The position numbers and the translations under genes were made by a program. A stretch of DNA of 64,000 nt. It comes from Euzebya pacifica. Lineage in GTDB: Bacteria > Actinomycetota > Nitriliruptoria > Euzebyales > Euzebyaceae. The DNA is taken from NCBI RefSeq assembly GCF_003344865.1, contig NZ_CP031165.1, positions 2,361,910 to 2,425,909 of the forward strand, read 5' to 3'. The stretch's first letter is position 1. Every line of letters starts with the position of its first letter. Under the pieces are notes generated by a model, which did not search any database, was not told the origin of the DNA, and saw nothing but the letters and a program-made list of their open reading frames with translations. This document shows positions 1-64,000 of the stretch, in pieces.

Positions 1-611
1 CCTCGGCCGGATTGGGCTTTCCCGCTGGGGACGTGGTCGACGACGCCACTCTGGCCGGCAAGGTGGCCGCCGACATCGGTGGCCCGGTGGCCCTGAAGCT
101 GTCTTCCACCACCCTCAACCACAAAACCTTGGGTGGGGGAGTGGCCCTTGGACTGACCGATGCCGAGGCGGTCACGTCAGCGGCGGAGCGCATGCTGAGC
201 ATGGCGCGTGACAACGGCGATGCCTCGGCGGTGGTCAGCGTCGAGGCCATGATGCCCGCGCCCGTCGAGCTGCTGCTCGGTGCCGTACGGGATCCCGCGC
301 TGGGTCCCTGTGTCGTCCTCGGGCTGGGTGGCTCGGTGGCTGAGGCACTTGCTGAGGTGGTCACCCTTCCCATCCCCCTCGAGCGCGACGCGGCCGCCTG
401 GATGCTGGATCACTCGGCCCTGGGGCGGATGCCTCTGGTCACGGCGCACCGCGGCGCGATTGAGGACGCGGTCGTGGCGTTGGCCTCATGGTTGGACCAC
501 CACGACGACGTCGTCTCGGTGGACATCAATCCGCTCGCCCTTTCGTTGGACGGGACCCTGACGGCGTTGGATGCCCGGGTTGTCCTCCACGTTGTCCCTG
601 AGGAACGCTGA
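1..611 (+). CDS. ADP-forming acyl-CoA synthetase, C-terminal ATP-grasp part (5' truncated)
   Basis: The reading frame is open to the left window edge, so only the last ~200 residues are present. They match the ATP-grasp domain of acetate/acyl-CoA ligases (ADP-forming): a segment around VALKLSS followed by HKTLGGGVALGL, then DPALGPCVVLGLGGSVAE and the late motif VDINPLAL. Family members make or consume an acyl-CoA with ATP and CoA through a phosphohistidine. The stop TGA overlaps the ATG of the next gene (ATGA), so it is the upstream part of the same operon. Its substrate cannot be read from the sequence; the context suggests an aromatic or alicyclic acid. Confidence 0.8.
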   Translation, partial: SAGLGFPAGDVVDDATLAGKVAADIGGPVALKLSSTTLNHKTLGGGVALGLTDAEAVTSAAERMLSMARDNGDASAVVSVEAMMPAPVELLLGAVRDPALGPCVVLGLGGSVAEALAEVVTLPIPLERDAAAWMLDHSALGRMPLVTAHRGAIEDAVVALASWLDHHDDVVSVDINPLALSLDGTLTALDARVVLHVVPEER

Positions 612-1099
612 TGAACGCATCCACGCTATCGGTCGAACGGCGCTTGGCCGTCCACGACTTCCTCAACCATGAGGCCGAGTTGCTCGACGCCCACGAATAC
701 CGGTCCTGGTTGGAGATGTGGGAGGACGACGGGATCTACTGGGTCCCCGCGTCGGACCGCTCCGCTGATGATCCTGACTCGGCCATCAACATCATCTATG
801 ACAACCGTCGCCGGATCGAACGCCGCGTGGCGCAGCTGGAGACTGGGTTGCGGCATGCCCAGATCCCCGCGTCGCGGTTGGTGCGGACGATCGGGACAAT
901 CTCGGCAACGGCCAGTGACGAAGGCGTCGATGTCCGCATGGCGTTCGTCCTGGTGGAGTCACGGAGGGAGCAGCACGTGTGGTCCGGACGGGTCGAGTAC
1001 GCCCTGCGCGCCCGGGACGAAGGGTTCGGGATCCGTCAGAAGAAGGTGCTGCTGGTCGATCCGCGGAAGCCGCTGCGCACCCTGGCCTTCCTTCCGTGA
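611..1099 (+). CDS. Aromatic-ring-hydroxylating dioxygenase, beta subunit
   Basis: This 162-residue protein has the NTF2/SnoaL-like fold of Rieske dioxygenase small subunits: an N-terminal helix followed by HEYRSWLEMWEDDGIYWVP, the conserved DNRRRIERRVAQLETG segment and C-terminal strands ending in KKVLLVD. Beta subunits are structural partners of the catalytic alpha subunit that carries the Rieske cluster and mononuclear iron. No alpha subunit, ferredoxin or reductase is visible in the window; the alpha gene may lie left of position 1. The start ATG overlaps the preceding stop by four bases, which indicates translational coupling. Confidence 0.85.
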   Translation: MNASTLSVERRLAVHDFLNHEAELLDAHEYRSWLEMWEDDGIYWVPASDRSADDPDSAINIIYDNRRRIERRVAQLETGLRHAQIPASRLVRTIGTISATASDEGVDVRMAFVLVESRREQHVWSGRVEYALRARDEGFGIRQKKVLLVDPRKPLRTLAFLP

Positions 1100-1169
1100 T
1101 GTCGCACGGTCTGACCGGGGTCGTGCGGCCAGGGTCGCACCTGAGCCCGGCGCGGGCAGGGTCGCTGCG

Positions 1170-2315
1170 GTGAGGGCGTCAGTCGCCGGCCTCGGTCTGA
1201 CGCCGATGACCACCACCCCTGGGCCCGACGTCGTGTCCCTCGCCGTGGCCGCCTTGAGGGACGCCGTGGCTGACGCCGGGGTTGCGCTGTCCGACCTGGA
1301 TGGGCTGCTCATCAACCGCAGTGGCGTCCCAGGCGATGGCAGCCTGTCATTGGACCTGGCCCGCACCGCTGGACTCGACGGGCTCGGCGTGCTCAAGGAA
1401 GTGGAGTGTCGAGGGACGACCGCGGCGCTGATATTGGCCGACGCATTCGCGTTGGTTGAGTCCGGAGCGGCCCAGACCGTCGCGGCCGTCTTTGCTGATG
1501 CACCGATTCGTCAGGGGGGGTCTGCCGGTGCCGGCTTCGCGCAATACGTCGGGAGCGGGCACCCGCGAGCGGTCGAACGGTCCGCCGGACTGCTCGGCGC
1601 GGTCCCGGCTTATGCACTGATCGCCGCGCGATACGCGGCCCTCCACGGCCTTTCCACCGAGGCGCTTGCCACCGTCGCGCTGACGACGCGCCAATGGGCG
1701 AGTGGCAACCCCCTCGCCGTGGCACGCGAGCCGCTGACGATGGAGGCCTACACCGCGAGCCCCATGGTTGCCACGCCCCTTCGTCGGCTGGACTGTGCTC
1801 GGCCCGTCAACGGGGCCGTGGCGTTGGTCGTCACCGCGAAGGGTTCCGATCATCCCACGGTGCGCGTCGTCGGTCAGGGAGGGGCTCACCCGGTCCGTCG
1901 CCGAATGGGCCCAGCCGAGAGCTGGTTCGACGACCACGTTCTCCCCGCAGCCGACACGGCGCTCCGGCAAGCCGGGATCACACGGGAGAACATCGATGTC
2001 CTTCAGCTCTACGACCCCTTCACGATTGTCACCCTGTGCTTGCTCGAAGCCCATGGCTTCGCCCCACCCGGCGAAGCGGCGGGTTGGATGCGGGACGGCC
2101 ATGGCGCACCCGGCGGGACACTCCCGCTCAACACCGGCGGCGGGCAACTATCGGGGTGGTACCTCCAGGGCATGACGCCAGTCGTGGAGGCCATCATCCA
2201 ACTGCGCGGTGACGGTGCAGGCCGACAGGTCCCGGACGCGCGGACCGCCTTCGTGGCAACGATGGGCGGTCGACTGGACAATCATTCCACGCTCGTCCTA
2301 CGACGGGAGGACTGA
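1170..2315 (+). CDS. Thiolase-fold protein of the SCP2/Ltp2 type, probable acyl-CoA aldolase
   Basis: I chose the GTG at 1170 because the thiolase N-terminus (VRASVAGLGLTPM) begins there; the frame is open much further upstream but that part shadows the dioxygenase gene. The 381-residue protein has the thiolase double fold. Cys80 (EVECRGT) is near the usual nucleophile position, but the C-terminal GHP-GATG motif of true thiolases is missing. In its place is NTGGGQLSGWYLQGM, with LYDPF before it. Ltp2-type retro-aldolases of steroid side-chain degradation share this Tyr-containing variant and need a DUF35 partner, and a DUF35 gene follows after 2 bp. I infer retro-aldol cleavage of a beta-hydroxyacyl-CoA; a degenerate thiolase is the alternative. 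Confidence 0.75.
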   Translation: MRASVAGLGLTPMTTTPGPDVVSLAVAALRDAVADAGVALSDLDGLLINRSGVPGDGSLSLDLARTAGLDGLGVLKEVECRGTTAALILADAFALVESGAAQTVAAVFADAPIRQGGSAGAGFAQYVGSGHPRAVERSAGLLGAVPAYALIAARYAALHGLSTEALATVALTTRQWASGNPLAVAREPLTMEAYTASPMVATPLRRLDCARPVNGAVALVVTAKGSDHPTVRVVGQGGAHPVRRRMGPAESWFDDHVLPAADTALRQAGITRENIDVLQLYDPFTIVTLCLLEAHGFAPPGEAAGWMRDGHGAPGGTLPLNTGGGQLSGWYLQGMTPVVEAIIQLRGDGAGRQVPDARTAFVATMGGRLDNHSTLVLRRED

Positions 2316-2317
2316 CC

Positions 2318-2737
2318 ATGAGTGATTGGCTTGTCGACGACACGCTCGCTCCACCGGTCACGGAGCGATGCGAGCCATTCCACGCGGCGGCTTCGAACGG
2401 ACGCGTGGTGCTGCCGTCCTGTGAGGCCTGCGCGGGGCCGGTCGAACTCGATCAGGTCGCCTGTCACCGATGTGGCGCCGTCGGCACCGTGTGGCATGAA
2501 GTGCCGCGACGCGCCAAGGTCCACGCGTCCTCGTTGGTCCATCGTGTCGCCCCCCCGCAAATCCTGTCAGACCAGCCCTATCTTCTGATTGACGTCGAGT
2601 TCGAGAGCGGGCACCGTTTGGTGCTGACCACGACTCGGCCATGGGCGGAGCCACCAGAGATTGGTCTGGAGGTACCCATTGGGTTTCGCCGCGTCGGCGA
2701 GGTGCACCTCCCCGCAGTGGATACGCCCTTCCGTTGA
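2318..2737 (+). CDS. DUF35 zinc-ribbon/OB-fold protein, partner of the preceding thiolase-like protein
   Basis: This 139-residue protein has a rubredoxin-like zinc ribbon with Cys35, Cys38, Cys49 and Cys52 (CEAC and CHRC), followed by a small OB fold. DUF35 proteins of this size bind SCP2-thiolase-like enzymes; in the Ltp2 system the DUF35 subunit is required for aldolase activity and can channel CoA esters. The gene starts 2 bp after the thiolase-like gene, the usual arrangement for an obligate complex. A second such pair is present at 14939-16569. Confidence 0.8.
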   Translation: MSDWLVDDTLAPPVTERCEPFHAAASNGRVVLPSCEACAGPVELDQVACHRCGAVGTVWHEVPRRAKVHASSLVHRVAPPQILSDQPYLLIDVEFESGHRLVLTTTRPWAEPPEIGLEVPIGFRRVGEVHLPAVDTPFR

Positions 2738-2840
2738 CTGGAACGGGTCCATGTCCCGCCGGTTGGCCCGTCCGTACGCTGCGAAGCGAGATACCGATGG
2801 GTTGCCTCGGTCTGACCGAGGCAGAGATGTTGATTGAAGG

Positions 2841-3629
2841 GTGCACGAGCAAATGGGCCTCCACGAAGACATGGGTGACCGGCTGTACACGGCCATGCAG
2901 ACCGGTGAGGCGATAGACCCGCTCACCGACGAGCTACCTGACATGTCCGTGGATGACGCCTATGCGGTGCAGACCCGGTTGGTCGAGCGACTCAGCCAGG
3001 ACGGTGCGACAGTCGTCGGCTACAAGCTCGGCCTCACCTCCCGCCCGATGCAGCAAATGATCGGGGTCGACCAACCCGACTTCGCACCGGTCCTGTCCCA
3101 CATGGTCCACGACGAGTCGTCCCCGGTTGACCTGTCCCGCTTCATCCAGCCGAAGATCGAGGCCGAGATCGCGCTGGTCCTCAAGGAACCGCTTCGTGGC
3201 CCGGGCGTGACCACCCTTCAGGCGGGCCGGGCTGTCGCGGGGGCTGTGGCCTCCTTGGAACTCGTCGACAGCCGGGTCAAGGATTGGAAGATCCGGTTGG
3301 CTGACACGGTCGCTGACCTGGCCAGTGCGGGCGCCATCGTGCTGGGTCAAACCCTCGCCCCGCTCGAAGGCTGGGACCTACGGCTGTCCGGAATGATGGT
3401 CGAGCGCAATGGTGAATTGGAGGACACCGGGGCGGGTGCCGCGGCCCTCGGCAGTCCGCTGGCCGCTGTTGCGTGGCTGGCCAACACGCTCGCACCGTAC
3501 GGCGTGGAGTTGCAGCCGGGCCACGTAATCATGACGGGTGCGCTGCACCGCGCGTTCGAGGTGGAGCCGGGCGACCTGGTTCGAGCAGAGTTCGACCGAA
3601 TCGGTGCCGTCACCGTTCGATTCGTGTGA
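2841..3629 (+). CDS. 2-oxopent-4-enoate hydratase / 4-oxalocrotonate decarboxylase family protein
   Basis: The protein has up to 262 residues. The GTG at 2841 is the longest start; ATGs at 2853 and 2871 are alternatives. It belongs to the fumarylacetoacetate-hydrolase fold group that includes MhpD, BphH, HsaE and the related decarboxylases. Visible family motifs are VGYKLGLTSRPMQQ, PKIEAEIALVL (acidic metal ligands) and SLELVDSRVKDWKI. The enzyme hydrates 2-hydroxypenta-2,4-dienoate-type products of meta ring cleavage to 4-hydroxy-2-oxo acids. Its place just before the acylating aldehyde dehydrogenase and the aldolase fits the hydratase better than the decarboxylase. Confidence 0.82.
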   Translation: MHEQMGLHEDMGDRLYTAMQTGEAIDPLTDELPDMSVDDAYAVQTRLVERLSQDGATVVGYKLGLTSRPMQQMIGVDQPDFAPVLSHMVHDESSPVDLSRFIQPKIEAEIALVLKEPLRGPGVTTLQAGRAVAGAVASLELVDSRVKDWKIRLADTVADLASAGAIVLGQTLAPLEGWDLRLSGMMVERNGELEDTGAGAAALGSPLAAVAWLANTLAPYGVELQPGHVIMTGALHRAFEVEPGDLVRAEFDRIGAVTVRFV

Positions 3630-3683
3630 CCTCTCCGAGATACAAACCAAGACGATACCAACAACGTTGGAAGTGAGGACTAG

Positions 3684-4595
3684 ATGAGTTCAGTACCCTG
3701 CGCAATCGTCGGATCCGGGAACATCGGCACCGACTTGATGTACAAGCTCCTGCGATCGCCACACCTCGATCCGGTGGCGATGGTTGGTATTGACCCGAAG
3801 TCTGAAGGTTTGGCCCGGGCCCGCCGGGAAGGGTTGGCGGCCACGGATGAGGGGGTTGACTGGCTTATGGCCAATGTCGAGGACCTCGGGGTCACGACCG
3901 TCTTCGAGGCCACTTCGGCATGGGTCCATCGTCAGAACGCCCCGCGATATGAGGCCGCGGGGATGCGCTGCGTTGATCTCACTCCGGCCAAAATCGGACC
4001 ACTGGTGGTGCCGCCGGTCAACCTTGACGAGCACCGTGACGCCACCAACGTGAACCTGATCACGTGTGGAGGACAAGCAACCGTACCGATGGTGCATGCG
4101 GTGAGCAGGGTCTCGTCGGTTCGCTACGCCGAGATCGTGTCGTCCGTCGCGTCGGTGTCAGCGGGCCCCGGGACGCGCCAGAACATCGACGAGTTCACAC
4201 TCACGACCTCCAAGGCCCTTGTTGAGGTGGGCGGCGCCCAGACCGGTAAGGCCATCATGGTGCTCAATCCCGCTGACCCCCCGATCCTCATGCGCAACAC
4301 GGTGTTCTGTGCGGTCGAGGAAGACCATGACAAGGACGCGATCGTCGACTCCATTCACCGCATGGTGGCCGAGGTGTCGGCGTATGTACCGGGTTACCGC
4401 CTCGTGGCCGACCCTGTCTTCGAGAATGGTCGCTACGACACACCGCGTGGCGAGGTTACGACCCGCGTGGTTGTCCTCCTCGAAGTCGCAGGCGCAGGGG
4501 ACTTCTTCCCGCCGTATGCAGGCAACCTCGACATCATGACCGCCTCTGCGGTGCGCGTGGCTGAGTCCGCCATCCCCTCCGGAGTTTCCGTATGA
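3684..4595 (+). CDS. mhpF: Acetaldehyde dehydrogenase (acylating) of meta-cleavage pathways
   Basis: This 303-residue protein has an N-terminal Rossmann motif, GSGNIGTD at residues 10-17, and the catalytic cysteine Cys128 in [11 protein letters not shown]. Length and motifs agree with MhpF/BphJ/HsaG. The enzyme turns acetaldehyde (or propanal), NAD+ and CoA into acyl-CoA, and forms a channelling complex with the aldolase encoded next. The aldolase start lies inside its last codons (ATG at 4592), which supports coupled expression and complex assembly. Confidence 0.93.
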
Positions 4596-5620
4596 CCACT
4601 GCAACCACCAACGCTTCGCCCGCCTTCCGTCTGACCGACTCGACGCTCCGGGACGGGTCCCACGCGGTCCATCACCAGTTCACTGCCGGACAGGTGAGAT
4701 CGGTTGTCGTTGCCCTCGACAAGGCCGGCGTCCCGGTGATCGAGGTCACCCATGGAGATGGACTGGGCGGGTCGTCGTTCAACTATGGCTTCTCCGGAAC
4801 CCGGGAGATGGATCTCATCAGCGTGGCCGTCGAGACTGCCGAGCGGGCCCGCATCGCGGTCCTCATGGTGCCCGGTATCGGGTTGAAGGACCACCTGCGC
4901 GAGGTGGCGGAGAAGGGCGTGCAGATCGCGAGGATTGCGACGCACTGTACCGAGGCCGACGTCACCCAGCAGCACATCGGACTCACGAAGGAGCTGGGCA
5001 TGGAGGCCGTTGGTTTCCTCATGCTGGCCCACAAGCTGTCGCCGGAGGACCTCCTCGAGCAAGCCCGAAAGATGCAGGATTATGGTGCTGACTGCGTCTA
5101 CGTAGTGGACTCTGCCGGTGCGCTGACCATCAGCGAGGCGAAGCGACGCGTGGCCACGCTCAAGGCGGGCCTGGACGTCGAGGTGGGAATCCACGCCCAC
5201 AACAACCTTTCCCTGGCGGTGGCCAACTCCCTCGGAGCCCTTGAAGAGGGCGTCGACCAAATCGATGGCTGCAGCGTCGGGCTCGGCGCGGGCGCGGGCA
5301 ACTGCCCCACTGAGGTACTCGTGGCGGTCTGTGACCGGCAGGACATCCCAACTGGCGTGGACACGTTCAGCGTCATCGATGCTGCCGAGACCGTGGTCCG
5401 CCCGCTTCAACCCACCCAAGGGGTCATCGACCGAGACGGGCTGCTTCTCGGCTACGCGGGGGTCTATGGCTCCTTCCTGCATCACGTCAAGGCGGCTGCG
5501 AGCCGGTACGACGTGTCGTCGAGCGACATCATCCTGGAGCTGGGACGCCGAGGCATGGTCGGTGGACAGGAGGACATGATCATCGACGTCGCGCTGCAAC
5601 TGAAGTCGGGTGGCGCATAA
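4592..5620 (+). CDS. mhpE: 4-hydroxy-2-oxovalerate aldolase
   Basis: This 342-residue class II pyruvate aldolase has an HMGL-like TIM barrel: [15 protein letters not shown] (Arg20, Asp21, His24) at the N-terminus, the metal-binding [14 protein letters not shown] motif, and the C-terminal communication domain that docks on the dehydrogenase. It splits 4-hydroxy-2-oxo acids into pyruvate and an aldehyde that passes to the preceding enzyme. It is the last gene of the left-hand operon. The extradiol ring-cleavage dioxygenase and C-C hydrolase that would feed it are not in the window. Confidence 0.93.
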
Positions 5621-5808
5621 GTCTCCATCGAGCCGTAGGACAGGCGAAGGCAGCAGGGGAGAGAGGCACGTCGGGTCGAATCCTCCAGAGTCGGCTTGCC
5701 AAGCACTACATGCCGTCCAGGGGCCATTCCTCCTCGCTGCGGGTGCATTGAGGAATGTGTCGCAAGCCACGTACCCGAACCGCTGCTAGTGTCGAACGCC
5801 GCAGATGG

Positions 5809-6254
5809 TCATCGCCGCGTGTCGAACCGCGCCGCCGGGTTGGACGGATGTGCCAGATCAACCTCGACGAAGCGGGCTGTCGCCGTCACGATCCGTCGCC
5901 CGGCTTGGGACGCCGAGGCTTCCATGTACAGATCGCGCCCGCGACGACCGACCAGCGTTGCGGAGAGTTCGGTATCGACATCGAGCTGCGTGGGCAGTCG
6001 ATAGGTGACGTGTAGGTCGCGCGTGACTGCAGGGACCATGATGCGTACCAAGACGAATCCCGAAGAGATCATCCAGAATCGCCGCTACGGCGCGCCGTGT
6101 GCAACGTCGGGCGCGCCACCATGGGTGATGTCGAACCTCTGGATGGCACGAACGGCCTGACCTTCGGCGACGTAGACCTTCAAGCCGAGACCTGGTTCGC
6201 CAATTCGGCCATCAGTCAAGGCGCTCAGGCGGGGGCGCCGCCGTCGCATCGGAG
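5809..6254 (-). pseudogene. Frameshifted hotdog thioesterase, paralogue of the gene at 9442-9969
   Basis: On the minus strand an ATG at 6254 opens a frame that reads through GLGLKVYVAEGQAVRAIQRF and ITHGGAPDVAHG, then hits a stop near 6090. The rest of the protein (MISSGFVLVRIMVPAVTRDL onward, ending at 5809) continues in another frame. Lined up with the intact paralogue, this copy lacks one base in the segment that should encode HGGAVAAVLDD, so the break is a 1-nt deletion near 6088-6100. The N-terminal CFVCGKDNP motif of the intact copy is also missing. The two copies look about 80% identical in DNA by eye. The gene is probably dead. Confidence 0.75.
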
Positions 6255-6525
6255 GGTTCCGTCATGACCCCTGGTTCCACGTCAGCGACCGCTGCGAGGG
6301 AGCCGCAACGGACCGCGCTCCTGGGATTGAAATGCAGCGTCTGCAAGATCGCGTGGCGTGGGATTCGTCCTGAGCCATCCACGGCCCGAGTCGAGCTCCC
6401 ACTCCTGCCGACCTTCGACCGACGGTCGAAAAACCAACTATCACATTACAAATAGAATGATGGTAGGGTGGCGCCAGAATCCTAGAGCGCCGCATTCTGG
6501 CGGTGGCCTCGCACGCGGGAGCCGA

Positions 6526-7338
6526 ATGATGTTGTCATCAGACCCCTTGGAGACGTCTGTTGTTGGGCGGGCGTTCTCGATCCTGTTCTGCTTCGATGGT
6601 CGACGTCACGAGCTGAGCCTCGCGGAGATCACTGAGCGCGTCGGCCTGCCGAAGACGACCGTGCACCGACTGGCCGCCCACTTGCTGGAGCAGGGGGTCC
6701 TCGAGCGCGGTTCCGCCGGCTGCTACCGGCTGGGGATGCGGCTCTTCGAGCTCGGGAACCTCGTCCCGAGCCAACGGAGGCTCCGATCGACCGCGCTTCC
6801 TTTCATAGAAGACCTCTACGAGGCCACCCACCAAGTCATTCACTTCGGGGTCCTGGACGACATCGAAGTCATCTACCTCGAACGCATCACTGGCCATGAC
6901 GGCGTAAGTTGCCCTACCCGGATCGGCGGACGAATGCCGGCGCACTGCACGGCGGTAGGAAAGGCCATTCTTGCCCACCGGCCGGAGGCGCTGGGGCGCA
7001 CAGTCCAGGCGGGCCTGTCCCGGCGTACCCCCCACACCATCGCGGACGAGGCGCGCCTTGTAGCGGACCTCCAGGAAATCGCCCGATCCGGTCTCGCCTA
7101 TGACTGGCAAGAAGGCCAGGTGGGAGTGTCCTGCGTCGCGGCTCCAGTGTTCAACCGGGACGGCAAGGCTGTTGCCGCCCTTTCCGTGACCTCGCATGCC
7201 ATCCACAAGCGAAGCGAACGTTTTGCCGGGGCGGTACAAGCCACAGCGGCGTCGCTGACTCGGACGCTGCGCCATATGCCCGACGCCTATTGGGACCACA
7301 GTGACTTGTCCGCTGAACTCAGGGGCTCCTCGGCCTGA
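6526..7338 (+). CDS. IclR-family transcriptional regulator
   Basis: I start at ATG 6526, preceded by GGGAG; the longer open frame upstream has no conserved content. The 270-residue protein has an N-terminal winged helix-turn-helix (LSLAEITERVGLPKTTVHRLAAHLLEQGVL, about residues 29-58, quoted here only by its ends LSLAEITERV and HLLEQGVL) and a C-terminal effector domain with GGRMPAHCTAVGKAILAH and GVSCVAAPVFNRDGKAVAAL, both typical of IclR. Such proteins bind aromatic acids or other small effectors and control nearby degradation operons. It lies between the meta-cleavage operon and the thioesterase/BtrH operon. The AT-rich stretch 6430-6460 just upstream is a likely promoter or operator region. 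Confidence 0.9.
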   Translation: MMLSSDPLETSVVGRAFSILFCFDGRRHELSLAEITERVGLPKTTVHRLAAHLLEQGVLERGSAGCYRLGMRLFELGNLVPSQRRLRSTALPFIEDLYEATHQVIHFGVLDDIEVIYLERITGHDGVSCPTRIGGRMPAHCTAVGKAILAHRPEALGRTVQAGLSRRTPHTIADEARLVADLQEIARSGLAYDWQEGQVGVSCVAAPVFNRDGKAVAALSVTSHAIHKRSERFAGAVQATAASLTRTLRHMPDAYWDHSDLSAELRGSSA

Positions 7339-7520
7339 CAAGGCGTTGCGCGCTTCCATCCATCGGATGGCCGAGTCGGGAAGATCCCGGACCTCGGCTG
7401 GCCCCCGGAGCTCCGGGCCACCGGTCTCGCGCGCGTCCCAAACGGTTGCTGAGGGCCAGCATGGTTCTTGGCCTGCCCTTGGTCGCCGACATCCGCCGGG
7501 CGATGCCGGCTCCCTACGCA

Positions 7521-8037
7521 CTACCTCGCGGCCGAGGGGATCTCGATGTCCCGGGTCAGCAGCGCGCGGATGCAGGAGTTGCGGAGATCGCGGAACTGCC
7601 TGTCCGGCATGCCGAGTGCCTGGACGGCGGGGTTCCAGATGCGGTTGCGGTAGTGGTTGCGGTCGACCGGGTCGGTCTCGCGAGGTCTCTGGTGTCGACC
7701 TTCGCTCGGGTGTACTCGCGGGCCGTGGCCAGTGAGACGTCCAGGTCCGCGGCGATCTCGCGCAGCTCCTTGGCGCGTTGCACCTTGGCTGCCGGGAGCT
7801 GACGCCCGCCGATTGCCGGGAACAGCAGGTCGCCGGTGTCGAGCTGCAGGCGGTCGAGGTAGGCGGCCAGTCGCTGGGGGAGCGGGCCGAGCAGGGGAGT
7901 GGTGCGCTGCTCGCCATGCTTGGCGGGCTCGCCGACAAAGAGCCTGCCGTGGTGGACGGCGTAGGCGGTCCAGCCCCCCGTACTGTCAGGGGCTGCTGTC
8001 AGGACCGGGATGAGGACCGCCTTCAGGATGACCCAGG
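7521..8037 (-). pseudogene. Tyrosine recombinase (phage-type integrase) remnant
   Basis: Read on the minus strand, 8037-7700 gives STGGWTAYAVHHGRLFVGEP and then QRTTPLLGPLPQRLAAYLD and DTGDLLFPAIGG, the strand-rich start of an integrase catalytic domain. After a frameshift near 7690 the other frame gives DPVDRNHYRNRIWNPAVQAL and FRDLRNSCIRALLTRDI before a stop at 7521. RDLRNSCIRALL resembles the HxLR box of tyrosine recombinases. The segment AAKVQRAKELREIAADLDV between them looks like inserted or shuffled sequence. There is no final LGH/Tyr block, so the gene is degraded and inactive. It marks an old mobile-element insertion. Confidence 0.6.
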
Positions 8038-8045
8038 AGGCATGG

Positions 8046-8398
8046 ATGGAGCTACGCGCGATGCGAGCGTTGCGTGAGGCTGGCGCGACGTGGAAGGAGA
8101 TCGGCGAGACTGGCGAACGGCCAAGAAGTCCCTGACCGATGAGCAGGGCAAGCCGCCGAAGTACGGGCCCCGGCGCCGGTCGCCTGGCCGGGTCATCGAT
8201 CCGTTCACGGCGGTGATCGATGCGTGGTTGCGGATCGATCCGCTACTTGCGGGCGACCACGATCCACGAGCGGCAAGGGCCGTGTCGAGTGTCAGGTCTC
8301 CATCGCCCGCAACCAGGTGCTGGCGGGCCGTGCGTTCACTTCCACCGATGACATGGACGCCTTCGCAGGCGTACCGCGCGTCGCTGCTGCGGTAACAC
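8046..8398 (+). pseudogene. IS21-family transposase (IstA) remnant
   Basis: Three plus-strand frames together recall an IstA protein. MELRAMRALREAGATWKEIG starts at 8046, DWRTAKKSLTDEQGKPPKYG follows in another frame, and RVIDPFTAVIDAWLRIDPLL, LRATTIHER and RNQVLAGRAFTSTDDMDAF follow. These match the N-terminal helix-turn-helix, the DPF...WL...IHER linker and a more distal transposase segment, with the catalytic core missing between them. At least two frameshifts and an internal deletion are implied. No terminal repeats were found. It abuts the integrase remnant, so this stretch is a scar of successive insertions. Confidence 0.55.
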
Positions 8399-8411
8399 CG
8401 TTCAGCTCTGC

Positions 8412-9017
8412 TCACCGAGGACCATCTCCAATTGTCAACCCACCGAGCATCCAATCGACAACTTCTTGGGTCAGCGCATCCAAGCTCAGCGTCCCCTCGG
8501 GCCGGTACCAGATAGGAATGGAGTTCAATCCACCGAACATGAGCTTTACCGCCGGCCTGACCGGCAAGGACCTGAACTCACCTGCCTCAATCCCTTCTTG
8601 CAGGATCTGGATCAGCCGACGCTCATGTCTCTCTCGGACATCGGCAAACTGTTCGTGCGTGGAACGATCCAGCAGTACATTCACGTTCTCACCCAGTACC
8701 TGACCCTCCACGGACGTTGCGACGACTGTCACGTGAGCCTTCACGAACGCTCGCAACTTTGATTCCGCAGATCCCTCCGTCAAAGCCGCCTGTTTGGCGA
8801 TACGGGACGTCACCTGCTCCAGGATCAGTGCCAACAACTGCTCTTTGCTGCTGACGTAGTAGTACAGGCTGGCCTTGGACAAGCCGATTCGCTCGCCTAT
8901 GCGTTCCAATGTCGCGTTGGCGAACCCCTGCAGCGCGAATTCCTCCGCGGCCGCTTTCAAGATCATCTCGCGTCGCAACTCATGCCGGCGCGACTGACGA
9001 CAATTGTCTGGTGCCAA
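8412..9017 (-). CDS. TetR-family transcriptional regulator
   Basis: This 201-residue protein starts at TTG 9017, with AGGAGG nine bases upstream. The N-terminal helix-turn-helix is clear: REMILKAAAEEFALQGFANA, then IGERIGLSKASLYYYVSSKE, about residues 17-63. The C-terminal ligand domain with FVKAHVTVVATSVEGQ and MFGGLNSIPIWYRPEG resembles TetR regulators that bind CoA esters or acids in lipid and aromatic catabolism. Two short perfect palindromes lie at its 5' end (8999-9008 GACAATTGTC and 9044-9053 ATGGCGCCAT) and could be autoregulatory sites. It stands alone on the minus strand, downstream of the thioesterase operon. Confidence 0.88.
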   Translation of the reverse strand: MAPDNCRQSRRHELRREMILKAAAEEFALQGFANATLERIGERIGLSKASLYYYVSSKEQLLALILEQVTSRIAKQAALTEGSAESKLRAFVKAHVTVVATSVEGQVLGENVNVLLDRSTHEQFADVRERHERRLIQILQEGIEAGEFRSLPVRPAVKLMFGGLNSIPIWYRPEGTLSLDALTQEVVDWMLGGLTIGDGPR

Positions 9018-9441
9018 GCTACTGTGCCTCCTGTGCCATCACTATGGCGCCATGGTTCAAAGAGGGCGAACGACACCCCACGGCGAGGGAACCGAGACGG
9101 GCCGAATGGAGGTCAGAGGCGTCGACCGGTTCCGCGCTACTCAGCAGTGCAGAACGTTCGGGCAAGCATGCCCAATCGCGGGCGAGCCGCCCTGGCCACG
9201 CCAGAGTACCGCACAGTCCGCGCCGGCCCTGCGATCGGGTGACCGCCGAGCTGGCCTGACGTTGTGGAGTCGGCGAACGGCAAGTTGGGCGAGTGACTGG
9301 GCTGCAACGACTACCTGCCGAGCTACCAAGAAGTCTCAACCACCCTTTGCGGCGAAGATCCGCACACTCGCAGTCCCCCACGAAATGGAGCCAAACCCCG
9401 TTGGTTCGTCGACAATGGTCAGGCAAAGCACAGGCGGACGC
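9018..9441 (+). other. Intergenic stretch without recognisable gene
   Basis: These 424 bp separate the TetR gene from the end of the thioesterase operon. Open frames here lack conserved motifs and ribosome-binding sites. The only structure I see is the palindrome ATGGCGCCAT at 9044-9053 near the tetR start. Given the mobile-element scars just to the left, it may be further decayed sequence. Confidence 0.5.
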
Positions 9442-9969
9442 TCAATCCTGGAGGTCGAACCGGGCGGATGGGTCGAAGAGGTGCGCGACGTCCACTTCGA
9501 CGAAGTGGGCCGACGCCGTGACGATCCGACGCCCTGCCTGGCTTGCCGATGCCTCCATGTACAAGTCTCTCCCGCGACGCTCCACGAGCGTTGCGGAGAG
9601 CTCGGTATCGACACCGAGTCTCGTCGGCAATCGATAGGTGACACGGAGGTCCCGTGTCACGGCAGGCACCATGACACGGACCAGGACAAATCCGAACAGG
9701 TCATCCAGAACCGCGGCGACGGCCCCCCCATGTGCCACCCCCGGGGCGCCACCGTGGGAGACGTCGAACTGCTGTGTGGCACTGACAGACTGGCCCTCGG
9801 CGGCAAAGACCTCCAGCCCCAGACCCGACGGGTTGTCTTTCCCGCACACGAAGCACCACGCGGCGTGCGACGGCAAGCGATCTCCCGCGACCCACTCCCT
9901 CTGCGCGAAGGCCTCTTTGATCGCTTGGCCGAGCGCCGCAGGATCTTGTTCTCCGTCGCCGGCAGTCAC
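9442..9969 (-). CDS. PaaI-type hotdog acyl-CoA thioesterase
   Basis: I chose the GTG at 9969, which overlaps the TGA of the preceding gene (GTGA). The 175-residue protein has a single hotdog domain of the 4HBT/PaaI type: FDVSHGGAPGVAHGGAVAAV (the HGG segment), then FVLVRVMVPAVTRDLRVTYR and GRDLYMEASASQAGRRIVTA. An N-terminal CFVCGKDNPSGLGLEV motif is common in actinobacterial thioesterases of this group. It should hydrolyse acyl-CoA esters in the cytoplasm. It is the last gene of the operon that starts at 12351. A frameshifted duplicate lies at 5809-6254. Confidence 0.85.
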   Translation of the reverse strand: MTAGDGEQDPAALGQAIKEAFAQREWVAGDRLPSHAAWCFVCGKDNPSGLGLEVFAAEGQSVSATQQFDVSHGGAPGVAHGGAVAAVLDDLFGFVLVRVMVPAVTRDLRVTYRLPTRLGVDTELSATLVERRGRDLYMEASASQAGRRIVTASAHFVEVDVAHLFDPSARFDLQD

Positions 9970-11069
9970 CGGTCGATCCTGACGTCGCCGTGCCAGCTGG
10001 ACGTTGCTGCTCGTTCTAGGTCTCCACAGGCCGAACGTTCGATATTCACGAGCTCGTTCGCGAGATCGGCGAGGTCGCTTTGCGGTACCGAGTCGTTGGA
10101 AGCTGCAGCAGCCAACTCTGACCAGACACGGGCCGCGTCCGTCCACGATCGGCCCGCGAGCGCGAAGGCTTCGCTGTCGAGGAGGGACGCCGCGTCCTTG
10201 CAGAACTGGGCTTGAAGTCGTCGGAAGAGCCCACCGCCCGTTCCTGCCTTTTCGATGAAGACAGCCAACGCCTGGCGGGACTGGGCCAGGGACTCCGCAT
10301 CCATCGTCTGCGGCCAGGACCTCAGGTCGGTCGCGAACGTGTCCAGGCCCGGAAGGCCGCTCCCCGTGACGGAACTCCCCGGCCTTGCAAGCGGATCCAG
10401 GCTCTGCCCAGCGCCCTCGCGCATCCCACGTGCCGATTCCTGGGCCGCGGACCTGGCTGCCGTCTCCAGATCCGGCAGTTCGGATGGGAAGCGCATCGGC
10501 CATGTCGCGTAGCGGACCGGATCGGGAAACCCGATGGAGGACCGGGCGCGGTCAAGATCATCGATGCTGAGCACCTGTGGGTCGAGTCGGTCGTTGTCGA
10601 CGACTGTCACCGTCCCCGCGTTTTCGTCGTAGCCGATCACAACGATGTCGTGTCGGGTGTTGGAAAGCCGTACACGCAGGTAGGGCAGGAACGCGATATC
10701 GGCGTTCAGCATGACCGGTTGCCCCTGATCCAGCTGATGGGTGACCCAGCGCCAGGCTAGTCCCGGATCGTCTGTCTGTTTCCTGGACGTCGTGATGCCG
10801 AGTCTCGAGCACACGTTCGCTTCGAAGTCGGCATTGCGCCCGACGAGGTATATCGGCGTTCCCAGGTCGGGTACCCGCAGGTACATGAATGTCAAGGCCC
10901 CTCCGAGGCCGAAGACGAGCCCCTCGCTGAGCGGCGACCCCCAGTCCAGGCCGGCCCAGGTGAGAAGGTCTCGCATGGCTCCGGAGCCGCAGTGACCGCC
11001 AAGTTGCTCCGGGTAACCCGTTATGCGTGCTGAACCCACTGACTTGCCGCTTGTTCGCATGCGACCCAC
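9966..11069 (-). CDS. BtrH-like protein (BtrH_N plus DUF4872-type C-terminal domain)
   Basis: This 367-residue protein starts at GTG 11069; ATG 11060 is an alternative. The N-terminal half matches the BtrH N-terminal domain, a papain/C39-like fold: GGHCGSGAMRDLLTWAGLDW with Cys27, GLVFGLGGALTFMYLR, the RHDIVVIGYDENAGTVTVVD segment with the likely His, and DND. The C-terminal half (DLETAARSA to the end) is helical like DUF4872. BtrH in butirosin synthesis transfers an acyl group from a carrier protein to an amine; other members are uncharacterised. The gene is translationally coupled to a thioesterase and lies 17 bp after another thioesterase gene. Acyl transfer from a CoA ester is a possible role but is only an inference. 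Confidence 0.72.
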   Translation of the reverse strand: MGRMRTSGKSVGSARITGYPEQLGGHCGSGAMRDLLTWAGLDWGSPLSEGLVFGLGGALTFMYLRVPDLGTPIYLVGRNADFEANVCSRLGITTSRKQTDDPGLAWRWVTHQLDQGQPVMLNADIAFLPYLRVRLSNTRHDIVVIGYDENAGTVTVVDNDRLDPQVLSIDDLDRARSSIGFPDPVRYATWPMRFPSELPDLETAARSAAQESARGMREGAGQSLDPLARPGSSVTGSGLPGLDTFATDLRSWPQTMDAESLAQSRQALAVFIEKAGTGGGLFRRLQAQFCKDAASLLDSEAFALAGRSWTDAARVWSELAAAASNDSVPQSDLADLANELVNIERSACGDLERAATSSWHGDVRIDR

Positions 11070-11086
11070 CCTACCGTGGCCGACGG

Positions 11087-11548
11087 TTATTCGATAAATC
11101 GAACGTCAGTCGATGACGGGTCAGGATCATCCGAGCGGAGCCGCGTCCAATCAGGTGCGGGGCACGGAGTCATGGTCGCCAGGTCCACCCACACACGGAT
11201 GTTCTTGCCCGTCGCAACAACCGACCCTCGGCAAGTGAATCGATGGGTGGTGCTGAAGCTCGAGCGGCCCGCCGCGTGCAGGACGATCTCCTGCTCCATG
11301 AGGTCCCCGCTACGCGCTGGAGCATGGCAGTCGAGCTCCGATCGAACCACCGGTGCCCCGAACCCGGCGGACAGATCTTCCCAGACGGGGTGCCCCTGTT
11401 GGGTGAAGAGTTGTTGGTCGCCCTCCGACATCCAACGCCGATAGGTGTCGAAGAAGATCAACCCTGAGAGATCATCATCCCCGACGAAGACCTGGCGGGC
11501 CACACTGCAAGTCGCGATCGCTGACCTTGCGCCAGCTTCGGATTTCAT
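11087..11548 (-). CDS. Hotdog thioesterase, 4-hydroxybenzoyl-CoA thioesterase-like
   Basis: This 153-residue hotdog protein opens with strands around VARQVFVGDDDLSGLIFFDTY, followed by YRRWMSEGDQQLFTQQGHPVW. This is like the 4HBT signature, where an aspartate and a helix follow a membrane- or substrate-facing loop. It probably hydrolyses or binds an acyl-CoA. The ATG overlaps the stop of the MaoC gene (ATGA), so it belongs to the same operon. Its substrate is unknown. Confidence 0.75.
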   Translation of the reverse strand: MKSEAGARSAIATCSVARQVFVGDDDLSGLIFFDTYRRWMSEGDQQLFTQQGHPVWEDLSAGFGAPVVRSELDCHAPARSGDLMEQEIVLHAAGRSSFSTTHRFTCRGSVVATGKNIRVWVDLATMTPCPAPDWTRLRSDDPDPSSTDVRFIE

Positions 11549-11934
11549 AGCCGCACTGTGGCATCGCCACGACCGACAACGGTGCCGTCCTGGTTGCGAA
11601 CTGCCAGCAGCACGGCCAATCGGTCGCCGTCCACCTCTTGGGCGACGGCCTCGGCGCTGAGCGTGTCGCCTGGGAAGACTGGTGCGGTCAGGTCGATTCG
11701 CCAGCGCTGCACCGCATCCACACCGAACTCCCGGGTGAGCATGGACCCGGCAAGGCCCAGCACGAAGGTCCCGTGAGCAATGACACCGGGCATGCCGGTC
11801 TGGCGGGCGAAGTCGTCTTCGACGTGAACCGGATTTGGGTCGCGCATGGCCACCGCCATGTAGGCGATGTTCATACGGCCGATGGGCTCGGATTCCAGGG
11901 TGGCAACCGTGTCGCCTGCGGAGAAAGTGGTCAT
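11545..11934 (-). CDS. MaoC-like enoyl-CoA hydratase, catalytic-type subunit
   Basis: This 129-residue protein contains the R-hydratase motif: DPNPVHVEDDFARQTGMPGV followed by IAHGTF, with the catalytic Asp and His. It starts 3 bp after the stop of the MaoC-N-type gene at 11938-12351. Pairs of short MaoC proteins like this form heterodimers (for example ChsH1 with the MaoC part of ChsH2) that hydrate bulky enoyl-CoAs in steroid degradation. The partner supplies the substrate pocket. This supports hydration of a large or ring-bearing CoA ester. Confidence 0.85.
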   Translation of the reverse strand: MTTFSAGDTVATLESEPIGRMNIAYMAVAMRDPNPVHVEDDFARQTGMPGVIAHGTFVLGLAGSMLTREFGVDAVQRWRIDLTAPVFPGDTLSAEAVAQEVDGDRLAVLLAVRNQDGTVVGRGDATVRL

Positions 11935-11937
11935 GGT

Positions 11938-12351
11938 TCAGCCCCTCTGGATGGTCGTCGAGCGCTCCCGTACGGCCAGCGTGCCGTCCGAAGCGGTGTA
12001 GTCAGTGGTCAGCTCGACGAACGTCAACGTTCCGTTTCGGCCCGTTTTGGTCCGCACGTCGGAGACGACCGGTTGGACGTCGAGGACGTCACCCACATGC
12101 ACCGGTGCGTGCAGCTCGACCTCGGCCCCGCCATACATCGCCTTCATGAAGTCGATCTCCATGGCGTCGTGGACTGGATGCGCGCCATAGGTGGTGACGT
12201 ACATCAGAAACCCCTGGGGGACCGGCGCCCCGTCTCGGGCGACCCAACCGTCTTCCGGGGCGACGCCGAGTGCGAGCACGAACTCTTCGACCCGTGCGGC
12301 CGTCACCTCGAAGGTGCTGGGGGGAAAGGCGTAGCCGACCTCGCGAACCAT
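11938..12351 (-). CDS. MaoC N-terminal-type (FAS1-like) dehydratase subunit
   Basis: The ATG at 12351 is preceded by a strong GGAGGT six bases upstream; the longer open frame is spurious. The 137-residue product has a hotdog fold of the MaoC_dehydrat_N type: YAFPPSTFEVTAARVEEFVL, then VPQGFLMYVTTYGAHPVHDA, and KTGRNGTLTFVELTT. It lacks the D-x-N-P-x-H catalytic motif, so it is probably the non-catalytic half of a heterodimer with the next gene. It heads the five-gene minus-strand operon. The palindrome at 12375-12390 lies 24 bp upstream. Confidence 0.8.
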   Translation of the reverse strand: MVREVGYAFPPSTFEVTAARVEEFVLALGVAPEDGWVARDGAPVPQGFLMYVTTYGAHPVHDAMEIDFMKAMYGGAEVELHAPVHVGDVLDVQPVVSDVRTKTGRNGTLTFVELTTDYTASDGTLAVRERSTTIQRG

Positions 12352-12374
12352 GTGACCTCCAAGAAGGGACTTGT

Positions 12375-12390
12375 TTGATTCATCAATCAA
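12375..12390. promoter_or_regulatory. Palindromic operator in divergent promoter region (TGATTGATCAATCA family)
   Basis: The sequence TTGATTCATCAATCAA is a 6+6 bp inverted repeat around CATC. It lies between the minus-strand MaoC/thioesterase operon and the plus-strand thiolase. TTGTTT at 12371-12376 and TATCGT at 12394-12399, 17 bp apart, would make a plus-strand promoter that this site covers. It shares 13 of 14 bases with the consensus deduced from the sites at 30529 and 40705. Repression by a TetR protein of the island is the likely function. Confidence 0.6.
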
Positions 12391-12448
12391 CTCTATCGTA
12401 GTCGTCATCGTGGCCGGAAGGCAAGCAGGAGTCGGATCGGAGTCGAGC

Positions 12449-13618
12449 GTGCGCAGGGTGGCAGTTACAGGGGTCGGACAGACGGCCTTCGGGAAGTTCT
12501 TGGACCGCAACCTGAAGGGGTTGGGGGCCGAAGCGATCCATTCGGCTCTGGCCGACGCCGGCGCCGTGGCCGGCGACGTCCAGGCTGTGTACGCGGCCAA
12601 CGCGATCGCTGGTCTGATCACCGGGCAGGAGATGGTGCGTGGGCAGGTGGTACTGACCGAGACGGGGATCTCGGGGGTCCCCGTCGTCAACGTGGAGAAC
12701 GCTTGCGCGGGAGGGGCCACGGCGCTGCACCTGGCCTGGATGGCCATTGCCTCGGGCCAGGTCGACGTGGCGCTGGCCTTCGGGGCGGAGAAGATGGCCC
12801 ACGAGGACAAGCGAAAGGCCGTTCTGGCGATCGCCACAGCCATGGATGTCGAGGAGCCGATCGACACGAACTCCCCGTCTCCGTTCATGACCCACTATGC
12901 CTCCCGGATCCGCCGGTACATGGCCAACACGGGGGCCACGGCGACCGACTTCGCGATGGTCGCCACCAAAGCGCAGCGCAACGGTGCCCTGAACGACTTG
13001 GCACAGTACGGCAACGCATTGGTCACGCCTGAAGACATCCTGGGGGCGCGGTCGGTCGCCGAGCCGCTGACGGTACCGATGTGCTCACCCATCGGCGACG
13101 GGGGCGCTGCCGTCCTCCTCGTGGCCGAGGACGCCTTGCACCGCTTCCCCGACAGCGCACCCGTCACCATACGGGCGTCGGTCCTGGTGTCGGGATCGAG
13201 CCCGAACAGCGGCCTACCCGGTGCCATCGAGCGAGCGGCCAAGGCCGCCTACGAACAAGCCGGCATCGGGCCGGAGGACCTTGACTTGGTCGAGCTCCAC
13301 GACGCGAACGCCGCGTCGGAAGTCATGCGCTATGAGTCCCTCGGGCTGGCCAGTCCCGGCGACGGCCCCAAGTTGGTGCGCAGCGGGGCCACCCAACGCG
13401 ACGGCGAACTGCCCGTCAACCCATCCGGCGGTCTGATCGCGCGCGGACACCCGGTTGGAGCCACCGGCTGCGCACAGATCTATGAACTGTGCACCCAGCT
13501 CCGTGGCCGGGCGGGGGCCCGCCAGGTGGACGCGCCACGGGTCGCCCTGGCCGAGAACGGCGGGGGGTGGGTCGGCGGGGACGTGGCCGCCGACTCCGTC
13601 CACATCCTCAGCATCTGA
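12449..13618 (+). CDS. SCP2-type thiolase / acetyl-CoA acyltransferase
   Basis: The protein starts at GTG 12449 after a GGAG, where the thiolase N-terminus (VRRVAVTGVGQTAFGKFLDR) begins; it has 389 residues. Cys86 (NVENACAGGA) is at the acyl-enzyme position, and the C-terminal ARGHPVGATGCAQIYEL carries the catalytic His. The second cysteine loop ends as NGGGWVGGD, so the classical CxG motif is absent, as in the SCP2-thiolase group. It is expected to cleave or form a beta-ketoacyl-CoA at the end of a beta-oxidation turn. It is the first gene of the plus-strand run to 16569, opposite the operator at 12375. Confidence 0.85.
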   Translation: MRRVAVTGVGQTAFGKFLDRNLKGLGAEAIHSALADAGAVAGDVQAVYAANAIAGLITGQEMVRGQVVLTETGISGVPVVNVENACAGGATALHLAWMAIASGQVDVALAFGAEKMAHEDKRKAVLAIATAMDVEEPIDTNSPSPFMTHYASRIRRYMANTGATATDFAMVATKAQRNGALNDLAQYGNALVTPEDILGARSVAEPLTVPMCSPIGDGGAAVLLVAEDALHRFPDSAPVTIRASVLVSGSSPNSGLPGAIERAAKAAYEQAGIGPEDLDLVELHDANAASEVMRYESLGLASPGDGPKLVRSGATQRDGELPVNPSGGLIARGHPVGATGCAQIYELCTQLRGRAGARQVDAPRVALAENGGGWVGGDVAADSVHILSI

Positions 13619-13717
13619 GGAGCCTCACCGGCAACCAGTTCCGAGCGCAGGACCGAGATCCGACCTGGGTAAACGCACGCTGCCGACAGCTCGTTGGCAG
13701 CCGACAAGGGAGAGAGC

Positions 13718-14473
13718 ATGAGCAGGCTAGAGGGCAAGGTGGCAATCGTCACGGGCAGCGGACGTGGGATCGGGCGAGCAATCGTGAGACGCCTGGCGAG
13801 CGAGGGTGCCAAGGTGATGGTCAATGACGTCGACGAGGGCCCCGCCAAGGAGACAGTGCAAGCTCTCAACGGCGAGGGATTCGACGACATCGCGATGACG
13901 GTGGCCGACATCTCTGACCGCGATGCGGCAGGGGAGGTCGTGGCCCACGCGGCGGAACGCTGGGGACGCGTCGATGTCTTGGTCAACAACGCCGGTCTCT
14001 GGCGTGACTCCCTGGTGGAGAAGATGGACCCAGAGACGTTTGACTTCGTGGTGAAGGTGAACCTCTACGGCACGTTCTGGATGACCCAACACTCCTGGAC
14101 CCACATGAAGGAGCAGGGCTCGGGGAGCATCATCAACTTCACCTCCCAAGCCGGGCTGGGGGGCAACATCGGGCAGGCCAACTACAGTGCCGCGAAGGCG
14201 GCGGTCGTCGGGCTCACCCGCAGCAACGCCAAGGAGTTCGCGCGCAAGAACGTCCGGGTCAATGCCGTGTCACCCGCTGCAGCCGGCACACGCGCCCTCG
14301 AGGGACTGGACGACCGGTTCGTGGACACGTTCACCAAGATGCTGCCCCTCGGTCGCTTCGGAGAACCGCACGAGATCGCCGCAGCCGTGGCGTTCCTCGC
14401 CTCCGATGACGCCGGCTTCGTCACGGGTCAGGTCCTCGGCGTGGACGGTGGCTTCTCCATCGGGAAGCCGTAA
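13718..14473 (+). CDS. SDR-family NAD(P)-dependent oxidoreductase (3-hydroxyacyl-CoA dehydrogenase type)
   Basis: I start at ATG 13718 after AAGGGAGAGA. The 251-residue protein is a classical short-chain dehydrogenase: cofactor motif TGSGRGIGRA near residue 12, NNAG, the active-site Ser in NFTSQAG, and YSAAK. It probably oxidises or reduces a hydroxy group on the CoA ester between the MaoC hydratase (next gene) and a thiolase, which would complete a beta-oxidation cycle. Substrate specificity cannot be read from the sequence. Confidence 0.88.
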   Translation: MSRLEGKVAIVTGSGRGIGRAIVRRLASEGAKVMVNDVDEGPAKETVQALNGEGFDDIAMTVADISDRDAAGEVVAHAAERWGRVDVLVNNAGLWRDSLVEKMDPETFDFVVKVNLYGTFWMTQHSWTHMKEQGSGSIINFTSQAGLGGNIGQANYSAAKAAVVGLTRSNAKEFARKNVRVNAVSPAAAGTRALEGLDDRFVDTFTKMLPLGRFGEPHEIAAAVAFLASDDAGFVTGQVLGVDGGFSIGKP

Positions 14474-14907
14474 TGGCGAACAAGAAGAAGCTGGATGACA
14501 TCGAGTCCGGCGAGACGATCGTCGGCCGGTCGATCACGTTGGGCGAGTGGCACGTGATGACGTTCGCCGGACTGACCGGTGACTTCTACCCCCTGCACAC
14601 CGATGCAGAGTTCGCGGCAGGCTCACCGTTTGGCGGGCGGATCGCCCACGGACTCCTCACCTTCGTCGTGGGCGCGGGCTTCCTGGCCAACGAACTCGCG
14701 GACTACGACGTCGTGGCAGCGCTGGGATTCGGCGCCACCCGCTTCACCGCGCCCGTCAAGTTCGGCGACACCATCACCCCGAACGGGACCGTGACCGAGA
14801 TCACTCCCAAGGACAGCCGAGGGGTCGTGGCGTTCGACATCGACATTACCAACCAGCGGGGGGAGACGGTCGTCACCTCCAGCATGCAAGTCATGATCCG
14901 CGCGTAA
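14473..14907 (+). CDS. MaoC-family enoyl-CoA hydratase
   Basis: This 144-residue hotdog protein has the family motif GDFYPLHTDAEFAAGSPFGG followed by RIAHGLL, where the usual Asn-Pro is Tyr-Pro. Its ATG shares one base with the stop of the SDR gene (TAATG). It should hydrate a trans-2-enoyl-CoA to an (R)-3-hydroxyacyl-CoA. Together with the adjacent SDR and thiolases it forms a full beta-oxidation module. Confidence 0.87.
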   Translation: MANKKKLDDIESGETIVGRSITLGEWHVMTFAGLTGDFYPLHTDAEFAAGSPFGGRIAHGLLTFVVGAGFLANELADYDVVAALGFGATRFTAPVKFGDTITPNGTVTEITPKDSRGVVAFDIDITNQRGETVVTSSMQVMIRA

Positions 14908-14938
14908 CGAACTGCTACACCAGAAAAGGAGCACAGCC

Positions 14939-16129
14939 ATGAGCACTCAGCGACCGAAGGTGGCGATGATCGCCGCAGGGGTCACCCAGTGGGGAGCCCG
15001 ACAGGCAACCTACCGCGACCTTGCCAGCGAAGCCGGCAAGAACGCATTCGACTCCAACCCCAACCTCACGCCCAAGGACGTGGACGGCATCATCGCCTCC
15101 TCGGTCTATCCGGAGCGGTCTGCCTACCAGGGCAAGGTCGCGCCGCTGCTGGCAGAGACCCTCGGCATCCGACCTCGCATGTTCGAGCGGGTCGAGAACC
15201 AGTGCGGTTCCGGAACCGCGGCAATCCGCACCGCACAATGGGCCATACTCGCCGGCGCCGCCGACGTCGTGGCAGTGGTCGGTGTGGAGAAGATGCTCCT
15301 GCCCAACCCCGGAGAGGTGTTCACCAACGCGCTCGCCGGACTCGACCGTGACTGGGAGGGGGCTCTGGGAGTCACCCCGCCGGGCGCGTTCGCCCTGGCC
15401 GCCAAGGCCCACATGCAGAAGTACGGCACCACCGAAGAACAGCTCGCCATGGTTTCGGTGAAGAACCACGCGCACTCGATGAAGAACCCGTACGCGCACT
15501 TCCACAAGGGTCCGGACCTCGACGCGGTAATGAACTCCCGCCCCATCGCCACCCCGTTCAAGCTCTTTGACTGTGCACCGAACACCGACGGGGCAGCAGT
15601 GGTCATCCTTGCCAACGAGGACCGGGCCAAGGAGCTGTCGGACAACCCCGTCTGGATGCTGGGATCTGGGCAGGGCTTCGATGCCTACACGATGGCCAAC
15701 ATGAGTCGCGATTGGTCATACTGGCCGGCGATCGAGCAGGCGGGCAGGGGGGCTTACGAGTCCGCCGGCCTGTCCCCGTCCGACGTCGACCTACTGGAGA
15801 CCCACGACTGCTTCACGATCTCAGAAATCCTGCAGTACGAAGGTCTGGGATTCTGTGAACGCGGCGAGGGCGGCCACTTCGTGGAGAGTGGCGGTTCGGA
15901 CTACGGTGGGAAGGTCGTGGTGAACCCCCGTGGCGGGCTGCTGGCATGCGGTCACCCCATCGGGGCGACCGGCGTGGCCCAGGCCCACGAGATGTTCGTC
16001 CAGTTGCGTGAGGAGGCGGACGAGCGCCAAGTCGACGGGGCGCAGGTCGGGATGTCGCTGACGATGAGCAACATCGGTTCAGAGGCGCACTGCGTGCTCT
16101 GGGGAACCGATGAGGTCGCGGCCGCATGA
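14939..16129 (+). CDS. SCP2-type thiolase paired with DUF35
   Basis: The protein has 396 residues, with a good ribosome-binding site (AAAAGGAG) before ATG 14939. The nucleophile Cys89 is in VENQCGSGTA, LETHDCFTISE follows, and ACGHPIGATGVAQAHEM supplies the His. Unlike the protein at 1170-2315 it keeps the thiolase GHP-GATG motif. Its end overlaps the start of a DUF35 gene by four bases, so an alpha/beta complex is likely. Role: thiolytic (or aldol) cleavage of a bulky acyl-CoA. Confidence 0.87.
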   Translation: MSTQRPKVAMIAAGVTQWGARQATYRDLASEAGKNAFDSNPNLTPKDVDGIIASSVYPERSAYQGKVAPLLAETLGIRPRMFERVENQCGSGTAAIRTAQWAILAGAADVVAVVGVEKMLLPNPGEVFTNALAGLDRDWEGALGVTPPGAFALAAKAHMQKYGTTEEQLAMVSVKNHAHSMKNPYAHFHKGPDLDAVMNSRPIATPFKLFDCAPNTDGAAVVILANEDRAKELSDNPVWMLGSGQGFDAYTMANMSRDWSYWPAIEQAGRGAYESAGLSPSDVDLLETHDCFTISEILQYEGLGFCERGEGGHFVESGGSDYGGKVVVNPRGGLLACGHPIGATGVAQAHEMFVQLREEADERQVDGAQVGMSLTMSNIGSEAHCVLWGTDEVAAA

Positions 16130-16569
16130 CCACCGACACCGCCTACTGGACCGTCCTCGACGCCTTCCCCCAGCAGTACACCGACGGTAACAAGCTCGCG
16201 CCCTTCTACGAGAACCTCCGCGAGGATCGGTTCACCACCACTACCTGCAACGCCTGCAGCGCGGTGCACTGGCCGCCCCGCAGCGTGTGTCCCGAGTGCA
16301 TGTCCGACAACCTTGCCTGGGAGGAGATGCCGCCGGTCGGCACGGTGTACAGCTTCACCGTGCAGGTCGCCGGGGTCCCCGCTGGGTTCGATCCGCCCTT
16401 GGTCTATGCGCTCGTGGACTTCGACAACGGCATCCGTCTCTTCACCGCCATCGTTGATTGCGAACCCGAGGCCGTCGAGGTCGGCAGCAAGGTAGAGGTC
16501 GTCGTCCGCGAGGTACTCCCCGACCAGCAAGGGAGAACGCGGGTCATGCCGTACTTCCGTCTGGCCTGA
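16126..16569 (+). CDS. DUF35 zinc-ribbon/OB-fold protein, thiolase partner
   Basis: This 147-residue protein has a zinc ribbon with Cys41, Cys44, Cys55 and Cys58 (CNAC and CPEC) and an OB fold through GTVYSFTVQVAGVPAGFD. It resembles the protein at 2318-2737 in architecture but differs clearly in sequence. It is coupled to the preceding thiolase by an ATGA overlap and ends the transcription unit; a terminator hairpin follows 17 bp later. Confidence 0.85.
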   Translation: MTTDTAYWTVLDAFPQQYTDGNKLAPFYENLREDRFTTTTCNACSAVHWPPRSVCPECMSDNLAWEEMPPVGTVYSFTVQVAGVPAGFDPPLVYALVDFDNGIRLFTAIVDCEPEAVEVGSKVEVVVREVLPDQQGRTRVMPYFRLA

Positions 16570-16586
16570 GCCAACTCCACCCGTTC

Positions 16587-16618
16587 GTCAGCCCGGCCCC
16601 ACGAGGGGCCGGGCTGAC
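16587..16618 (+). terminator. Strong hairpin terminator
   Basis: A perfect 14-bp stem (GTCAGCCCGGCCCC, loop ACGA, then its exact complement) lies 17 bp after the DUF35 stop. A short run with some T (CTGCCTTTCAT) follows, but there is no long U tract. It separates the thiolase/DUF35 operon from the ABC-transporter operon promoter at 16.7 kb. Confidence 0.85.
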
Positions 16619-16711
16619 TGCCTTTCATCCCCGATCGAGCGGGAAACGCCCACTCAGCCGACGTCAACGGCGACGACGGACAGATCAAGAGTCTGAACAA
16701 CGGTCGAAAAG

Positions 16712-16743
16712 TGATTGACTAATCGATTGAACGTTTCTACGCT
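16712..16743 (+). promoter_or_regulatory. Promoter and overlapping operator for the transporter operon
   Basis: TTGACT at 16715-16720 and TACGCT at 16738-16743 are 17 bp apart. TGATTGACTAATCG at 16712-16725 overlaps the -35 box and matches the TGATTGATCAATCA consensus at 11 of 14 positions, including a GATT-N4-AATC inverted core. The first gene start (GTG 16771) is 28 bp downstream of the -10 box. The site probably couples uptake to the same TetR regulator as the other operons. Confidence 0.5.
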
Positions 16744-16770
16744 TCCGAATCACTGGGCCACGCGAACTGC

Positions 16771-18060
16771 GTGAACGACGAGAGAAAGAGCCGATCAGTG
16801 CGCTTCCTGACCACCTTCCGGACCATGACCATTCTTCTGTCACTGGTACTCCTCGTCGCCGCCTGCGGCAGCGAATCCGACACCTCCGCGGACCCGGTCT
16901 CGGAGTCGCAAGACGCTGACTCGGGGTCCCAGGACGCCGATGAGGAGGCAGGCGGGCTTTCGACGGTCCGTGGTATCGGAGAGGAGACGATCACCCTGGG
17001 AGCCATCTTGGACCTGTCGGGCCCGTACAACGCCGCTGGCGTCTTGATGCGTGACGGCGTCGAGGCTTGGGTGCAGCAGGTCAACGCCGACGGCGGCGTC
17101 CAGGGCCGACAGGTGGAGGTCGTCTATGAGGACAACCAGTCCGACCCCTCCGCGACGTTGGCAGCGGCGAACAAGCTGATCTTCAACGACAACGTCTTCG
17201 CCCTCGCTGGCGTGCACGGCTCGGCCGCGTTCGGGGCCATTCTCGACTTGGTGGAGGAGGAGGAGGTCATCAGCTTCTCTCTTGGCCTGTCTGAGGAGAT
17301 GTACAACCCAACGAAGGACCATGTGTTCGTCGCCGCGGTGCCCTACGCCGCCCAGATGGAACGTGGGGTCCAGCACCTGGTGGAGGAACTCGGCGTTCAG
17401 CGCCCGGCCGTGCTGTACCAAGATGATGAGTTCGGCGAGTCCGGCTTGAGCGGCTTCGACGCTGCCACCGCGTCGCTCGGCGTTGAGGTCGCGGCCCGCG
17501 AGTCGTTCGTGCGGGGCAGTGATGACGTCTCCGCCCAGGTCCAGGCCATAGTGGACTCCGGCGCGGATGCCGTCGCCTGCGTGTGCATCTACACCCAGTC
17601 CGGGCTGCTGCGCCGCGAGCTCGGTCGCCTCGGCGCCGAGGACATCCCTGCCTTCGCCATCAACCCGTCGGTCGGGGCCCCCTTCTTCGAGATCGCTGGC
17701 GGCAGCGCGGACAACTTCTACGCCGCCGACTACTACGCCCACCCCGGCGACCCGACCTTCGACGCCGCTGACGCGGCGGTGCAGGCTGCGCACGGTCGGC
17801 CGGCGGAAACCTTTGACCTCTTCGGCCTGGTCAATACCGCGGTGCTCCTGCAGGCAATGCAGGAAGCCGACGAACTCACTCCCAGCGGCGTGGTCGACGC
17901 GTTGAACGCCATGAATGGCGTTTCCGTCCCCGGTTTCGTTCCACCTGTGGAGTTCGGGGCCGACCAGCACGTGGCCAGCCTGGCCAGCGCTGTGTATGCC
18001 GCGGATCCCGAAGAGGGCGACTGGGATCGGGTCGGGGATCCCGTCCCGCCGGGCGAGTAG
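16771..18060 (+). CDS. ABC importer substrate-binding lipoprotein (branched-chain amino acid / aromatic acid type)
   Basis: The protein has up to 429 residues from GTG 16771; GTG 16798 is an alternative start. A lipoprotein signal with lipobox LVAAC comes first, then an acidic Ser/Asp/Glu-rich linker. The periplasmic-binding-protein type 1 fold follows: GAILDLSGPYNAAGVLMRDG, VVYEDNQSDPSATLAAANKL, and later PAFAINPSVGAPFFE. This LivK-like family binds amino acids but also aromatic and other carboxylates. It should sit outside the membrane and feed one of the two LivHM permease pairs that follow. Confidence 0.9.
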   Translation: MNDERKSRSVRFLTTFRTMTILLSLVLLVAACGSESDTSADPVSESQDADSGSQDADEEAGGLSTVRGIGEETITLGAILDLSGPYNAAGVLMRDGVEAWVQQVNADGGVQGRQVEVVYEDNQSDPSATLAAANKLIFNDNVFALAGVHGSAAFGAILDLVEEEEVISFSLGLSEEMYNPTKDHVFVAAVPYAAQMERGVQHLVEELGVQRPAVLYQDDEFGESGLSGFDAATASLGVEVAARESFVRGSDDVSAQVQAIVDSGADAVACVCIYTQSGLLRRELGRLGAEDIPAFAINPSVGAPFFEIAGGSADNFYAADYYAHPGDPTFDAADAAVQAAHGRPAETFDLFGLVNTAVLLQAMQEADELTPSGVVDALNAMNGVSVPGFVPPVEFGADQHVASLASAVYAADPEEGDWDRVGDPVPPGE

Positions 18061-18138
18061 GCCCGACGTGGGGCCCCGTCCCTCTGTCCTGCCAGACGTC
18101 CATTCCTGTCCACCGACCCCACACATGGAGCGCACGAC

Positions 18139-20055
18139 GTGACCGATGTTGCTCACACCGAGAATCCGGCGCGGCAGGCGACCACGCCGCCCAAGAACAC
18201 CACCACGACCACAGGCGCAGCAGACCACGTTGATCTCGCGTGGCTGACGATCGGCGAGGCCCTTCGCGAGCGTGCCTCGCGCACACCCGACGACGTGGTC
18301 GTGCGGGAGAAGGACCAGGGCGTGTACCGCGCCTTCACATGGTCGCAGTACCTCCAGGACGCCACGGCCTTCGCCTGGGCCTTGCGCCGGCGGGGGTTCC
18401 GTCCGGGCCAGCACGTGGCGGTGATGGGTGACCCGACATATCGGTTCATGGTTGCTGACGCCGGAGTCATCCTTGCCGGCGGTGTGGCGTTCGGGATCTA
18501 CACGACGTGCTCCCCCGAAGAGGTTCGGCATCAGATCCGCACCGCGGGGGCCACCACACTGGTCGCGGAGAACCAAGAATACGTGGACCGGTTCTTCGAG
18601 GTCGCCGAGGACTGTCCCAGCGTCAACCATGTCGTCGTTGACGACACCCGGGCGCTCTTCGGATATGACGACGCCCGGATTGAGGCGTTCGATGACCTGC
18701 TCGACGAAGGAAACGCAGCCACGCCGCAGGAGGTCGCGGAGGTGCACGAGGCCGCCAAGACGGTCTCGGTCGACGACCCTGCGATGCTCATCTTCACCTC
18801 GGGCACGACCGGGCCGTCCAAGGCCGCGATGATCAGCCACCGCAACGTGCTGGTCGGCGGCGCCCTGCAGCTGTGTACCGTGTTTCCCGAGCTGCACCGC
18901 GAGGACGAGGTACGCATAGTCGCCCACCTCTCCCTCGCCCACGCGTTCGAGCGGATCATCGCCCTGTACTCCCCGATCCTCTCGCGCATCGTCGTCCACA
19001 CTGGCGAGGGGCTCGAGAACCTCTCCACGACCCTGTACGAGGTCCAGCCGAACATGTTCCACGCGGTCCCCCGCGTGTGGCAGAAGTTCGCGGCGGGGGC
19101 GATCACCAGAGTCGAGCGGGCGGGCGGGCTCAAGCAGCGTGCCTACCAGCTCGCCATGCGCGTGGCCAAGCGCCACCGCCGTTCGCCTTCCGCCCTGACC
19201 AGGTTTGGCTACCTCTTCGCACGACTCCTGGTCTTCCGCCCCATGCTGCGGAAGTTCGGGTTGGCCAAGGTGCGGTTCGGTATCACAGGCGGGACGCACA
19301 TCCCCCCTGAAGTTCAGCGCACCTGGCAGCTATGGGGGGTCAACCTTCTCAACGCCCTGGGCATGACGGAGGTCGGGTTCATCGCCTTCCAGACCGGACA
19401 GTTCCCGGAGCCAGGCAGCGTCGGAACCCCCGTTCCCGATATCGCCGTGCAGGTGGCTGAAGACCACGAGCTGCTCTACCGCGGCCCGGGGGTGTTCCTG
19501 GGCTATCTCAACCAGCCGGAGAAGACGGAGGAGGTCTTCGAGGGGGAGTGGTTCGCCAGCGGGGATGTCGGCGAGATCAACGACGAGGGTCACTTGGTCC
19601 TCCGTGACCGCAAGAAGGACATCATGATCACCGCGGGCGGCAAGAACATCACGCCGAGTCTCATCGAGAACGTGATGAAGGCCAGCCCGTACATCTCCGA
19701 GCTCGTCTTGATCGCTGATGGGCGAAAGTTCCCAACGGCGTTGGTCGAGATCGACCGGGAGACCGTGGAGGACTGGGCCCGGTCCAATGGACACCTGTAC
19801 ACCAGCTTCGGCAGCCTGACGCGCCTTCCCGAGGTCTTGCATCTCATCGAGGGACAGATCGCGAAGGGCAACGAGGAACTGGCCCGCGTCGAGCAGGTCA
19901 AGCGCTTCCGGATCATCCCCAAGGAGCTCGATCCCGAGGAGGGGGACACCACGCCGACCCGCAAGGTCCGCCGTGGGCAGTTCCAGAAAATGTTCGCGGA
20001 CCTCGTAGAGGACATGTACGCGGAAGAGGCCGCGGAACTCGCACGGTTCAGCTAG
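18139..20055 (+). CDS. Long-chain/aromatic acyl-CoA ligase (AMP-forming)
   Basis: This 638-residue protein starts at GTG 18139. It is an adenylate-forming enzyme of the FadD15-like group: P-loop LIFTSGTTGPSKAAMISHRN, then NALGMTEVGFIAFQTGQ, and GDVGEINDEGHLVLRDRKKD with the C-terminal KKDIMITAGGKNITP. It activates a carboxylic acid to its CoA thioester with ATP. Being placed between two transporter binding proteins, it probably traps the imported acid. The paralogue at 26698 has the same architecture. Confidence 0.9.
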   Translation: MTDVAHTENPARQATTPPKNTTTTTGAADHVDLAWLTIGEALRERASRTPDDVVVREKDQGVYRAFTWSQYLQDATAFAWALRRRGFRPGQHVAVMGDPTYRFMVADAGVILAGGVAFGIYTTCSPEEVRHQIRTAGATTLVAENQEYVDRFFEVAEDCPSVNHVVVDDTRALFGYDDARIEAFDDLLDEGNAATPQEVAEVHEAAKTVSVDDPAMLIFTSGTTGPSKAAMISHRNVLVGGALQLCTVFPELHREDEVRIVAHLSLAHAFERIIALYSPILSRIVVHTGEGLENLSTTLYEVQPNMFHAVPRVWQKFAAGAITRVERAGGLKQRAYQLAMRVAKRHRRSPSALTRFGYLFARLLVFRPMLRKFGLAKVRFGITGGTHIPPEVQRTWQLWGVNLLNALGMTEVGFIAFQTGQFPEPGSVGTPVPDIAVQVAEDHELLYRGPGVFLGYLNQPEKTEEVFEGEWFASGDVGEINDEGHLVLRDRKKDIMITAGGKNITPSLIENVMKASPYISELVLIADGRKFPTALVEIDRETVEDWARSNGHLYTSFGSLTRLPEVLHLIEGQIAKGNEELARVEQVKRFRIIPKELDPEEGDTTPTRKVRRGQFQKMFADLVEDMYAEEAAELARFS

Positions 20056-20084
20056 ACCCCCCAATACAACAGGAGCCATACGAA

Positions 20085-21425
20085 ATGCGCACCACACCCC
20101 CCATCCGCCTTCTCCTCGTGCTAGTGATGGCACTGCTGATCAGCGCCTGCAGCGGTGCCGAGGAAGCTGAGGTCGCTGAGGACAGTCCTGCCACTGAGTT
20201 CGCGACGGACGACACCGGCGACACCGGCGACACCGGCGACACCGAAGACGGGGCATCCTCTCCGGCATCGGGGGAGCCGTACCGGATCGGATGGCTCACC
20301 GATGCCTCGTCGGTGACGCGCGGAACCTACTTCCCGGAGTTCGAGGGCGCACGGCTGTTCGTGGAACGGCTCAACCAGGCCGGGGGGGTGAACGGCCGCC
20401 CCATCGAGCTGGAGATGCGTGACATGCAGATCGACCAGGAGCTGGCAGTCACCCTCTCCACCGAGTTGGTCGACAGCGGCGTGCTGATGCTGGCGGGCGG
20501 AACCATCGAGGGACGGATGCCCTCGGTATTCGAGGTCGTCCGTCAGGCGGGTGTGCCGTTCCTGACCGGCCACTCGGCCCGTCCGGACATGTTCCCCTCC
20601 GAACCCGACCCCCTGCTGTTCACGGTGGGCAACGTGTTCGAGGCGATGTCAGACGCGCGTGTCGAGTTGTGGCCGCTGGTGTTCGGCGACGAGTTCCCTG
20701 ATGGAGGGACCGTGTCGTGCTACATCCACGAGGGTCCAGCCGCCTTCGCGGTGTGCGAGCGCTGGCTGGAGGCCCTGGAGGAGGGCAGCAACTGGACGGC
20801 GGGCTCGGTCATCAACGCCCCGCTGCAGACCTCGGACTTCTCCAGCTTCGTCCAGCCCTTGGTGGACGAGAACCCCGACGCGTTCTTCGACATCTCCATC
20901 GCCTCCCACGCCATCGGTGTGGCCGTGGCAGCCCGCAACTCCGGTTACGCCGGGCCGATCGCGTTCTCCATGACCGCCACACCCGAGACCGACATTGACA
21001 CGGTGGTGGAACAGGTCGGGCCTGACAACATCTGGGCGCTCTCCAACATCACCTCCATCGACGAGACCGACGTTCCCGAGATCCAGGAGATCCGCTCGGC
21101 CGCTGAGGAGTTCGGCACAGAGATCGATCCCAACTCCGCCACGGTGAACGGCTGGTTGATGGGCATGATCATCGCGGACTCCTTGGAGCGGTGCGGCGCC
21201 GACTGTGACCCGGCCGGCCTGCGCGACGCCATTGAGGCCCTCGACCTCGACACCCGCGGGTTGACCGGCGGCCCACTGCAGTACAGCGAGACCGATCACG
21301 TGGGGCCGCGGTACTGGACCGGCTACCGGCTCAATCCCGATACCGGTGAGCTGGAGCGGGCGATCGACAACTGGGTGGATTTTGACGCTGCCACCGACTT
21401 GCTGAGCCCCCTCGCCACCGATTAG
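20085..21425 (+). CDS. ABC importer substrate-binding lipoprotein, second copy
   Basis: This 446-residue protein has a lipoprotein signal with lipobox LISAC (MALLISACSG), then an acidic linker containing a short Gly-Asp-Thr repeat. The binding domain follows: YRIGWLTDASSVTRGTYFPE, RLNQAGGVNGRPIELEMRDM, PFLTGHSARPDMFPSEPDPL. The fold is LivK-like but diverged from the protein at 16771, which suggests a different ligand. LivH and LivM genes follow directly, so this is the most likely binding protein for that importer. Confidence 0.88.
   Translation: MRTTPPIRLLLVLVMALLISACSGAEEAEVAEDSPATEFATDDTGDTGDTGDTEDGASSPASGEPYRIGWLTDASSVTRGTYFPEFEGARLFVERLNQAGGVNGRPIELEMRDMQIDQELAVTLSTELVDSGVLMLAGGTIEGRMPSVFEVVRQAGVPFLTGHSARPDMFPSEPDPLLFTVGNVFEAMSDARVELWPLVFGDEFPDGGTVSCYIHEGPAAFAVCERWLEALEEGSNWTAGSVINAPLQTSDFSSFVQPLVDENPDAFFDISIASHAIGVAVAARNSGYAGPIAFSMTATPETDIDTVVEQVGPDNIWALSNITSIDETDVPEIQEIRSAAEEFGTEIDPNSATVNGWLMGMIIADSLERCGADCDPAGLRDAIEALDLDTRGLTGGPLQYSETDHVGPRYWTGYRLNPDTGELERAIDNWVDFDAATDLLSPLATD
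20211..20246 (+). repeat. Tandem 9-bp repeat coding Asp-Thr-Gly units
   Basis: Three exact copies of GACACCGGC and a fourth, GACACCGAA, lie in the linker between the lipoprotein anchor and the binding domain of the second substrate-binding protein. They encode a flexible DTG DTG DTG DTE spacer. Slippage could change linker length without a frameshift. Confidence 0.85.
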
Positions 21426-21463
21426 GCACGGGGCAACGACCATCTCGAAGCAGGGCGGAACGC

Positions 21464-22345
21464 GTGACACTTCTCATTGACATCGTCAGCCTGGCGGCGA
21501 CCTATGCGGTCATGGCCGCCGGCTTCGTGGTGGTCTACCGCACGTCCCGGGTGCTGAACCTGGCGCACCCGGGGTTCGTGCTCCTTTCTGGCTATCTTGC
21601 CGTGGAGCTGCTCCCAAGTGTTTCGGAGCGATCGGAGAACCCGTGGATGTTTCCTGTTGCCATCGTGCTTCTGCTCCTGGGTGGGGCTGCGGTGGGCGGG
21701 GTCGTGTACTGGGCACTGATCCGCCCCTTGGCTGGCCAGAGCCGTATCTCGATCATCATGATGACCCTGGCGCTGCTCTTCCTGATCCAGGCGCTGACCC
21801 AGTACGTGTGGTCCGGGGCCAACAGCTTCATCCCGCTACCCGGCAATCAGACCGCCCTGGAGCTGTTCGGCTCCCGGGTCCGCCTGTTCGACCTCTTGGC
21901 CATCGGCGTGGGTGCACTGATCCTCGGCTTGGTGGGCGTGTTGTACTCCCGCTCCCGGTTCGGGGTCCACATGCGGGCGGTCGCGGAGAACCCGGCCCTC
22001 GCGTCCCGACGAGGGATCGACATCGACCGCGTCGGGGCACTGTCCTGGGCGATTGCGACCAGCCTCGCGGTGGCCGCGGCCCTGCTCGCGGGTATGCAGA
22101 CCCCAGTCTCGCCACTGCTGATCGGGGCGACGCTCAAGGGATTCTCCGTGTCGTTGGTCGGGGGCCTGGACAGCTTGTCCGGGATCGCCCCGGCCGCTCT
22201 GCTCATCGCCGTGATGGAGGTGCTTGTCATTCAGTTCGTTGACCAGCAGTTGGGACAAGCGGTTCCGTTTGTGGTCATGCTCGCCGTGTTGATGGTCCGC
22301 CCATGGGGACTCCTCGGCACCGTGGAGGAGCTGGACCGTGTCTGA
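21464..22345 (+). CDS. livH: Branched-chain-type ABC importer permease LivH
   Basis: This 293-residue integral membrane protein starts with GTG at 21464. Typical LivH features are AAGFVVVYRTSRVLNLAHPG near the N-terminus, FGVHMRAVAENPALASRRGI (the EAA-like cytoplasmic loop) and a C-terminal GGLDSLSGIAPAALLIAVME. About eight hydrophobic helices are visible. It pairs with the LivM encoded immediately downstream (8-bp overlap). Confidence 0.9.
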   Translation: MTLLIDIVSLAATYAVMAAGFVVVYRTSRVLNLAHPGFVLLSGYLAVELLPSVSERSENPWMFPVAIVLLLLGGAAVGGVVYWALIRPLAGQSRISIIMMTLALLFLIQALTQYVWSGANSFIPLPGNQTALELFGSRVRLFDLLAIGVGALILGLVGVLYSRSRFGVHMRAVAENPALASRRGIDIDRVGALSWAIATSLAVAAALLAGMQTPVSPLLIGATLKGFSVSLVGGLDSLSGIAPAALLIAVMEVLVIQFVDQQLGQAVPFVVMLAVLMVRPWGLLGTVEELDRV

Positions 22346-23447
22346 CAACGTGATTCGCCGGGTGCGCCACGGCACCCCGTACCTGATCAACGGGCACCGC
22401 GACCTGCTCCGTCTTCACCCATGGTCCATCCACCGGGTCCTCGGCTGGACACTCCTGGCGTTGGCGCTGGTCGTGCTGCCCTTCGTGGCCTCCTCCTTCT
22501 TCATCAACGTGGCGAACTTCGTGCTCATCGCGTCCGTCGGGGCCCTCGGGTTGCAGGTCGTGACCGGCATCGCCGGGCAGCTGAGCCTGGGCCACGCCGC
22601 CTTCCTGGCGACAGGGTCCTTCCTCGCCGCCGGCCTCCATCTCCACTTCTCGCTCCCGTTCACGCTGGCGCTACCAGTGGCCGCCCTCGGGGGCGCGGCC
22701 CTCGGATTGGTCGCAGGCCTGCCAGCCCTTCGGCTACGGGGCCTGTACCTGGGGATCACTACCCTCGCCGTCCAGTCGGTCGTGCTCACCGTTGCCCTCC
22801 GCTACCAGACCTACCTACAGGACTCGCGCGGGACTGGAGCCGACCTCACGGTCCCTGCCCCGACCCTGGGCCCGATCGTGCTCAACAATGCCGCAGCTTG
22901 GTACCCGTTCCTGATCATGTCCACGATCGTCGTGGTGGCATGGACGTCCAACACCAGACGATCGGTCCTGGGCCGGTCCTGGGTCGCTCTCCGGGAAGGT
23001 GAGGTCGCCGCCGAAGCCCTCGGTGTCCCGGTCCGAAAGGCCAAAGTCCTCGCCTTCGTCACCAGTGGCGCCATCGGGGCGATCGCCGGAGCTATCAGCG
23101 CCTACTACTTCCGTAGCGTCAGCGTGGAGGACTTCGACCTCGTCGTCAGCGTGGAATATCTCGCGATGATCATCATCGGGGGCCTGGGCACCGTCCACGG
23201 CGCCGTGCTCGGCGCGACGTTCGTCACCGCGACCCCGTTCATCGTTGGGGAACTCGTGCTCCGCTTCGGCCTGCAACCGACTCTTGGCAGGCACCTGCGC
23301 AGCATTGAGCTCGGTGTCTTCGCAGTGGCAACCGTGGCGTTCCTGCTGTTCGAACCGCGTGGTCTCAGCGGCACGTGGCGACGGGTCCGAGCCTACTTCG
23401 AGCGGTGGCCCTACGGATTCATCGACGTGCAGAGGAGCCAACGATGA
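22338..23447 (+). CDS. livM: Branched-chain-type ABC importer permease LivM
   Basis: This 369-residue membrane protein has the LivM core: LGLQVVTGIAGQLSLGHAAF, LRLRGLYLGITTLAVQSVVL, SWVALREGEVAAEALGVPVR and GGLGTVHGAVLGATFVTATP. A long cytoplasmic N-terminus precedes the first helix. Start and stop overlap both neighbours. It forms the translocation channel with LivH. Confidence 0.9.
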   Translation: MSDNVIRRVRHGTPYLINGHRDLLRLHPWSIHRVLGWTLLALALVVLPFVASSFFINVANFVLIASVGALGLQVVTGIAGQLSLGHAAFLATGSFLAAGLHLHFSLPFTLALPVAALGGAALGLVAGLPALRLRGLYLGITTLAVQSVVLTVALRYQTYLQDSRGTGADLTVPAPTLGPIVLNNAAAWYPFLIMSTIVVVAWTSNTRRSVLGRSWVALREGEVAAEALGVPVRKAKVLAFVTSGAIGAIAGAISAYYFRSVSVEDFDLVVSVEYLAMIIIGGLGTVHGAVLGATFVTATPFIVGELVLRFGLQPTLGRHLRSIELGVFAVATVAFLLFEPRGLSGTWRRVRAYFERWPYGFIDVQRSQR

Positions 23448-24259
23448 CCGCCATCGAGCAATCACCGCAAACCAAGACTCCGATCCTCAAGTTGGAGCAG
23501 GTCGAGGTTGTCTACAACAAGCTCGCCACGGCGATAACCGGAGTGTCGGTGGAGGTAGCTGCTGGCGGCATCACCGCGGTCCTCGGGACCAACGGTGCCG
23601 GCAAGACCACCACCCTCAAGGCCGTGTCAGGCTTCCTGTCCTCCGACAATGCCGACATCACCGACGGGCACATCTTGCTGGACGGCGATGACATCACCGG
23701 GATGGCACCCCACCAGGTTGCACGCGGGGGCATCGCTTTGGTACCCGAACGCGACAAGGTGTTCGACACCCTCACGGTGCTGGACAACCTCAAGGCGTCC
23801 GCCAGGGTCGCCGACGGAGTGGAGGATGCCTTCGACGCATTCCCCCGCTTGAGAGCGGTGGAGCAGAACCTCGCCGGGTACCTGTCCGGCGGCGAGAAGC
23901 AGATGTTGGCAATGGCGATGGCGTTGTCCACCGGGCCGAGTTTGCTGCTGGTGGATGAGCTGTCGCTGGGCCTTGCACCGCTGATCGTCACCTCGCTGCT
24001 CCAGGACCTCCGGCGGGTCCAGCGGGCCCGGGGCATCTCGGTCCTCCTGGTTGAACAAAACGCGCTGGCCGCGCTCGATGTCGCCGACTACGGCTACGTG
24101 ATCGAGGACGGGCGGATCGTCTTCGACGGCACCCCGGAACAGCTTCTGGAGCACGGTGACATCAAGGAGTTTTACCTGGGCACGAACGATGCCGAAGCCG
24201 CGCGTCGCTCGTACAGGGACGTCCGACAGTACCGTCGAAAGCGGAGGTGGTGGGGATGA
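23444..24259 (+). CDS. livF: ABC importer ATP-binding protein LivF type (importer 1)
   Basis: The start is ATG 23444, which overlaps the LivM stop (ATGA); the longer frame has no support. The 271-residue protein has Walker A GTNGAGKTTT, signature LSGGEKQMLAMAMAL and Walker B SLLLVDELSLGLAP. The C-terminal tail (SYRDVRQYRRKRRWWG) extends past the usual end and is basic. The similar protein at 25080 ends with a related RRKRRWLS tail, so the two are recent paralogues. Confidence 0.9.
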   Translation: MTAIEQSPQTKTPILKLEQVEVVYNKLATAITGVSVEVAAGGITAVLGTNGAGKTTTLKAVSGFLSSDNADITDGHILLDGDDITGMAPHQVARGGIALVPERDKVFDTLTVLDNLKASARVADGVEDAFDAFPRLRAVEQNLAGYLSGGEKQMLAMAMALSTGPSLLLVDELSLGLAPLIVTSLLQDLRRVQRARGISVLLVEQNALAALDVADYGYVIEDGRIVFDGTPEQLLEHGDIKEFYLGTNDAEAARRSYRDVRQYRRKRRWWG

Positions 24260-25083
24260 CTCGGCCCATGCTCGAGATCGACCAGGTGACCATCCGGTTC
24301 GGCGCGATCGAGGCGGTCAGCAACGCGGACTTCTCCCTCAGCGAGGACGAACTGCTGGCACTCATCGGCCCCAACGGCGCCGGCAAGACGGCGTTGCTGA
24401 ACAGCGTCTGCGGTATCTACACACCTGCCTCCGGCGACATCCGCGCCAACGGGCGTTCGACGATCGGCGCGGCGCCGGACGAGATCGCCGCCATGGGGAT
24501 CGGCCGAGCGTTCCAGCATGGTGAGCTGTTCGGTGGCCTCACGGTGACCGAGAACCTCATGGTTGGACGGACCCGCCAGTTGTGGGGAGCCGTCGGGTGG
24601 GCCGGGTTCCGTTGGGGCCGCTACATGCGGCACGAGGTCGAAGCGCTCACTCGTGTTGAGCAGGTGATGGACTTCTTCGAGATCAGCCACCACCGGGACA
24701 CGATGGTGGAGGACCTGCCCTTCGGGCTGCAGAAGCTGGTCGGCGTCGCACGGGCACTGTGTGGGGACCCCGAGGTCCTCTTGCTGGACGAACCTTCCTC
24801 GGGGCTCACCCGGCAGGAGAAGGAGGACTTTGCCCGGTTCCTGCTCCGGATCAGACACGACCTCGGTCTCCCGGTCCTGTGGATCGAACACGACATGCAG
24901 ATGGTGATGGACCTGGCCGACCGGATCGTGGTGCTGGACTACGGAAAGATCATCGCTGACGGTGAGCCAGCCGCCGTCGCGTCGAGCCCCGCGGTTATTG
25001 ACGCCTATCTGGGCCGGCCACTCAACGCTGACGAGGGCGCGGTATCCCCCACCTCCCAACCAGAAGAGGTGGTGCCACGATGA
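24256..25083 (+). CDS. livG: ABC importer ATP-binding protein LivG type (importer 1)
   Basis: I start at ATG 24256, within the stop of the preceding gene and after GGAGGTGG. The 275-residue protein has Walker A GPNGAGKTALLN, the LivG-style signature LPFGLQKLVGVARALC and Walker B VLLLDEPSSGL. The C-terminus carries DYGKIIADGEPAAVASSP, typical for LivG. Partner of the preceding LivF-type ATPase. Confidence 0.88.
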   Translation: MTRPMLEIDQVTIRFGAIEAVSNADFSLSEDELLALIGPNGAGKTALLNSVCGIYTPASGDIRANGRSTIGAAPDEIAAMGIGRAFQHGELFGGLTVTENLMVGRTRQLWGAVGWAGFRWGRYMRHEVEALTRVEQVMDFFEISHHRDTMVEDLPFGLQKLVGVARALCGDPEVLLLDEPSSGLTRQEKEDFARFLLRIRHDLGLPVLWIEHDMQMVMDLADRIVVLDYGKIIADGEPAAVASSPAVIDAYLGRPLNADEGAVSPTSQPEEVVPR

Positions 25084-25880
25084 GTCTGTTGGGCGTGAAC
25101 AACCTCAAGGTCACCTACAACGACGTCGTCCTCGTCCTGCGCGGCCTGTCCTTCGACGTGGCCGAGGGAGCGGTGGTCGCGTTGCTCGGGAGCAACGGGG
25201 CCGGCAAGACCACGACCCTGAGGGCTCTCACTGGCCTGCTGCGCTACGAGGACGGTGAGATCGAAGGCGGGACGATTGAGTTCGCCGGAGAGCCCATCGG
25301 GGGTCTCCCGCCAGAACAGATCGTTGACCTGGGCCTGTCGCTCGTTCCCCAGGGTCGTCGGGTCTTTGAGGACCTGTCAGTGGAGGAGAACCTGCGGATC
25401 GGCGGGTTCCGTCGCGACGACCAATCCGAGGTCCGCGAGGAGTGCCATCTGTTCCTCAACGAGTTCCCGCGACTGCGCGAGAAGCGCAACCAGCCCGCCG
25501 GTCTTCTCTCGGGAGGCGAGCAGCAGATGCTGGTCCTCGGGAGGGCCCTCATGGCTCGACCCAAGCTGCTGCTGCTGGACGAGCCCTCCCTCGGGCTCGC
25601 GCCCCTCCACGTCGCCGAAGCTTTTCGGACCCTGCGCCACATCAACCGTGACCTCGGCACCACGATCCTGGTCGTGGAACAGAACGCCAGTTCGGCGTTG
25701 GCGATCGCGGAGTACTGCTACGTGATCGAGAACGGTCGAGTCGTCATCGACGGCACCAGTGAGGAACTGCTGGCCAACGAGGACGTCCAGGAGTTCTACC
25801 TCGGGATGAGCGACCTCGACCAACGCCGACGGTACGACGCTGTCAAGGCCTATCGCAGAAGAAAGAGGTGGCTGTCATGA
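25080..25880 (+). CDS. livF: ABC importer ATP-binding protein LivF type (importer 2)
   Basis: This 266-residue protein has Walker A GSNGAGKTTTLRAL, signature LLSGGEQQMLVLGRAL and Walker B LLLLDEPSLGLAP. It overlaps its neighbours by four bases on both sides. It resembles the ATPase at 23444, including the basic C-terminal tail, and should energise the second LivHM pair encoded at 28559-30478. Confidence 0.9.
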   Translation: MSLLGVNNLKVTYNDVVLVLRGLSFDVAEGAVVALLGSNGAGKTTTLRALTGLLRYEDGEIEGGTIEFAGEPIGGLPPEQIVDLGLSLVPQGRRVFEDLSVEENLRIGGFRRDDQSEVREECHLFLNEFPRLREKRNQPAGLLSGGEQQMLVLGRALMARPKLLLLDEPSLGLAPLHVAEAFRTLRHINRDLGTTILVVEQNASSALAIAEYCYVIENGRVVIDGTSEELLANEDVQEFYLGMSDLDQRRRYDAVKAYRRRKRWLS

Positions 25881-26701
25881 CCATCGGCCTCACCACCCGT
25901 GACCTCACCCTCCATCTGGGTGGCGTCACCGCCTTGAACGAGGTGAGCCTTTCAGTGCAACCGGGCACGGTTCACGCGCTGATCGGTCCCAACGGGGCAG
26001 GCAAGACCAGCTTCTTCAACTGCATCTCCGGCTTCTATCGGCCCACACCGGAGTCTTCAGTCACCCTCGGTGACGACGAGCTGCTGCGGCTGCGTCCGGA
26101 CCAAGTGGCCCAGCTCGGGGTCGCACGAGTCTTCCAGAACGTCGAGCTCTTCGGACGCGCGACGACCCTGCAGAACATGATGATGGGGCGCCACCGGTTG
26201 ATGCGATCCAACCTCTTCTCCGACGCGTTGTGGTTGGGTCGAACCCGCCGGGAGGAGAACGTCCACCGCGAGCGGGTCGAGGAACTGATCGAGTTCCTCG
26301 AAATGGAGGATGTGCGAGACACCGCCACCCACGACCTGCCCTACGGGATGCAGAAACGCGTGGAGCTCGGTCGGGCGCTCGCGATGGAGCCACGACTGCT
26401 GCTGCTGGACGAACCAGTCGCCGGTATGAACACCGAGGAGAAGGAGGACGTGGCGCGCTTCGTGCTGGACATCAAGCGACTGCTCAAAGTGACCATGATT
26501 CTGATCGACCATGACATGCATTTCGTGATGGACCTCGCCGACCAGGTCTCCGTCCTGGAGTTCGGCACCCTGATCGCCGACGGGAGTGCCGACCAGGTGC
26601 AGGGTGACCCACGGGTGATCGAGGCCTACCTGGGCGGGTCGGAAGGACTGGACCTGTCCATCGACGGTCAGGACAGCTGGGTCGGGGCGCTGCGCCGATG
26701 A
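25877..26701 (+). CDS. livG: ABC importer ATP-binding protein LivG type (importer 2)
   Basis: The start is ATG 25877, overlapping the previous stop (ATGA). The 274-residue protein has Walker A GPNGAGKTSFFNCI, LivG-type signature LPYGMQKRVELGRALA and Walker B RLLLLDEPVAGM followed by the D-loop. Together with the ATPase at 25080 it completes the second ATPase pair. Its stop overlaps the start of the second CoA ligase. Confidence 0.9.
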   Translation: MTIGLTTRDLTLHLGGVTALNEVSLSVQPGTVHALIGPNGAGKTSFFNCISGFYRPTPESSVTLGDDELLRLRPDQVAQLGVARVFQNVELFGRATTLQNMMMGRHRLMRSNLFSDALWLGRTRREENVHRERVEELIEFLEMEDVRDTATHDLPYGMQKRVELGRALAMEPRLLLLDEPVAGMNTEEKEDVARFVLDIKRLLKVTMILIDHDMHFVMDLADQVSVLEFGTLIADGSADQVQGDPRVIEAYLGGSEGLDLSIDGQDSWVGALRR

Positions 26702-28557
26702 ACGGGACGAGCCTCCTGTCGGGCAACGAACGGACGATCGACCACGTCGACGTCGGTGAACACGACACGTTTCCGAAGCTGTTGCGCCGCAACGCCCAGA
26801 CCCGGGGCGACCGGGTCGCCCTGCGGTGGAAGGAGTTGGGCGTTTGGCGGGAGGCGACCTGGCGGGAGTACCACGCCCGGGTGCGCGACGTGGCCTACGG
26901 GCTGATCGGCCTGGGGGTCTCCCCCGGCCGGGACCACATCGCGATCCTGGCCGACAACTGCGTGGAGTGGGTGCTGGCCGACCTCGCTGCCCAGTCGCTC
27001 GGGGCGGTGTCGGTTGGTGTCTACCCAACCAACACCGCGCCCCAGGTCGAGTACGTCGTGCGGCACGCGGGCTGTTCGGTCGTCGTCGCCTACGACCAAG
27101 AGCAGCTCGACAAACTGCTGGACAGTGACCTGCCAGACCTGCGGGCCATCATCGTGGTGGAGGAGAAGGGGTTGGCGCGGTACGACGACCCACGGATCTA
27201 CACCTTCGACGAGGTCGAGTCCTTGGGACACAAGCACCCCGACAACGACGTCGAAGGGTTCGACGAGTTGCTCGACCGCACCGCCACTGACGATGTCGGC
27301 ATCATCGTCTACACCTCCGGCACCACTGGACAGCCGAAGGGTGCCATGATCTCTCACCGCAACGTGTTGGCGATGGCCGATGGCTGGCTGCGACTCACGC
27401 CGTTCCGCGAGGACGACACCGTCGTGTCCTACCTTCCCCTGTGCCACATCCTCGAACGCTGCATGTCGGTCTTCCTCCCCTTGCTGGTCGGGTCCTCGGT
27501 GCACTTCGGCGAGGGCGTGCACACCATCAACCAGGATCTGCGCCAGATCGCCCCCACCGTGTTCGTCGGGGTGCCGCGGATCTGGGAGAAGATGCACGCT
27601 GCCCACGAGGTGTCGATCAGCGAGAGCAGCCGTGTCAACCGAACCATGTTCCGCAAGGGCATGCAGGTGGCCGAACAGGTTCAGCGTCGCCGCGAGCATG
27701 GCCAGCCCGTTTCGACGGCGCTGCGTGTGGGGCACTGGCTGGCAAGGGTCTTGGTGCTGCGAGCCGTCGTGGACCAGCTGGGACTGCGGCGAGCCCGGTT
27801 CCTGATGTGCGGCGCGGCGCCGGTGGCGCCGGAGATCCTCCGCTTCTTCGACGCGCTCGGCCTGCCGGTTCGCGAGGCGTACGGGCAAACCGAGTGCGCG
27901 GGGCTGGCAACCATCCATTCCGGTGACCAGCGACGGTACGGGACCGTCGGACACCTGTCACCGACGGTGGACGTGCAGCTGGCCGACGACGGCGAGATCC
28001 TCGTGCGCGGCGAGTCGGTGTTCTGTGGGTATCACCGCAACCCGGAAGCCACGGCCCTGACCGTCGTCGACGGCTGGCTGCACACCGGCGATGTCGGGAC
28101 GATGGACGGCGACTGTCTGCGCATCACTGATCGCAAGAAGGACATCATCATCACGGCCGGCGGAAAGAACGTCTCGCCCCAAGAGGTCGAGAACCACCTC
28201 AAGCTCAGTCCCTACATCAAGGAAGCTGTCGTTATCGGGGACCGCCGGAAGTATCTTGTCGGCCTCGTGCAGCTGGACTACGAGAACACGGGGTTGTGGG
28301 CTGAGCACGAGGGCATCGGCTACACCACCTACAAGGACCTGGCCACCACGGCAGAGGTGGTCGCCATGATCCAGGGCGAGGTCCGGCGTCTGTCTGACCA
28401 GCTGGCCCGGGTCGAGCAGGTCAAGAAGGTGTCGATCCTCACCAAGGAGCTCGACGAGGACGATGACGAGCTGACCGCGACCCAGAAGGTCCGCCGCAAG
28501 GTCATCGAGCAGCGGTACTGCGATCTGATCGAGTCCCTCTACGCCGAGGTGCCCTGA
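26698..28557 (+). CDS. Acyl-CoA ligase (AMP-forming), second copy
   Basis: This 619-residue adenylate-forming ligase has P-loop VYTSGTTGQPKGAMISHRN, VREAYGQTECAGLATIHSGD, and GDVGTMDGDCLRITDRKKDI with ITAGGKNVSPQEVENHLKLS. It has the same family architecture as the ligase at 18139 but differs in the pocket region, so it may prefer another acid. The position between ATPase genes and permease genes of importer 2 suggests uptake-coupled activation. Confidence 0.9.
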   Translation: MNGTSLLSGNERTIDHVDVGEHDTFPKLLRRNAQTRGDRVALRWKELGVWREATWREYHARVRDVAYGLIGLGVSPGRDHIAILADNCVEWVLADLAAQSLGAVSVGVYPTNTAPQVEYVVRHAGCSVVVAYDQEQLDKLLDSDLPDLRAIIVVEEKGLARYDDPRIYTFDEVESLGHKHPDNDVEGFDELLDRTATDDVGIIVYTSGTTGQPKGAMISHRNVLAMADGWLRLTPFREDDTVVSYLPLCHILERCMSVFLPLLVGSSVHFGEGVHTINQDLRQIAPTVFVGVPRIWEKMHAAHEVSISESSRVNRTMFRKGMQVAEQVQRRREHGQPVSTALRVGHWLARVLVLRAVVDQLGLRRARFLMCGAAPVAPEILRFFDALGLPVREAYGQTECAGLATIHSGDQRRYGTVGHLSPTVDVQLADDGEILVRGESVFCGYHRNPEATALTVVDGWLHTGDVGTMDGDCLRITDRKKDIIITAGGKNVSPQEVENHLKLSPYIKEAVVIGDRRKYLVGLVQLDYENTGLWAEHEGIGYTTYKDLATTAEVVAMIQGEVRRLSDQLARVEQVKKVSILTKELDEDDDELTATQKVRRKVIEQRYCDLIESLYAEVP

Positions 28558-28558
28558 G

Positions 28559-29425
28559 ATGCGGCTGCTGCAGGTCCTCGCCGACGGGCTGTCCAACGGC
28601 AGCATCTACGCCATGGTCGCGCTCGGGTTCGTTCTGGTGTACCGCTCCACGAAGGTGCTCAACTTTGCCCACGGCGAACTGCTGATGGTGGGCGCCTACT
28701 TCGCTCTGGTGGCGCTGGTGGACCTCGACCTGCCCTACCTCTTGGCGGTGCCCGCAGCGATGGTCGGTGCGGGGCTCGTTGCTTGGGCGCTTCAACGTTG
28801 GGTCCTTCGGCGACTACTGGACGAGGACGTTTTCTCCGTCGTCCTCGTCACGTTGGGTTTGTCCCTCATCCTCCGCTCGGCGGTGGCCTTCGTGTTCGGT
28901 GTCCGTGAACGAGCCCTTCCGGCTCCTGTGGACACCTACGTCGACGTTGGTCCTGTCAACGTCTGGAGCGTGCACCTGCTTGCCATCGGGGCGACGGTGC
29001 TGGTCTTCGCCGCAGTGGGCGCGTTCTATCGTCGCAGCCGGTACGGGCTCGCCATGCGAGCGATGGCTTCGGACCAGGCCGTTGCCCGGTTGATGGGCAT
29101 CAGCGCCTTCGCGGTCTTCGGACTGTCGTGGCTCATGGCCGGTGGCCTAGCTGCGTTGACTGGTGTCCTGGCCGGTCACACCGTGTTCGTGAGCAACAAC
29201 CTCGGGTTCGTGGCGATCAGGGCACTGCCCGCTGCGGTCATCGGTGGACTCGACAGCGTCCGAGGTGCACTCCTCGGTGGCCTGCTGCTGGGCGTGGCTG
29301 AGCAACTTGCGAGCTTCTACGTCGGGGGTGAGACGCGCGAATTGGCCGCGTTCGCTGCCCTGCTGCTGGTGCTTGTCGTGCGGCCGTACGGGTTGTTCGG
29401 CACTCCTGAGATCAAGAGGGTGTGA
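28559..29425 (+). CDS. livH: Branched-chain-type ABC importer permease LivH (importer 2)
   Basis: This 288-residue membrane protein starts two bases after the ligase stop codon begins its trailing A. It has the LivH hallmarks GSIYAMVALGFVLVYRSTKV with LNFAHGELLMVGAY, then YGLAMRAMASDQAVARLMGI and IGGLDSVRGALLGGLLLGVA. Hydrophobic helices fill most of the rest. It pairs with the LivM gene 6 bp downstream. Confidence 0.9.
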   Translation: MRLLQVLADGLSNGSIYAMVALGFVLVYRSTKVLNFAHGELLMVGAYFALVALVDLDLPYLLAVPAAMVGAGLVAWALQRWVLRRLLDEDVFSVVLVTLGLSLILRSAVAFVFGVRERALPAPVDTYVDVGPVNVWSVHLLAIGATVLVFAAVGAFYRRSRYGLAMRAMASDQAVARLMGISAFAVFGLSWLMAGGLAALTGVLAGHTVFVSNNLGFVAIRALPAAVIGGLDSVRGALLGGLLLGVAEQLASFYVGGETRELAAFAALLLVLVVRPYGLFGTPEIKRV

Positions 29426-29431
29426 CTGGTC

Positions 29432-30478
29432 ATGGCACGTTCGGGCAACTACCACATCAGGTACGAAGGTGAGCGGGCACTCTGGCCCACGACTGGACGT
29501 CGTCTCTGGACGGTCCTCCTGGCCGTCCTACTCGTGGCCTACCCCTTCGTGGCGGGTGAATACTTCGTCCATCTCGCCAACCAGGCACTCATCGTGGTGG
29601 TCGGCGCTGTCGGCCTGCAGCTGCTGACGGGGCAGACGGGACTCATTTCGCTCGCGCACGCGGCGTTCATCGCGGTCGGTGGGTATGCGGTCGGTGTTGT
29701 CTCGGTGCAAACAGACCTGTCGCTGCTCGCCGGACTGGGGGCGGCGGTCCTGTCCGCGGTTGCGCTGAGCCTCGTCGTCGGCCTTCCGTCCTTGCGGCTG
29801 GAGAGCCTCTACCTCGCCATCGCCACAATGGCCTTCCACTTCGCGCTGCTGTTCACCGTGACCCGTTTCGAACTCACGGGAGGGAACTTCGGGCTCCGGT
29901 TGGACCAGACCGAACTGTTCGGCTGGACGGTAAACACTCGACGGGAGTTCTACGTCGTGCTCGTGGTCACGGCCGTCGGCGCGGTGCTGATCGCCACCAA
30001 CCTGCGTCGTTCCAGGACTGGTAGGGCGTGGGGGGCTGTGCGTGACCGCGACTTGGCCGCACAGGCCATGGGGGTCAACCTCGCCCGGTTCAAGCTGTAC
30101 GCCTTCGCCGTGAGCGGAGCGTACGGGGCGATCGCCGGCGGTCTCTCAACGGCGTACCTCGGCACCACGGGGCCGGACCACTACACCTTTGAGCTCGCCG
30201 TGCAGTACTTGGCTATCGTAATCGTCGGTGGCCTGACCTCGCTGCCGGGGACGGTCATGTCGGCGGTACTTCTGTCACTGATGCCCGAGCTGTTGCGACT
30301 GGCGACCGGATGGTTGCAAGGCCCGCTGCCGGCGTTGGCTGACAACTTGCTGCTGCTGCAGTCCGGTCTCTATGGCGTGGTGCTCGTCGTGGTCCTGCTC
30401 GTCCAACCGGAGGGCCTCAACGGCGTCTGGGTTCGAGTCAAGAGGTGGTGGCTGAACTACCCGTACAGCTATCGCTGA
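29432..30478 (+). CDS. livM: Branched-chain-type ABC importer permease LivM (importer 2)
   Basis: This 348-residue membrane protein has GLQLLTGQTGLISLAHAAFI, LRLESLYLAIATMAFHFALL, WGAVRDRDLAAQAMGVNLAR and IVGGLTSLPGTVMSAVLLSL, all LivM features. It ends the 13.7-kb transporter run. The oxygenase operon follows behind its own promoter 20 bp later. Confidence 0.9.
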   Translation: MARSGNYHIRYEGERALWPTTGRRLWTVLLAVLLVAYPFVAGEYFVHLANQALIVVVGAVGLQLLTGQTGLISLAHAAFIAVGGYAVGVVSVQTDLSLLAGLGAAVLSAVALSLVVGLPSLRLESLYLAIATMAFHFALLFTVTRFELTGGNFGLRLDQTELFGWTVNTRREFYVVLVVTAVGAVLIATNLRRSRTGRAWGAVRDRDLAAQAMGVNLARFKLYAFAVSGAYGAIAGGLSTAYLGTTGPDHYTFELAVQYLAIVIVGGLTSLPGTVMSAVLLSLMPELLRLATGWLQGPLPALADNLLLLQSGLYGVVLVVVLLVQPEGLNGVWVRVKRWWLNYPYSYR

Positions 30479-30497
30479 CCGGATGTAGGGGGCGCGC

Positions 30498-30542
30498 TTG
30501 ACGACAATCGCTACGCGCGCTACGATTCTGATAGATCAATCA
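30498..30542 (+). promoter_or_regulatory. SigA-type promoter with downstream operator for the Paa-like operon
   Basis: TTGACG at 30498-30503 and TACGAT at 30521-30526 are exactly 17 bp apart. The near-palindrome TGATAGATCAATCA (30529-30542) covers the expected transcription start, three bases after the -10 box. On the other strand it reads TGATTGATCTATCA, 13 of 14 bases of the consensus. A ribosome-binding site (AAGGAG) and the paaA-like ATG follow at 30565. This is a classic repressor position. Confidence 0.65.
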
Positions 30543-30564
30543 ATCAAGTTCGAAGGAGAAGCAG

Positions 30565-31482
30565 ATGGCTACTACAAGCCACGCCGTGGAGGACGACAGA
30601 CTCGCGGTCAGGTACGAACTGTGGGACGACATGACCGATCAGTACCGACGGTATGCGGCCCGGATCGCGGCCTTTCAGACGCTCGCGGAAATCGTGGGCG
30701 TGCTCCCCTTCAGCGAGTGGATAGATCGTGTGCCCACCTACCACCGCAAGCAGATGCTCGTGGCCAAGGTCCAGGACGAGGTCGGTCACGGTCATGTGAT
30801 GGCCCGTGTCGCCGAGGATCTGGGTCTCAGTCGGGAGCAGGTGGTCGATGACTTCCTGACCGGCAAGACCAAGCTGCTCTCGATCTTTCACTATGGGTTC
30901 GATTTGTGGGAAGAGATCGGCCCGGCGGCCCTGCTGATGAATTCGGCGGCCATCGTGCAGTTTCAGTCGCTTGAGCAGGGGACCTATCTTCCCTACGCGC
31001 GCGCACTGCGCAAGATCGAGAAGGAAGAGTCCTTCCACTACCACCATGCCCTGGACCTGACTCACGAGGTCCTGACCACCGGCACCGACGAGCAGCGGGC
31101 GGTCGTGCAGGACGCATTCGAGGTTTGGCTGCCTCGCATGCTGGCCTACTTCGGCCCCCCGGACTCCGACACCGTCGCCGAGAACACGATGTACAAGCTC
31201 GGCCTGAAGGTCGACAGCAACGACAGCCTGCGCCAGCGTTGGCTGGACAAGATCATCCCGGTCTTCGAGCAGCTGGGGGTCGATGTGCCGCACGAACTCG
31301 TCCACTTCGACGAGTCCCTGGGGGAGTGGGTCTACGCCACCCCTGACTGGGAGGAAACCAACGCCATGATCAAAGAGGGTGGCCCTCGTGCCGCCGACTG
31401 GGAAGCGCTCCTACGCGAATCCTTCAGTCGGAACGCCCCGTACAAGCATGCGGCACTCAACGCCGACGTCGTCCCGGTCTGA
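30565..31482 (+). CDS. paaA: PaaA-like catalytic subunit of a multicomponent acyl-CoA oxygenase (epoxidase)
   Basis: This 305-residue protein belongs to the PaaA/PaaC di-iron family. The helical ferritin-like motifs are visible: KVQDEVGHGHVMARVAEDLG with E72 and H75, and RKIEKEESFHYHHALDLTHE with E155 and H158. PaaA is the catalytic subunit of 1,2-phenylacetyl-CoA epoxidase, which inserts one oxygen into the aromatic ring. Length and motif spacing fit PaaA. The true substrate is unknown: the surrounding genes suggest an aromatic or alicyclic acyl-CoA rather than necessarily phenylacetyl-CoA. It is expressed from the repressible promoter just upstream. Confidence 0.85.
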   Translation: MATTSHAVEDDRLAVRYELWDDMTDQYRRYAARIAAFQTLAEIVGVLPFSEWIDRVPTYHRKQMLVAKVQDEVGHGHVMARVAEDLGLSREQVVDDFLTGKTKLLSIFHYGFDLWEEIGPAALLMNSAAIVQFQSLEQGTYLPYARALRKIEKEESFHYHHALDLTHEVLTTGTDEQRAVVQDAFEVWLPRMLAYFGPPDSDTVAENTMYKLGLKVDSNDSLRQRWLDKIIPVFEQLGVDVPHELVHFDESLGEWVYATPDWEETNAMIKEGGPRAADWEALLRESFSRNAPYKHAALNADVVPV

Positions 31483-31484
31483 TC

Positions 31485-31793
31485 ATGCTTGGTGCCCAAG
31501 CGATCGACGGCGACGCCTACGAGGTCTTCGGGCAGTTCGGTACCACTCGCGAGATCGCCCACCTCGGCAGCGTTCGTGGGCGCGACCCGGAGCTGGCCTG
31601 GCATGCCGCCAAGGAGGTCTACACCCGCCGCGAGCGCGCGACGCTGTTGTGGGTCGTTCCTCGCGCGGCGATCACCAGCGGAGGGCCAGATCGCGCGGTG
31701 ACACTGATGTCATCGACGCGGATGCCGTTCCGGACGCCCGCCTATCCGGGGCGCAACCGCCGCAATCGCATGCAAACCCCAGTAGAGGAGTAG
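31485..31793 (+). CDS. paaB: PaaB-like subunit
   Basis: This 102-residue protein starts two bases after the PaaA stop. It matches PaaB in size and pattern: YEVFGQFGTTREIAHLGSVR, then AWHAAKEVYTRRERATLLWV and VPRAAI. PaaB bridges the PaaAC subcomplexes in the epoxidase. The Arg/Asn-rich C-terminal tail (PYPGRNRRNRMQTPVEE, starting AYPGRNRR) extends beyond the typical protein. Confidence 0.82.
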   Translation: MLGAQAIDGDAYEVFGQFGTTREIAHLGSVRGRDPELAWHAAKEVYTRRERATLLWVVPRAAITSGGPDRAVTLMSSTRMPFRTPAYPGRNRRNRMQTPVEE

Positions 31794-31795
31794 GT

Positions 31796-32536
31796 GTGAA
31801 CAGCGCAACCGCATGGACCCCGCTGGTCGGGGCCTGGGCAGAAGATCTGTTCCTTCACGGACACGACTTGGCCCGCTGGATCACCGACTACGTCGACCTG
31901 GAGGAATCACTGGCCGTGGGTTCGATGAGCCAAGAGGGCCTCGCCCACGCGGCGAACCTTTGGGCTGCTCTCGGCCACGATTCCGAATGGCGGGATCACA
32001 AGGTCTACCGCAGCGAACCCGCCGAGTGGGGTCCGTCCGCGTTGTGTGCCACCCGGTTGCTGGACTGGCCGGCCACGGTGGTCCGGGGACTCCTCGTCGC
32101 CGAGGGCGCGCTGACACTGCTCGACCGTCTGGAGTCGCAGGTCGAGTCCCTTCGACACGTGGCGGCAGTGCTCGCCGCAGAGCAGCGGTTGCACGCGCAC
32201 CACTGGCAGCGGTGGGTACGAGTGCTCGGTCACGACCCGGCCACCAAGGACGACTTCGTCAAGGTGCTCGCTGCTGGATGTGGCGCGGCGAGCGACCTGT
32301 TCGGTGCTCTATCCACGTCGTCCTTCACCGACGACGCGCTCCTGGGCGAGTTGCACGTCCAGTGGGTCACACGAGTTCGTGCAGCCATCGCTGCCGGAGG
32401 GGTCGAGATTCCGGAGATGCCGAGCCGGTCCCCGAGGAAGCAGATGGAGGAGCATGCCCCGCTGGCGGCGATTCTCGATGGCATCCGAGGCGTCCGAACC
32501 GCACATCCAGACTGGAACTACGAGGTCGTGGAGTGA
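31796..32536 (+). CDS. paaC: PaaC-like structural subunit
   Basis: I start at GTG 31796, directly behind the PaaB stop. The 246-residue helical protein aligns with PaaC by pattern: LARWITDYVDLEESLAVGSM, MSQEGLAHAANLWAALGHD, ESLRHVAAVLAAEQRLHAHH and DDALLGELHVQWVTRVRAAI. PaaC is the non-catalytic paralogue of PaaA and forms its stable partner. Sequence drift is larger than in PaaA, as expected for this subunit. Confidence 0.8.
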   Translation: MNSATAWTPLVGAWAEDLFLHGHDLARWITDYVDLEESLAVGSMSQEGLAHAANLWAALGHDSEWRDHKVYRSEPAEWGPSALCATRLLDWPATVVRGLLVAEGALTLLDRLESQVESLRHVAAVLAAEQRLHAHHWQRWVRVLGHDPATKDDFVKVLAAGCGAASDLFGALSTSSFTDDALLGELHVQWVTRVRAAIAAGGVEIPEMPSRSPRKQMEEHAPLAAILDGIRGVRTAHPDWNYEVVE

Positions 32537-32574
32537 TCACGACATCCCTGCCCCGCGGCGGGTTGGAGGACGGA

Positions 32575-33045
32575 ATGACGAAGACCGAATTGATTCATCA
32601 AGCATTGAATCGCGTGGAGGACCCCGAAATCGCCATCACCCTTCGAGATCTGGGCGTGCTACGTGACGTCGAGGTGTCTGCCACCTGCGTGGACGTCCGG
32701 TTGGTGCCGACCCGGGTCGCGTGCCCGGGGAGGGCACTCATGGCGAGGCGGGTGCGTGAGGCGGTCGAGTCGGTGGACTCGGCTCTGGAGACACGCCTGA
32801 CTTGGGACCACGAGTCCTGGGGCTCTTCCGACATCACTCCCCATGGCTGCTCGGTGCTGCAGGAACAAGGCTTCGTGCCTGAGTCCTCGGCTGACCCGGT
32901 CTGTCCCTACTGCGGCAGCACGAACCTCCGGCCGGAGGGCAGCTTCGGCGGTTCCCTGTGCAAGCGGCCCTTCACCTGCCGCAACTGCGGCTCCACGGTG
33001 GACCTGCTGGCAGGCGCCTCCCTCCCGATCGTGTCGGTGTCCTGA
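32575..33045 (+). CDS. paaD: PaaD-like maturation/assembly protein
   Basis: I start at ATG 32575 behind TTGGAGGACGGA; the frame is open further but lies over PaaC. The 156-residue product has an N-terminal DUF59/MIP18-like domain (VEDPEIAITLRDLGVLRDVE) and a C-terminal zinc/iron site with Cys110, Cys113, Cys129, Cys135 and Cys138 (CPYCGS and CRNCGS). PaaD is thought to help assemble the metal centre. The expected PaaE reductase does not follow; a MaoC gene does. The operator-like sequence TGATTCATCAAGCA falls inside its first codons (32591-32604). Confidence 0.83.
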   Translation: MTKTELIHQALNRVEDPEIAITLRDLGVLRDVEVSATCVDVRLVPTRVACPGRALMARRVREAVESVDSALETRLTWDHESWGSSDITPHGCSVLQEQGFVPESSADPVCPYCGSTNLRPEGSFGGSLCKRPFTCRNCGSTVDLLAGASLPIVSVS

Positions 33046-33049
33046 CCGG

Positions 33050-33937
33050 ATGCGGGTAGAACGCTCCCATCGGCCCGTCTTCCCGCCGGTCACCTTCGTC
33101 CCGGGTGAACGCCTGAGCACGGTCAACTACGCCCGGGCTCTGGGCTTGCAGGATGCCGAGTTGCTCGACGTCAGCGCCGCCCGGTCGTCTGGCTTGGGTG
33201 CCCGGCCTGTCCTGCCCGCGATGTTCGGCTTCTTCCTGGCGGTGACGACAGAGGACCTCACCGAGACCTTGTCGTTCACATGGGGGCGGACCCTGAACGT
33301 CGGTATCGACGTGCGCTGGCATGGCCTGCCCGTCACCGAAGAGGACCAGGTCGCCGGGCGTGCCATGGTCGTTGACGCCTGGGAGCGGGCCGGCTCACGC
33401 GGGGGCCACCGACAGTTCCTCCGATTGCGTGCGGGATTCGCACGTGGCGACACGCCTGTCTGTGACTGGGAGGTCTTGTTCACCGAATCGCGTGACGAGC
33501 CCACCATGGAACCAGTGGACGACCACGACCCTCGTGACGACCAGGGCGTGACCGCCCTCGACCCCGATGGTGCCGGGCGCGAGCTTCCACAGGTCGTGAG
33601 CCCCGTGGTGGACCGGATGATGCTCGCGCGCCTCTCCGTGGCCCTGGACAACCCCGACCCGTTGCACCTCGATGACGAGGTGGCGCGCAAGGCCGGCTTC
33701 GACTCGGTCATCGGTCAAGGGTCGGCCGTGGTCGGCATGCTGCACGAGCCCTGGCGGCAGGCAAACGGGCTCGATGTCCCGTTCACGCTGCGGAGCCAAC
33801 AGCTTCGGCCCTACGGGCTCGGTGACCGGTTGGTCGCTGCGGGAAGTGTGGCCGACGATGGTTCAGCCACCGTCGAGGTGTGTGACCAAGAAGGCAACGT
33901 CATCGGCCGAGGGTCGCTGCAGGAGGGACTGCGGTGA
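33050..33937 (+). CDS. Two-domain MaoC protein (double hotdog enoyl-CoA hydratase)
   Basis: I start at ATG 33050, five bases after the PaaD stop. The 295-residue protein joins a MaoC_dehydrat_N-like half (FPPVTFVPGERLSTVNYARA to about residue 150) to a MaoC half with the catalytic motif DNPDPLHLDDEVARKAGFDS and IGQGSAV. Such fused hydratases act on long or bulky enoyl-CoAs. In the phenylacetate pathway the MaoC part of PaaZ hydrolyses the oxepin ring; since PaaZ is absent here, this gene is a candidate replacement, which is an inference only. Confidence 0.8.
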   Translation: MRVERSHRPVFPPVTFVPGERLSTVNYARALGLQDAELLDVSAARSSGLGARPVLPAMFGFFLAVTTEDLTETLSFTWGRTLNVGIDVRWHGLPVTEEDQVAGRAMVVDAWERAGSRGGHRQFLRLRAGFARGDTPVCDWEVLFTESRDEPTMEPVDDHDPRDDQGVTALDPDGAGRELPQVVSPVVDRMMLARLSVALDNPDPLHLDDEVARKAGFDSVIGQGSAVVGMLHEPWRQANGLDVPFTLRSQQLRPYGLGDRLVAAGSVADDGSATVEVCDQEGNVIGRGSLQEGLR

Positions 33938-34683
33938 CGAGGCATACCCGTCGCGTCGCCATCGTCACTGGTGCCGCACGGGGCATCGGGGTCGGCATCG
34001 TGGACCGCCTCCTCGCCGCCAACTTCGCGGTTGGCGTGATCGACATGGACAGCGACACTGTCGCGGAGCGGGTCGGGAACTGGCGGAGCGAGGACGCGCC
34101 GGTCGTGGGGGCGACCGCGGATGTCGCCGACTCCGAGGCCGTCCGGGGCGCGGTCTCCAGTGTCACCCGCGAGCTGGGTTCGGTGGACGTCGTGGTCAAC
34201 AACGCCGGTGTGTGGACATTTCAACCGTTCGTGTCCTCCGACCCCGCTCAGTGGATGCGCGACATCGGTGTGAACCTGATTGGGACCCTGACCGTGACAC
34301 GGGAAGTCCTTCCGGGGATGGTCTCTCGCCGGTTCGGACGGGTGATCAACATCGTCTCGGACTCTGGACGAGTGGGAGAACTCAACGTTGCGGCGTACGC
34401 GGCGGCGAAGGCGGGAGTGATGGGGTTCTCTCGAGCCCTCGCCAAGGAGGTCGGGCGCGATGGAGTCACGGTGAACAACGTGTCGTTGTCCACGACGCTC
34501 ACGCCCGGTGCCCATGACACCTACGACGAGGCGCAGCTGACCAAGATGACCCGTCGTTACCCAGTCGGCCGCCTCGGGACTCCGTCGGATGCAGCCGGTG
34601 CGGTTGCGTACTTCGCGTCTGACGAAGCCGAATGGGTCACCGGACAGACCCTGTCGGTGAACGGCGGCTACGCGATGCTCTAG
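33934..34683 (+). CDS. SDR-family oxidoreductase
   Basis: This 249-residue short-chain dehydrogenase starts at GTG 33934, overlapping the MaoC stop (GTGA). Motifs: TGAARGIGVG for the cofactor, NNAG, the catalytic Ser in NIVSDSGR, and YAAAKAG. It likely oxidises a 3-hydroxyacyl-CoA or a ring hydroxyl. It ends the oxygenase operon and overlaps the convergent TetR gene by four bases. Confidence 0.88.
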   Translation: MTRHTRRVAIVTGAARGIGVGIVDRLLAANFAVGVIDMDSDTVAERVGNWRSEDAPVVGATADVADSEAVRGAVSSVTRELGSVDVVVNNAGVWTFQPFVSSDPAQWMRDIGVNLIGTLTVTREVLPGMVSRRFGRVINIVSDSGRVGELNVAAYAAAKAGVMGFSRALAKEVGRDGVTVNNVSLSTTLTPGAHDTYDEAQLTKMTRRYPVGRLGTPSDAAGAVAYFASDEAEWVTGQTLSVNGGYAML

Positions 34684-35333
34684 GCCTGGGCGGGCTCGGC
34701 TGTCGGTTCGCCCAAACCGGCTTGGCCGAGCCCAATGAGGTCGAGAAAGACGGTGGCGATCTCCTTGGGGGTGAGGGGGCCACTCGAACGGAACCACCGG
34801 TGCGTCCAGCTGATCATCCCCACAATCCCTTGCGCGACGACCCATGGAGGCGCGTCCGACGGCAGGTCCCCCGATGCCTGTAGGTCCCGCACGACCTCGG
34901 CAATGTGGCTGACGAACAACCGCTCGTCCTCAGCAATCTGATGACGTAGGTCCTGCGACAACTGGTGCAGTTCCTTGTAGTAGACGGTGTAGGGGACCTG
35001 GCTGTCGATCACCGCCTCCGTGAACCGTGTCACGATTTCCACGAGGTGGGCTCGGGCGTCTCCGCGCGGTCCAGAATCCGCCAGCACACCACGCATGGTC
35101 TGGTCGATCCCAAGAGCGATCTCGTGTAGCAAGTCCTCCTTGGAGCCGACGTAGTGGTAGATCGCCGGCTGTGACAGCCCCACGCGCGCTGCGATGTCCT
35201 TGGTGGTCCCAGCGACGAACCCCCGGTCAGCGAACACCTCCCCGGCCGCGGCGAGGATGCGGCGTCGCTTGTCGTCGAAGTCGTTGCCTAGCGACGGTCT
35301 GGGCTGGCTTGACGCACTCATTCGCGAACTCAT
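34680..35333 (-). CDS. TetR-family repressor, candidate master regulator of the island
   Basis: This 217-residue protein has a clear N-terminal helix-turn-helix: KRRRILAAAGEVFADRGFVA, then TTKDIAARVGLSQPAIYHYV with GSKEDLL. The C-terminal half (VYYKELHQLSQDLRHQIAED, then VVAQGIVGMISWTHRWFR) looks like the CoA-ester-binding domain of KstR2-type regulators. It lies between the oxygenase operon and the divergent SDR/enoyl-hydratase genes. I infer that it binds the TGATTGATCAATCA-like sites at 12375, 16712, 30529, 36121 and 40705; the other TetR at 8412 is the alternative. Confidence 0.88.
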   Translation of the reverse strand: MSSRMSASSQPRPSLGNDFDDKRRRILAAAGEVFADRGFVAGTTKDIAARVGLSQPAIYHYVGSKEDLLHEIALGIDQTMRGVLADSGPRGDARAHLVEIVTRFTEAVIDSQVPYTVYYKELHQLSQDLRHQIAEDERLFVSHIAEVVRDLQASGDLPSDAPPWVVAQGIVGMISWTHRWFRSSGPLTPKEIATVFLDLIGLGQAGLGEPTAEPAQA

Positions 35334-35375
35334 TTCATAGTCTGGTTCTTGCCGAGAAGACGGGTGGAATGTCGC

Positions 35376-36098
35376 CTAGTTATGGCCGCAGGAGAGTCCG
35401 CCGTCGACGTAGATTGTCTGCCCCGAGACATATGCCGCAGCCGGGCTGCAGAGGAAGTCAATCACACCGGCAACGTCGGTCGGTGTGCCCGCCCGTCGAG
35501 CCGGGACACCGGAAATGAACCTCTCGTACGCGGCTGGGGCCCGCTGCTTGAACTCAGCGGTCCCAGGGGTGTCGATGACGCCGGGGCACACCACATTGGC
35601 CGTGATACCCGCAGGACCGCCCTCGATCGCGACCGTTCGGGCAAGTCCCACCAACCCCGCCTTCGCCGCCGCGTAGTTGGCCTGGCCGAAATTGCCGTCC
35701 TTGGCCACCGACGACAGATAAACCATGCGTCCGGTTCCCGCCGACGACATCGCCGCCCACAAGGCCTGGGTCAGTCGAAACCCGGCGGTCAAGTCGACGC
35801 GGATCACCTCGTCCCAGTCGGCGGCCCGCATGTGCCCGACCCTGGCGTCTCGCTGGATCCCGGCGTTGGCCACGCCGACCGTCGATGGGCCGAACCGCGC
35901 GGTGACGCGAGCAACCGCAGCGATTAGAGCATCGGCGTCGGCGACGTCACACTCGATGCCGAGCAGGTTGGGGTGACGGGTGGACTCCACCGTGGGATCG
36001 AGGTCCAGCGCACCAACGTGTAGGCCGGACTCCAGCAGTTTTGTTACCACGCTGGCTCCAATACCACGCGCGGCGCCCGTCACGATCGCGGTCACCAT
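35376..36098 (-). CDS. SDR-family oxidoreductase (FabG-like)
   Basis: This 240-residue short-chain dehydrogenase has TGAARGIGAS near residue 7, GVANAGIQ in place of NNAG, Ser in VYLSSVAK, YAAAKAG, and the terminal YVDGGLSCG. It may act as a 3-hydroxyacyl-CoA dehydrogenase in the same beta-oxidation scheme. It is divergent from the enoyl-CoA hydratase at 36143 with 44 bp between the starts; the shared region contains a GATTGATTGA element. Confidence 0.87.
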   Translation of the reverse strand: MVTAIVTGAARGIGASVVTKLLESGLHVGALDLDPTVESTRHPNLLGIECDVADADALIAAVARVTARFGPSTVGVANAGIQRDARVGHMRAADWDEVIRVDLTAGFRLTQALWAAMSSAGTGRMVYLSSVAKDGNFGQANYAAAKAGLVGLARTVAIEGGPAGITANVVCPGVIDTPGTAEFKQRAPAAYERFISGVPARRAGTPTDVAGVIDFLCSPAAAYVSGQTIYVDGGLSCGHN

Positions 36099-36120
36099 TT
36101 CACGACGCTCACTCCTTGTT

Positions 36121-36134
36121 TATCGATTGATTGA
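36121..36134. promoter_or_regulatory. Weak member of the operator family between divergent genes
   Basis: TATCGATTGATTGA lies in the 44-bp divergent region. The run GATTGAT matches the first half of the consensus, but the second half is not conserved (about 9 of 14 positions). The run CGATTGAACG is shared with the region right of the 16712 site. I list it as a possible operator only. Confidence 0.3.
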
Positions 36135-36142
36135 ACGCTAGC

Positions 36143-36949
36143 ATGGCCACGCACATGGAACAAGATCACTCCGCGGCTCCGGTACTCGTCAATCGCGCCG
36201 ATGGGGTGCTTCACCTCACACTCAACCGGCCGGACCGTCTCAACGCCCTCGACGCGGAGAGCGTCGAGCGATGTCGTGACGCACTCATCTCTGTGGAGGA
36301 CGACCACTCGGTCGGCGCGGTGGTGATATCAGGAGCTGGTCGCGCCTTTTGCGCCGGACGAGACGTGGAGACCCTCCACGACGTGCCCGACCGGCGACCC
36401 ATGAACCCGGCTGATCGGGCAGCAGCACGCAGGCACGAGCACGATCGTCTCGTCAACGGGTTCTCCGTCGTCACATTGCTGCGCGCCCTCCGCGTTCCCT
36501 GTGTCGCCGCGCTCCACGGGGCTGTTGCCGGGGCTGGCCTCGGAATCGCGCTGGCCTGCGATCTGCGGGTGGTCGCGACCAACACCACACTGGTCTCGGC
36601 CTATGGCCGGATCGGGCTGCCCGGCGACTGGGGGGTCACGTGGCTGCTCCCGCGCGTGCTGGGTGATTCTGTCGCGAAGAAGATGCTGCTGACCGGGCAC
36701 CGGCCAAGCGTGGCAACCCTGGACACCCTGGGATTCGCGAGCGCGGTCGTGGCGCCCGAGGACGTCACCGAGGAGGCGCTGCGCCAGGCGGCGACGTTGG
36801 CGGCTGGCCCACGAATCGCCCATCGGCACATGAAGGCGCTGATGCACGAGGACGGGTTGCTCGAACACCTCGTCAAGGAGGCCGAAGCCACCATGGAGTG
36901 CCAGGAGTCCGACGCCCACCGAACGGCGCTCGAACGATTCATCGGGTGA
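36143..36949 (+). CDS. Enoyl-CoA hydratase/isomerase (crotonase) family
   Basis: I prefer ATG 36143; a TTG at 36131 would lie in the operator. The 268-residue protein has the crotonase pattern: LHLTLNRPDRLNALDAESVE, GAGRAFCAGRDVETL (oxyanion loop), and the second loop LHGAVAGAGLGIALACDLRV with RIGLPGDWGVTWLLPRVLGD. PaaG-like isomerases and EchA hydratases share this layout. It probably hydrates or isomerises an unsaturated intermediate after ring opening. Confidence 0.88.
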   Translation: MATHMEQDHSAAPVLVNRADGVLHLTLNRPDRLNALDAESVERCRDALISVEDDHSVGAVVISGAGRAFCAGRDVETLHDVPDRRPMNPADRAAARRHEHDRLVNGFSVVTLLRALRVPCVAALHGAVAGAGLGIALACDLRVVATNTTLVSAYGRIGLPGDWGVTWLLPRVLGDSVAKKMLLTGHRPSVATLDTLGFASAVVAPEDVTEEALRQAATLAAGPRIAHRHMKALMHEDGLLEHLVKEAEATMECQESDAHRTALERFIG

Positions 36950-36965
36950 GTCCTCCTCCGGGAGC

Positions 36966-38123
36966 TCAGTAGGACCGCGGAAGGCCCAACCCACGCTCGG
37001 CGACGAAGTTCAGCACCATTTCACGGCTCACCGGGGCAGTCTTCAGGAAGCGCGCCAGGCTCCAGAACTCCGCGATGCCATACTCCTCGGCGAACCCGTT
37101 GCCGCCGTGTGCTTGCATTGCGCGGTCGACGGACAACATCGCGGCGTCAGCGGCGGCAAGCTTCGCCACGTTGCTCGCCATCGCGGCGTTCTCCCCCTCG
37201 TCGTACTCGCGGGCGGCGACGCTGGTCATCTGCCTGGCCAGCTCGACCTGAACGAAGGCCTCGGCAAGGGGGTGGGCGAGCCCTTGGTGGCTGCCGATCG
37301 GAACGCCCCACACCTCACGCTGGTTGGCATACTCCGCGGCGCGGTCCAACGCGTACCGCGACACGCCGTTGGCCAGTGCCGCCCCGAGAATCCGTTCGGG
37401 ATTGAGGCCGGTGAAGACTTGCCGCAGTCCGTCCCCCGCCTCCCCGATCAGTCGGTCGTCGTCGAGACGCACGTCGTCGAAGTACAGCGTGTACTGCCGC
37501 TCCGGCAGGGTCAGCGCCACCGGAATCGGTTCCTTGCGCAGCCCCGGAGCATCGGTGTCCACGACGAACAACGACAACTGTCCATGGCCGTCCTCGTCGG
37601 TGCCGGTGCGGGCGACGACAAGAATGCGGTCCGCAACGTCGACACCCGTGATGTAGTACTTCTGGCCCCGCAGCACCCATCCGTCGCCGTCGCGTCTGGC
37701 GTGCGTGGACAGGGCATGGCTGTTGGACCCAGCGTCCGGTTCGGTGATCGCGAACGCGAAGATCGACTCGCCGGCGCTCATGGCGGGCAGCCATGCCGTG
37801 CGCTGCTCCGCGTCGCCGAACCGGGCGATCACCGAGCCGCAGATCGCCGAGGAGACGACGATCATCATCAGGGGTGATCCGCTGGCGGCGAACTCCTCGG
37901 CCACCACCGCGAGCTCGGTGATGCCCATTCCCCCGCCCCCGTGCTCTTCGGGCAGATTCACCCCCACCAGTCCCGCGTCAGCCGCGGTCTGCCACAGCTC
38001 GGCGGTGTGCTCGTGCTTTCGGGCCTTGGCCAAGAAATAGCTCGGGCCGAAGTCGTTGCCAATTCGCTTGACGGTGTCGCGGAGCATCTGCTCGTCGGGA
38101 TTGGTGCGCCACTTCACGGTCAT
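36966..38123 (-). CDS. Acyl-CoA dehydrogenase
   Basis: This 385-residue flavoprotein has the standard three domains: VGVNLPEEHGGGGMGITELA, the FAD-binding FAFAITEPDAGSNSHALSTH, and the C-terminal AHGGNGFAEEYGIAEFWSLA. The tail KTAPVSREMVLNFVAERG replaces the YEGTSEIQ motif with the catalytic Glu seen in many members; the APVS-E variant occurs in an actinobacterial subgroup that I recall ending in LGLPRSY, as here. It introduces the 2,3-double bond into an acyl-CoA. It starts the group 36966-40681 from the right end inward and lies just downstream of the MaoC gene. Confidence 0.87.
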   Translation of the reverse strand: MTVKWRTNPDEQMLRDTVKRIGNDFGPSYFLAKARKHEHTAELWQTAADAGLVGVNLPEEHGGGGMGITELAVVAEEFAASGSPLMMIVVSSAICGSVIARFGDAEQRTAWLPAMSAGESIFAFAITEPDAGSNSHALSTHARRDGDGWVLRGQKYYITGVDVADRILVVARTGTDEDGHGQLSLFVVDTDAPGLRKEPIPVALTLPERQYTLYFDDVRLDDDRLIGEAGDGLRQVFTGLNPERILGAALANGVSRYALDRAAEYANQREVWGVPIGSHQGLAHPLAEAFVQVELARQMTSVAAREYDEGENAAMASNVAKLAAADAAMLSVDRAMQAHGGNGFAEEYGIAEFWSLARFLKTAPVSREMVLNFVAERGLGLPRSY

Positions 38124-38124
38124 G

Positions 38125-38610
38125 TCAATGCTCCTGCTGGGTGTTGGGATTGGGGGTTGCGTCGCCGGGTGTGAGGCCGTCCGCGCGTCGCGCGAGAAGT
38201 CCGGTGGTGGAGAACGACATCAGGACCGAGTCGTCGTGGTCCAGCACCTCAAAGTCCATCCGGATGAAGCCGCGTCCGCGCGTGGTGAGACGGCGCTCGG
38301 AGATGGTCACCCGTGCCCTGATGCGGTCCCCAGGTCGGGTCGGGGCGAACCATCGGGCGTCATCGAGGGAGATGCCGCCCTGGCCGTCCTGCTCCATCAC
38401 CCCGTGGGTCATCCACAACGACCAAGCGATGGACATGGTGTGAAAGCCCGAGGCGATGAGGCCACCAAAGGGGCCTCCCTCCGCGAACGCCGGGTCGGTG
38501 TGCATGGGTTGCGGGTCGTAGTCCGACGCGAACGCGATGACGTCCTCGGTGGTGATCAGTTGGGCGCGGGTCTCGTGAACCGAACCGAGCTCGATTTCCT
38601 CGTACTTCAC
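38125..38610 (-). CDS. MaoC-family enoyl-CoA hydratase
   Basis: I start at GTG 38610 (preceded by GGAGTGG), which overlaps the stop of the acyl-CoA dehydrogenase gene (GTGA). The 161-residue protein contains the motif DYDPQPMHTDPAFAEGGPFG followed by GLIASGFHT, with Gln in place of Asn. It hydrates an enoyl-CoA, fitting its position between two acyl-CoA dehydrogenase genes. Confidence 0.85.
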   Translation of the reverse strand: MKYEEIELGSVHETRAQLITTEDVIAFASDYDPQPMHTDPAFAEGGPFGGLIASGFHTMSIAWSLWMTHGVMEQDGQGGISLDDARWFAPTRPGDRIRARVTISERRLTTRGRGFIRMDFEVLDHDDSVLMSFSTTGLLARRADGLTPGDATPNPNTQQEH

Positions 38611-39815
38611 CGTCCACTCCCGTGTCCGGAAAGGGCAGCCCGCCCCAGCATGTTCAGCAGGCTCTCGGAGGTGCCGCCAGCGATGGTCCAGCCGCGCACC
38701 TCTCGGAGGATGCGCTCGGCTGGATGGTCCTCGGCGCTGACGATGCCGCGCCATCCCAGCATCTGTATGGCCGCATCGGCCGCGGCCACGGCCACGCGGG
38801 ATGCGGCCAGCTTGGCCCGTGCAGTGTCCAGACCGTCGGGAAAGCCGTGTTCGTCCACGCGCGAGGCGGCCCGGTACGTAAGGAGCCTCGCGGACTCCAA
38901 CTCCAGCTCGAGTTCAGCGATCCGCCATTGAAGGCCCTGCCGTCTCGCAAGCGGCCGTCCCCCCTGTACCCGCTGCGCGAGGTGAGCCTCGGCCAGGTCG
39001 AGCGCCCGGCGGGCCACGCCGCAGCACATGCCGGCGATACCGATCCGCATGGCGTTGTAGCTCTGCATGGCCAGGGCGAAGCCCCCTGAGTCGGGGTGGA
39101 TGACGATCGCCTCGTCATCGATGCCAGCGACCGCGAAGTCGATGACCGCCTCTGGTGTGGCGTTGCCCCCGATCTTGCGGTGGACCTGTCGCACGTCGCA
39201 GCCGGGGGCGCCCGCGTCTACCAACACATAGCCCAGTCCACGAACCCCCGGGCTCTCCCCCATCCGCGCCATCACCAGGTGGGCGCCTGCCAGGGAGCCC
39301 CCGGTCACGAAGCACTTCGTGCCTGACACCGACCAACCGACTGGATCGGACGTGGCGTTCGTCGCGATCTCCGCCAAGGACGATCCGGCGTCGACTTCGG
39401 TGATCGCGATCGAGATGAGGGTCTCGCCGGCCAGGACCCGGGGGACCCATCGATCCCGTAGCCTGGGGGCGGCGATGGTCGACAGAACGTATGCCGGGCC
39501 GTTGGCCGCAATCTGGGTCGCCTCGGCGAGGGTGAACGAGTGCTGGGCGAGCGCCTCGAGCACCACGACAGCCGCGAGCCGGGGCAATCCGGCCCCGCCG
39601 GCCTCCTCAGGGTGGGTCAGGCCCAGTACCCCGTGGGACCCCAGGACCGCCACCTCCGGCCAGGGGAACCTGCCCTCGGCGTCCCAGAGGTGGTCCTCGC
39701 CAGCGAGCGACGCGGCCAGTTGCCCTGCCCGGTCAGCGAGTTCTTGGTAGACGGTGGGCAGCTCGGGTGACCAGCCACGAACCGTGGGATCGATCTGGAG
39801 GTCGAGGACGGTCAT
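38607..39815 (-). CDS. Acyl-CoA dehydrogenase, second (possibly non-canonical) copy
   Basis: This 402-residue protein keeps the acyl-CoA dehydrogenase fold: LGLTHPEEAGGAGLPRLAAV, SIAITEVDAGSSLAEIATNA, and a C-terminal MLGWRGIVSAEDHPAERILR. The active-site segment reads GWTIAGGTSESLLNMLGR, with Gly where the catalytic Glu of EGT normally lies. Steroid-type dehydrogenases can be heteromers with one inactive subunit, so it may pair with 36966, or the base may be elsewhere. Start and stop overlap the neighbours. Confidence 0.83.
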   Translation of the reverse strand: MTVLDLQIDPTVRGWSPELPTVYQELADRAGQLAASLAGEDHLWDAEGRFPWPEVAVLGSHGVLGLTHPEEAGGAGLPRLAAVVVLEALAQHSFTLAEATQIAANGPAYVLSTIAAPRLRDRWVPRVLAGETLISIAITEVDAGSSLAEIATNATSDPVGWSVSGTKCFVTGGSLAGAHLVMARMGESPGVRGLGYVLVDAGAPGCDVRQVHRKIGGNATPEAVIDFAVAGIDDEAIVIHPDSGGFALAMQSYNAMRIGIAGMCCGVARRALDLAEAHLAQRVQGGRPLARRQGLQWRIAELELELESARLLTYRAASRVDEHGFPDGLDTARAKLAASRVAVAAADAAIQMLGWRGIVSAEDHPAERILREVRGWTIAGGTSESLLNMLGRAALSGHGSGR

Positions 39816-40681
39816 GTCGTGGGTTCCTTCTGGGTGTGGGCGGCCAACAACTCCGTCAGCCCGAACAATTCAGCGGCATTGCGCCAAAGGAGCCGTTCGA
39901 TGGTCTCGGCCTTGAAGGGGAGCTGCTGGATCTCGTCGGTGAGCCGTCGAATGGGCGGGGATGAGGGCCAGTCGCTGCCCCACACGAGACGGTCGGCGAC
40001 CCGGTCGAGCTCGGGGAAGGTCTCTGGTAGCCGACGGGGCGGGATCCCTGACAACTCCATCCAGATGTTGCGGCGCATCCGGGTGAGAAAGAAGACCTGA
40101 TCCGTCCAGAAGCCCCTCCCGGAGTGGGCAAGCAGGAAGTCGACCTCCGGGAAGTCCACTGCTGCCTCGTCGACCAGCATCGGGTCGCAGTAACGCATCT
40201 TGGCCCCTGGAAAGACCGAAGAGCCGACGTGGACCATGACGGGGATCTGGTGCTCGGCGGCCACCGCGTACAGCGGGTAGAGGGCCCGGTCATTGGCGGG
40301 AAGTTGGTGGCTGGCCGGGTGCACCTTCAGGCCGACGGCGCCCCTTGCGATCGCGGCAGCGAAGCGACGATGGGCACCCGTGACATTGCGGGGGTCGTAC
40401 TGCACGAACGGGCGCAACATCCCCCCCGAGGCCTCCGCCTCCTGGAGGGTGTACTCCTGCACCGGCCACCGTCCGGACGGAATGGCCATCCCTACCGTGA
40501 CCCCCTGTTCCGCCAGGTACGGCCCCACCCTCTCACCGACGGGGCCGTCGGGCCCAAGCGCCTGGTGCGCGTCGTCGTCGGCGGTTTGCCGGGCCAACTC
40601 CAGGCCCTCGGGGATCCACCGTTCAGTCGCCCCCACATGAACATGGCAGTCAACAACGGGACGGGGTTTCAGAGGTGGCAT
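39812..40681 (-). CDS. Amidohydrolase-2 family metal-dependent hydrolase
   Basis: This 289-residue TIM-barrel protein has the first metal motif VVDCHVHVGATERW, GLKVHPASHQLPANDRALYP, PVMVHVGSSVFP and the late aspartate in LVWGSDWPSSPP. This family includes ACMSD-like decarboxylases and ring-opening hydrolases of aromatic degradation. The start ATG at 40681 lies only six bases after a -10 element (TATACT, minus strand), so the mRNA is probably leaderless. It heads the minus-strand operon 40681-36966. Confidence 0.82.
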   Translation of the reverse strand: MPPLKPRPVVDCHVHVGATERWIPEGLELARQTADDDAHQALGPDGPVGERVGPYLAEQGVTVGMAIPSGRWPVQEYTLQEAEASGGMLRPFVQYDPRNVTGAHRRFAAAIARGAVGLKVHPASHQLPANDRALYPLYAVAAEHQIPVMVHVGSSVFPGAKMRYCDPMLVDEAAVDFPEVDFLLAHSGRGFWTDQVFFLTRMRRNIWMELSGIPPRRLPETFPELDRVADRLVWGSDWPSSPPIRRLTDEIQQLPFKAETIERLLWRNAAELFGLTELLAAHTQKEPTT

Positions 40682-40687
40682 GGCGGC

Positions 40688-40718
40688 AGTATAGTCAACC
40701 CGACTGATTGATCAATCC
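40688..40718. promoter_or_regulatory. Divergent promoter region with near-perfect operator
   Basis: TGATTGATCAATCC at 40705-40718 contains the perfect 12-bp palindrome GATTGATCAATC (40706-40717). On the minus strand TTGATC (40710-40715) and TATACT (40688-40693) are 16 bp apart and would drive the amidohydrolase gene, which starts six bases further (leaderless). The operator covers the -35 box. The divergent aldehyde dehydrogenase starts at 40740 after AGGAGG. Confidence 0.65.
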
Positions 40719-40739
40719 AAAACTATCAGGAGGTACACG

Positions 40740-42125
40740 ATGGAACCGATCGAGGTCCGGTCCCCTGCAAACGGAACGCTGCTGGCAAGGGTGGACCGCG
40801 ACGACGAGTCGTCGGTCAGCCGCAAGGTGGAAGCCACGGCAAGGGCCCAGAAGCAGTGGGCCGCCCTGTCGCCCATGGATCGCGCCGAGCGACTGTTGGC
40901 CGTCGCGGCGGACACATCCGCGGAGCTGGAGCAACTTGTCGTGGCGCTGGTCCAGGAGCAGGGCAAGACCCGAAAGGAGGCCCGGATGGAGCTGAAGCGG
41001 TACGTGGGACCGTTCATCCAGTACGCCGGCATGGCCACCGGCGCAGATGGCCAGCACGTCGATCTCGGTGGCGGGGTCGAGGGTCTCGTGAAACGTCGCC
41101 CCGTCGGCGTGGTCGCAGGCATTGTGCCCTGGAACTTCCCGGCGTCGCTGTTCGGAACCAAGCTGGCCCCGGCCCTGGCTGCGGGTTGCGGCTTCGTCGT
41201 CAAGCCGGCCGAGTCCACATCGGTCATCACCCGGGAGCTCGCCGACATCGTGTCGCGGCACGTACCGGAGGGTCTGGTCCAAGTGGTCGTTGGAGGGGCG
41301 GAAGTCGGCGACGCACTGGTGCGGCATCCCTCGGTCGCAAGGATCGCCTTCACCGGTTCGACGGCCGTCGGCAAGCGTGTCGGTGCCGCCTCGGGAGGCG
41401 AGCTCAAGCGCGTGTCGCTCGAGCTGGGGGGCTGCGACCCGTTCGTCGTCCTGGACGCGGTCGACGTCCGGGCCACGACCCGTGCCCTGATGGGCACCCG
41501 CTTCTACAACGCCGGGCAGGTCTGTGTTGCACCCAAGCGCCTGATTGCGCACGAGGCAGTGGCCGACGAGCTGATCGACGCACTGACCGACCGCCTCGAG
41601 CGGATCGTTGTCGGTGACGGCCTGGAGGAGGGCACCACGATGGGCCCCTTGCACACCCAGGCGGGGCGGGAACACCTAGAGCAACAGATCGAGGACGCCG
41701 TCAACCGTGGCGCGACCCTGGTGGGGGGCGGGCGTCCGGATGACAGGGCAACCGAGAAGGGCTGGTTCCTGCGGCCGGCCCTGCTGCTGGACCCGCAGCC
41801 GGGGGCCAGGGTGCGGCAGGAGGAGACGTTCGGGCCGGTGCTGTCCGTGGTCCGGGTCAGCGACGAGGCGGAGGCCATCGCGGTGGCCAACGAGACCCCA
41901 TACGGTCTCGGCGCGTCCGTCTGGGGAACCGACCACGGAGCGGCCTTGCGAGTGGCGGACGCCATGGATGCCGGATACGTCTGGGTCAACACCCTGGGGC
42001 GGGTCTATGACGAGTTGCCCTTCGGCGGAGTGAAGCAATCTGGGTTCGGACGCGAGCACGGCCGTGATGCCTTGCTGTCCTACACCGAGGCCCGGACGGT
42101 CGTGCAACGGGTGCCAACCCGATGA
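40740..42125 (+). CDS. Aldehyde dehydrogenase (NAD(P)+)
   Basis: The protein has 461 residues, with a strong AGGAGG before the ATG. ALDH motifs: PWNFPASLFGTKLAPALAAG, FTGSTAVGKRVGAASGGELK, the general base in LELGGCDPF, and the catalytic Cys in NAGQVCVAPKRL. The end carries GGVKQSGFGREHG. It oxidises an aldehyde intermediate to the acid. In the PaaZ enzyme this activity is fused to the oxepin hydrolase; here it is a separate gene. Confidence 0.9.
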   Translation: MEPIEVRSPANGTLLARVDRDDESSVSRKVEATARAQKQWAALSPMDRAERLLAVAADTSAELEQLVVALVQEQGKTRKEARMELKRYVGPFIQYAGMATGADGQHVDLGGGVEGLVKRRPVGVVAGIVPWNFPASLFGTKLAPALAAGCGFVVKPAESTSVITRELADIVSRHVPEGLVQVVVGGAEVGDALVRHPSVARIAFTGSTAVGKRVGAASGGELKRVSLELGGCDPFVVLDAVDVRATTRALMGTRFYNAGQVCVAPKRLIAHEAVADELIDALTDRLERIVVGDGLEEGTTMGPLHTQAGREHLEQQIEDAVNRGATLVGGGRPDDRATEKGWFLRPALLLDPQPGARVRQEETFGPVLSVVRVSDEAEAIAVANETPYGLGASVWGTDHGAALRVADAMDAGYVWVNTLGRVYDELPFGGVKQSGFGREHGRDALLSYTEARTVVQRVPTR

Positions 42126-43339
42126 CCCGTCACCTGCGCGAAGCCGTGATCTGCGAGCCGGTTCGCACCCCGGTGGGGACCTACGGTGGGTCCCTGTCCG
42201 ACGTGCCCGCCGCCCGGCTGGCCGCCATTGTGGTCGGTGAGCTGGTCCGCCGGACCGGTGTCACCGCCGAACAAGTCGACGACGTCATCCTTGGCCAGTG
42301 CTATCCCAATGGCGAGGCCCCGGCCATCGGGCGTGTGGCGGCCCTCGACGCAGGTATGGATGTGAGTGTTCCCGGCCTGCAGCTGGATCGTCGCTGCGGG
42401 TCGGGACTGCAGGCGGTGCTGGACGCCGCCATGCGGGTGCAGACGGGTGTGGCCGATGCCGTGGTCGCCGGCGGCGTGGAGTCCATGAGCAACGCCGAGC
42501 ACTACGTGCTGGGCGCCCGGTTCGGGGTCGGGGGCGACACGAGCTTCCACGACCGGCTCGCGCGTGGGCGCGTGACCGCGGGCGGGCGCAACCATCCCGT
42601 CCCGGGCGGCATGTTGGAGACGGCGGAGAACCTTCGTCAGGAGTACGACGTGTCGCGCGAGGCCCAGGACCAGCTGGCCTTGGACTCTCACCGCAAGGCT
42701 GCGGCGGCGCAAGCCGCGGGACACTTCGAGGCCGAGATCGTCCCGGTCACGGTGACCGACCGCCGTGGGCGAGAGACCACGGTGTCGTCTGACGAACACG
42801 TTCGCAGCGCCACCACGATGGAGGCGCTGCAGCGGCTGCGACCGATCCGGGCCGCGGTCGATTCGGCGGCCACCGTCACCGCTGGGAACGCCTCGGGACA
42901 GAACGACGGCGCCGCGGTGTGCCTGGTCACGACGCGGGACGTGGCCGAGAACCTGGGGGTCAGGCCTCTTGCGGTGCTGCGCTCCTGGGCAGTGTCGGGC
43001 GTGGAACCGTCGCGCATGGGTCTCGGGCCGGTTGCGGCGTCCCGGACTGCTCTGGCCCGTGCGGATCTCACGATCGCGGACCTGGACCTGATGGAACTGA
43101 ACGAGGCGTTCGCTTCCCAGGTCCTGGCGGTTCTGGACGAACTCGAGCTGCAGGCGACCGACTCTCGCCTCAACCCCTTGGGCTCGGGCATCTCCTTGGG
43201 GCATCCCGTGGGCGCCACGGGATGTCGAGTACTGGCCACGATGCTTTACGAACTCCAGCGTCGCGCCGGGCGTTTCGCGCTGGAGACCATGTGCATCGGG
43301 GGCGGCCAAGGGCTCGCCGCCGTCTTCGAGCGGGCCTGA
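42122..43339 (+). CDS. Acetyl-CoA C-acyltransferase (biosynthetic/degradative thiolase)
   Basis: This 405-residue protein is a canonical thiolase of the FadA/PaaJ type: CEPVRTPVGTYGGSLSDVPA, nucleophile Cys in LDRRCGSGLQAV, the His in GISLGHPVGATGCRVLATML, and the second Cys in TMCIGGGQGLAAVFERA. It overlaps the aldehyde dehydrogenase by four bases. It probably does the final thiolytic cleavage to acetyl-CoA or succinyl-CoA, as PaaJ/PcaF do. Confidence 0.92.
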   Translation: MTRHLREAVICEPVRTPVGTYGGSLSDVPAARLAAIVVGELVRRTGVTAEQVDDVILGQCYPNGEAPAIGRVAALDAGMDVSVPGLQLDRRCGSGLQAVLDAAMRVQTGVADAVVAGGVESMSNAEHYVLGARFGVGGDTSFHDRLARGRVTAGGRNHPVPGGMLETAENLRQEYDVSREAQDQLALDSHRKAAAAQAAGHFEAEIVPVTVTDRRGRETTVSSDEHVRSATTMEALQRLRPIRAAVDSAATVTAGNASGQNDGAAVCLVTTRDVAENLGVRPLAVLRSWAVSGVEPSRMGLGPVAASRTALARADLTIADLDLMELNEAFASQVLAVLDELELQATDSRLNPLGSGISLGHPVGATGCRVLATMLYELQRRAGRFALETMCIGGGQGLAAVFERA

Positions 43340-43376
43340 GGGCCCTCGGCGTCGGGTCAGTCCCACATCGGCGCGG

Positions 43377-44525
43377 TCAGCTCACGTCGGCGACCGTTCC
43401 GTTCACCACGAGCTCCTCGACCTCGGCGTCGGCGAAGCCGAAGTCGGCCAGTACCGCGCGGGTGTCGGTGCCCGGCGTCGTTGCCGGTGTGGGCGCCGCG
43501 GGTGGGGTGGCACTGAACCGGGGGGCCGGTGCGGCCTGAGTCATCCCATCGACTTCGACGTGGGCGCCACGCGCGACGTTGTGTGGGTGGACGGCCGCCT
43601 CGTCCAGCGTCAGCACCGGCGCATAGCAGACGTCGGTGCCGAGCAGGATCTTGTCCCACTGGGCCCGCGTCCGCTTGGCGACGGCCTCGGCAATGCGGGC
43701 TTTCTGCTCAGCCCAGCGGGGCTGGTCGTATTGGTTGTCCAACAACTCGTCTTCGGCCAGACCCAACAGGTCACGCATCAGCGAGTAGAACTGCGGCTCG
43801 ATCGGACCAAGCGAAATCCATTGGCCATCCGCGGTGCGGTAGGTGTCATAGAAGGGCGCCCCGCCGTCGAGCATGTTGCTTCCACGCTGGAAGGTGAACA
43901 TCCCGGCGTGCCGAAGAGCGAAGAACGGATTCATCAGCAGGCCGGTGCCGTCGATCATCGCGGCGTCCACGACCTGACCAGTGCCGCTGCGCTGGGCGTG
44001 CAGCAGCCCGCACACCATCCCGTAGGCCAGCAGCATCCCGCCGCCGCCGAAGTCGCCGACCAGGTTGAGCGGCGGGATTGGCTTGCGATCGGCCTCGCCG
44101 ATCGCGTGCAGCGCCCCGGCCAGCGCGATGTAGTTCATGTCGTGCCCGGCGGCGGATGCCAGCGGCCCGTCCTGACCCCAGCCGGTCATTCGTCCGTAGA
44201 CCACCCGGGGGTTGCGCGCCAAGGCGTCCTCGGGGCCCACGCCCAGCCGTTCGGCCACCCCCGGCCTGAATCCTTCGAACAGCCCGTCGGCGAGTTCCAC
44301 CAGCCGAAGGACCACTTCGGTTCCGGCAGGGGACTTGAGGTCAAGCGCGATGCTGCGACGCGACCGGAACAGCGCACCGTGACCGACCGCGGCGGCGGGA
44401 TTGCCGCCCTTGCGGTCGACACGGATCACCTCTGCGCCCATGTCGGCCAGCATCATGCCCGTGAATGGTCCGGGGCCGATGCCGGCCAGTTCGATGATCC
44501 GTACACCCTCAAGCGGTCCACGCAT
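43377..44525 (-). CDS. CaiB/BaiF-family (class III) CoA-transferase
   Basis: This 382-residue protein starts with MRGPLEGVRIIELAGIGPGP and has the family layout of two interlocked domains; the catalytic Asp lies in GHDMNYIALAGALHAIG. LADMGAEVIRVDRKGG and the RSRRSIALDLKSPAG segment are typical. Members move CoA between acids or racemise 2-methylacyl-CoAs (AMACR). Either would suit a pathway with bulky or branched acyl-CoAs. It is convergent with the thiolase gene and monocistronic. Confidence 0.88.
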   Translation of the reverse strand: MRGPLEGVRIIELAGIGPGPFTGMMLADMGAEVIRVDRKGGNPAAAVGHGALFRSRRSIALDLKSPAGTEVVLRLVELADGLFEGFRPGVAERLGVGPEDALARNPRVVYGRMTGWGQDGPLASAAGHDMNYIALAGALHAIGEADRKPIPPLNLVGDFGGGGMLLAYGMVCGLLHAQRSGTGQVVDAAMIDGTGLLMNPFFALRHAGMFTFQRGSNMLDGGAPFYDTYRTADGQWISLGPIEPQFYSLMRDLLGLAEDELLDNQYDQPRWAEQKARIAEAVAKRTRAQWDKILLGTDVCYAPVLTLDEAAVHPHNVARGAHVEVDGMTQAAPAPRFSATPPAAPTPATTPGTDTRAVLADFGFADAEVEELVVNGTVADVS

Positions 44526-44924
44526 GACGGTAACCTACGTGAGAGACCGGCTTCTCGAAAAACCAACCGAGGGTCGTGTGCCCGTCGTGGGTGATGTAGC
44601 GGGGTGGGTGTTGTGGAAAGCGACTAATGCGTTGTCGTCGCTGGCGAGGTGCTCGCGGCTGGTCAGAGCCTTCGGTACCGAAGTAGGGCTACAGAACTTC
44701 CCTGGGTTCCTTCGAGGCTCCTGGCCTTGGAAACGAGGATGGAGTCATGCCAGACAACACCTCAGCACGAAAGATCACGTCGCATCGCTACAGCGCGGCG
44801 GGGGAGCGGGAAGTCCGCGAGGTCCGTCAGCTCCGCAAGAAGTGGTCGTGCTCATGATGCTCGAGGGAGTCCCATCGGGTGGTGTAGGACCGTGCGTCTG
44901 ATTCATTTGCCGGTGGCGGGGCCC
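44526..44924 (+). other. Intergenic region right of the catabolic island
   Basis: There is no convincing gene here. A 35-codon frame from ATG 44747 has no recognised homology. The only structure is the perfect 14-bp palindrome CTTCGGTACCGAAG at 44670-44683, about 145 bp upstream of the CoA-transferase start. The region lies next to insertion-sequence debris and may itself be partly rearranged. Confidence 0.5.
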
Positions 44925-45079
44925 CGCGGGTCCCAGAACTTCGCCAGTACTTCCCCAAGGACAACGACCTCGCCCGCCACGACGCCGAGGTCCTGGAGGC
45001 CATTGCCGCGACGCTTGACCAACGGCCCCGCAAGACACTGGGCTGGCGCACTCCCGCCGAAGCGTTGGGGGTGGAGTGA
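44925..45079 (+). pseudogene. IS30-family transposase C-terminal fragment
   Basis: The plus frame ending at 45079 reads ELRQYFPKDNDLARHDAEVL, then EAIAATLDQRPRKTLGWRTP and AEALGVE. LRQYFPKxTDL and the RPRKTLGWRTPAEAL tail are diagnostic for IS30 transposases. Only about 50 residues remain; the DDE core and N-terminus are missing. The last codons and the stop lie inside the left terminal repeat of the IS3 element, so the IS3 insertion reshaped the end of this fragment. Confidence 0.75.
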
Positions 45080-45110
45080 CCCCTGTTTCGTGGACGGGGT
45101 CGGATTTGGG

Positions 45111-45962
45111 TCAGGCTGCCTCGGAGGAGGCGTCGTTCTCGTAGTCGATGGGTGAACGGTAGTCCAGCGCGGAGTGGCGCCGGCGGGTGTTGTAGAAGCC
45201 CTCGATGTAGTCGATGACGGCGAGGTCGGCCTCATGCCGAGTCGCGAACCGGGTCCGGTCGATCAGCTCACACTCCAGCGACGCGAAGAAGCTCTCCGCC
45301 ATCGCGTTGTCGAAGCAGTCGCCAGTCGATCCGGTCGAGGGTGTCGTGCCGGTCTCGGCACAGCGCTGTCCGAAGGCGATGGAGGTGTACTGGCAGCCCT
45401 TGTCGCTGTGATGGATCACCGCGTCGGGCCGGCGGCGGAAGACCGCCATGTTCAACGCGTCGAGCACAACCTGGGTGTGCAGGGTGGGCGCGGTCGCCCA
45501 GCCCACGATCCTGCGGGACCAGACGTCGAGCACGATCGCGAGGTAGGTGAAGCCCTGCCACGTCGGGACATACGTGATGTCGGCGACCCACTTCTGGTCT
45601 GGCCATGTGGCGGTGAAGTCCCGCTCTAGCAGGTCTGGGGCGGCGGCTGAGGCGCGGTCCTGTCGAGTGGTCTTGCCTTTGCGGCGCCGCGAGACGCCCT
45701 CAAGACCGGCGTTGCGCATCAACCGTGCGACACGCTTGACGCCGACCTCGCGGCCTTCGGCGAGCAGGTCGGCGTGGATGCGGCGGGCGCCGTAGGTGCC
45801 ACGCGACTCGGCGTGGTGGTGACGGATCCGTTCGCTCAGCTCGCGGTCGTCGATCGTGCGCTGGCTGTCGGGGCGGGACAGCCACGCGTAGTAGCCGCTG
45901 GTGGAGACCTCCAGCAGTCGGGCCATCGTCGCGACGGCGTGCTCGGCCTGATGCGCCTTCAT
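45111..45962 (-). CDS. IS3-family transposase OrfB (DDE integrase core)
   Basis: This 283-residue protein has an HTH_21-like N-terminal part (RGTYGARRIHADLLAEGREV) and the rve core with the catalytic triad: Asp in KWVADITYVP, Asp in HHSDKGCQYTS, and Glu in MAESFFASLECELID. It has full length for this family. It overlaps orfA by four bases (ATGA); in IS3 elements the active protein is usually an OrfAB fusion made by a -1 frameshift, but I see no classic A6G slippery heptamer in the overlap. Confidence 0.92.
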   Translation of the reverse strand: MKAHQAEHAVATMARLLEVSTSGYYAWLSRPDSQRTIDDRELSERIRHHHAESRGTYGARRIHADLLAEGREVGVKRVARLMRNAGLEGVSRRRKGKTTRQDRASAAAPDLLERDFTATWPDQKWVADITYVPTWQGFTYLAIVLDVWSRRIVGWATAPTLHTQVVLDALNMAVFRRRPDAVIHHSDKGCQYTSIAFGQRCAETGTTPSTGSTGDCFDNAMAESFFASLECELIDRTRFATRHEADLAVIDYIEGFYNTRRRHSALDYRSPIDYENDASSEAA

Positions 45963-46267
45963 GAACGCGAACGCCTCCGGGGCGTCGCGTCGGTCTCCGC
46001 GGCGAACCAGGCCGCGGCTTTTCGGAGGATCTCGCGTTCCTCGCGCAGGATCTTGTTCTCCCGGCGAAGTTGGGCGAGCTCGTCACGCTCGGCACGGCCG
46101 AGCTGGTCAGGGTCGTCCTCGGCAGCGTCGGCGGCGATCCAGTTCCGGATCGTCTGCGCGGTCGGCTCATAGTCGCGCGACAGCTCCTCCGGCGAACGCC
46201 CGGCCTTGACGAGCGCGATCAGCTGCTCACGCAGCTCGGGTGGGTACGGCGGGCGGTTCCTCGGCAT
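45959..46267 (-). CDS. IS3-family transposase OrfA (helix-turn-helix)
   Basis: This 102-residue protein has an N-terminal helix-turn-helix (PPELREQLIALVKAGRSPEE, then YEPTAQTIRNWIAAD) followed by a leucine-zipper-like coiled coil (DELAQLRRENKILREEREIL). OrfA binds the terminal repeats and modulates transposition. The gene starts 56 bp inside the right terminus of the element. Confidence 0.9.
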   Translation of the reverse strand: MPRNRPPYPPELREQLIALVKAGRSPEELSRDYEPTAQTIRNWIAADAAEDDPDQLGRAERDELAQLRRENKILREEREILRKAAAWFAAETDATPRRRSRS

Positions 46268-46323
46268 CGTGGCTCCATCCTCCTCGCAAGAGGGACGGTG
46301 TCCAGAGAACCGGGCTCACTCCA

Positions 46324-46498
46324 TGAGAAACAAATAGCCCGAGCCTCATCAAACCCAGTGCGGTTCACCAACCTGCGCAAGCAGGCTGCTTCACAGACCT
46401 ACAGCCGACTAGTCGAGGCAGGCGAGCAGGCGGACTACGACGGTCCGGGCCCTGATGACGTTCAAGAGGTTCTCGACGTGACAGGAGCGTCTCCATGA
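46324..46498 (+). pseudogene. C-terminal end of a gene truncated by the IS3 insertion
   Basis: Immediately right of the IS end the plus frame reads FTNLRKQAASQTYSRLVEAG, then EQADYDGPGPDDVQEVLDVT and stops at 46498 in an ATGA overlap with the next gene. The overlap and continuous frame up to the IS boundary suggest a real gene whose 5' part was lost. I do not recognise the family; only about 55 residues remain. Confidence 0.45.
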
Positions 46499-46854
46499 GT
46501 TTCCTTCATCCAGAGGAGGCCAGACAATGCAAGCGGTGCGACCACATCTGGTTCGCAGAGAAGTGGACATCCGCACGGAAACCGATCGTGGGGACGGGGC
46601 TGTCTGCACGGCAACAGGATCTCCATATCCAGACCGTCCACCAAGAGCGGAAGTCGCACCTCAAGGCGTACAAGCAGTGCCCGTCATGCGGCTCGAAGAA
46701 GGTCAAGACCATCTCGAAGAAGGTCGCGGAGGCAGCCGTGCACAGGACGCAGCCTTCGGCCACTGCAGGACCGCCGCCGGGTTGGTATCCCCCATCGGAC
46801 GGCGGTCCCCCTCGCTACTGGGATGGACAGCGGTGGACGGCGTCTGGGCCGTGA
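46495..46854 (+). CDS. Zinc-ribbon protein with C-terminal DUF2510 motif
   Basis: This 119-residue protein carries two CxxC pairs, Cys12/Cys15 (CKRCDHIWF) and Cys62/Cys65 (CPSCGSKKV), which can form one zinc ribbon. The C-terminal motif PPGWYPPSDGGPPRYWDGQR is the DUF2510 signature found in many actinobacterial membrane-associated proteins, but here no membrane helix follows. It is coupled by ATGA to the truncated gene before it. Function unknown; binding to nucleic acid or protein is possible. Confidence 0.75.
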   Translation: MSFLHPEEARQCKRCDHIWFAEKWTSARKPIVGTGLSARQQDLHIQTVHQERKSHLKAYKQCPSCGSKKVKTISKKVAEAAVHRTQPSATAGPPPGWYPPSDGGPPRYWDGQRWTASGP

Positions 46855-47079
46855 GGCTCGCCCACACACTCATGGCTCTCGCCGTCTACGGCACCACTGG
46901 TAAGTGGAGAAGGTCGCCCAGGATCCGTAAGGCGCCGGGATGTCAACAGTCGAGACTGTCCATCCCTGCCTGCTCGGCGCGAATCGCCGGTCGCCGTAGC
47001 ACGTTCGGCACCTCGTGACACAAATGCATGTGCCACTGCGTCATACCGGACGTCGATGGTCTAACGTCCAAGGGAGCAC

Positions 47080-47691
47080 ATGATGAGCAGTTCTCGGCGT
47101 GCGGTGATGTGGACGGGGGTCGCGGGTGTGATGGCTGTCGTGGCGGTTGCGTGTGGATCGGGACCGTCGATCGGGGAGTTGGCGGCGGGCACGTGGTCGT
47201 GCCGTGCCGAGGAGGTGGCCGAGCTCCAGGGTGACGTGGCCGAGCTCGACTCCCTTCCTGCGCCGTTCGACGGGGCCTTCGAACTCGAGGGCACGATCGA
47301 CTCGTTCCCCCATCTCGCCCGTCCCGACGAGGTCGTGTCCCACCCCCTCGATGTCGTGGAGGCCACGGTTGCGGTGCATCCCGAGGGATTCTTCCGGGCC
47401 CGTGGCGGACCGTTGACCAACGGGCAGCTCTTCGAGGGTGAGTGGCAGGACAACGGTGACGTGACGGTCGTCGTCGTCCGCGAGGAGGACCGGGAGGTTC
47501 TGGACTACTACGGTTTGGAGGGCTCGGTGGGCGAGGCGTTGGGGAGGCTGTTCATCGGGGACACCGAGAGCGTGCATGACGTCGAGCTGACCTGGGAGGA
47601 TGAGCGGCGCGTCACGATGAGCTTCACCGAGCGATCGGAGTCGAACCTCCTCACGTGCGTCAAGGTCAGCGACGTCCCGCAGCCGGTGTAG
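47080..47691 (+). CDS. Predicted lipoprotein of unknown function
   Basis: This 203-residue protein starts at ATG 47080 after AAGGGAG. It has a basic N-terminus, a hydrophobic helix and lipobox VVAVAC, so it is probably anchored outside the membrane. The mature part is acidic and beta-rich (GTWSCRAEEVAELQGDVAEL, FEGEWQDNGDVTVVVVREED) and recalls a small lipocalin-like or secreted sensor domain, but I recognise no family. It lies 17 bp before the sigma-factor gene, so the three genes 47080-50004 may form one operon. Confidence 0.7.
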   Translation: MMSSSRRAVMWTGVAGVMAVVAVACGSGPSIGELAAGTWSCRAEEVAELQGDVAELDSLPAPFDGAFELEGTIDSFPHLARPDEVVSHPLDVVEATVAVHPEGFFRARGGPLTNGQLFEGEWQDNGDVTVVVVREEDREVLDYYGLEGSVGEALGRLFIGDTESVHDVELTWEDERRVTMSFTERSESNLLTCVKVSDVPQPV

Positions 47692-47707
47692 TGGGACTCG
47701 ACCGGCA

Positions 47708-48274
47708 ATGACACGCGACGGCGCAACACGCGACGGGGTCGACCTGCGGGCGGAGCTCGAGCGGGTCGCGGTCGCCGCTGCCGCCGGCGACCGTGCGGCG
47801 CTTGACCGCACGCTCGAACTCATCGACCGGCTCGGCTTGGTCCGCACTGCCGTGCGGCGTGTCGTCGTCAACGCCCAGATGGTGGAGGACGTCTGTCAGG
47901 ACGTCGTGGTGGCCGTGGCCGAACGGGTCGGGTCGTGGGACGGCCGGAGCCGCTTCTCCACCTGGCTGTACACGGTGGCCCGAAACCGGGCGATCGACGC
48001 CGTCCGACGCCAGCGACCCACCGACGAGATTCCTGCGCGTCTCGCCGCCGACCAGCGGCGAGTGTCGTCGATGATCGCGGAACGACGTGATGTCCAGGCG
48101 ATGCTCGAGGACCTGCCCGACCGCTACCGGCGGCCGGTGATCATGCGCGATGTCGAGCAGTTGGACTACGACGAGATCGCTGCGCTGCTGGACCTCAAGC
48201 CCGCAACGGTGCGGACCCGTGTGTCCCGCGGTCGCGTCATGATCGGCCGTCGACTCGAGGAGTCGCCGCAGTGA
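47708..48274 (+). CDS. RNA polymerase sigma factor (ECF-type, sigma-70 family)
   Basis: This 188-residue protein has sigma region 2 (MVEDVCQDVVVAVAERVGSW, then RSRFSTWLYTVARNRAIDAV) and region 4 (LEDLPDRYRRPVIMRDVEQL, YDEIAALLDLKPATVRTRVS), about residues 45-100 and 133-180. ECF factors direct RNA polymerase to a small regulon under control of a partner. No classical zinc anti-sigma follows; instead a Ser/Thr kinase starts in an overlapping GTGA. The kinase may be the control element. Confidence 0.9.
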   Translation: MTRDGATRDGVDLRAELERVAVAAAAGDRAALDRTLELIDRLGLVRTAVRRVVVNAQMVEDVCQDVVVAVAERVGSWDGRSRFSTWLYTVARNRAIDAVRRQRPTDEIPARLAADQRRVSSMIAERRDVQAMLEDLPDRYRRPVIMRDVEQLDYDEIAALLDLKPATVRTRVSRGRVMIGRRLEESPQ

Positions 48275-50004
48275 CCACCAGACTGTTGGGCCGGTACCGG
48301 CTGGACGGTGTGCTCGGCTCGGGGGCCTTCGCGACGGTCCACCGCGGCTTCGACGAGCAGTTCGACGACCCGGTCGCGGTCAAGATCCTGGCCGAGAACC
48401 ATGCCGCCGATCCCGACATGCGCGATCGGTTCGTGGCCGAGGGGCAGGTGCTGCGACGGATCGGCTCGCCTCATGTCGTGCGGGCCCACGACTTGGCCGA
48501 GGGCGAGGACGGGCGGCCGTTCTTGGTGCTCGAGCTGTGCGACCGCGGAACGGTCCGCGAACGTGTTGACGAGCTGTGGCAGGCGGGCTGGTCGGCTGGC
48601 GCGGCTGACGTCACGGCGGTCGCGCGACCGCTCGCGGCGGCTATCGGGGCGATGTCGACTGCCGAGGTGGTGCACCGGGATCTGACACCGTCGAACCTGT
48701 TGCTGACCACCGCACCACCCGCGGTGCCGGTGGATCTGGCGTCGCTCGTGGTCGGACCGGGGGAGCGGCTGGCCGTCACCGACCTCGGGTTCTGCAAGGA
48801 CCTGGCCCGGTCGACCGGGATCACGGCCGCCGGTGGCACCGACGGCTTCCAACCTCCGGAGCAACGGCGCGTCGGCGGGCTCGTCGACGTGCGATCGGAC
48901 CTGTGGGCGGCATCAGCGCTGCTGACCTGGCTGATCAGCGGGGAGGCCCCCGAGGGCCAGGACCGCGCCCGGCAAGATCTTCTCGCACGCGGCGTCCCGG
49001 CGGACGTCGTACGGGCCATCACGGCCGGGCTGGCCGAGGACCCCGATTCCAGACCGCCCGACCCCGACGCCTGGCTGGCGCCCATCGTCGGGGCCTGCCG
49101 GACGTGGTCCGGCCCCTCGGTAGCCCCGATCCCGGTGCTGCCCAGAAGAAACAGGCGGCGTGGGTTGGCTCTTGGCGCTGCCGTGGCGGCGGTACTGGGG
49201 CTGTTCGCCGTGCTCAGCCTGGGTGGTGGCGACGACGAACCCGAGGACGGCCTCCTCGGCGACGGCCCGATCGACCTCAACCGGCAACCCTCACCGGTCG
49301 CGCCCGTCACGGACGTCACGCCCACCCCGACCCCGACGCCCACAGCGACGGCAACGCCGACTCCCGACCCCGAGGAGGTCGCACTCGAGTACGGTCCGGC
49401 GTTGACGCGCACGTGGACGTTCGAGCTCGACAGCACCGAGGGATGGTTGTACGAGGTCGAGGTGACCGCCGACGTGGCCCTTGCGATCGGGTCGTACTTC
49501 GAGGAGGACTGGCCACCGCCCAACACCGCCGTCCGCACCGCGATCCGCGGTGGCGTGTCGGTGGAGGTCACCGATGTCACCCCCGGTGATCGGGACGCGC
49601 CGAGCCTGGTGGGCATCACGCGGCGCGTCGGCTGGTTCGACGACGACCTGCCGGGGTTCAACACCAGCCAGTGCCAGGGGTATGAGATCGTCGATCACGC
49701 CCCGGCCATCGCGATGCACTGCCACACCGCCGACGTCGAACCGTCCGTCCTGGGGCAGTGGCAGTCCTTCACGATCGAGGGGAGTGACCCGGCCGACGTC
49801 GATGCGGTGGTGGACGCCTATGCAGATCGTCCCCTCGACTTCGTGTTCTTCGGGTACGACCTGGCGTTCGGATCGGCGTGCCGGGTGCTCCTCCTCGCTG
49901 ATGGGTCCATCGTGCAGGACACCGTCGGGAGCACAGAACGGCGTCCATGCGTGATCAGCGGACCCGACACCCACACCTACCCCCCGGGTCCCCCGGAGAG
50001 CTGA
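48271..50004 (+). CDS. Membrane-anchored Ser/Thr protein kinase-like protein with extracellular domain
   Basis: This 577-residue protein has a kinase domain at about residues 9-275: Gly-loop GSGAFATV (16-23), Lys38 in VAVKIL, HRDLTPSN at 135-142 and DLG at 171-173. HRDLxPxN has Thr139 where kinases usually have Lys, which could lower activity. A transmembrane helix spans residues 298-317, then a Thr-Pro-rich linker (around 348-367) and an extracellular beta-rich domain of about 200 residues. It is coupled to the sigma-factor gene and so may couple an outside signal to transcription. The last stretch is convergent with the relaxase gene. Confidence 0.85.
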   Translation: MTTRLLGRYRLDGVLGSGAFATVHRGFDEQFDDPVAVKILAENHAADPDMRDRFVAEGQVLRRIGSPHVVRAHDLAEGEDGRPFLVLELCDRGTVRERVDELWQAGWSAGAADVTAVARPLAAAIGAMSTAEVVHRDLTPSNLLLTTAPPAVPVDLASLVVGPGERLAVTDLGFCKDLARSTGITAAGGTDGFQPPEQRRVGGLVDVRSDLWAASALLTWLISGEAPEGQDRARQDLLARGVPADVVRAITAGLAEDPDSRPPDPDAWLAPIVGACRTWSGPSVAPIPVLPRRNRRRGLALGAAVAAVLGLFAVLSLGGGDDEPEDGLLGDGPIDLNRQPSPVAPVTDVTPTPTPTPTATATPTPDPEEVALEYGPALTRTWTFELDSTEGWLYEVEVTADVALAIGSYFEEDWPPPNTAVRTAIRGGVSVEVTDVTPGDRDAPSLVGITRRVGWFDDDLPGFNTSQCQGYEIVDHAPAIAMHCHTADVEPSVLGQWQSFTIEGSDPADVDAVVDAYADRPLDFVFFGYDLAFGSACRVLLLADGSIVQDTVGSTERRPCVISGPDTHTYPPGPPES

Positions 50005-50122
50005 ACGGGCGAGTCCAGCCAGGTCTGCGGACGCTGTCGCCCTTCCGTCCACTGGATGGGCTCGGAGTGCTGGCCCCGGGGCCGCCTTCGCCTGGACGCG
50101 GCGGGATGGCAGCACGGTACGA

Positions 50123-53100
50123 CTACATTCCGGGGCCGTCGTGTGCCCGGCTGGGTGCCCGCGAAGCCCGGTGGCCCGTCGTGGCGGGACGGTGCGCGAG
50201 TGTCCTGGCGCGGTGGAGGGCCGCGGCGGCGAGAGCATGGGCGGGGTGGGACGGTCTGGTGGTGCCGAGGGGCGTGTCGGCGTGGATGTCGTGGCGGTCG
50301 CGGTAGGCAGCGATGGTGACCAGTGCCCTGGTCCAGGCGCGACGACGGTCGCGGTCGGGCGGGGGCGGGCCGAGACTGACCACCCACGGCCGCCGGTCGG
50401 CGATGGCCGTACGGACCAGATCTCTGGCCCGCAGCAGGATCAGTTCCCGGCGGGTGTCCAGCGCGGCGGCCATGGTCGGGTCCATGGTGCCGGTGGCCTC
50501 GGGGAGGAACCCGGCGACGAGCTTGGGTGTGCCGTCCGGGCCGACCGATCGGAGGTGGGACAGGACCCGGTGCCGCAGGACCGCGGCCGGGTCCCGCGCA
50601 CCACGCCACCCACCCCGGGTGAGAAGGTCGGGCAGGACCTGTTCGGGGGTGCAGCCGTGTGCGTCGGCCATCCGTAGCGCCGCGGCGAGCGGGCCGAACG
50701 CGGGTGACCGGATGACACGTTGGGCGAGGGGGTCGGGAAGGTTCGTTTCCAGCAGCTGTGTCCAGCGGTGGTGCTGTGCGGCGTTGGCGATGGTCTCGTA
50801 CTCCGCGGCGAGGGTGGCGATGGACCCTGCGCGGTCCTGCGCTCGCCGGACCCGGGCGTGGGCGGACTCTTCGGCCCCGGTGCGGGCGAGGACCGCGGCG
50901 AGGACGTCGGTTGCGGTCCTCGGGTGTGCGGTGTGGGGTTCCGCGTCGGGGGTGTCGGTACAGACGTGGGCGGAGTTGGCGTGCCGGCCCCTGCTCATGG
51001 CGACGTAGAGCTGTTCGCGGGTGAGTGCGTCGGTGACGATGGTGTGGGCGGTGTCGACCGTCGAGCCCTGGGCGCGGTGGGTGGTGGTCGCGTAGCCGAG
51101 GTCGACGTGCTCGGCGACGTAACCGGCTGGGAGCGTGACCTGCGGGCCGCCGCCGGGCGCGGTCGCGGTGAGGCTGCCATCGGCGTGGGTGGCGGTCACC
51201 GTCCAGTGGTCGCCGTTGCGGATCCACCGTCGGCCGGCACGCAGCCGCCGGTCGTTGCGGCGGGTGACGATCCGGTCGCCGGCCGAGGCGCGTGTGCCGT
51301 CGCGAAGTGGCACCTCGCGGAGGGGGTTGACGTGGCCGGCGGAGATCAGGTCGGTACGCGCCCGGGCGTTGAGGTCGGTCACGAGCTGACGGGTCGGAGC
51401 GATGAGCAGGCTGTGCCGGCCGTCCCGCGTGTCGGCGTGCCAGGCCGTGTAGGCGGTGTCGACCATCGTCTCGGTCGGCCCGTCATGGACCCGACCGTTC
51501 GCCGCATAGGTGTTCAGACAGGCGCTGTCACCGCGACGCAGCTGCAGTGAGGCGTCGGCCTCCCAGGGGGTGGTGAACCGTCGGACCTCGGTGAGGGTCG
51601 GGTGGTCGGGCCGGTCGGTGGCGAGGAGGCTGAACGCGCCGCCGGCCTGGACGGCGGCGAGCTGGGCTGGGTCACCGACGAGCAGGACCTTGGCGTCGAC
51701 GGTGGCGGCGTGTGTGGCGAGTGCATCGAGGGTGTGGGTGCCGGCGAGGGTGGCCTCGTCGATGATGACGAGCTGCCCGGGCGTCAGGGCAGCGCGGTCG
51801 TTGCGGTGGTCGTGGAGCCATTTGGCGGTGTTCTCGGTTGCGATGCTGAGTTCGTCGGCCAGCACCCGTGCGGCTGCCGCGGAGGGGGCGAGCCCGACCA
51901 CGCTGCGGGGGCCGTGGCTGGCCTCCCACACCCTGCGGAGGGCGGCCAGCGTGGTGGTCTTGCCGGTGCCTGCCGGGCCGACGAGCAGGTCCACCCTCCG
52001 GCCGGACCGGGCGATCGAGACGACCGCGTCGGCCTGGTCGTTCCCGGGTGTGCGGCCGTCCCGGTCGGGGAGTTGCACGACCGTGGCTGCGACATGGTCG
52101 GGGGCGGCAGGTCCGGTGGGGTCGCGGGACAGCCGGAGCAGGCGGTCTTCCGCGGCGAGCAGCCCGGTGGAGGTATAGCGGACGGCGTGCCTGGGTCGAA
52201 ACACGCTGGTGCCGTCGGCCCGCCGCAACGCCGCTGGCACCGGGGCGAGGTCGGGCGGCTCGATCGGGACCGACCCGGCCTCCGCACGCGCGACGACCTG
52301 GTCGACGGCGGCCTCGCGTGCCCGGGGACTGTCGAACCGGTGGCCGGCAAGACGGCGACTGGCCTCGGCGTGAAGGTTCCAGTGGTGCCAGGTCGATCGT
52401 CGCTCGCACGTCGACTCAAGCACCGCGGCGGCGATCTGCTCCACATCCGGGGTGCCGGAGGACAGCACGGGGGTTGCAGGGGGCCGCACGAGGCCGGCTG
52501 CCCACTGCGCGGGGTCGTCGTCGAGCATCCGTGCGGCCCGGTCGTGCCAGCTGGTGGTGAGGTCATGCAGGGAGCGGACCTGCTTGTCGGGGCGGGTGGC
52601 CAGCGTGGCTTGCTGGCGCAGCCGGATCACCACTCCCGCGGTGGGTTGCCGACCGTGCGTGGCGACGTAGTCGGCGATCAGCTGGTCCTTGGCCTGCTCG
52701 ATCGCGGCGGTGCGTGAGGAGAAGCCGTCGAGCAGGGATTGCGGGACACCGGTGACCTCCAGCGCGGGGTTGCGGTCGGCACCACGCGCACGCAACCCCC
52801 ATTGCACCCCGAGCGTCCGGGCGAGGCGGTCGGCGAGCAGACCGTTGTAGTGCTCCGACAGGGCCACCATCGCCGCGTGCACCGGGCGACCGTCAAGGGA
52901 CCGCCATGCCCCGTCGGTGACAGTCCTGACCTTGTTGGACACCACGACGTGGGTGTGCAGCTGCGGGTCGCCGGTGCGGGAGTCCCAGTGGTCGAAGGCC
53001 ACCGCCGCCACCCCGTGCACGTCGACCTGGGCCACGGCCCCGTCCGGACCGGTCGCTCCCATCCGGGTGGCTGCCACCTCCCGTTCGAAGAGGCCGAGCA

Positions 53101-53515
53101 CGTCGTCGATGGCGCGGTGGTGGGCCTCCCATATCCGCCGTTGCACCGACGGTGGGGACAAGGCCCACAGGACCGACACCGACTTGGGGGCGGAGAACGT
53201 CAGGTCGTACCCCGCCACGGCGCGCCGGCCCGACCCTTGCGTGTAGGACGGGTACGCCCGGCCGAGCGCTGTCCCGCCGACTGGATCTCGGCCTTCCCCG
53301 AACAGCCTCGCCAGGTGTGCCTCCTCCACCCTCGTGCCGGCCCGGACACCGGCGTCGCCGAGCTGGGCTAGGCCTGCCCCCAACCAACGGCCCGGCGGGG
53401 TGCCCGCAGCGGTGAAGTAGTCCAGCGCGGGCCGGTGGCCGTCGCCCACCGCGACGGAATCCAGCAGGTATCGGTAGCCGCTGCCGGCCGACATGACCCG
53501 CATCGACACCGTCAC
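50123..53515 (-). CDS. MobF-family conjugative relaxase-helicase (TraA/TrwC-like)
   Basis: I start at GTG 53515, eight bases after GGAGGT; the open frame runs further upstream but that part has no support. The 1130-residue protein has an N-terminal HUH relaxase domain with candidate catalytic Tyr14/Tyr16 (GSGYRYLLD), and the metal site His176, His187 and His189 in DHWDSRTGDPQLHTHVVVSN. A RecD-like helicase domain follows, with Walker A GPAGTGKT at residues 513-520, IIDEATLAGTHT (Walker B) and a late TTHRAQGSTVDTAHT motif. The protein nicks oriT and unwinds the strand during plasmid or ICE transfer. Confidence 0.93.
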   Translation of the reverse strand: MTVSMRVMSAGSGYRYLLDSVAVGDGHRPALDYFTAAGTPPGRWLGAGLAQLGDAGVRAGTRVEEAHLARLFGEGRDPVGGTALGRAYPSYTQGSGRRAVAGYDLTFSAPKSVSVLWALSPPSVQRRIWEAHHRAIDDVLGLFEREVAATRMGATGPDGAVAQVDVHGVAAVAFDHWDSRTGDPQLHTHVVVSNKVRTVTDGAWRSLDGRPVHAAMVALSEHYNGLLADRLARTLGVQWGLRARGADRNPALEVTGVPQSLLDGFSSRTAAIEQAKDQLIADYVATHGRQPTAGVVIRLRQQATLATRPDKQVRSLHDLTTSWHDRAARMLDDDPAQWAAGLVRPPATPVLSSGTPDVEQIAAAVLESTCERRSTWHHWNLHAEASRRLAGHRFDSPRAREAAVDQVVARAEAGSVPIEPPDLAPVPAALRRADGTSVFRPRHAVRYTSTGLLAAEDRLLRLSRDPTGPAAPDHVAATVVQLPDRDGRTPGNDQADAVVSIARSGRRVDLLVGPAGTGKTTTLAALRRVWEASHGPRSVVGLAPSAAAARVLADELSIATENTAKWLHDHRNDRAALTPGQLVIIDEATLAGTHTLDALATHAATVDAKVLLVGDPAQLAAVQAGGAFSLLATDRPDHPTLTEVRRFTTPWEADASLQLRRGDSACLNTYAANGRVHDGPTETMVDTAYTAWHADTRDGRHSLLIAPTRQLVTDLNARARTDLISAGHVNPLREVPLRDGTRASAGDRIVTRRNDRRLRAGRRWIRNGDHWTVTATHADGSLTATAPGGGPQVTLPAGYVAEHVDLGYATTTHRAQGSTVDTAHTIVTDALTREQLYVAMSRGRHANSAHVCTDTPDAEPHTAHPRTATDVLAAVLARTGAEESAHARVRRAQDRAGSIATLAAEYETIANAAQHHRWTQLLETNLPDPLAQRVIRSPAFGPLAAALRMADAHGCTPEQVLPDLLTRGGWRGARDPAAVLRHRVLSHLRSVGPDGTPKLVAGFLPEATGTMDPTMAAALDTRRELILLRARDLVRTAIADRRPWVVSLGPPPPDRDRRRAWTRALVTIAAYRDRHDIHADTPLGTTRPSHPAHALAAAALHRARTLAHRPATTGHRASRAPSRAHDGPGM

Positions 53516-53882
53516 CGGCGACCACCTCCCATGTTGGGGAGGTGTCCCGCCGGCCCCAGCCGGGCCTTGTCTGCAAGACGTGTGTGAAGGGGGTCCGGGG
53601 TTGCTGGCGGCGTGTCGCCGGTCGTCGTCCGGGCGGGAAGGTGCATGGCCCGTGCTGGCGACTGCGTCGGTGGTGTGAGCGAGGGGAGTTCCGTCGCCGA
53701 CCGGGTGAGGTGGTCGATGCAGGTCAGGCTTGAGCGGTGGTCCGTGCCGGGAACCGCTGTCGCAGTGGGCCTGGTCGACCATGGACGGCCGACGTCCGGG
53801 AGCTTGCGGCAGTGAAGCCCCACAGGTCGAGTGCTGCTTGCGTGTTAGCATGTCTAACTGCATTTGGTGATAATCTGCAAGG
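53516..53882. other. Noncoding region between relaxase and ATPase genes; candidate oriT
   Basis: These 367 bp lie just upstream of the relaxase start, where MobF elements often keep oriT. No gene is supported. Short inverted repeats are present: GGCCC-N5-GGGCC near 53550 and GTCT-GCA-AGAC near 53570. The right end holds the promoter and the GTTAG-N5-CTAAC repeat for the divergent gene. Proof of a nic site is lacking. Confidence 0.35.
53844..53874 (+). promoter_or_regulatory. Promoter with inverted repeat, leaderless start at 53883
   Basis: GATAAT at 53869-53874 is a good -10 box; TTAGCA at 53845-53850 is 18 bp upstream. The inverted repeat GTTAG-CATGT-CTAAC (53844-53858) covers the -35. The GTG start lies only eight bases past the -10 box and no ribosome-binding site fits, so the mRNA is probably leaderless. 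The repeat is a plausible operator for the wHTH protein encoded downstream. Confidence 0.5.
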
Positions 53883-54770
53883 GTGCTGTCTGATCGTCCG
53901 CTGAGCTCCGCGACAGGCGACCGTGCCCGGTTCGTCGATCGGGAGGAGGAGGTCACCCGCTGGCGGCACCAGCTGGACCTCGGCGCCAACCTGCTGGTGA
54001 GCGGGACACGCGGTGCTGGCAAGACCTCCACGGTCAACCAGCTCCTCGCCGGTACGCGGGTCCATCGCGTTGGGCTGGTCGAGGACCTGACAGGCCTCGC
54101 TCGTGACCTCGGGGCGTTCGAGCGCCTGGGCACACCCCTGGAGGCCGCGCTTGCCGACCAGCTCTCCCAGCTCGACGTGACCGTCATCTGGCTGGACGAC
54201 CCGCCCGCCGGTCCACTGGCGTCGCAGTTCGCCGCGCTCCGCGACGTCTGGTGGGCCGCCTCGATCCCGTGGGTGGTGACCGTGGAGACCGGTGACCACG
54301 CCGAATGGCTCCGCCGCCCCGCCGACGCGTTCTTCGAACACGTCCAGCTCGGCCCGCTGTCCGACGGCGACGCCGCGGAGCTGCTGCGACGACGTGCCGC
54401 GGACCTCCCCGACCCGTTCGACCGCCTCCTACGCGAGCTGGCCGAGGACCTCGTGGCCGTCACCGACCGGCTGCCGGGCACACTGGTCCGCACCGCCCGG
54501 GCGGCCCTGGCCTCTGCCGACCCGCGCTCGTGGATCGAACAGGCCAGCCAGCAGGACCAGGCCGCCGAGCAGCTGTCGGGCACCCACCAGCAGGTCCTCG
54601 GGTGGCTTCGCGCCCACGGTCCCACCAGCGCATCGGACCCGGAGGTCCTCCAGGCCCTCGGGGTCACCCGAGGCCGGGTCTCCCAGCTCATGGCCGACCT
54701 GGCCGAGGAGGGCCTCGTCACCTCTGCCCGCGAGGGCCGCCACGTCCTGTACCGACCCACGGAAGGCTGA
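53883..54770 (+). CDS. P-loop ATPase with C-terminal winged helix, unknown role on the mobile element
   Basis: This 295-residue protein starts at GTG 53883. Walker A SGTRGAGKTST is near residue 40, and VIWLDDPPAG is a Walker B-like motif. The C-terminal 65 residues form a winged-helix domain (LSGTHQQVLGWLRAHGPTSA, then LGVTRGRVSQLMADLAEEGL). This resembles Orc/Cdc6-like or STAND ATPase-wHTH designs. A role as regulator or replication initiator of the element fits its position beside the relaxase and before the primase. I cannot name the family. Confidence 0.7.
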   Translation: MLSDRPLSSATGDRARFVDREEEVTRWRHQLDLGANLLVSGTRGAGKTSTVNQLLAGTRVHRVGLVEDLTGLARDLGAFERLGTPLEAALADQLSQLDVTVIWLDDPPAGPLASQFAALRDVWWAASIPWVVTVETGDHAEWLRRPADAFFEHVQLGPLSDGDAAELLRRRAADLPDPFDRLLRELAEDLVAVTDRLPGTLVRTARAALASADPRSWIEQASQQDQAAEQLSGTHQQVLGWLRAHGPTSASDPEVLQALGVTRGRVSQLMADLAEEGLVTSAREGRHVLYRPTEG

Positions 54771-54773
54771 GGC

Positions 54774-55718
54774 GTGAACCTGCACGACCTCCAACAGCAC
54801 GACGTGCTGGACCCCGCGCCCAACGACCAGACCGCGGCGCGGCTCTACGTCCCCCGCCAGGACCTCCACGGCAATACCAGTGGCTTGGAGGACGCCGTCG
54901 TCCGCGACCTGCGCCAGGAGGACCGGGTCGCACTCATCGGACCACCCGGGTCAGGCAAGTCCAGCCTCACCGCCTGGATCGCCGCCCACAACGCCGACAT
55001 CGGAGCCGTGCGCATTCCCGTGGCGACCACCGGCATCGACGTCAACGATCCCGCCGCTGTCCTCAACGACTGCATCGCGATGCTGGGCCGCAACCTGGCT
55101 GTCGCCCCACCGGTATCTCTGGCCAAGGTCAAGGCGACCGGCCAGGTCGGCTTTCCGTGGGCCAAGGTGGGGGCGGAGGCCGAATGGGCGGCCGTGGTCC
55201 GTGAACACCGGCCGGGCCCCGACGCGGAAGCCGCGCTGGAGGTGCTGCAGCAGGTGGTCGACGGCCTCCACGACGGCGACCAGCAACTCCTGCTGGTCTT
55301 TGATGACACCGACAAGTGGGACGCGGCCCGACGCCACCAACCGGATGCGATTCGCGCGTTCTTCCATGGCGTGATCGACGGGTGGCTCACCCGTCTGGAT
55401 GGCGCCTTGATCGCAAGCGTCCACCACGACTACCTCGATGAGCACCCTCACATCCTCGACACGTTCAACGCCCAGCACCGCCTCGACCCGCTCACCGGCA
55501 CGGCACTGGTCGACCTGATCCGGACGCGCTTCGCCCTCGCGGAGGTCGCAATCGAGGACCTCGTGACCGATGACGCGCTGCAGCGCCTTGCCGACGTGTA
55601 CCGCGACCGTGGCCACTCGATCCGGGCGGTCCTGCAGGTGCTGCGCAGCGCCGTGGACCGCGCCATCGACGCCCGACGGCACGTCGTGGCCATCCCCCAC
55701 GTCACCGCGGCGTTGTAG
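54774..55718 (+). CDS. AAA-type P-loop ATPase (KAP/ORC-like) of unknown function
   Basis: This 314-residue protein starts at GTG 54774, three bases after the previous stop. It has Walker A GPPGSGKSSLTAWIA near residues 56-70, Walker B LLLVFDDTDKWD, and a C-terminal helical region (VYRDRGHSIRAVLQVLRSAV). The layout resembles AAA proteins of plasmid maintenance or abortive-infection systems, but no hallmark settles it. It is cotranscribed with the ATPase-wHTH gene and may act with it. Confidence 0.7.
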   Translation: MNLHDLQQHDVLDPAPNDQTAARLYVPRQDLHGNTSGLEDAVVRDLRQEDRVALIGPPGSGKSSLTAWIAAHNADIGAVRIPVATTGIDVNDPAAVLNDCIAMLGRNLAVAPPVSLAKVKATGQVGFPWAKVGAEAEWAAVVREHRPGPDAEAALEVLQQVVDGLHDGDQQLLLVFDDTDKWDAARRHQPDAIRAFFHGVIDGWLTRLDGALIASVHHDYLDEHPHILDTFNAQHRLDPLTGTALVDLIRTRFALAEVAIEDLVTDDALQRLADVYRDRGHSIRAVLQVLRSAVDRAIDARRHVVAIPHVTAAL

Positions 55719-55844
55719 ACCGAGCCACTCCCGCGGCGACGAGACTTCCACCCCGGACCTGACGACCCGCCCACGGCTTCAGGCCCGCCACCGGCCCTGG
55801 CCCCCGGGTCTCGGGTGTCGGGCTTCTCCGTGTGCCGGCCGTCG

Positions 55845-55879
55845 GTGCCGCCCCTCACGCAATCGCTACGGGGCGGCAC
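55845..55879 (+). promoter_or_regulatory. Hairpin upstream of the primase gene
   Basis: GTGCCGCCCC (55845-55854) pairs perfectly with GGGGCGGCAC (55870-55879) around a 15-nt loop. It lies between the AAA gene and the primase-polymerase gene, 61 bp before its start. It could be a terminator, an attenuator or a protein site; no U tract follows. Confidence 0.45.
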
Positions 55880-55940
55880 GGCGGGGGTTGCCAAGCACAC
55901 CTGCACTGCAGGACGTCATGGGTGGTGCAGGGGGAGTGGC

Positions 55941-56837
55941 ATGGAGCTCGCGGAACGGACAGGGACCGACGGCCGTCGGGTTGTGGACGCCCTGACGCAG
56001 GCCAGCCGTTGCGGACCGGCCGAGGCGGCGCTGGCCCTGGCTGCAGCAGGCCTGCAGGTCCTGCCGATCGTCCCTGGCTCCAAGCGACCCCTCACTCCCA
56101 ACGGGCTGGCCGACGCCTCCCGCGCCCCCGACCAGCTCGCCGGCTGGTGGCGACGCTGGCCCGACGCAAACGTCGCGATCGCCACGGGCGGATCAGGGGT
56201 GGACGTCCTCGACGTCGACCGGCGCCAGTCCGGTAACGGCTTTGACGTCCTGCCGCGACTGCTCCGCGCCGGGCACGGCCGGGCACTCCTCGTGGCCGTC
56301 GCTACTCCCAACGACGGACTGCACCTGTACTACCCGGCGGTGCCGGACCGGCCACAACGTCCATGGGCCCTGACGCGACACCACGTCGACTTCCGTGGCA
56401 CCGGCGGCTACGTCCTCGTCCCACCCTCCACGGTCAAGACCGCCAGCGGGGTGCACCCCTACCGCGTCGTGGCCACCGGCCGAGCGGCCGCCCCACTCGA
56501 TGCATCGGATGTCCGCCACCTCCTCGATCCCCGCCCCCGCCCGAGACCAACGACCACCGGACCCCGCCGATCGGGACCATCATCGGCCCGCGGGATCGCG
56601 ACATGGCTGTCCACGCGCAGCGAAGGCACCCGCAACAACGCCCTGTTCTGGGCAGCCTGCCGCTACGTCGAAATGGGACTCGGCCCCGACGTTGCCAAGG
56701 AGCTGCTCGGCAACGCCGCCGCACAGGCGGGCCTGCCCGGCCGCGAGGTCACCGCGACGATCCGCTCCGCCTACCGACACACCACCCCGACACCCACGCG
56801 CCGCCAGCCGCCGCTCGACCGAGGAATCGGCCGATGA
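55941..56837 (+). CDS. Bifunctional DNA primase-polymerase (Prim-Pol) family protein
   Basis: I start at ATG 55941 after GGGGGAG. The 298-residue protein has the Prim-Pol N-terminal domain of plasmid and phage replication proteins: LPIVPGSKRPLTPNGLADAS, WWRRWPDANVAIATGGSGVD with the DVD catalytic acids in VLDVDR, and HHVDFRGTGGYVLVPPS. The C-terminal part is helical and Arg-rich. There is no helicase domain, so it must work with another enzyme. It indicates autonomous replication or an integrative element with a replicative stage. Confidence 0.87.
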   Translation: MELAERTGTDGRRVVDALTQASRCGPAEAALALAAAGLQVLPIVPGSKRPLTPNGLADASRAPDQLAGWWRRWPDANVAIATGGSGVDVLDVDRRQSGNGFDVLPRLLRAGHGRALLVAVATPNDGLHLYYPAVPDRPQRPWALTRHHVDFRGTGGYVLVPPSTVKTASGVHPYRVVATGRAAAPLDASDVRHLLDPRPRPRPTTTGPRRSGPSSARGIATWLSTRSEGTRNNALFWAACRYVEMGLGPDVAKELLGNAAAQAGLPGREVTATIRSAYRHTTPTPTRRQPPLDRGIGR

Positions 56838-57472
56838 CGGGACGCGACGAACGCGGCCAGGCGTCGGTCCCGCGGTGGGTCGCTGGCACCGCAGTCGCGG
56901 GCACCGTCCTGATCGCCCTCGGCGCCTTCTGGCTGTCCTTCACCGCACTGGCAGACCTCGCGACCCGTGCCGGCATCCCGGGCAACCAGGCATGGGTCTG
57001 GCCGCTGATCGTGGACGGCATCATCCTCGTCGCCACCCTGTCGGTCATGGCCCTCGCCCCGCAGGGCCGGCGGGCCACCTGGTACCCCTGGACGCTCCTT
57101 GTGGTGGGTGCCGGCCTGTCGGTCACCGGCAACGCCATCCATGCCGTCGTCGCCAGCGACGCCAGCCTGGCCAGCTGGATGGCCGCAACCATCTCCGCCG
57201 TCCCCCCGCTGGTCCTCCTGGCCATCACCCACCTCACCGTCGTGCTGACCACCCAGGTGGCCGCGCCACCACTCCGAGCCGACGAACAGTCCCACCTGAC
57301 CTCCGACGAGGACACCCCAGCGGCCGGGGCGGATCCCGGACGGTCCCGCGACGACCGGATGGCCGAGGCGCAGGCGCGGCGGGCCGACGGATGGTCCAAC
57401 CGTCGCATCGCTCGCCACCTCCGCGTCCACCCCTCCACCGTCGGCCGCTGGTTCCGCGAGGACAGCCCATGA
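56834..57472 (+). CDS. DUF2637 (Spd-like) membrane protein with C-terminal helix-turn-helix
   Basis: I start at ATG 56834, overlapping the primase stop (ATGA). The 212-residue protein has four transmembrane helices typical of DUF2637: AVAGTVLIALGAFWLSFTAL, WVWPLIVDGIILVATLSVMA, TLLVVGAGLSVTGNAIHAVV and the AVPPLVLLAITHLTVVLTTQ segment (quoted approximately by position). A soluble tail ends in RADGWSNRRIARHLRVHPST, a helix-turn-helix. DUF2637 proteins are common on actinobacterial conjugative plasmids, where Spd proteins help intramycelial spread. Confidence 0.83.
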   Translation: MTGRDERGQASVPRWVAGTAVAGTVLIALGAFWLSFTALADLATRAGIPGNQAWVWPLIVDGIILVATLSVMALAPQGRRATWYPWTLLVVGAGLSVTGNAIHAVVASDASLASWMAATISAVPPLVLLAITHLTVVLTTQVAAPPLRADEQSHLTSDEDTPAAGADPGRSRDDRMAEAQARRADGWSNRRIARHLRVHPSTVGRWFREDSP

Positions 57473-57580
57473 GCCGCCGGACGCCGCCGGCCTGTCGCAG
57501 GTGTCGACCGCCGTGTGGTCCGTGGCGATCGCCCCGCCAGGTTTTGACACAACGGGCGGGGTCGTCCCGTCCAACCGGAC

Positions 57581-58459
57581 ATGAACGCCCTCGACACCCA
57601 GGCCACGCCCACCCCACCCGTCCCGGGGGCCGGTCCCCGGCCTCCCGCCAGACCGAACGCCTCGACCCTCCGCCACCGCGCGGAGGTCCCCGTCCTCGTC
57701 CTGTGCTCCGCCCTCACCATCGGCGGCGCCGGCGTGGCCGTCGTCGCCCTCCTCGGACGTACCGATGTCCCCGAACCGGCGACGATCGCGCTTGTCGGAC
57801 TCGCCATCCCGCTCGTGGCCGCCGCCGTGGCGATCCGCGTCATGTTCTGGTCCCTGCTGGCCAGGGGAGTGGAGACCAGCCCCACGCAACTCCCCGAACT
57901 GCACGGGATGCTCGTCACCCTCACCGACCGGATGGGCCTGCGCCGGCGTCCCCGCCTGATGGTCGTCAACGGCCACGGCCTGGTCAACGCCATGGCGGCC
58001 AAGTGCACCCTCCGCCGCGGGTATGTGGTGCTGTCCAGCGACTTGGTCGACATCGCCTACGAGGTTGGCGACTGGGATGTCGTCAGGTTCGCGCTGGCCC
58101 ACGAGCTCGGCCACATCGCGGCCGGTCACACGGCGCTGTGGCGGCTGGCCATCCGCCCCCTCCCCAAGCTGATCGGACTGGACCGTTGGCTGGTCCGCAC
58201 GCAGGAGTACACCGCCGACCGGTGGGCCGCCGCGATCTGCGATGGCCCGCCACGCAGCTTCCTTGCGCTGTTGGTCGGCAAGCGGGTGCACCGCCACGTC
58301 GACGTGACCGCCCACCTCGCGACGGTCGAGGAGGCCCAGCACGCTGGCTGGCTGCGGGTCGTCAACGCGCTTGCCGGGCACCCGGTCGGGCACCGGCGAT
58401 TCCACGCCCTGGTCGAACTGGACCGGAAGGGGTGGGGCGCCCATGGCCGCATGTGCTGA
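57581..58459 (+). CDS. M48-family membrane metalloprotease (HtpX-like)
   Basis: This 292-residue protein starts at ATG 57581. Two transmembrane helices (VLVLCSALTIGGAGVAVVAL and IALVGLAIPLVAAAVAIRVM) precede the peptidase domain with the zinc motif HELGHIAAGH and the third ligand region TQEYTADRWAA. M48 proteases degrade damaged membrane proteins; presence in a conjugation module suggests processing of a transfer protein or an accessory function, which is an inference. The next gene begins inside its end. Confidence 0.88.
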   Translation: MNALDTQATPTPPVPGAGPRPPARPNASTLRHRAEVPVLVLCSALTIGGAGVAVVALLGRTDVPEPATIALVGLAIPLVAAAVAIRVMFWSLLARGVETSPTQLPELHGMLVTLTDRMGLRRRPRLMVVNGHGLVNAMAAKCTLRRGYVVLSSDLVDIAYEVGDWDVVRFALAHELGHIAAGHTALWRLAIRPLPKLIGLDRWLVRTQEYTADRWAAAICDGPPRSFLALLVGKRVHRHVDVTAHLATVEEAQHAGWLRVVNALAGHPVGHRRFHALVELDRKGWGAHGRMC

Positions 58460-59300
58460 CCGCGACGAGGACCACCCGCCCGCACCACTCGCCGACCACG
58501 ACTTCACGACGGGGGAGGGCCTTCGTGCACTGCTTGACCGGCTGCACAGCACCGGGGCCGGTGCCTGGCAGGGCGACGCCGACGTGGATGCACTGATGGA
58601 ATTCACCATCGACCGATACGCGCCGCTGACCGCCAGGTACGGCGCCGACCCGGGCGACGCGGCCGTGGCGGCGTTCGAGGCGATGCGCAACTCGTCGACG
58701 CGGGGGGCACGCGATCCCTGGGCGGTGGTGACGACGGCCGTGCGGTGCACCCTGGCGGCGGAGCACCGCGCCAACGGGCTGCTGGTGTCCACCGCACGTG
58801 CGCGCCGTGCCGGCTACGACGAGGGCCACGACGTCCGCCGCATGGGCGAGGACCTGCACCGGTTGCCCGATCACCACCCGGCACTGGTGGTCCCTGGCCC
58901 ACACGACACCGACGCCGCGGAGCGGGCGAACGACGTCAGCCGGGCGCTGGCCGACAGCATCCTGCTGCTCATCGCTCTGGGATGGCCACCCCGGATGGCC
59001 GGTGACGGCGTGGAGTTCGTCTGCAGCCGCCTCGCCGACATCGGCAACCGACCCGCGACGTATGAGTGCCTGCGCCGCGACAAGGCCATCCGGGCTCGGC
59101 TGGACCTGCCACACGACAGCTGGATCGGACTGCTCCGCGTCCTGCTCGGCCACCCCTCCAGCACCGGGATGCTCCGCCACGGGCTCCTCGCGCGTCTGCT
59201 GGCCGGCGACGGTGCCCACGACGCCCTGGCCGACGAGGGTCTCGTTGGCCTTATCACCCGGTCCGTCCCTCGCCCCTCCACGGGGGAGGGATCGTCGTGA
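58443..59300 (+). CDS. Uncharacterised protein with possible sigma-region-2-like segment
   Basis: I start at ATG 58443, 17 bp inside the protease gene. The 285-residue acidic-basic helical protein is not recognised. The segment DPGDAAVAAFEAMRNSSTRG, then ARDPWAVVTTAVRCTLAAEH resembles region 2 of sigma-70 factors (a DLVQ-EVF-like helix followed by a WL-TVARN-like helix). The C-terminal half is helical (LADSILLLIALGWPPRMAGD). It is coupled to the ParB-like gene by GTGA. A role in element regulation is possible; it may be novel. Confidence 0.55.
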   Translation: MAACADRDEDHPPAPLADHDFTTGEGLRALLDRLHSTGAGAWQGDADVDALMEFTIDRYAPLTARYGADPGDAAVAAFEAMRNSSTRGARDPWAVVTTAVRCTLAAEHRANGLLVSTARARRAGYDEGHDVRRMGEDLHRLPDHHPALVVPGPHDTDAAERANDVSRALADSILLLIALGWPPRMAGDGVEFVCSRLADIGNRPATYECLRRDKAIRARLDLPHDSWIGLLRVLLGHPSSTGMLRHGLLARLLAGDGAHDALADEGLVGLITRSVPRPSTGEGSS

Positions 59301-60181
59301 CCGGGCGGGACAACCTGGTGGAGATGGACCGGGCGGTCGCCTCCATCCACGTCGGGCACCGCCAGCGCCGGGACCTCGGGGACCTCGACGCGCTGGCTGA
59401 GTCCATCGCCACCGTCGGCCTGCTGCAACCCATTACCATCACTCCGGGCGGCCTGCTGGTCTGCGGGGCACGGCGGCTGGCAGCCGTCACGCTGTTGGGC
59501 TGGCGGACCGTGAACGTCTGGGTGCGGGCGGGCATGTCGACGCCGCTGCAGCAGCTGCTCGCCGAGCAGCACGAGAACACCATGCGCCAACCCCTGGCCC
59601 CCACCGAGGCCGCCGACCTGTACCGGGAGCTCAAGGCCCTCCTCGCCGAGGACGCCGCCCGACGGCAGGTCCGGACCCGGGTCGGCACCCAGGGCGATAC
59701 CGGTGCCGCCGAATCGGCGGCCACCCTCACCGGGACGGGAGACAGCCGGGCGCGGGCCGCCCAACTGGTGACGGGTCGCCGCTCCTACACCCGCCTCGAG
59801 CAGGTGGGCCGGCTGCAGCAACTGGCGCAGGAGGTCGACGACGAGGAGGTCCGACGGCTCGCCGCCGACGCGCTCCGCGAGGTCGACCAGACCGGGAAGG
59901 TCAACGGCGCGTACCGGCGCGTCATGCGACTCGTCGCCCCGTCCGCCGTCGGCGAGGCGGACGCGTCGACAGTGCCCAGCAGGCGACCGCAACCGCAGGT
60001 GCGACGCTTCCTGCTGGGCCTGGAGGACCTGACCGCGTGGGTGGGGGCCCACGACCCGATGCTTGTCGGACCGGCCCTGGGTGAGGAACAGTGGCACTCG
60101 CTCACTCACCTCGCCGAGGCGACGACGTCGTTCGTCGACGCAGCAGAGGCGGCGCGACGGGCCGCGACCGACGCCGCCTGA
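59297..60181 (+). CDS. ParB-like nuclease-domain protein
   Basis: I start at GTG 59297, overlapping the previous stop (GTGA). The 294-residue protein begins with the ParB N-terminal fold: IHVGHRQRRDLGDLDALAES, then IATVGLLQPITITPGGLLVC and GARRLAAVTLLGW, and EQHENTMRQPLAPTEAADLY. The later region is helical and less conserved. There is no neighbouring ParA ATPase, so it may act as a plasmid transcription or partition factor of the Spo0J/KorB type. Confidence 0.8.
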   Translation: MTGRDNLVEMDRAVASIHVGHRQRRDLGDLDALAESIATVGLLQPITITPGGLLVCGARRLAAVTLLGWRTVNVWVRAGMSTPLQQLLAEQHENTMRQPLAPTEAADLYRELKALLAEDAARRQVRTRVGTQGDTGAAESAATLTGTGDSRARAAQLVTGRRSYTRLEQVGRLQQLAQEVDDEEVRRLAADALREVDQTGKVNGAYRRVMRLVAPSAVGEADASTVPSRRPQPQVRRFLLGLEDLTAWVGAHDPMLVGPALGEEQWHSLTHLAEATTSFVDAAEAARRAATDAA

Positions 60182-60221
60182 CCGGTCAGAACTGTTGGGA
60201 CCGGCTGGACGCACCTCGTTG

Positions 60222-60890
60222 ATGATGCGCCGCTCCCTCTCCGACCGACACCCTCACCCTTCCACGTGGGCACTCGGGATCGCGGCCGCGATCGCCGCCC
60301 TGGTTGCTCTGCTCGCCCCTCTGGGACTGGCCACCCTCGTCGCCGGCCCTGCAGCGCAGGGAATCTGCGGGCCGGCCGACGCAGCGACGTCGCCACCCAC
60401 CTCACCGGAGCCCGATCCCACCGCGTCCCCGAGCCCCGACCTCGCCCCGGCGGGTACGTCCTGTGCGCTGCCCGTGCAGGGCGATGTCGTCGCCGACCCG
60501 ACCGGCACCGGTGGGTTCGTCACCCCGGCCACCGCCGTACTGGTCACGGCCGGCCGGACGGCTTTCCCCGACAGTCACTGGACCTGCTGGTCGCCGCGAC
60601 CGGGCACCGACTCCGACCACCCCCGCGGTCGGGCGTGCGACGTGACGTTCGGCAACGCCATCGGGCAGGTGCCCACAACCGCCCAGCGCGAGGAGGGATG
60701 GCGGCTCGCACGCTGGCTCCGCGACCACGCCCACCAGCTCGACGTCCAGTACGTCATCTGGCAGGCACTGATCTGGAACACCGACCGGGACGAGGACGGC
60801 TGGCGGCCCTACAACGGCGGCGGTATCCACGACCCGACGTCGCCCACCGGCGGCCACCTCGACCACGTCCACGTGAGCCTCAGCCGCTGA
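60222..60890 (+). CDS. Secreted peptidase-like protein (ARB_07466/M15-type domain)
   Basis: I start at ATG 60222. The 222-residue protein has an N-terminal membrane helix (WALGIAAAIAALVALLAPLG) and a Pro-rich linker, then a domain with DHPRGRACDVTFGN and HLDHVHVS and the intervening VIWQALIWN, typical of the D-Ala-D-Ala carboxypeptidase-like family found in mobile elements. The His and Asp residues match metal ligands. It probably opens peptidoglycan locally for the conjugation channel. Confidence 0.78.
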   Translation: MMRRSLSDRHPHPSTWALGIAAAIAALVALLAPLGLATLVAGPAAQGICGPADAATSPPTSPEPDPTASPSPDLAPAGTSCALPVQGDVVADPTGTGGFVTPATAVLVTAGRTAFPDSHWTCWSPRPGTDSDHPRGRACDVTFGNAIGQVPTTAQREEGWRLARWLRDHAHQLDVQYVIWQALIWNTDRDEDGWRPYNGGGIHDPTSPTGGHLDHVHVSLSR

Positions 60891-60942
60891 CGGCAGGGCA
60901 GGAGTGCATACCTGCGGGATGACCCCGACCCACGGAGGGCAC

Positions 60943-61236
60943 ATGGCCACCCCACCCCCCGCGCTGGCGACCAGCGTCGCCCCGGACCTGTCCATCATCC
61001 ACCACGCCGGCAGCCTGCCCGACGTCATCGGCGCACTGCTCGGCATCGTGCTGCTCCTCGCTGTCGCCGTGCTCGTCGGATCCGCAGCCGCCCTGGCAAT
61101 GGCTACCGCCACCGGCGACGTGCGCATTGCCGGCCGGGCCCGCGCCGGGCTGTGGAGCGCTGCCGCCGCCGCGACCCTGGCCGGCTGCGGCGTCGGCTGG
61201 CTCAACACCTTGCTCGACACTGGAGGGTCGCTGTGA
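60943..61236 (+). CDS. Small two-helix membrane protein, pilin/VirB2-like
   Basis: I start at ATG 60943 after GGAGGG. The 97-residue protein has two hydrophobic helices (VIGALLGIVLLLAVAVLVGS and GLWSAAAAATLAGCGVGWLN) separated by a short polar turn. This is the layout of TrbC/VirB2 pilins. It overlaps the next small membrane protein by four bases. Confidence 0.65.
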   Translation: MATPPPALATSVAPDLSIIHHAGSLPDVIGALLGIVLLLAVAVLVGSAAALAMATATGDVRIAGRARAGLWSAAAAATLAGCGVGWLNTLLDTGGSL

Positions 61237-61535
61237 CCGGCCGGGGACTGGTGGTGCTGGCACAGGTGTCGATCACCCCCAACAACACGGGCCTGCCGGG
61301 GATCGCCGCGCTGCGCAGCATCGTCGGAGCCGTCATGAGCTTCGGACTTGTCCTGTCCGTCCTCGCCCTGCTCGTGTCCGCGGTCGTCTGGGGCTTCGGG
61401 GCCCAATCGGCCAACCCGCACCTCGCCGGACGGGGCAAGGTCGGTGTGCTGGCCGCCTGCGGCTCGGCGGCCATCTGCGGGGCCGCGGTCACGCTGGTCA
61501 ACTTCTTCTGGACCGTCGGGCAGGGCGTGTCCTGA
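61233..61535 (+). CDS. Small membrane protein of the DUF6112/pilin-like type
   Basis: I start at GTG 61233, overlapping the previous stop. The 100-residue protein has two hydrophobic helices (LRSIVGAVMSFGLVLSVLAL and LAACGSAAICGAAVTLVNFF) with a polar loop (GAQSANPHLAGRGKVG). The NxGLPG segment and layout match the DUF6112 proteins that precede TrbL- and SCO6880-like genes in actinobacterial elements. It may be the major pilin-like subunit. Confidence 0.65.
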   Translation: MTGRGLVVLAQVSITPNNTGLPGIAALRSIVGAVMSFGLVLSVLALLVSAVVWGFGAQSANPHLAGRGKVGVLAACGSAAICGAAVTLVNFFWTVGQGVS

Positions 61536-62698
61536 TGGCGCCATGCGACCTGCCGGTCCTCTCCGCAGCCTGCGAGGTCGCCGGCGGTGCCGCCGGTGCC
61601 CTGGTCGCCGCCCCCTTCGAGTGGCTGGCCGTGAGCATGGGCCAGGCCGCCGGATGGATGGTCGAGTCGGTCTGGGAGGTCATCGACGCCACGACGATCG
61701 TGAACCTGTCCAGCCCTGCCTACGTCGAGGTCTACAACACCGTCTTCGGCGTCGCGGTGTTCCTGATGCTCCTGCTGTTCACCCTGCAGTTGCTCCGCGG
61801 CCTGGTCCGCCGCGAACCCCGCGCGTTCGCCCAGGCCGTCACCGGGCTGGCCAAGTCCGTGGTCGGGTCCTTCGTCGCCATCGCCCTGACCACGCTGCTG
61901 CTGGAGGCGACCGACCAGCTGTCCCGCGCCCTGGTCACCGCGGCCGGCACCACCATGGAACAGCTCGGCGGCCGCATCGCCACGCTCGTGACCCGCCTGT
62001 CGGTCCTGTCGCTGTCGTCACCGGGCCCCGGCGCCGTCGTCACCATGGCGCTGGCCGGGCTGGCCATCCTCGGCGCCCTGATGGTGTGGGGCTCGATGCT
62101 AGTCCGCACCTCCTTGCTGCTGGTCACCGTCGCGCTGGCCCCCATCGCGCTGGCCGGCTGGTCCTGGCAGCCCACACGGGCCTGGGCGGCACGGTGGGCC
62201 TCATTTGTGGTGGCGCTGGTCGTCTCCAAGTTCGTGGTCGTCCTCATCTTCCTCATCGGCACGGTCGCGGTGACCCCCACCGCTGACGGCGAGTCGGGGA
62301 CAATTGCCGATCCGCTGGCCGGTATCGTGCTGCTGTTCCTCGCCGCGTTCGCTCCGGCCATGACTCACCGGTTCATCGCCTTCGCCGGTTTCGACGTCCA
62401 CCAGCTCGTGGCATCCGAACGCGAGACCAGCACCGCGGTCCGTCGGGCGGTCCCGGCGGCACCGATCATGCGGGCCGGAGTCGCAAAGGTCATGCGGCCA
62501 GCCGCTGCCGGACCAGCCGCACCGGCCGCGGCCGCTGTGGCGGCTGCCCCGGCCCTCGTGTCGACGACCGCCTCCCGGACGATGGCCACAAGCGGGGCGG
62601 GCCAACACGGCGGGTCTCCAGGTGCCCCGGGACGAGCCGCCGGGCACACCGCCTCACCGTCCGGCCACGCGCCATCCAGCGAGATGGGTCGCCCATGA
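61535..62698 (+). CDS. TrbL/VirB6-like conjugal transfer membrane protein
   Basis: I start at ATG 61535, one base into the previous stop (TGATG). The 387-residue protein has at least six transmembrane helices: VFGVAVFLMLLLFTLQLLRG, VVGSFVAIALTTLLLEATDQ, VVTMALAGLAILGALMVWGS, TSLLLVTVALAPIALAGWSW, and VVALVVSKFVVVLIFLIGTV, followed by an Ala/Pro/Gly-rich cytoplasmic tail. This matches TrbL/VirB6 channel proteins of type IV secretion. Confidence 0.85.
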   Translation: MAPCDLPVLSAACEVAGGAAGALVAAPFEWLAVSMGQAAGWMVESVWEVIDATTIVNLSSPAYVEVYNTVFGVAVFLMLLLFTLQLLRGLVRREPRAFAQAVTGLAKSVVGSFVAIALTTLLLEATDQLSRALVTAAGTTMEQLGGRIATLVTRLSVLSLSSPGPGAVVTMALAGLAILGALMVWGSMLVRTSLLLVTVALAPIALAGWSWQPTRAWAARWASFVVALVVSKFVVVLIFLIGTVAVTPTADGESGTIADPLAGIVLLFLAAFAPAMTHRFIAFAGFDVHQLVASERETSTAVRRAVPAAPIMRAGVAKVMRPAAAGPAAPAAAAVAAAPALVSTTASRTMATSGAGQHGGSPGAPGRAAGHTASPSGHAPSSEMGRP

Positions 62699-64000
62699 CC
62701 ACCGACCCCCAGGACGGCCAGCCCGACGCGGTGACGTTCTCACGGCTGGCCAGACGCGGGATGCTGCTCGGCCTGTCGGCCGGACAGGTGGCGACCCTTG
62801 GGGCCGGCCTCGTCGTCCTCGTGGGCGGCCTCGTCACCGGCGACGCGGCGGGGGCGACATGGACCGCACCGCTGTGGGGCGGGGCGATCCTGCTCGCCCT
62901 CCTCCGACGTGACGGCCGGCCACTCGCCGAATGGCTCCCTCGCTGGATGGCCTGGACGTGGCGTCGGGCCAGCGGCCGGACGACCCACACGACTTCGGTC
63001 CTCCGACCCCGACCCACCGGGCGGCTGCATCTGCCGGGTGACCCCTCGCCGCTCGACACCATGGTCGACCCCGACAGCGGCGCCGTGCTGGTCCATGACC
63101 CGGCCAGCCACTTGCTGGTCGCTGTCGCCCGGGTCAGCCACCGGGCGTTCGTGCTGCAGGATCCCGCCGACCAGCAGCGCCGTGTCCATGGCTGGGGACG
63201 GGTCCTGGCCGGCGCAGCTCGGTCCACCGGCATTGCCCGCATCCAGGTCCTCGAACAAACCCTCCCAGACCACGGTGAGGGCCTCGCTGACTGGTGGGCC
63301 CGCCATGGCATCGACGATGGGTCCTGGGTCGCGGGGACCTACCGGGAACTCCTCGCCGCGGCCGGCCCGACCGGCGAGCGGCACCTCACCACCATCTCCC
63401 TGGCCCTGGACCTGCGGCAGGCCGCCAGCCAGGTCCGTGCCGCCGGTGGGGGACTGGCCGGCGCCGCGCGGGTCCTTCACCGCGACATGACCGCCTTGGG
63501 TCGGGCACTCGCCACCGCTGACCTTGCCCCCGTCCAGTGGCTCGGCTCCGAGGACCTCACGGGGCTGGTCCGCACTGCCTACGACCCGCACCTGGCCGGT
63601 GGCATCGACCATGCCGGCAACGGCCGGCTGGCAGACGCCGGCCCCATGGCCATGGTCGAGGACTGGGACACCCTACGGGCCGACTCCGCCTGGCACGCCG
63701 TCCTGTGGATCAGCGAGTGGCCACGCACCGCAGTCCACCCGGGGTTCCTCGCCCCACTGGTCCTCTCCGGCGGCGTCCGCCGGGCCTTCTCACTGGTCTG
63801 CCAGCCCGTGCCGACCGACCGGGCGACCCGGGAGGTCCGACGGCGCAAGACCGAGCACCTCGCCGACACCGCCCAACGGACCCGCCTCGGCCAGGTCACC
63901 GACGTCCGCGACACCGCGGAGTACCACGACGTCCTCCAGCAGGAAGCCGACCTTGCCGCCGGACACGCGCTGGTCCGCTACACCGGCCTGCTCGCCGTCT
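62695..64000 (+). CDS. SCO6880-like conjugation protein (3' truncated by window end)
   Basis: I start at ATG 62695, overlapping the TrbL stop (ATGA). The frame stays open to the right edge (435 codons). The N-terminal PrgI-like part has two helices (LLGLSAGQVATLGAGLVVLV and APLWGGAILLALLRR), then a long soluble region with VAVARVSHRAFVLQDPADQQ and WDTLRADSAWHAVLWISEWP. SCO6880 family proteins follow TrbL in actinobacterial transfer loci and stand near a VirB4-type ATPase. The C-terminus is missing. Confidence 0.82.
   Translation, partial: MTTDPQDGQPDAVTFSRLARRGMLLGLSAGQVATLGAGLVVLVGGLVTGDAAGATWTAPLWGGAILLALLRRDGRPLAEWLPRWMAWTWRRASGRTTHTTSVLRPRPTGRLHLPGDPSPLDTMVDPDSGAVLVHDPASHLLVAVARVSHRAFVLQDPADQQRRVHGWGRVLAGAARSTGIARIQVLEQTLPDHGEGLADWWARHGIDDGSWVAGTYRELLAAAGPTGERHLTTISLALDLRQAASQVRAAGGGLAGAARVLHRDMTALGRALATADLAPVQWLGSEDLTGLVRTAYDPHLAGGIDHAGNGRLADAGPMAMVEDWDTLRADSAWHAVLWISEWPRTAVHPGFLAPLVLSGGVRRAFSLVCQPVPTDRATREVRRRKTEHLADTAQRTRLGQVTDVRDTAEYHDVLQQEADLAAGHALVRYTGLLAV

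Follow-up and report, generated by a model that had tools for sequence, protein, structure and literature searches.

The closest described counterparts of the locus analysed here are the phenylacetyl-CoA epoxidases. In E. coli PaaA, iron is expected to be bound by Glu42, Glu72, His75, Asp126, Glu155 and His158, a "lysine bridge" is formed by Lys68 with Glu49, Glu72 and Asp126 (PMC4498308; PMC7497051), and Phe108 orients the phenyl ring of the substrate (PMC4498308). Many bacteria possess separate aldehyde dehydrogenase and hydratase proteins in place of PaaZ (PMC7497051), and the use of PaaA and PaaC as genomic markers for phenylacetate degradation has been suggested (PMC13186573). A precedent for a ferredoxin-type electron route is offered by benzoyl-CoA epoxidase, in which BoxB is reduced by BoxA, a protein carrying two [4Fe-4S] clusters (PMC4498308).

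We analysed a stretch of 64,000 nucleotides from the Euzebya pacifica genome (G000), hereafter the window. A first-pass annotation had reported complete PaaA, PaaB, PaaC and PaaD analogues spanning positions 30498-33045. All four are present in A-B-C-D order, each with a Pfam match, and the end at 33045 was correct; the start at 30498 was not, since this is a TTG in a different frame and PaaA begins at 30565:

30565..31482, plus strand: PaaA-like catalytic subunit, 305 aa (NCBIfam, Pfam, ligand alignment, tree, predicted fold)
31485..31793, plus strand: PaaB-like bridging subunit, 102 aa (Pfam PaaB, 54.8 bits; TIGR02157, 40 bits)
31796..32536, plus strand: PaaC-like structural subunit, about 246 aa (Pfam PaaA_PaaC, 64.8 bits)
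about 32584..33045, plus strand: PaaD-like maturation protein with a zinc ribbon (Pfam FeS_assembly_P and Zn_ribbon_PaaD; TIGR02159, 73 bits); a GTG at 32533 is a possible earlier start

All four subunits exceed the Pfam gathering scores, PaaA reaching 167 bits for PaaA_PaaC (PF05138). Against the curated NCBIfam models, PaaA scores 243 bits for an equivalog cut-off of 280, PaaB 40 bits for a cut-off of 85 and PaaD 73 bits for a cut-off of 108, all three thus falling below, and PaaC has no NCBIfam match. The predicted PaaA model (mean pLDDT 81, built without metal and therefore uninformative on active-site geometry) matches PaaA 4iit_A with Z 33.2 over 293 residues, and by this structural match the protein would adopt the ferritin-like fold of the PaaA_PaaC superfamily. 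When compared to the corresponding syntenic cluster in another species of the genus (G001), dN/dS was 0.07 for PaaA and 0.17-0.24 for PaaB, PaaC and PaaD, and these low values indicate four intact genes subject to purifying selection.

Maximum-likelihood analysis of 42 PaaA-family proteins places the window PaaA within a group of 16 (support 100/100) whose stem of 1.95 changes per column sets it apart from 21 canonical and five more distant sequences, the canonical proteins forming a separate group (support 90/86). The exact joining point of this clade is unsure, as the tree program flags a meeting of long branches there; its monophyly is not in doubt. The clade is rare and actinobacterial. 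Of the 396 genomes sampled from the phylum, two contain it, both belonging to the genus of the window, and a scan of 84,980 species with two peptide patterns returned 13 clade loci, so that the size of the clade is a lower bound; no relative was found in the viral contigs searched. A second, canonical PaaABCD is encoded elsewhere in the same genome (C1:1599824-1602445; L004:14825-17446), its PaaA scoring 387 bits, above the cut-off. No paa pathway genes were found around it among those tested; this set is likewise without a PaaE in the genome, and its neighbourhood is kept in G001-G003. The proposal that the window encodes a paralogue outside the phenylacetyl-CoA clade is borne out by the below-cut-off score of PaaA and by its own fully supported clade, and the locus is not the only one of its kind in the genome. 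As judged from sequence, the window oxygenase is a cousin and not a member of the phenylacetyl-CoA epoxidases, and does not show most of the defining traits of such an enzyme that were tested.

The window PaaA aligns without gaps to the solved PaaA chains across the ligand region, and its numbering equals that of Klebsiella PaaA at all ligand and bridge sites. The di-iron ligand motifs first read in it prove to be incomplete: E42, E72, H75, E155 and H158, five of the six predicted ligands, are kept, and D126 is replaced by N. In the lysine bridge, K68 and E72 are retained, E49 is replaced by F and D126, again, by N. All 16 clade members carry Asn126 and either Phe or Tyr at position 49 while keeping the other five ligands and Lys68, and Asp126 is present in every sequence outside the clade (26/26), including five distant paralogues without Lys68. 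Phe108 is kept in the clade. It is to be noted that Asn126 could weaken metal binding, a point against the di-metal enzyme that we favour below.

The window contains no PaaE gene, as originally reported, and this absence extends to the whole of G000, where a search with the PaaE model gave a single match of 97.6 bits against a cut-off of 420.8. This match was rejected as a PaaE because it scores far below the cut-off, lies outside the window and adjoins a fatty-acid desaturase; the same search was positive above the cut-off in six of nine other genomes. A shared or distant reductase, as had been suggested, is the only kind remaining in G000. Three catabolic sister clusters outside the genus, in Prauserella (L017), Nocardioides (L018) and Frankiales (L028), encode together with PaaABCD an FdxA-type ferredoxin (113-119 aa) and a thioredoxin-reductase-like flavoprotein (336-341 aa). 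The Prauserella ferredoxin passes the FdxA_Actino model (151.6 bits, cut-off 125). The flavoprotein reaches 157 bits, below the thioredoxin-reductase cut-off of 343, and has the C-terminal end LFPGHSS, which we take to be that of YumC-type ferredoxin-NADP reductases and by which we name it a ferredoxin reductase. In Prauserella, paaABCD, crotonase, ferredoxin, thiolase, MaoC and reductase form a single same-strand run; in Nocardioides and Frankiales the ferredoxin is encoded 3' of paaABCD, and an operator-like site separates the reductase gene from the divergently oriented ligase gene. Matches to the PaaE model exist in all three genomes, above the cut-off in Prauserella (490 and 478 bits) and near it in Nocardioides (398 and 368 bits) and Frankiales (417 bits), and the ferredoxin/reductase pair is therefore not a mere replacement for a lost PaaE.

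G000, G001 and G002 each possess one close homologue of this reductase (57-58% identity) and one FdxA, both encoded at a distance from the oxygenase. In G000, the reductase (476 bits, the next match scoring 107) is located at C1:2520550 and the ferredoxin (136 bits) at C1:4392941, far from the cluster, and no operator was found upstream of either. These homologues are candidate donors, and in G000 they may be housekeeping proteins since G002, which is without the oxygenase, has both too. This PaaABCD-type oxygenase probably uses a ferredoxin and a ferredoxin reductase; for the window enzyme itself, we can only infer that the G000 homologues would fill this role.

The oxygenase genes are embedded in a larger set, which is collinear in G001 from 12449 to 44525:

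11545..16569: two MaoC-type genes (minus strand), then thiolase, SDR, MaoC, SCP-x-like thiolase and ChsH2-type OB-fold protein (plus strand)
18139..20055, plus strand: acyl-CoA ligase (AMP-binding), 57-58% identical to the Nocardioides and Frankiales cluster ligases
20085..26701, plus strand: branched-chain-amino-acid-type ABC transporter genes (binding protein, two permeases, ATPases), named from sequence and homology, with Pfam run for some only
26698..30478, plus strand: second acyl-CoA ligase (26698-28557) and second permease pair
33050..33937, plus strand: MaoC/FAS1-type dehydratase (NCBIfam/Pfam)
33934..34683, plus strand: SDR dehydrogenase, closest to BadH among the NCBIfam models (200 bits, below the cut-off of 431), 56-57% identical to the Frankiales and Prauserella cluster SDRs
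34680..35321, minus strand: TetR-family regulator sharing 46% identity with its Prauserella and Frankiales cluster counterparts
35376..36098, minus strand: SDR dehydrogenase (NCBIfam)
36143..36949, plus strand: crotonase, with the alternative type of oxepin-CoA hydrolase as its best NCBIfam match at 162 bits (cut-off 300) and PaaG behind it at 132 bits
36966..38123, minus strand: acyl-CoA dehydrogenase (NCBIfam)
38125..38610, minus strand: MaoC dehydratase, with a homologue in 3/3 sister clusters (46-53%)
38607..39815, minus strand: acyl-CoA dehydrogenase-like protein, 53% to a Frankiales cluster protein
39812..40681, minus strand: amidohydrolase (Pfam Amidohydro_2)
40740..42125, plus strand: stand-alone aldehyde dehydrogenase, 68% to a Prauserella cluster protein
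42122..43339, plus strand: thiolase, PRK06205 subfamily (above cut-off)
43377..44525, minus strand: CoA-transferase family III (Pfam)

The first five ABC transporter genes have conserved counterparts in both the Nocardioides and the Frankiales cluster. No PaaK or PaaZ had been recognised in the first-pass annotation; the two AMP-binding ligases can fill the role of PaaK, and the missing PaaZ is a weak sign of oddity, a separate aldehyde dehydrogenase and hydratase kinds both being present. Just past the cluster, two minus-strand open reading frames (45111-46267) have the look of an IS3-type transposase pair, and no IS3-like pair was called at the corresponding place in G001.

That a common operator serves this gene set was confirmed by matches to TTGATTGATCAATCAA at the promoters at 12375, 30528 and 40704. 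With up to three mismatches allowed, the pattern matches six times in the window (overlaps counted) for 0.02 expected in shuffles. The sites, given without strand, are:

12375..12390: predicted operator TTGATTCATCAATCAA (pattern count)
16717..16730: operator-like GACTAATCGATTGA (related sequence)
30528..30547: predicted operator CTGATAGATCAATCAATCAA, 37 bases 5' of paaA and likewise before paaA in sister loci
36119..36136: operator-like TTTATCGATTGATTGAAC, between SDR and crotonase (found by eye, outside the counted matches)
40704..40719: predicted operator CTGATTGATCAATCCA, preceding the aldehyde dehydrogenase (pattern count)

A further match at 32590, inside or just past the start of paaD, may be a chance hit. 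In Prauserella, Nocardioides and Frankiales the site lies 30-37 bases 5' of paaA, an equally good one being present in 0.1-0.4% of random 60-base stretches per locus. The TetR-family regulator at 34680..35321 is the likely reader of the operator. The strict pattern occurs at one place only in G000 outside the window, a double site at C1:2947706; it was set aside as probably belonging to another regulator, since the operon that it precedes encodes a TetR of its own and no redox partner that would matter here.

Clade members occur in two genomic contexts. An SDR and a MaoC constitute the catabolic core common to the window, G001, Prauserella, Nocardioides and Frankiales loci, most of which also have a regulator, ligase, ABC transporter, aldehyde dehydrogenase, thiolase or acyl-CoA dehydrogenase. 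The other 11 loci (L015, L019-L027, L029), from Streptomyces, Microbispora, Sphaerisporangium and Actinoplanes, display a near-constant order of two ketoacyl-synthase-III-like genes, PaaA, a PaaB-PaaC fusion, PaaD, SDR and enoyl-CoA hydratase, followed in most by an AMP-ligase, an MFS transporter and a P450. Their gene content suggests that this cluster is apparently biosynthetic. Neither a ferredoxin nor a reductase gene is found near these loci, a second point against the explanation we prefer. In openly available papers we found neither the biosynthetic cluster nor a PaaE-less actinobacterial paralogue, which does not prove that none has been described.

The sequences themselves show the genes and the clade to which they belong, as well as the altered residues, the operator and what the sister clusters contain; an oxygenase activity, a CoA-ester substrate, an electron path and a pathway order are what we infer. 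The system is probably a heteromeric PaaABC-family oxygenase with a di-metal centre that acts on a CoA thioester other than phenylacetyl-CoA, with electrons delivered by an FdxA-type ferredoxin and its reductase. An acid would be imported by the ABC transporter and activated by an acyl-CoA ligase; its CoA thioester would be oxygenated by PaaABC, with PaaD maturing the complex, and the product broken down by the SDR, MaoC, crotonase, aldehyde dehydrogenase, acyl-CoA dehydrogenase and thiolase proteins. Electrons would pass through a thioredoxin-reductase-like NAD(P)H:ferredoxin reductase and a soluble FdxA-type ferredoxin in place of the one-piece PaaE, the pair being built into the catabolic sister clusters and represented in the genus of the window by single homologues elsewhere in the chromosome. 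More tentatively, the clade as a whole might be a lineage of di-metal CoA-ester oxygenases in which the Asp ligand became Asn, with its own FdxA/reductase chain, possibly a different reaction, and both catabolic and biosynthetic use. Ibuprofen was considered as a substrate, N. carbamazepini having been reported to degrade it (PMC10076411); nothing ties ibuprofen degradation to the locus.

A narrower form of the preferred explanation, which we regard as possible and rather unlikely, is the hydroxylation of an alicyclic or aliphatic acyl-CoA, followed by oxidation to a ketone by the BadH-like dehydrogenase and ring opening by a BadI/MenB-like crotonase. BadI and MenB are the best-matching models for the crotonase that follows paaD in the sister clusters (261 bits), BadH is the best match of the conserved SDR, and an acyl-CoA dehydrogenase weakly matches cyclohexanecarboxyl-CoA dehydrogenase, an ensemble that would fit alicyclic hydroxylation, oxidation and hydrolytic ring opening. 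However, every one of these scores lies below its curated cut-off, best hits of SDRs and crotonases are poor guides to substrate, and the window's own crotonase is not BadI-like; resembling the alternative oxepin-CoA hydrolase, it would fit an epoxide route. It is improbable that the locus encodes an ordinary phenylacetyl-CoA epoxidase that diverged after PaaE loss and is served by any reductase of the cell. The canonical subunit order, the retention of Phe108 and the existence of PaaABCD without flavin-type PaaE in Deinococcus and haloarchaea would agree with this, whereas the sub-threshold PaaA lies outside the canonical clade with Asp126 and Glu49 replaced, an above-threshold canonical set is kept in the same genome, and the catabolic sisters bring a ferredoxin and reductase despite a canonical-type PaaE elsewhere. 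That the Asp126-to-Asn change, universal in the clade, absent outside it and coupled to the one at Glu49, produced a non-oxygenase or a differently metallated enzyme is more improbable still, given the five invariant ligands, the strong selection on PaaA and the electron-transfer pair kept in sister clusters as expected of a redox enzyme.

The clade-wide replacement of Asp126 and Glu49, the sister-cluster ferredoxin/reductase pair and the second branch in a biosynthetic-type cluster of 11 actinomycetes are apparently new, the residue change and the electron pair being the parts of most interest to a specialist. The clade provides a natural test for the role of the Asp126 ligand and lysine bridge in CoA-ester epoxidases, its ferredoxin/reductase pair is a specific candidate for the role of electron donor where PaaE is missing, and it leads to an uncharacterised biosynthetic cluster employing the same oxygenase. 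It could also be wrongly counted as phenylacetate degradation if PaaA and PaaC serve as markers.

Other non-canonical PaaA_PaaC-family paralogues, those of Thermus (paaA_2), Haladaptatus, Agrobacterium, Rhodococcus and G002 contig 6, are more distant from the window protein than the canonical enzymes are; all keep Asp126 and are without Lys68, and no gene named paaE is present in the annotated stretches of their loci. The G002 contig 6 locus (L056, about 7455-15900) carries a third PaaA type grouping with Thermus paaA_2, surrounded by two aldehyde dehydrogenases and two crotonases. On a Rhodococcus pseudokoreensis plasmid (L083, 4944-8140), the gene of a very divergent PaaA_PaaC-family protein has in its vicinity one for a PDR/VanB-family oxidoreductase that might serve as its reductase. 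BoxB, a di-iron CoA-ester oxygenase, shares the fold of the window PaaA (Z 19.7), and the [4Fe-4S] clusters of BoxA carry electrons in the manner expected of an FdxA-type ferredoxin (PMC4498308). BoxB is however a single polypeptide without PaaB or PaaC partners, whereas homologues of both directly follow PaaA in the window, and BoxA unites flavin and clusters in one protein where the catabolic sister clusters have two. Compared to PaaABCD of E. coli and Klebsiella, the window set has the same subunits, order and predicted fold (Z 33.2 to 4iit_A), with about 36% identity over the PaaA fold alignment. It keeps five of six di-iron ligands, Lys68 and Phe108, and differs in the change of Asp126 to Asn and, across the clade, of Glu49 to Phe or Tyr, in its lack of PaaE, in forming a clade of its own and in its surrounding genes.
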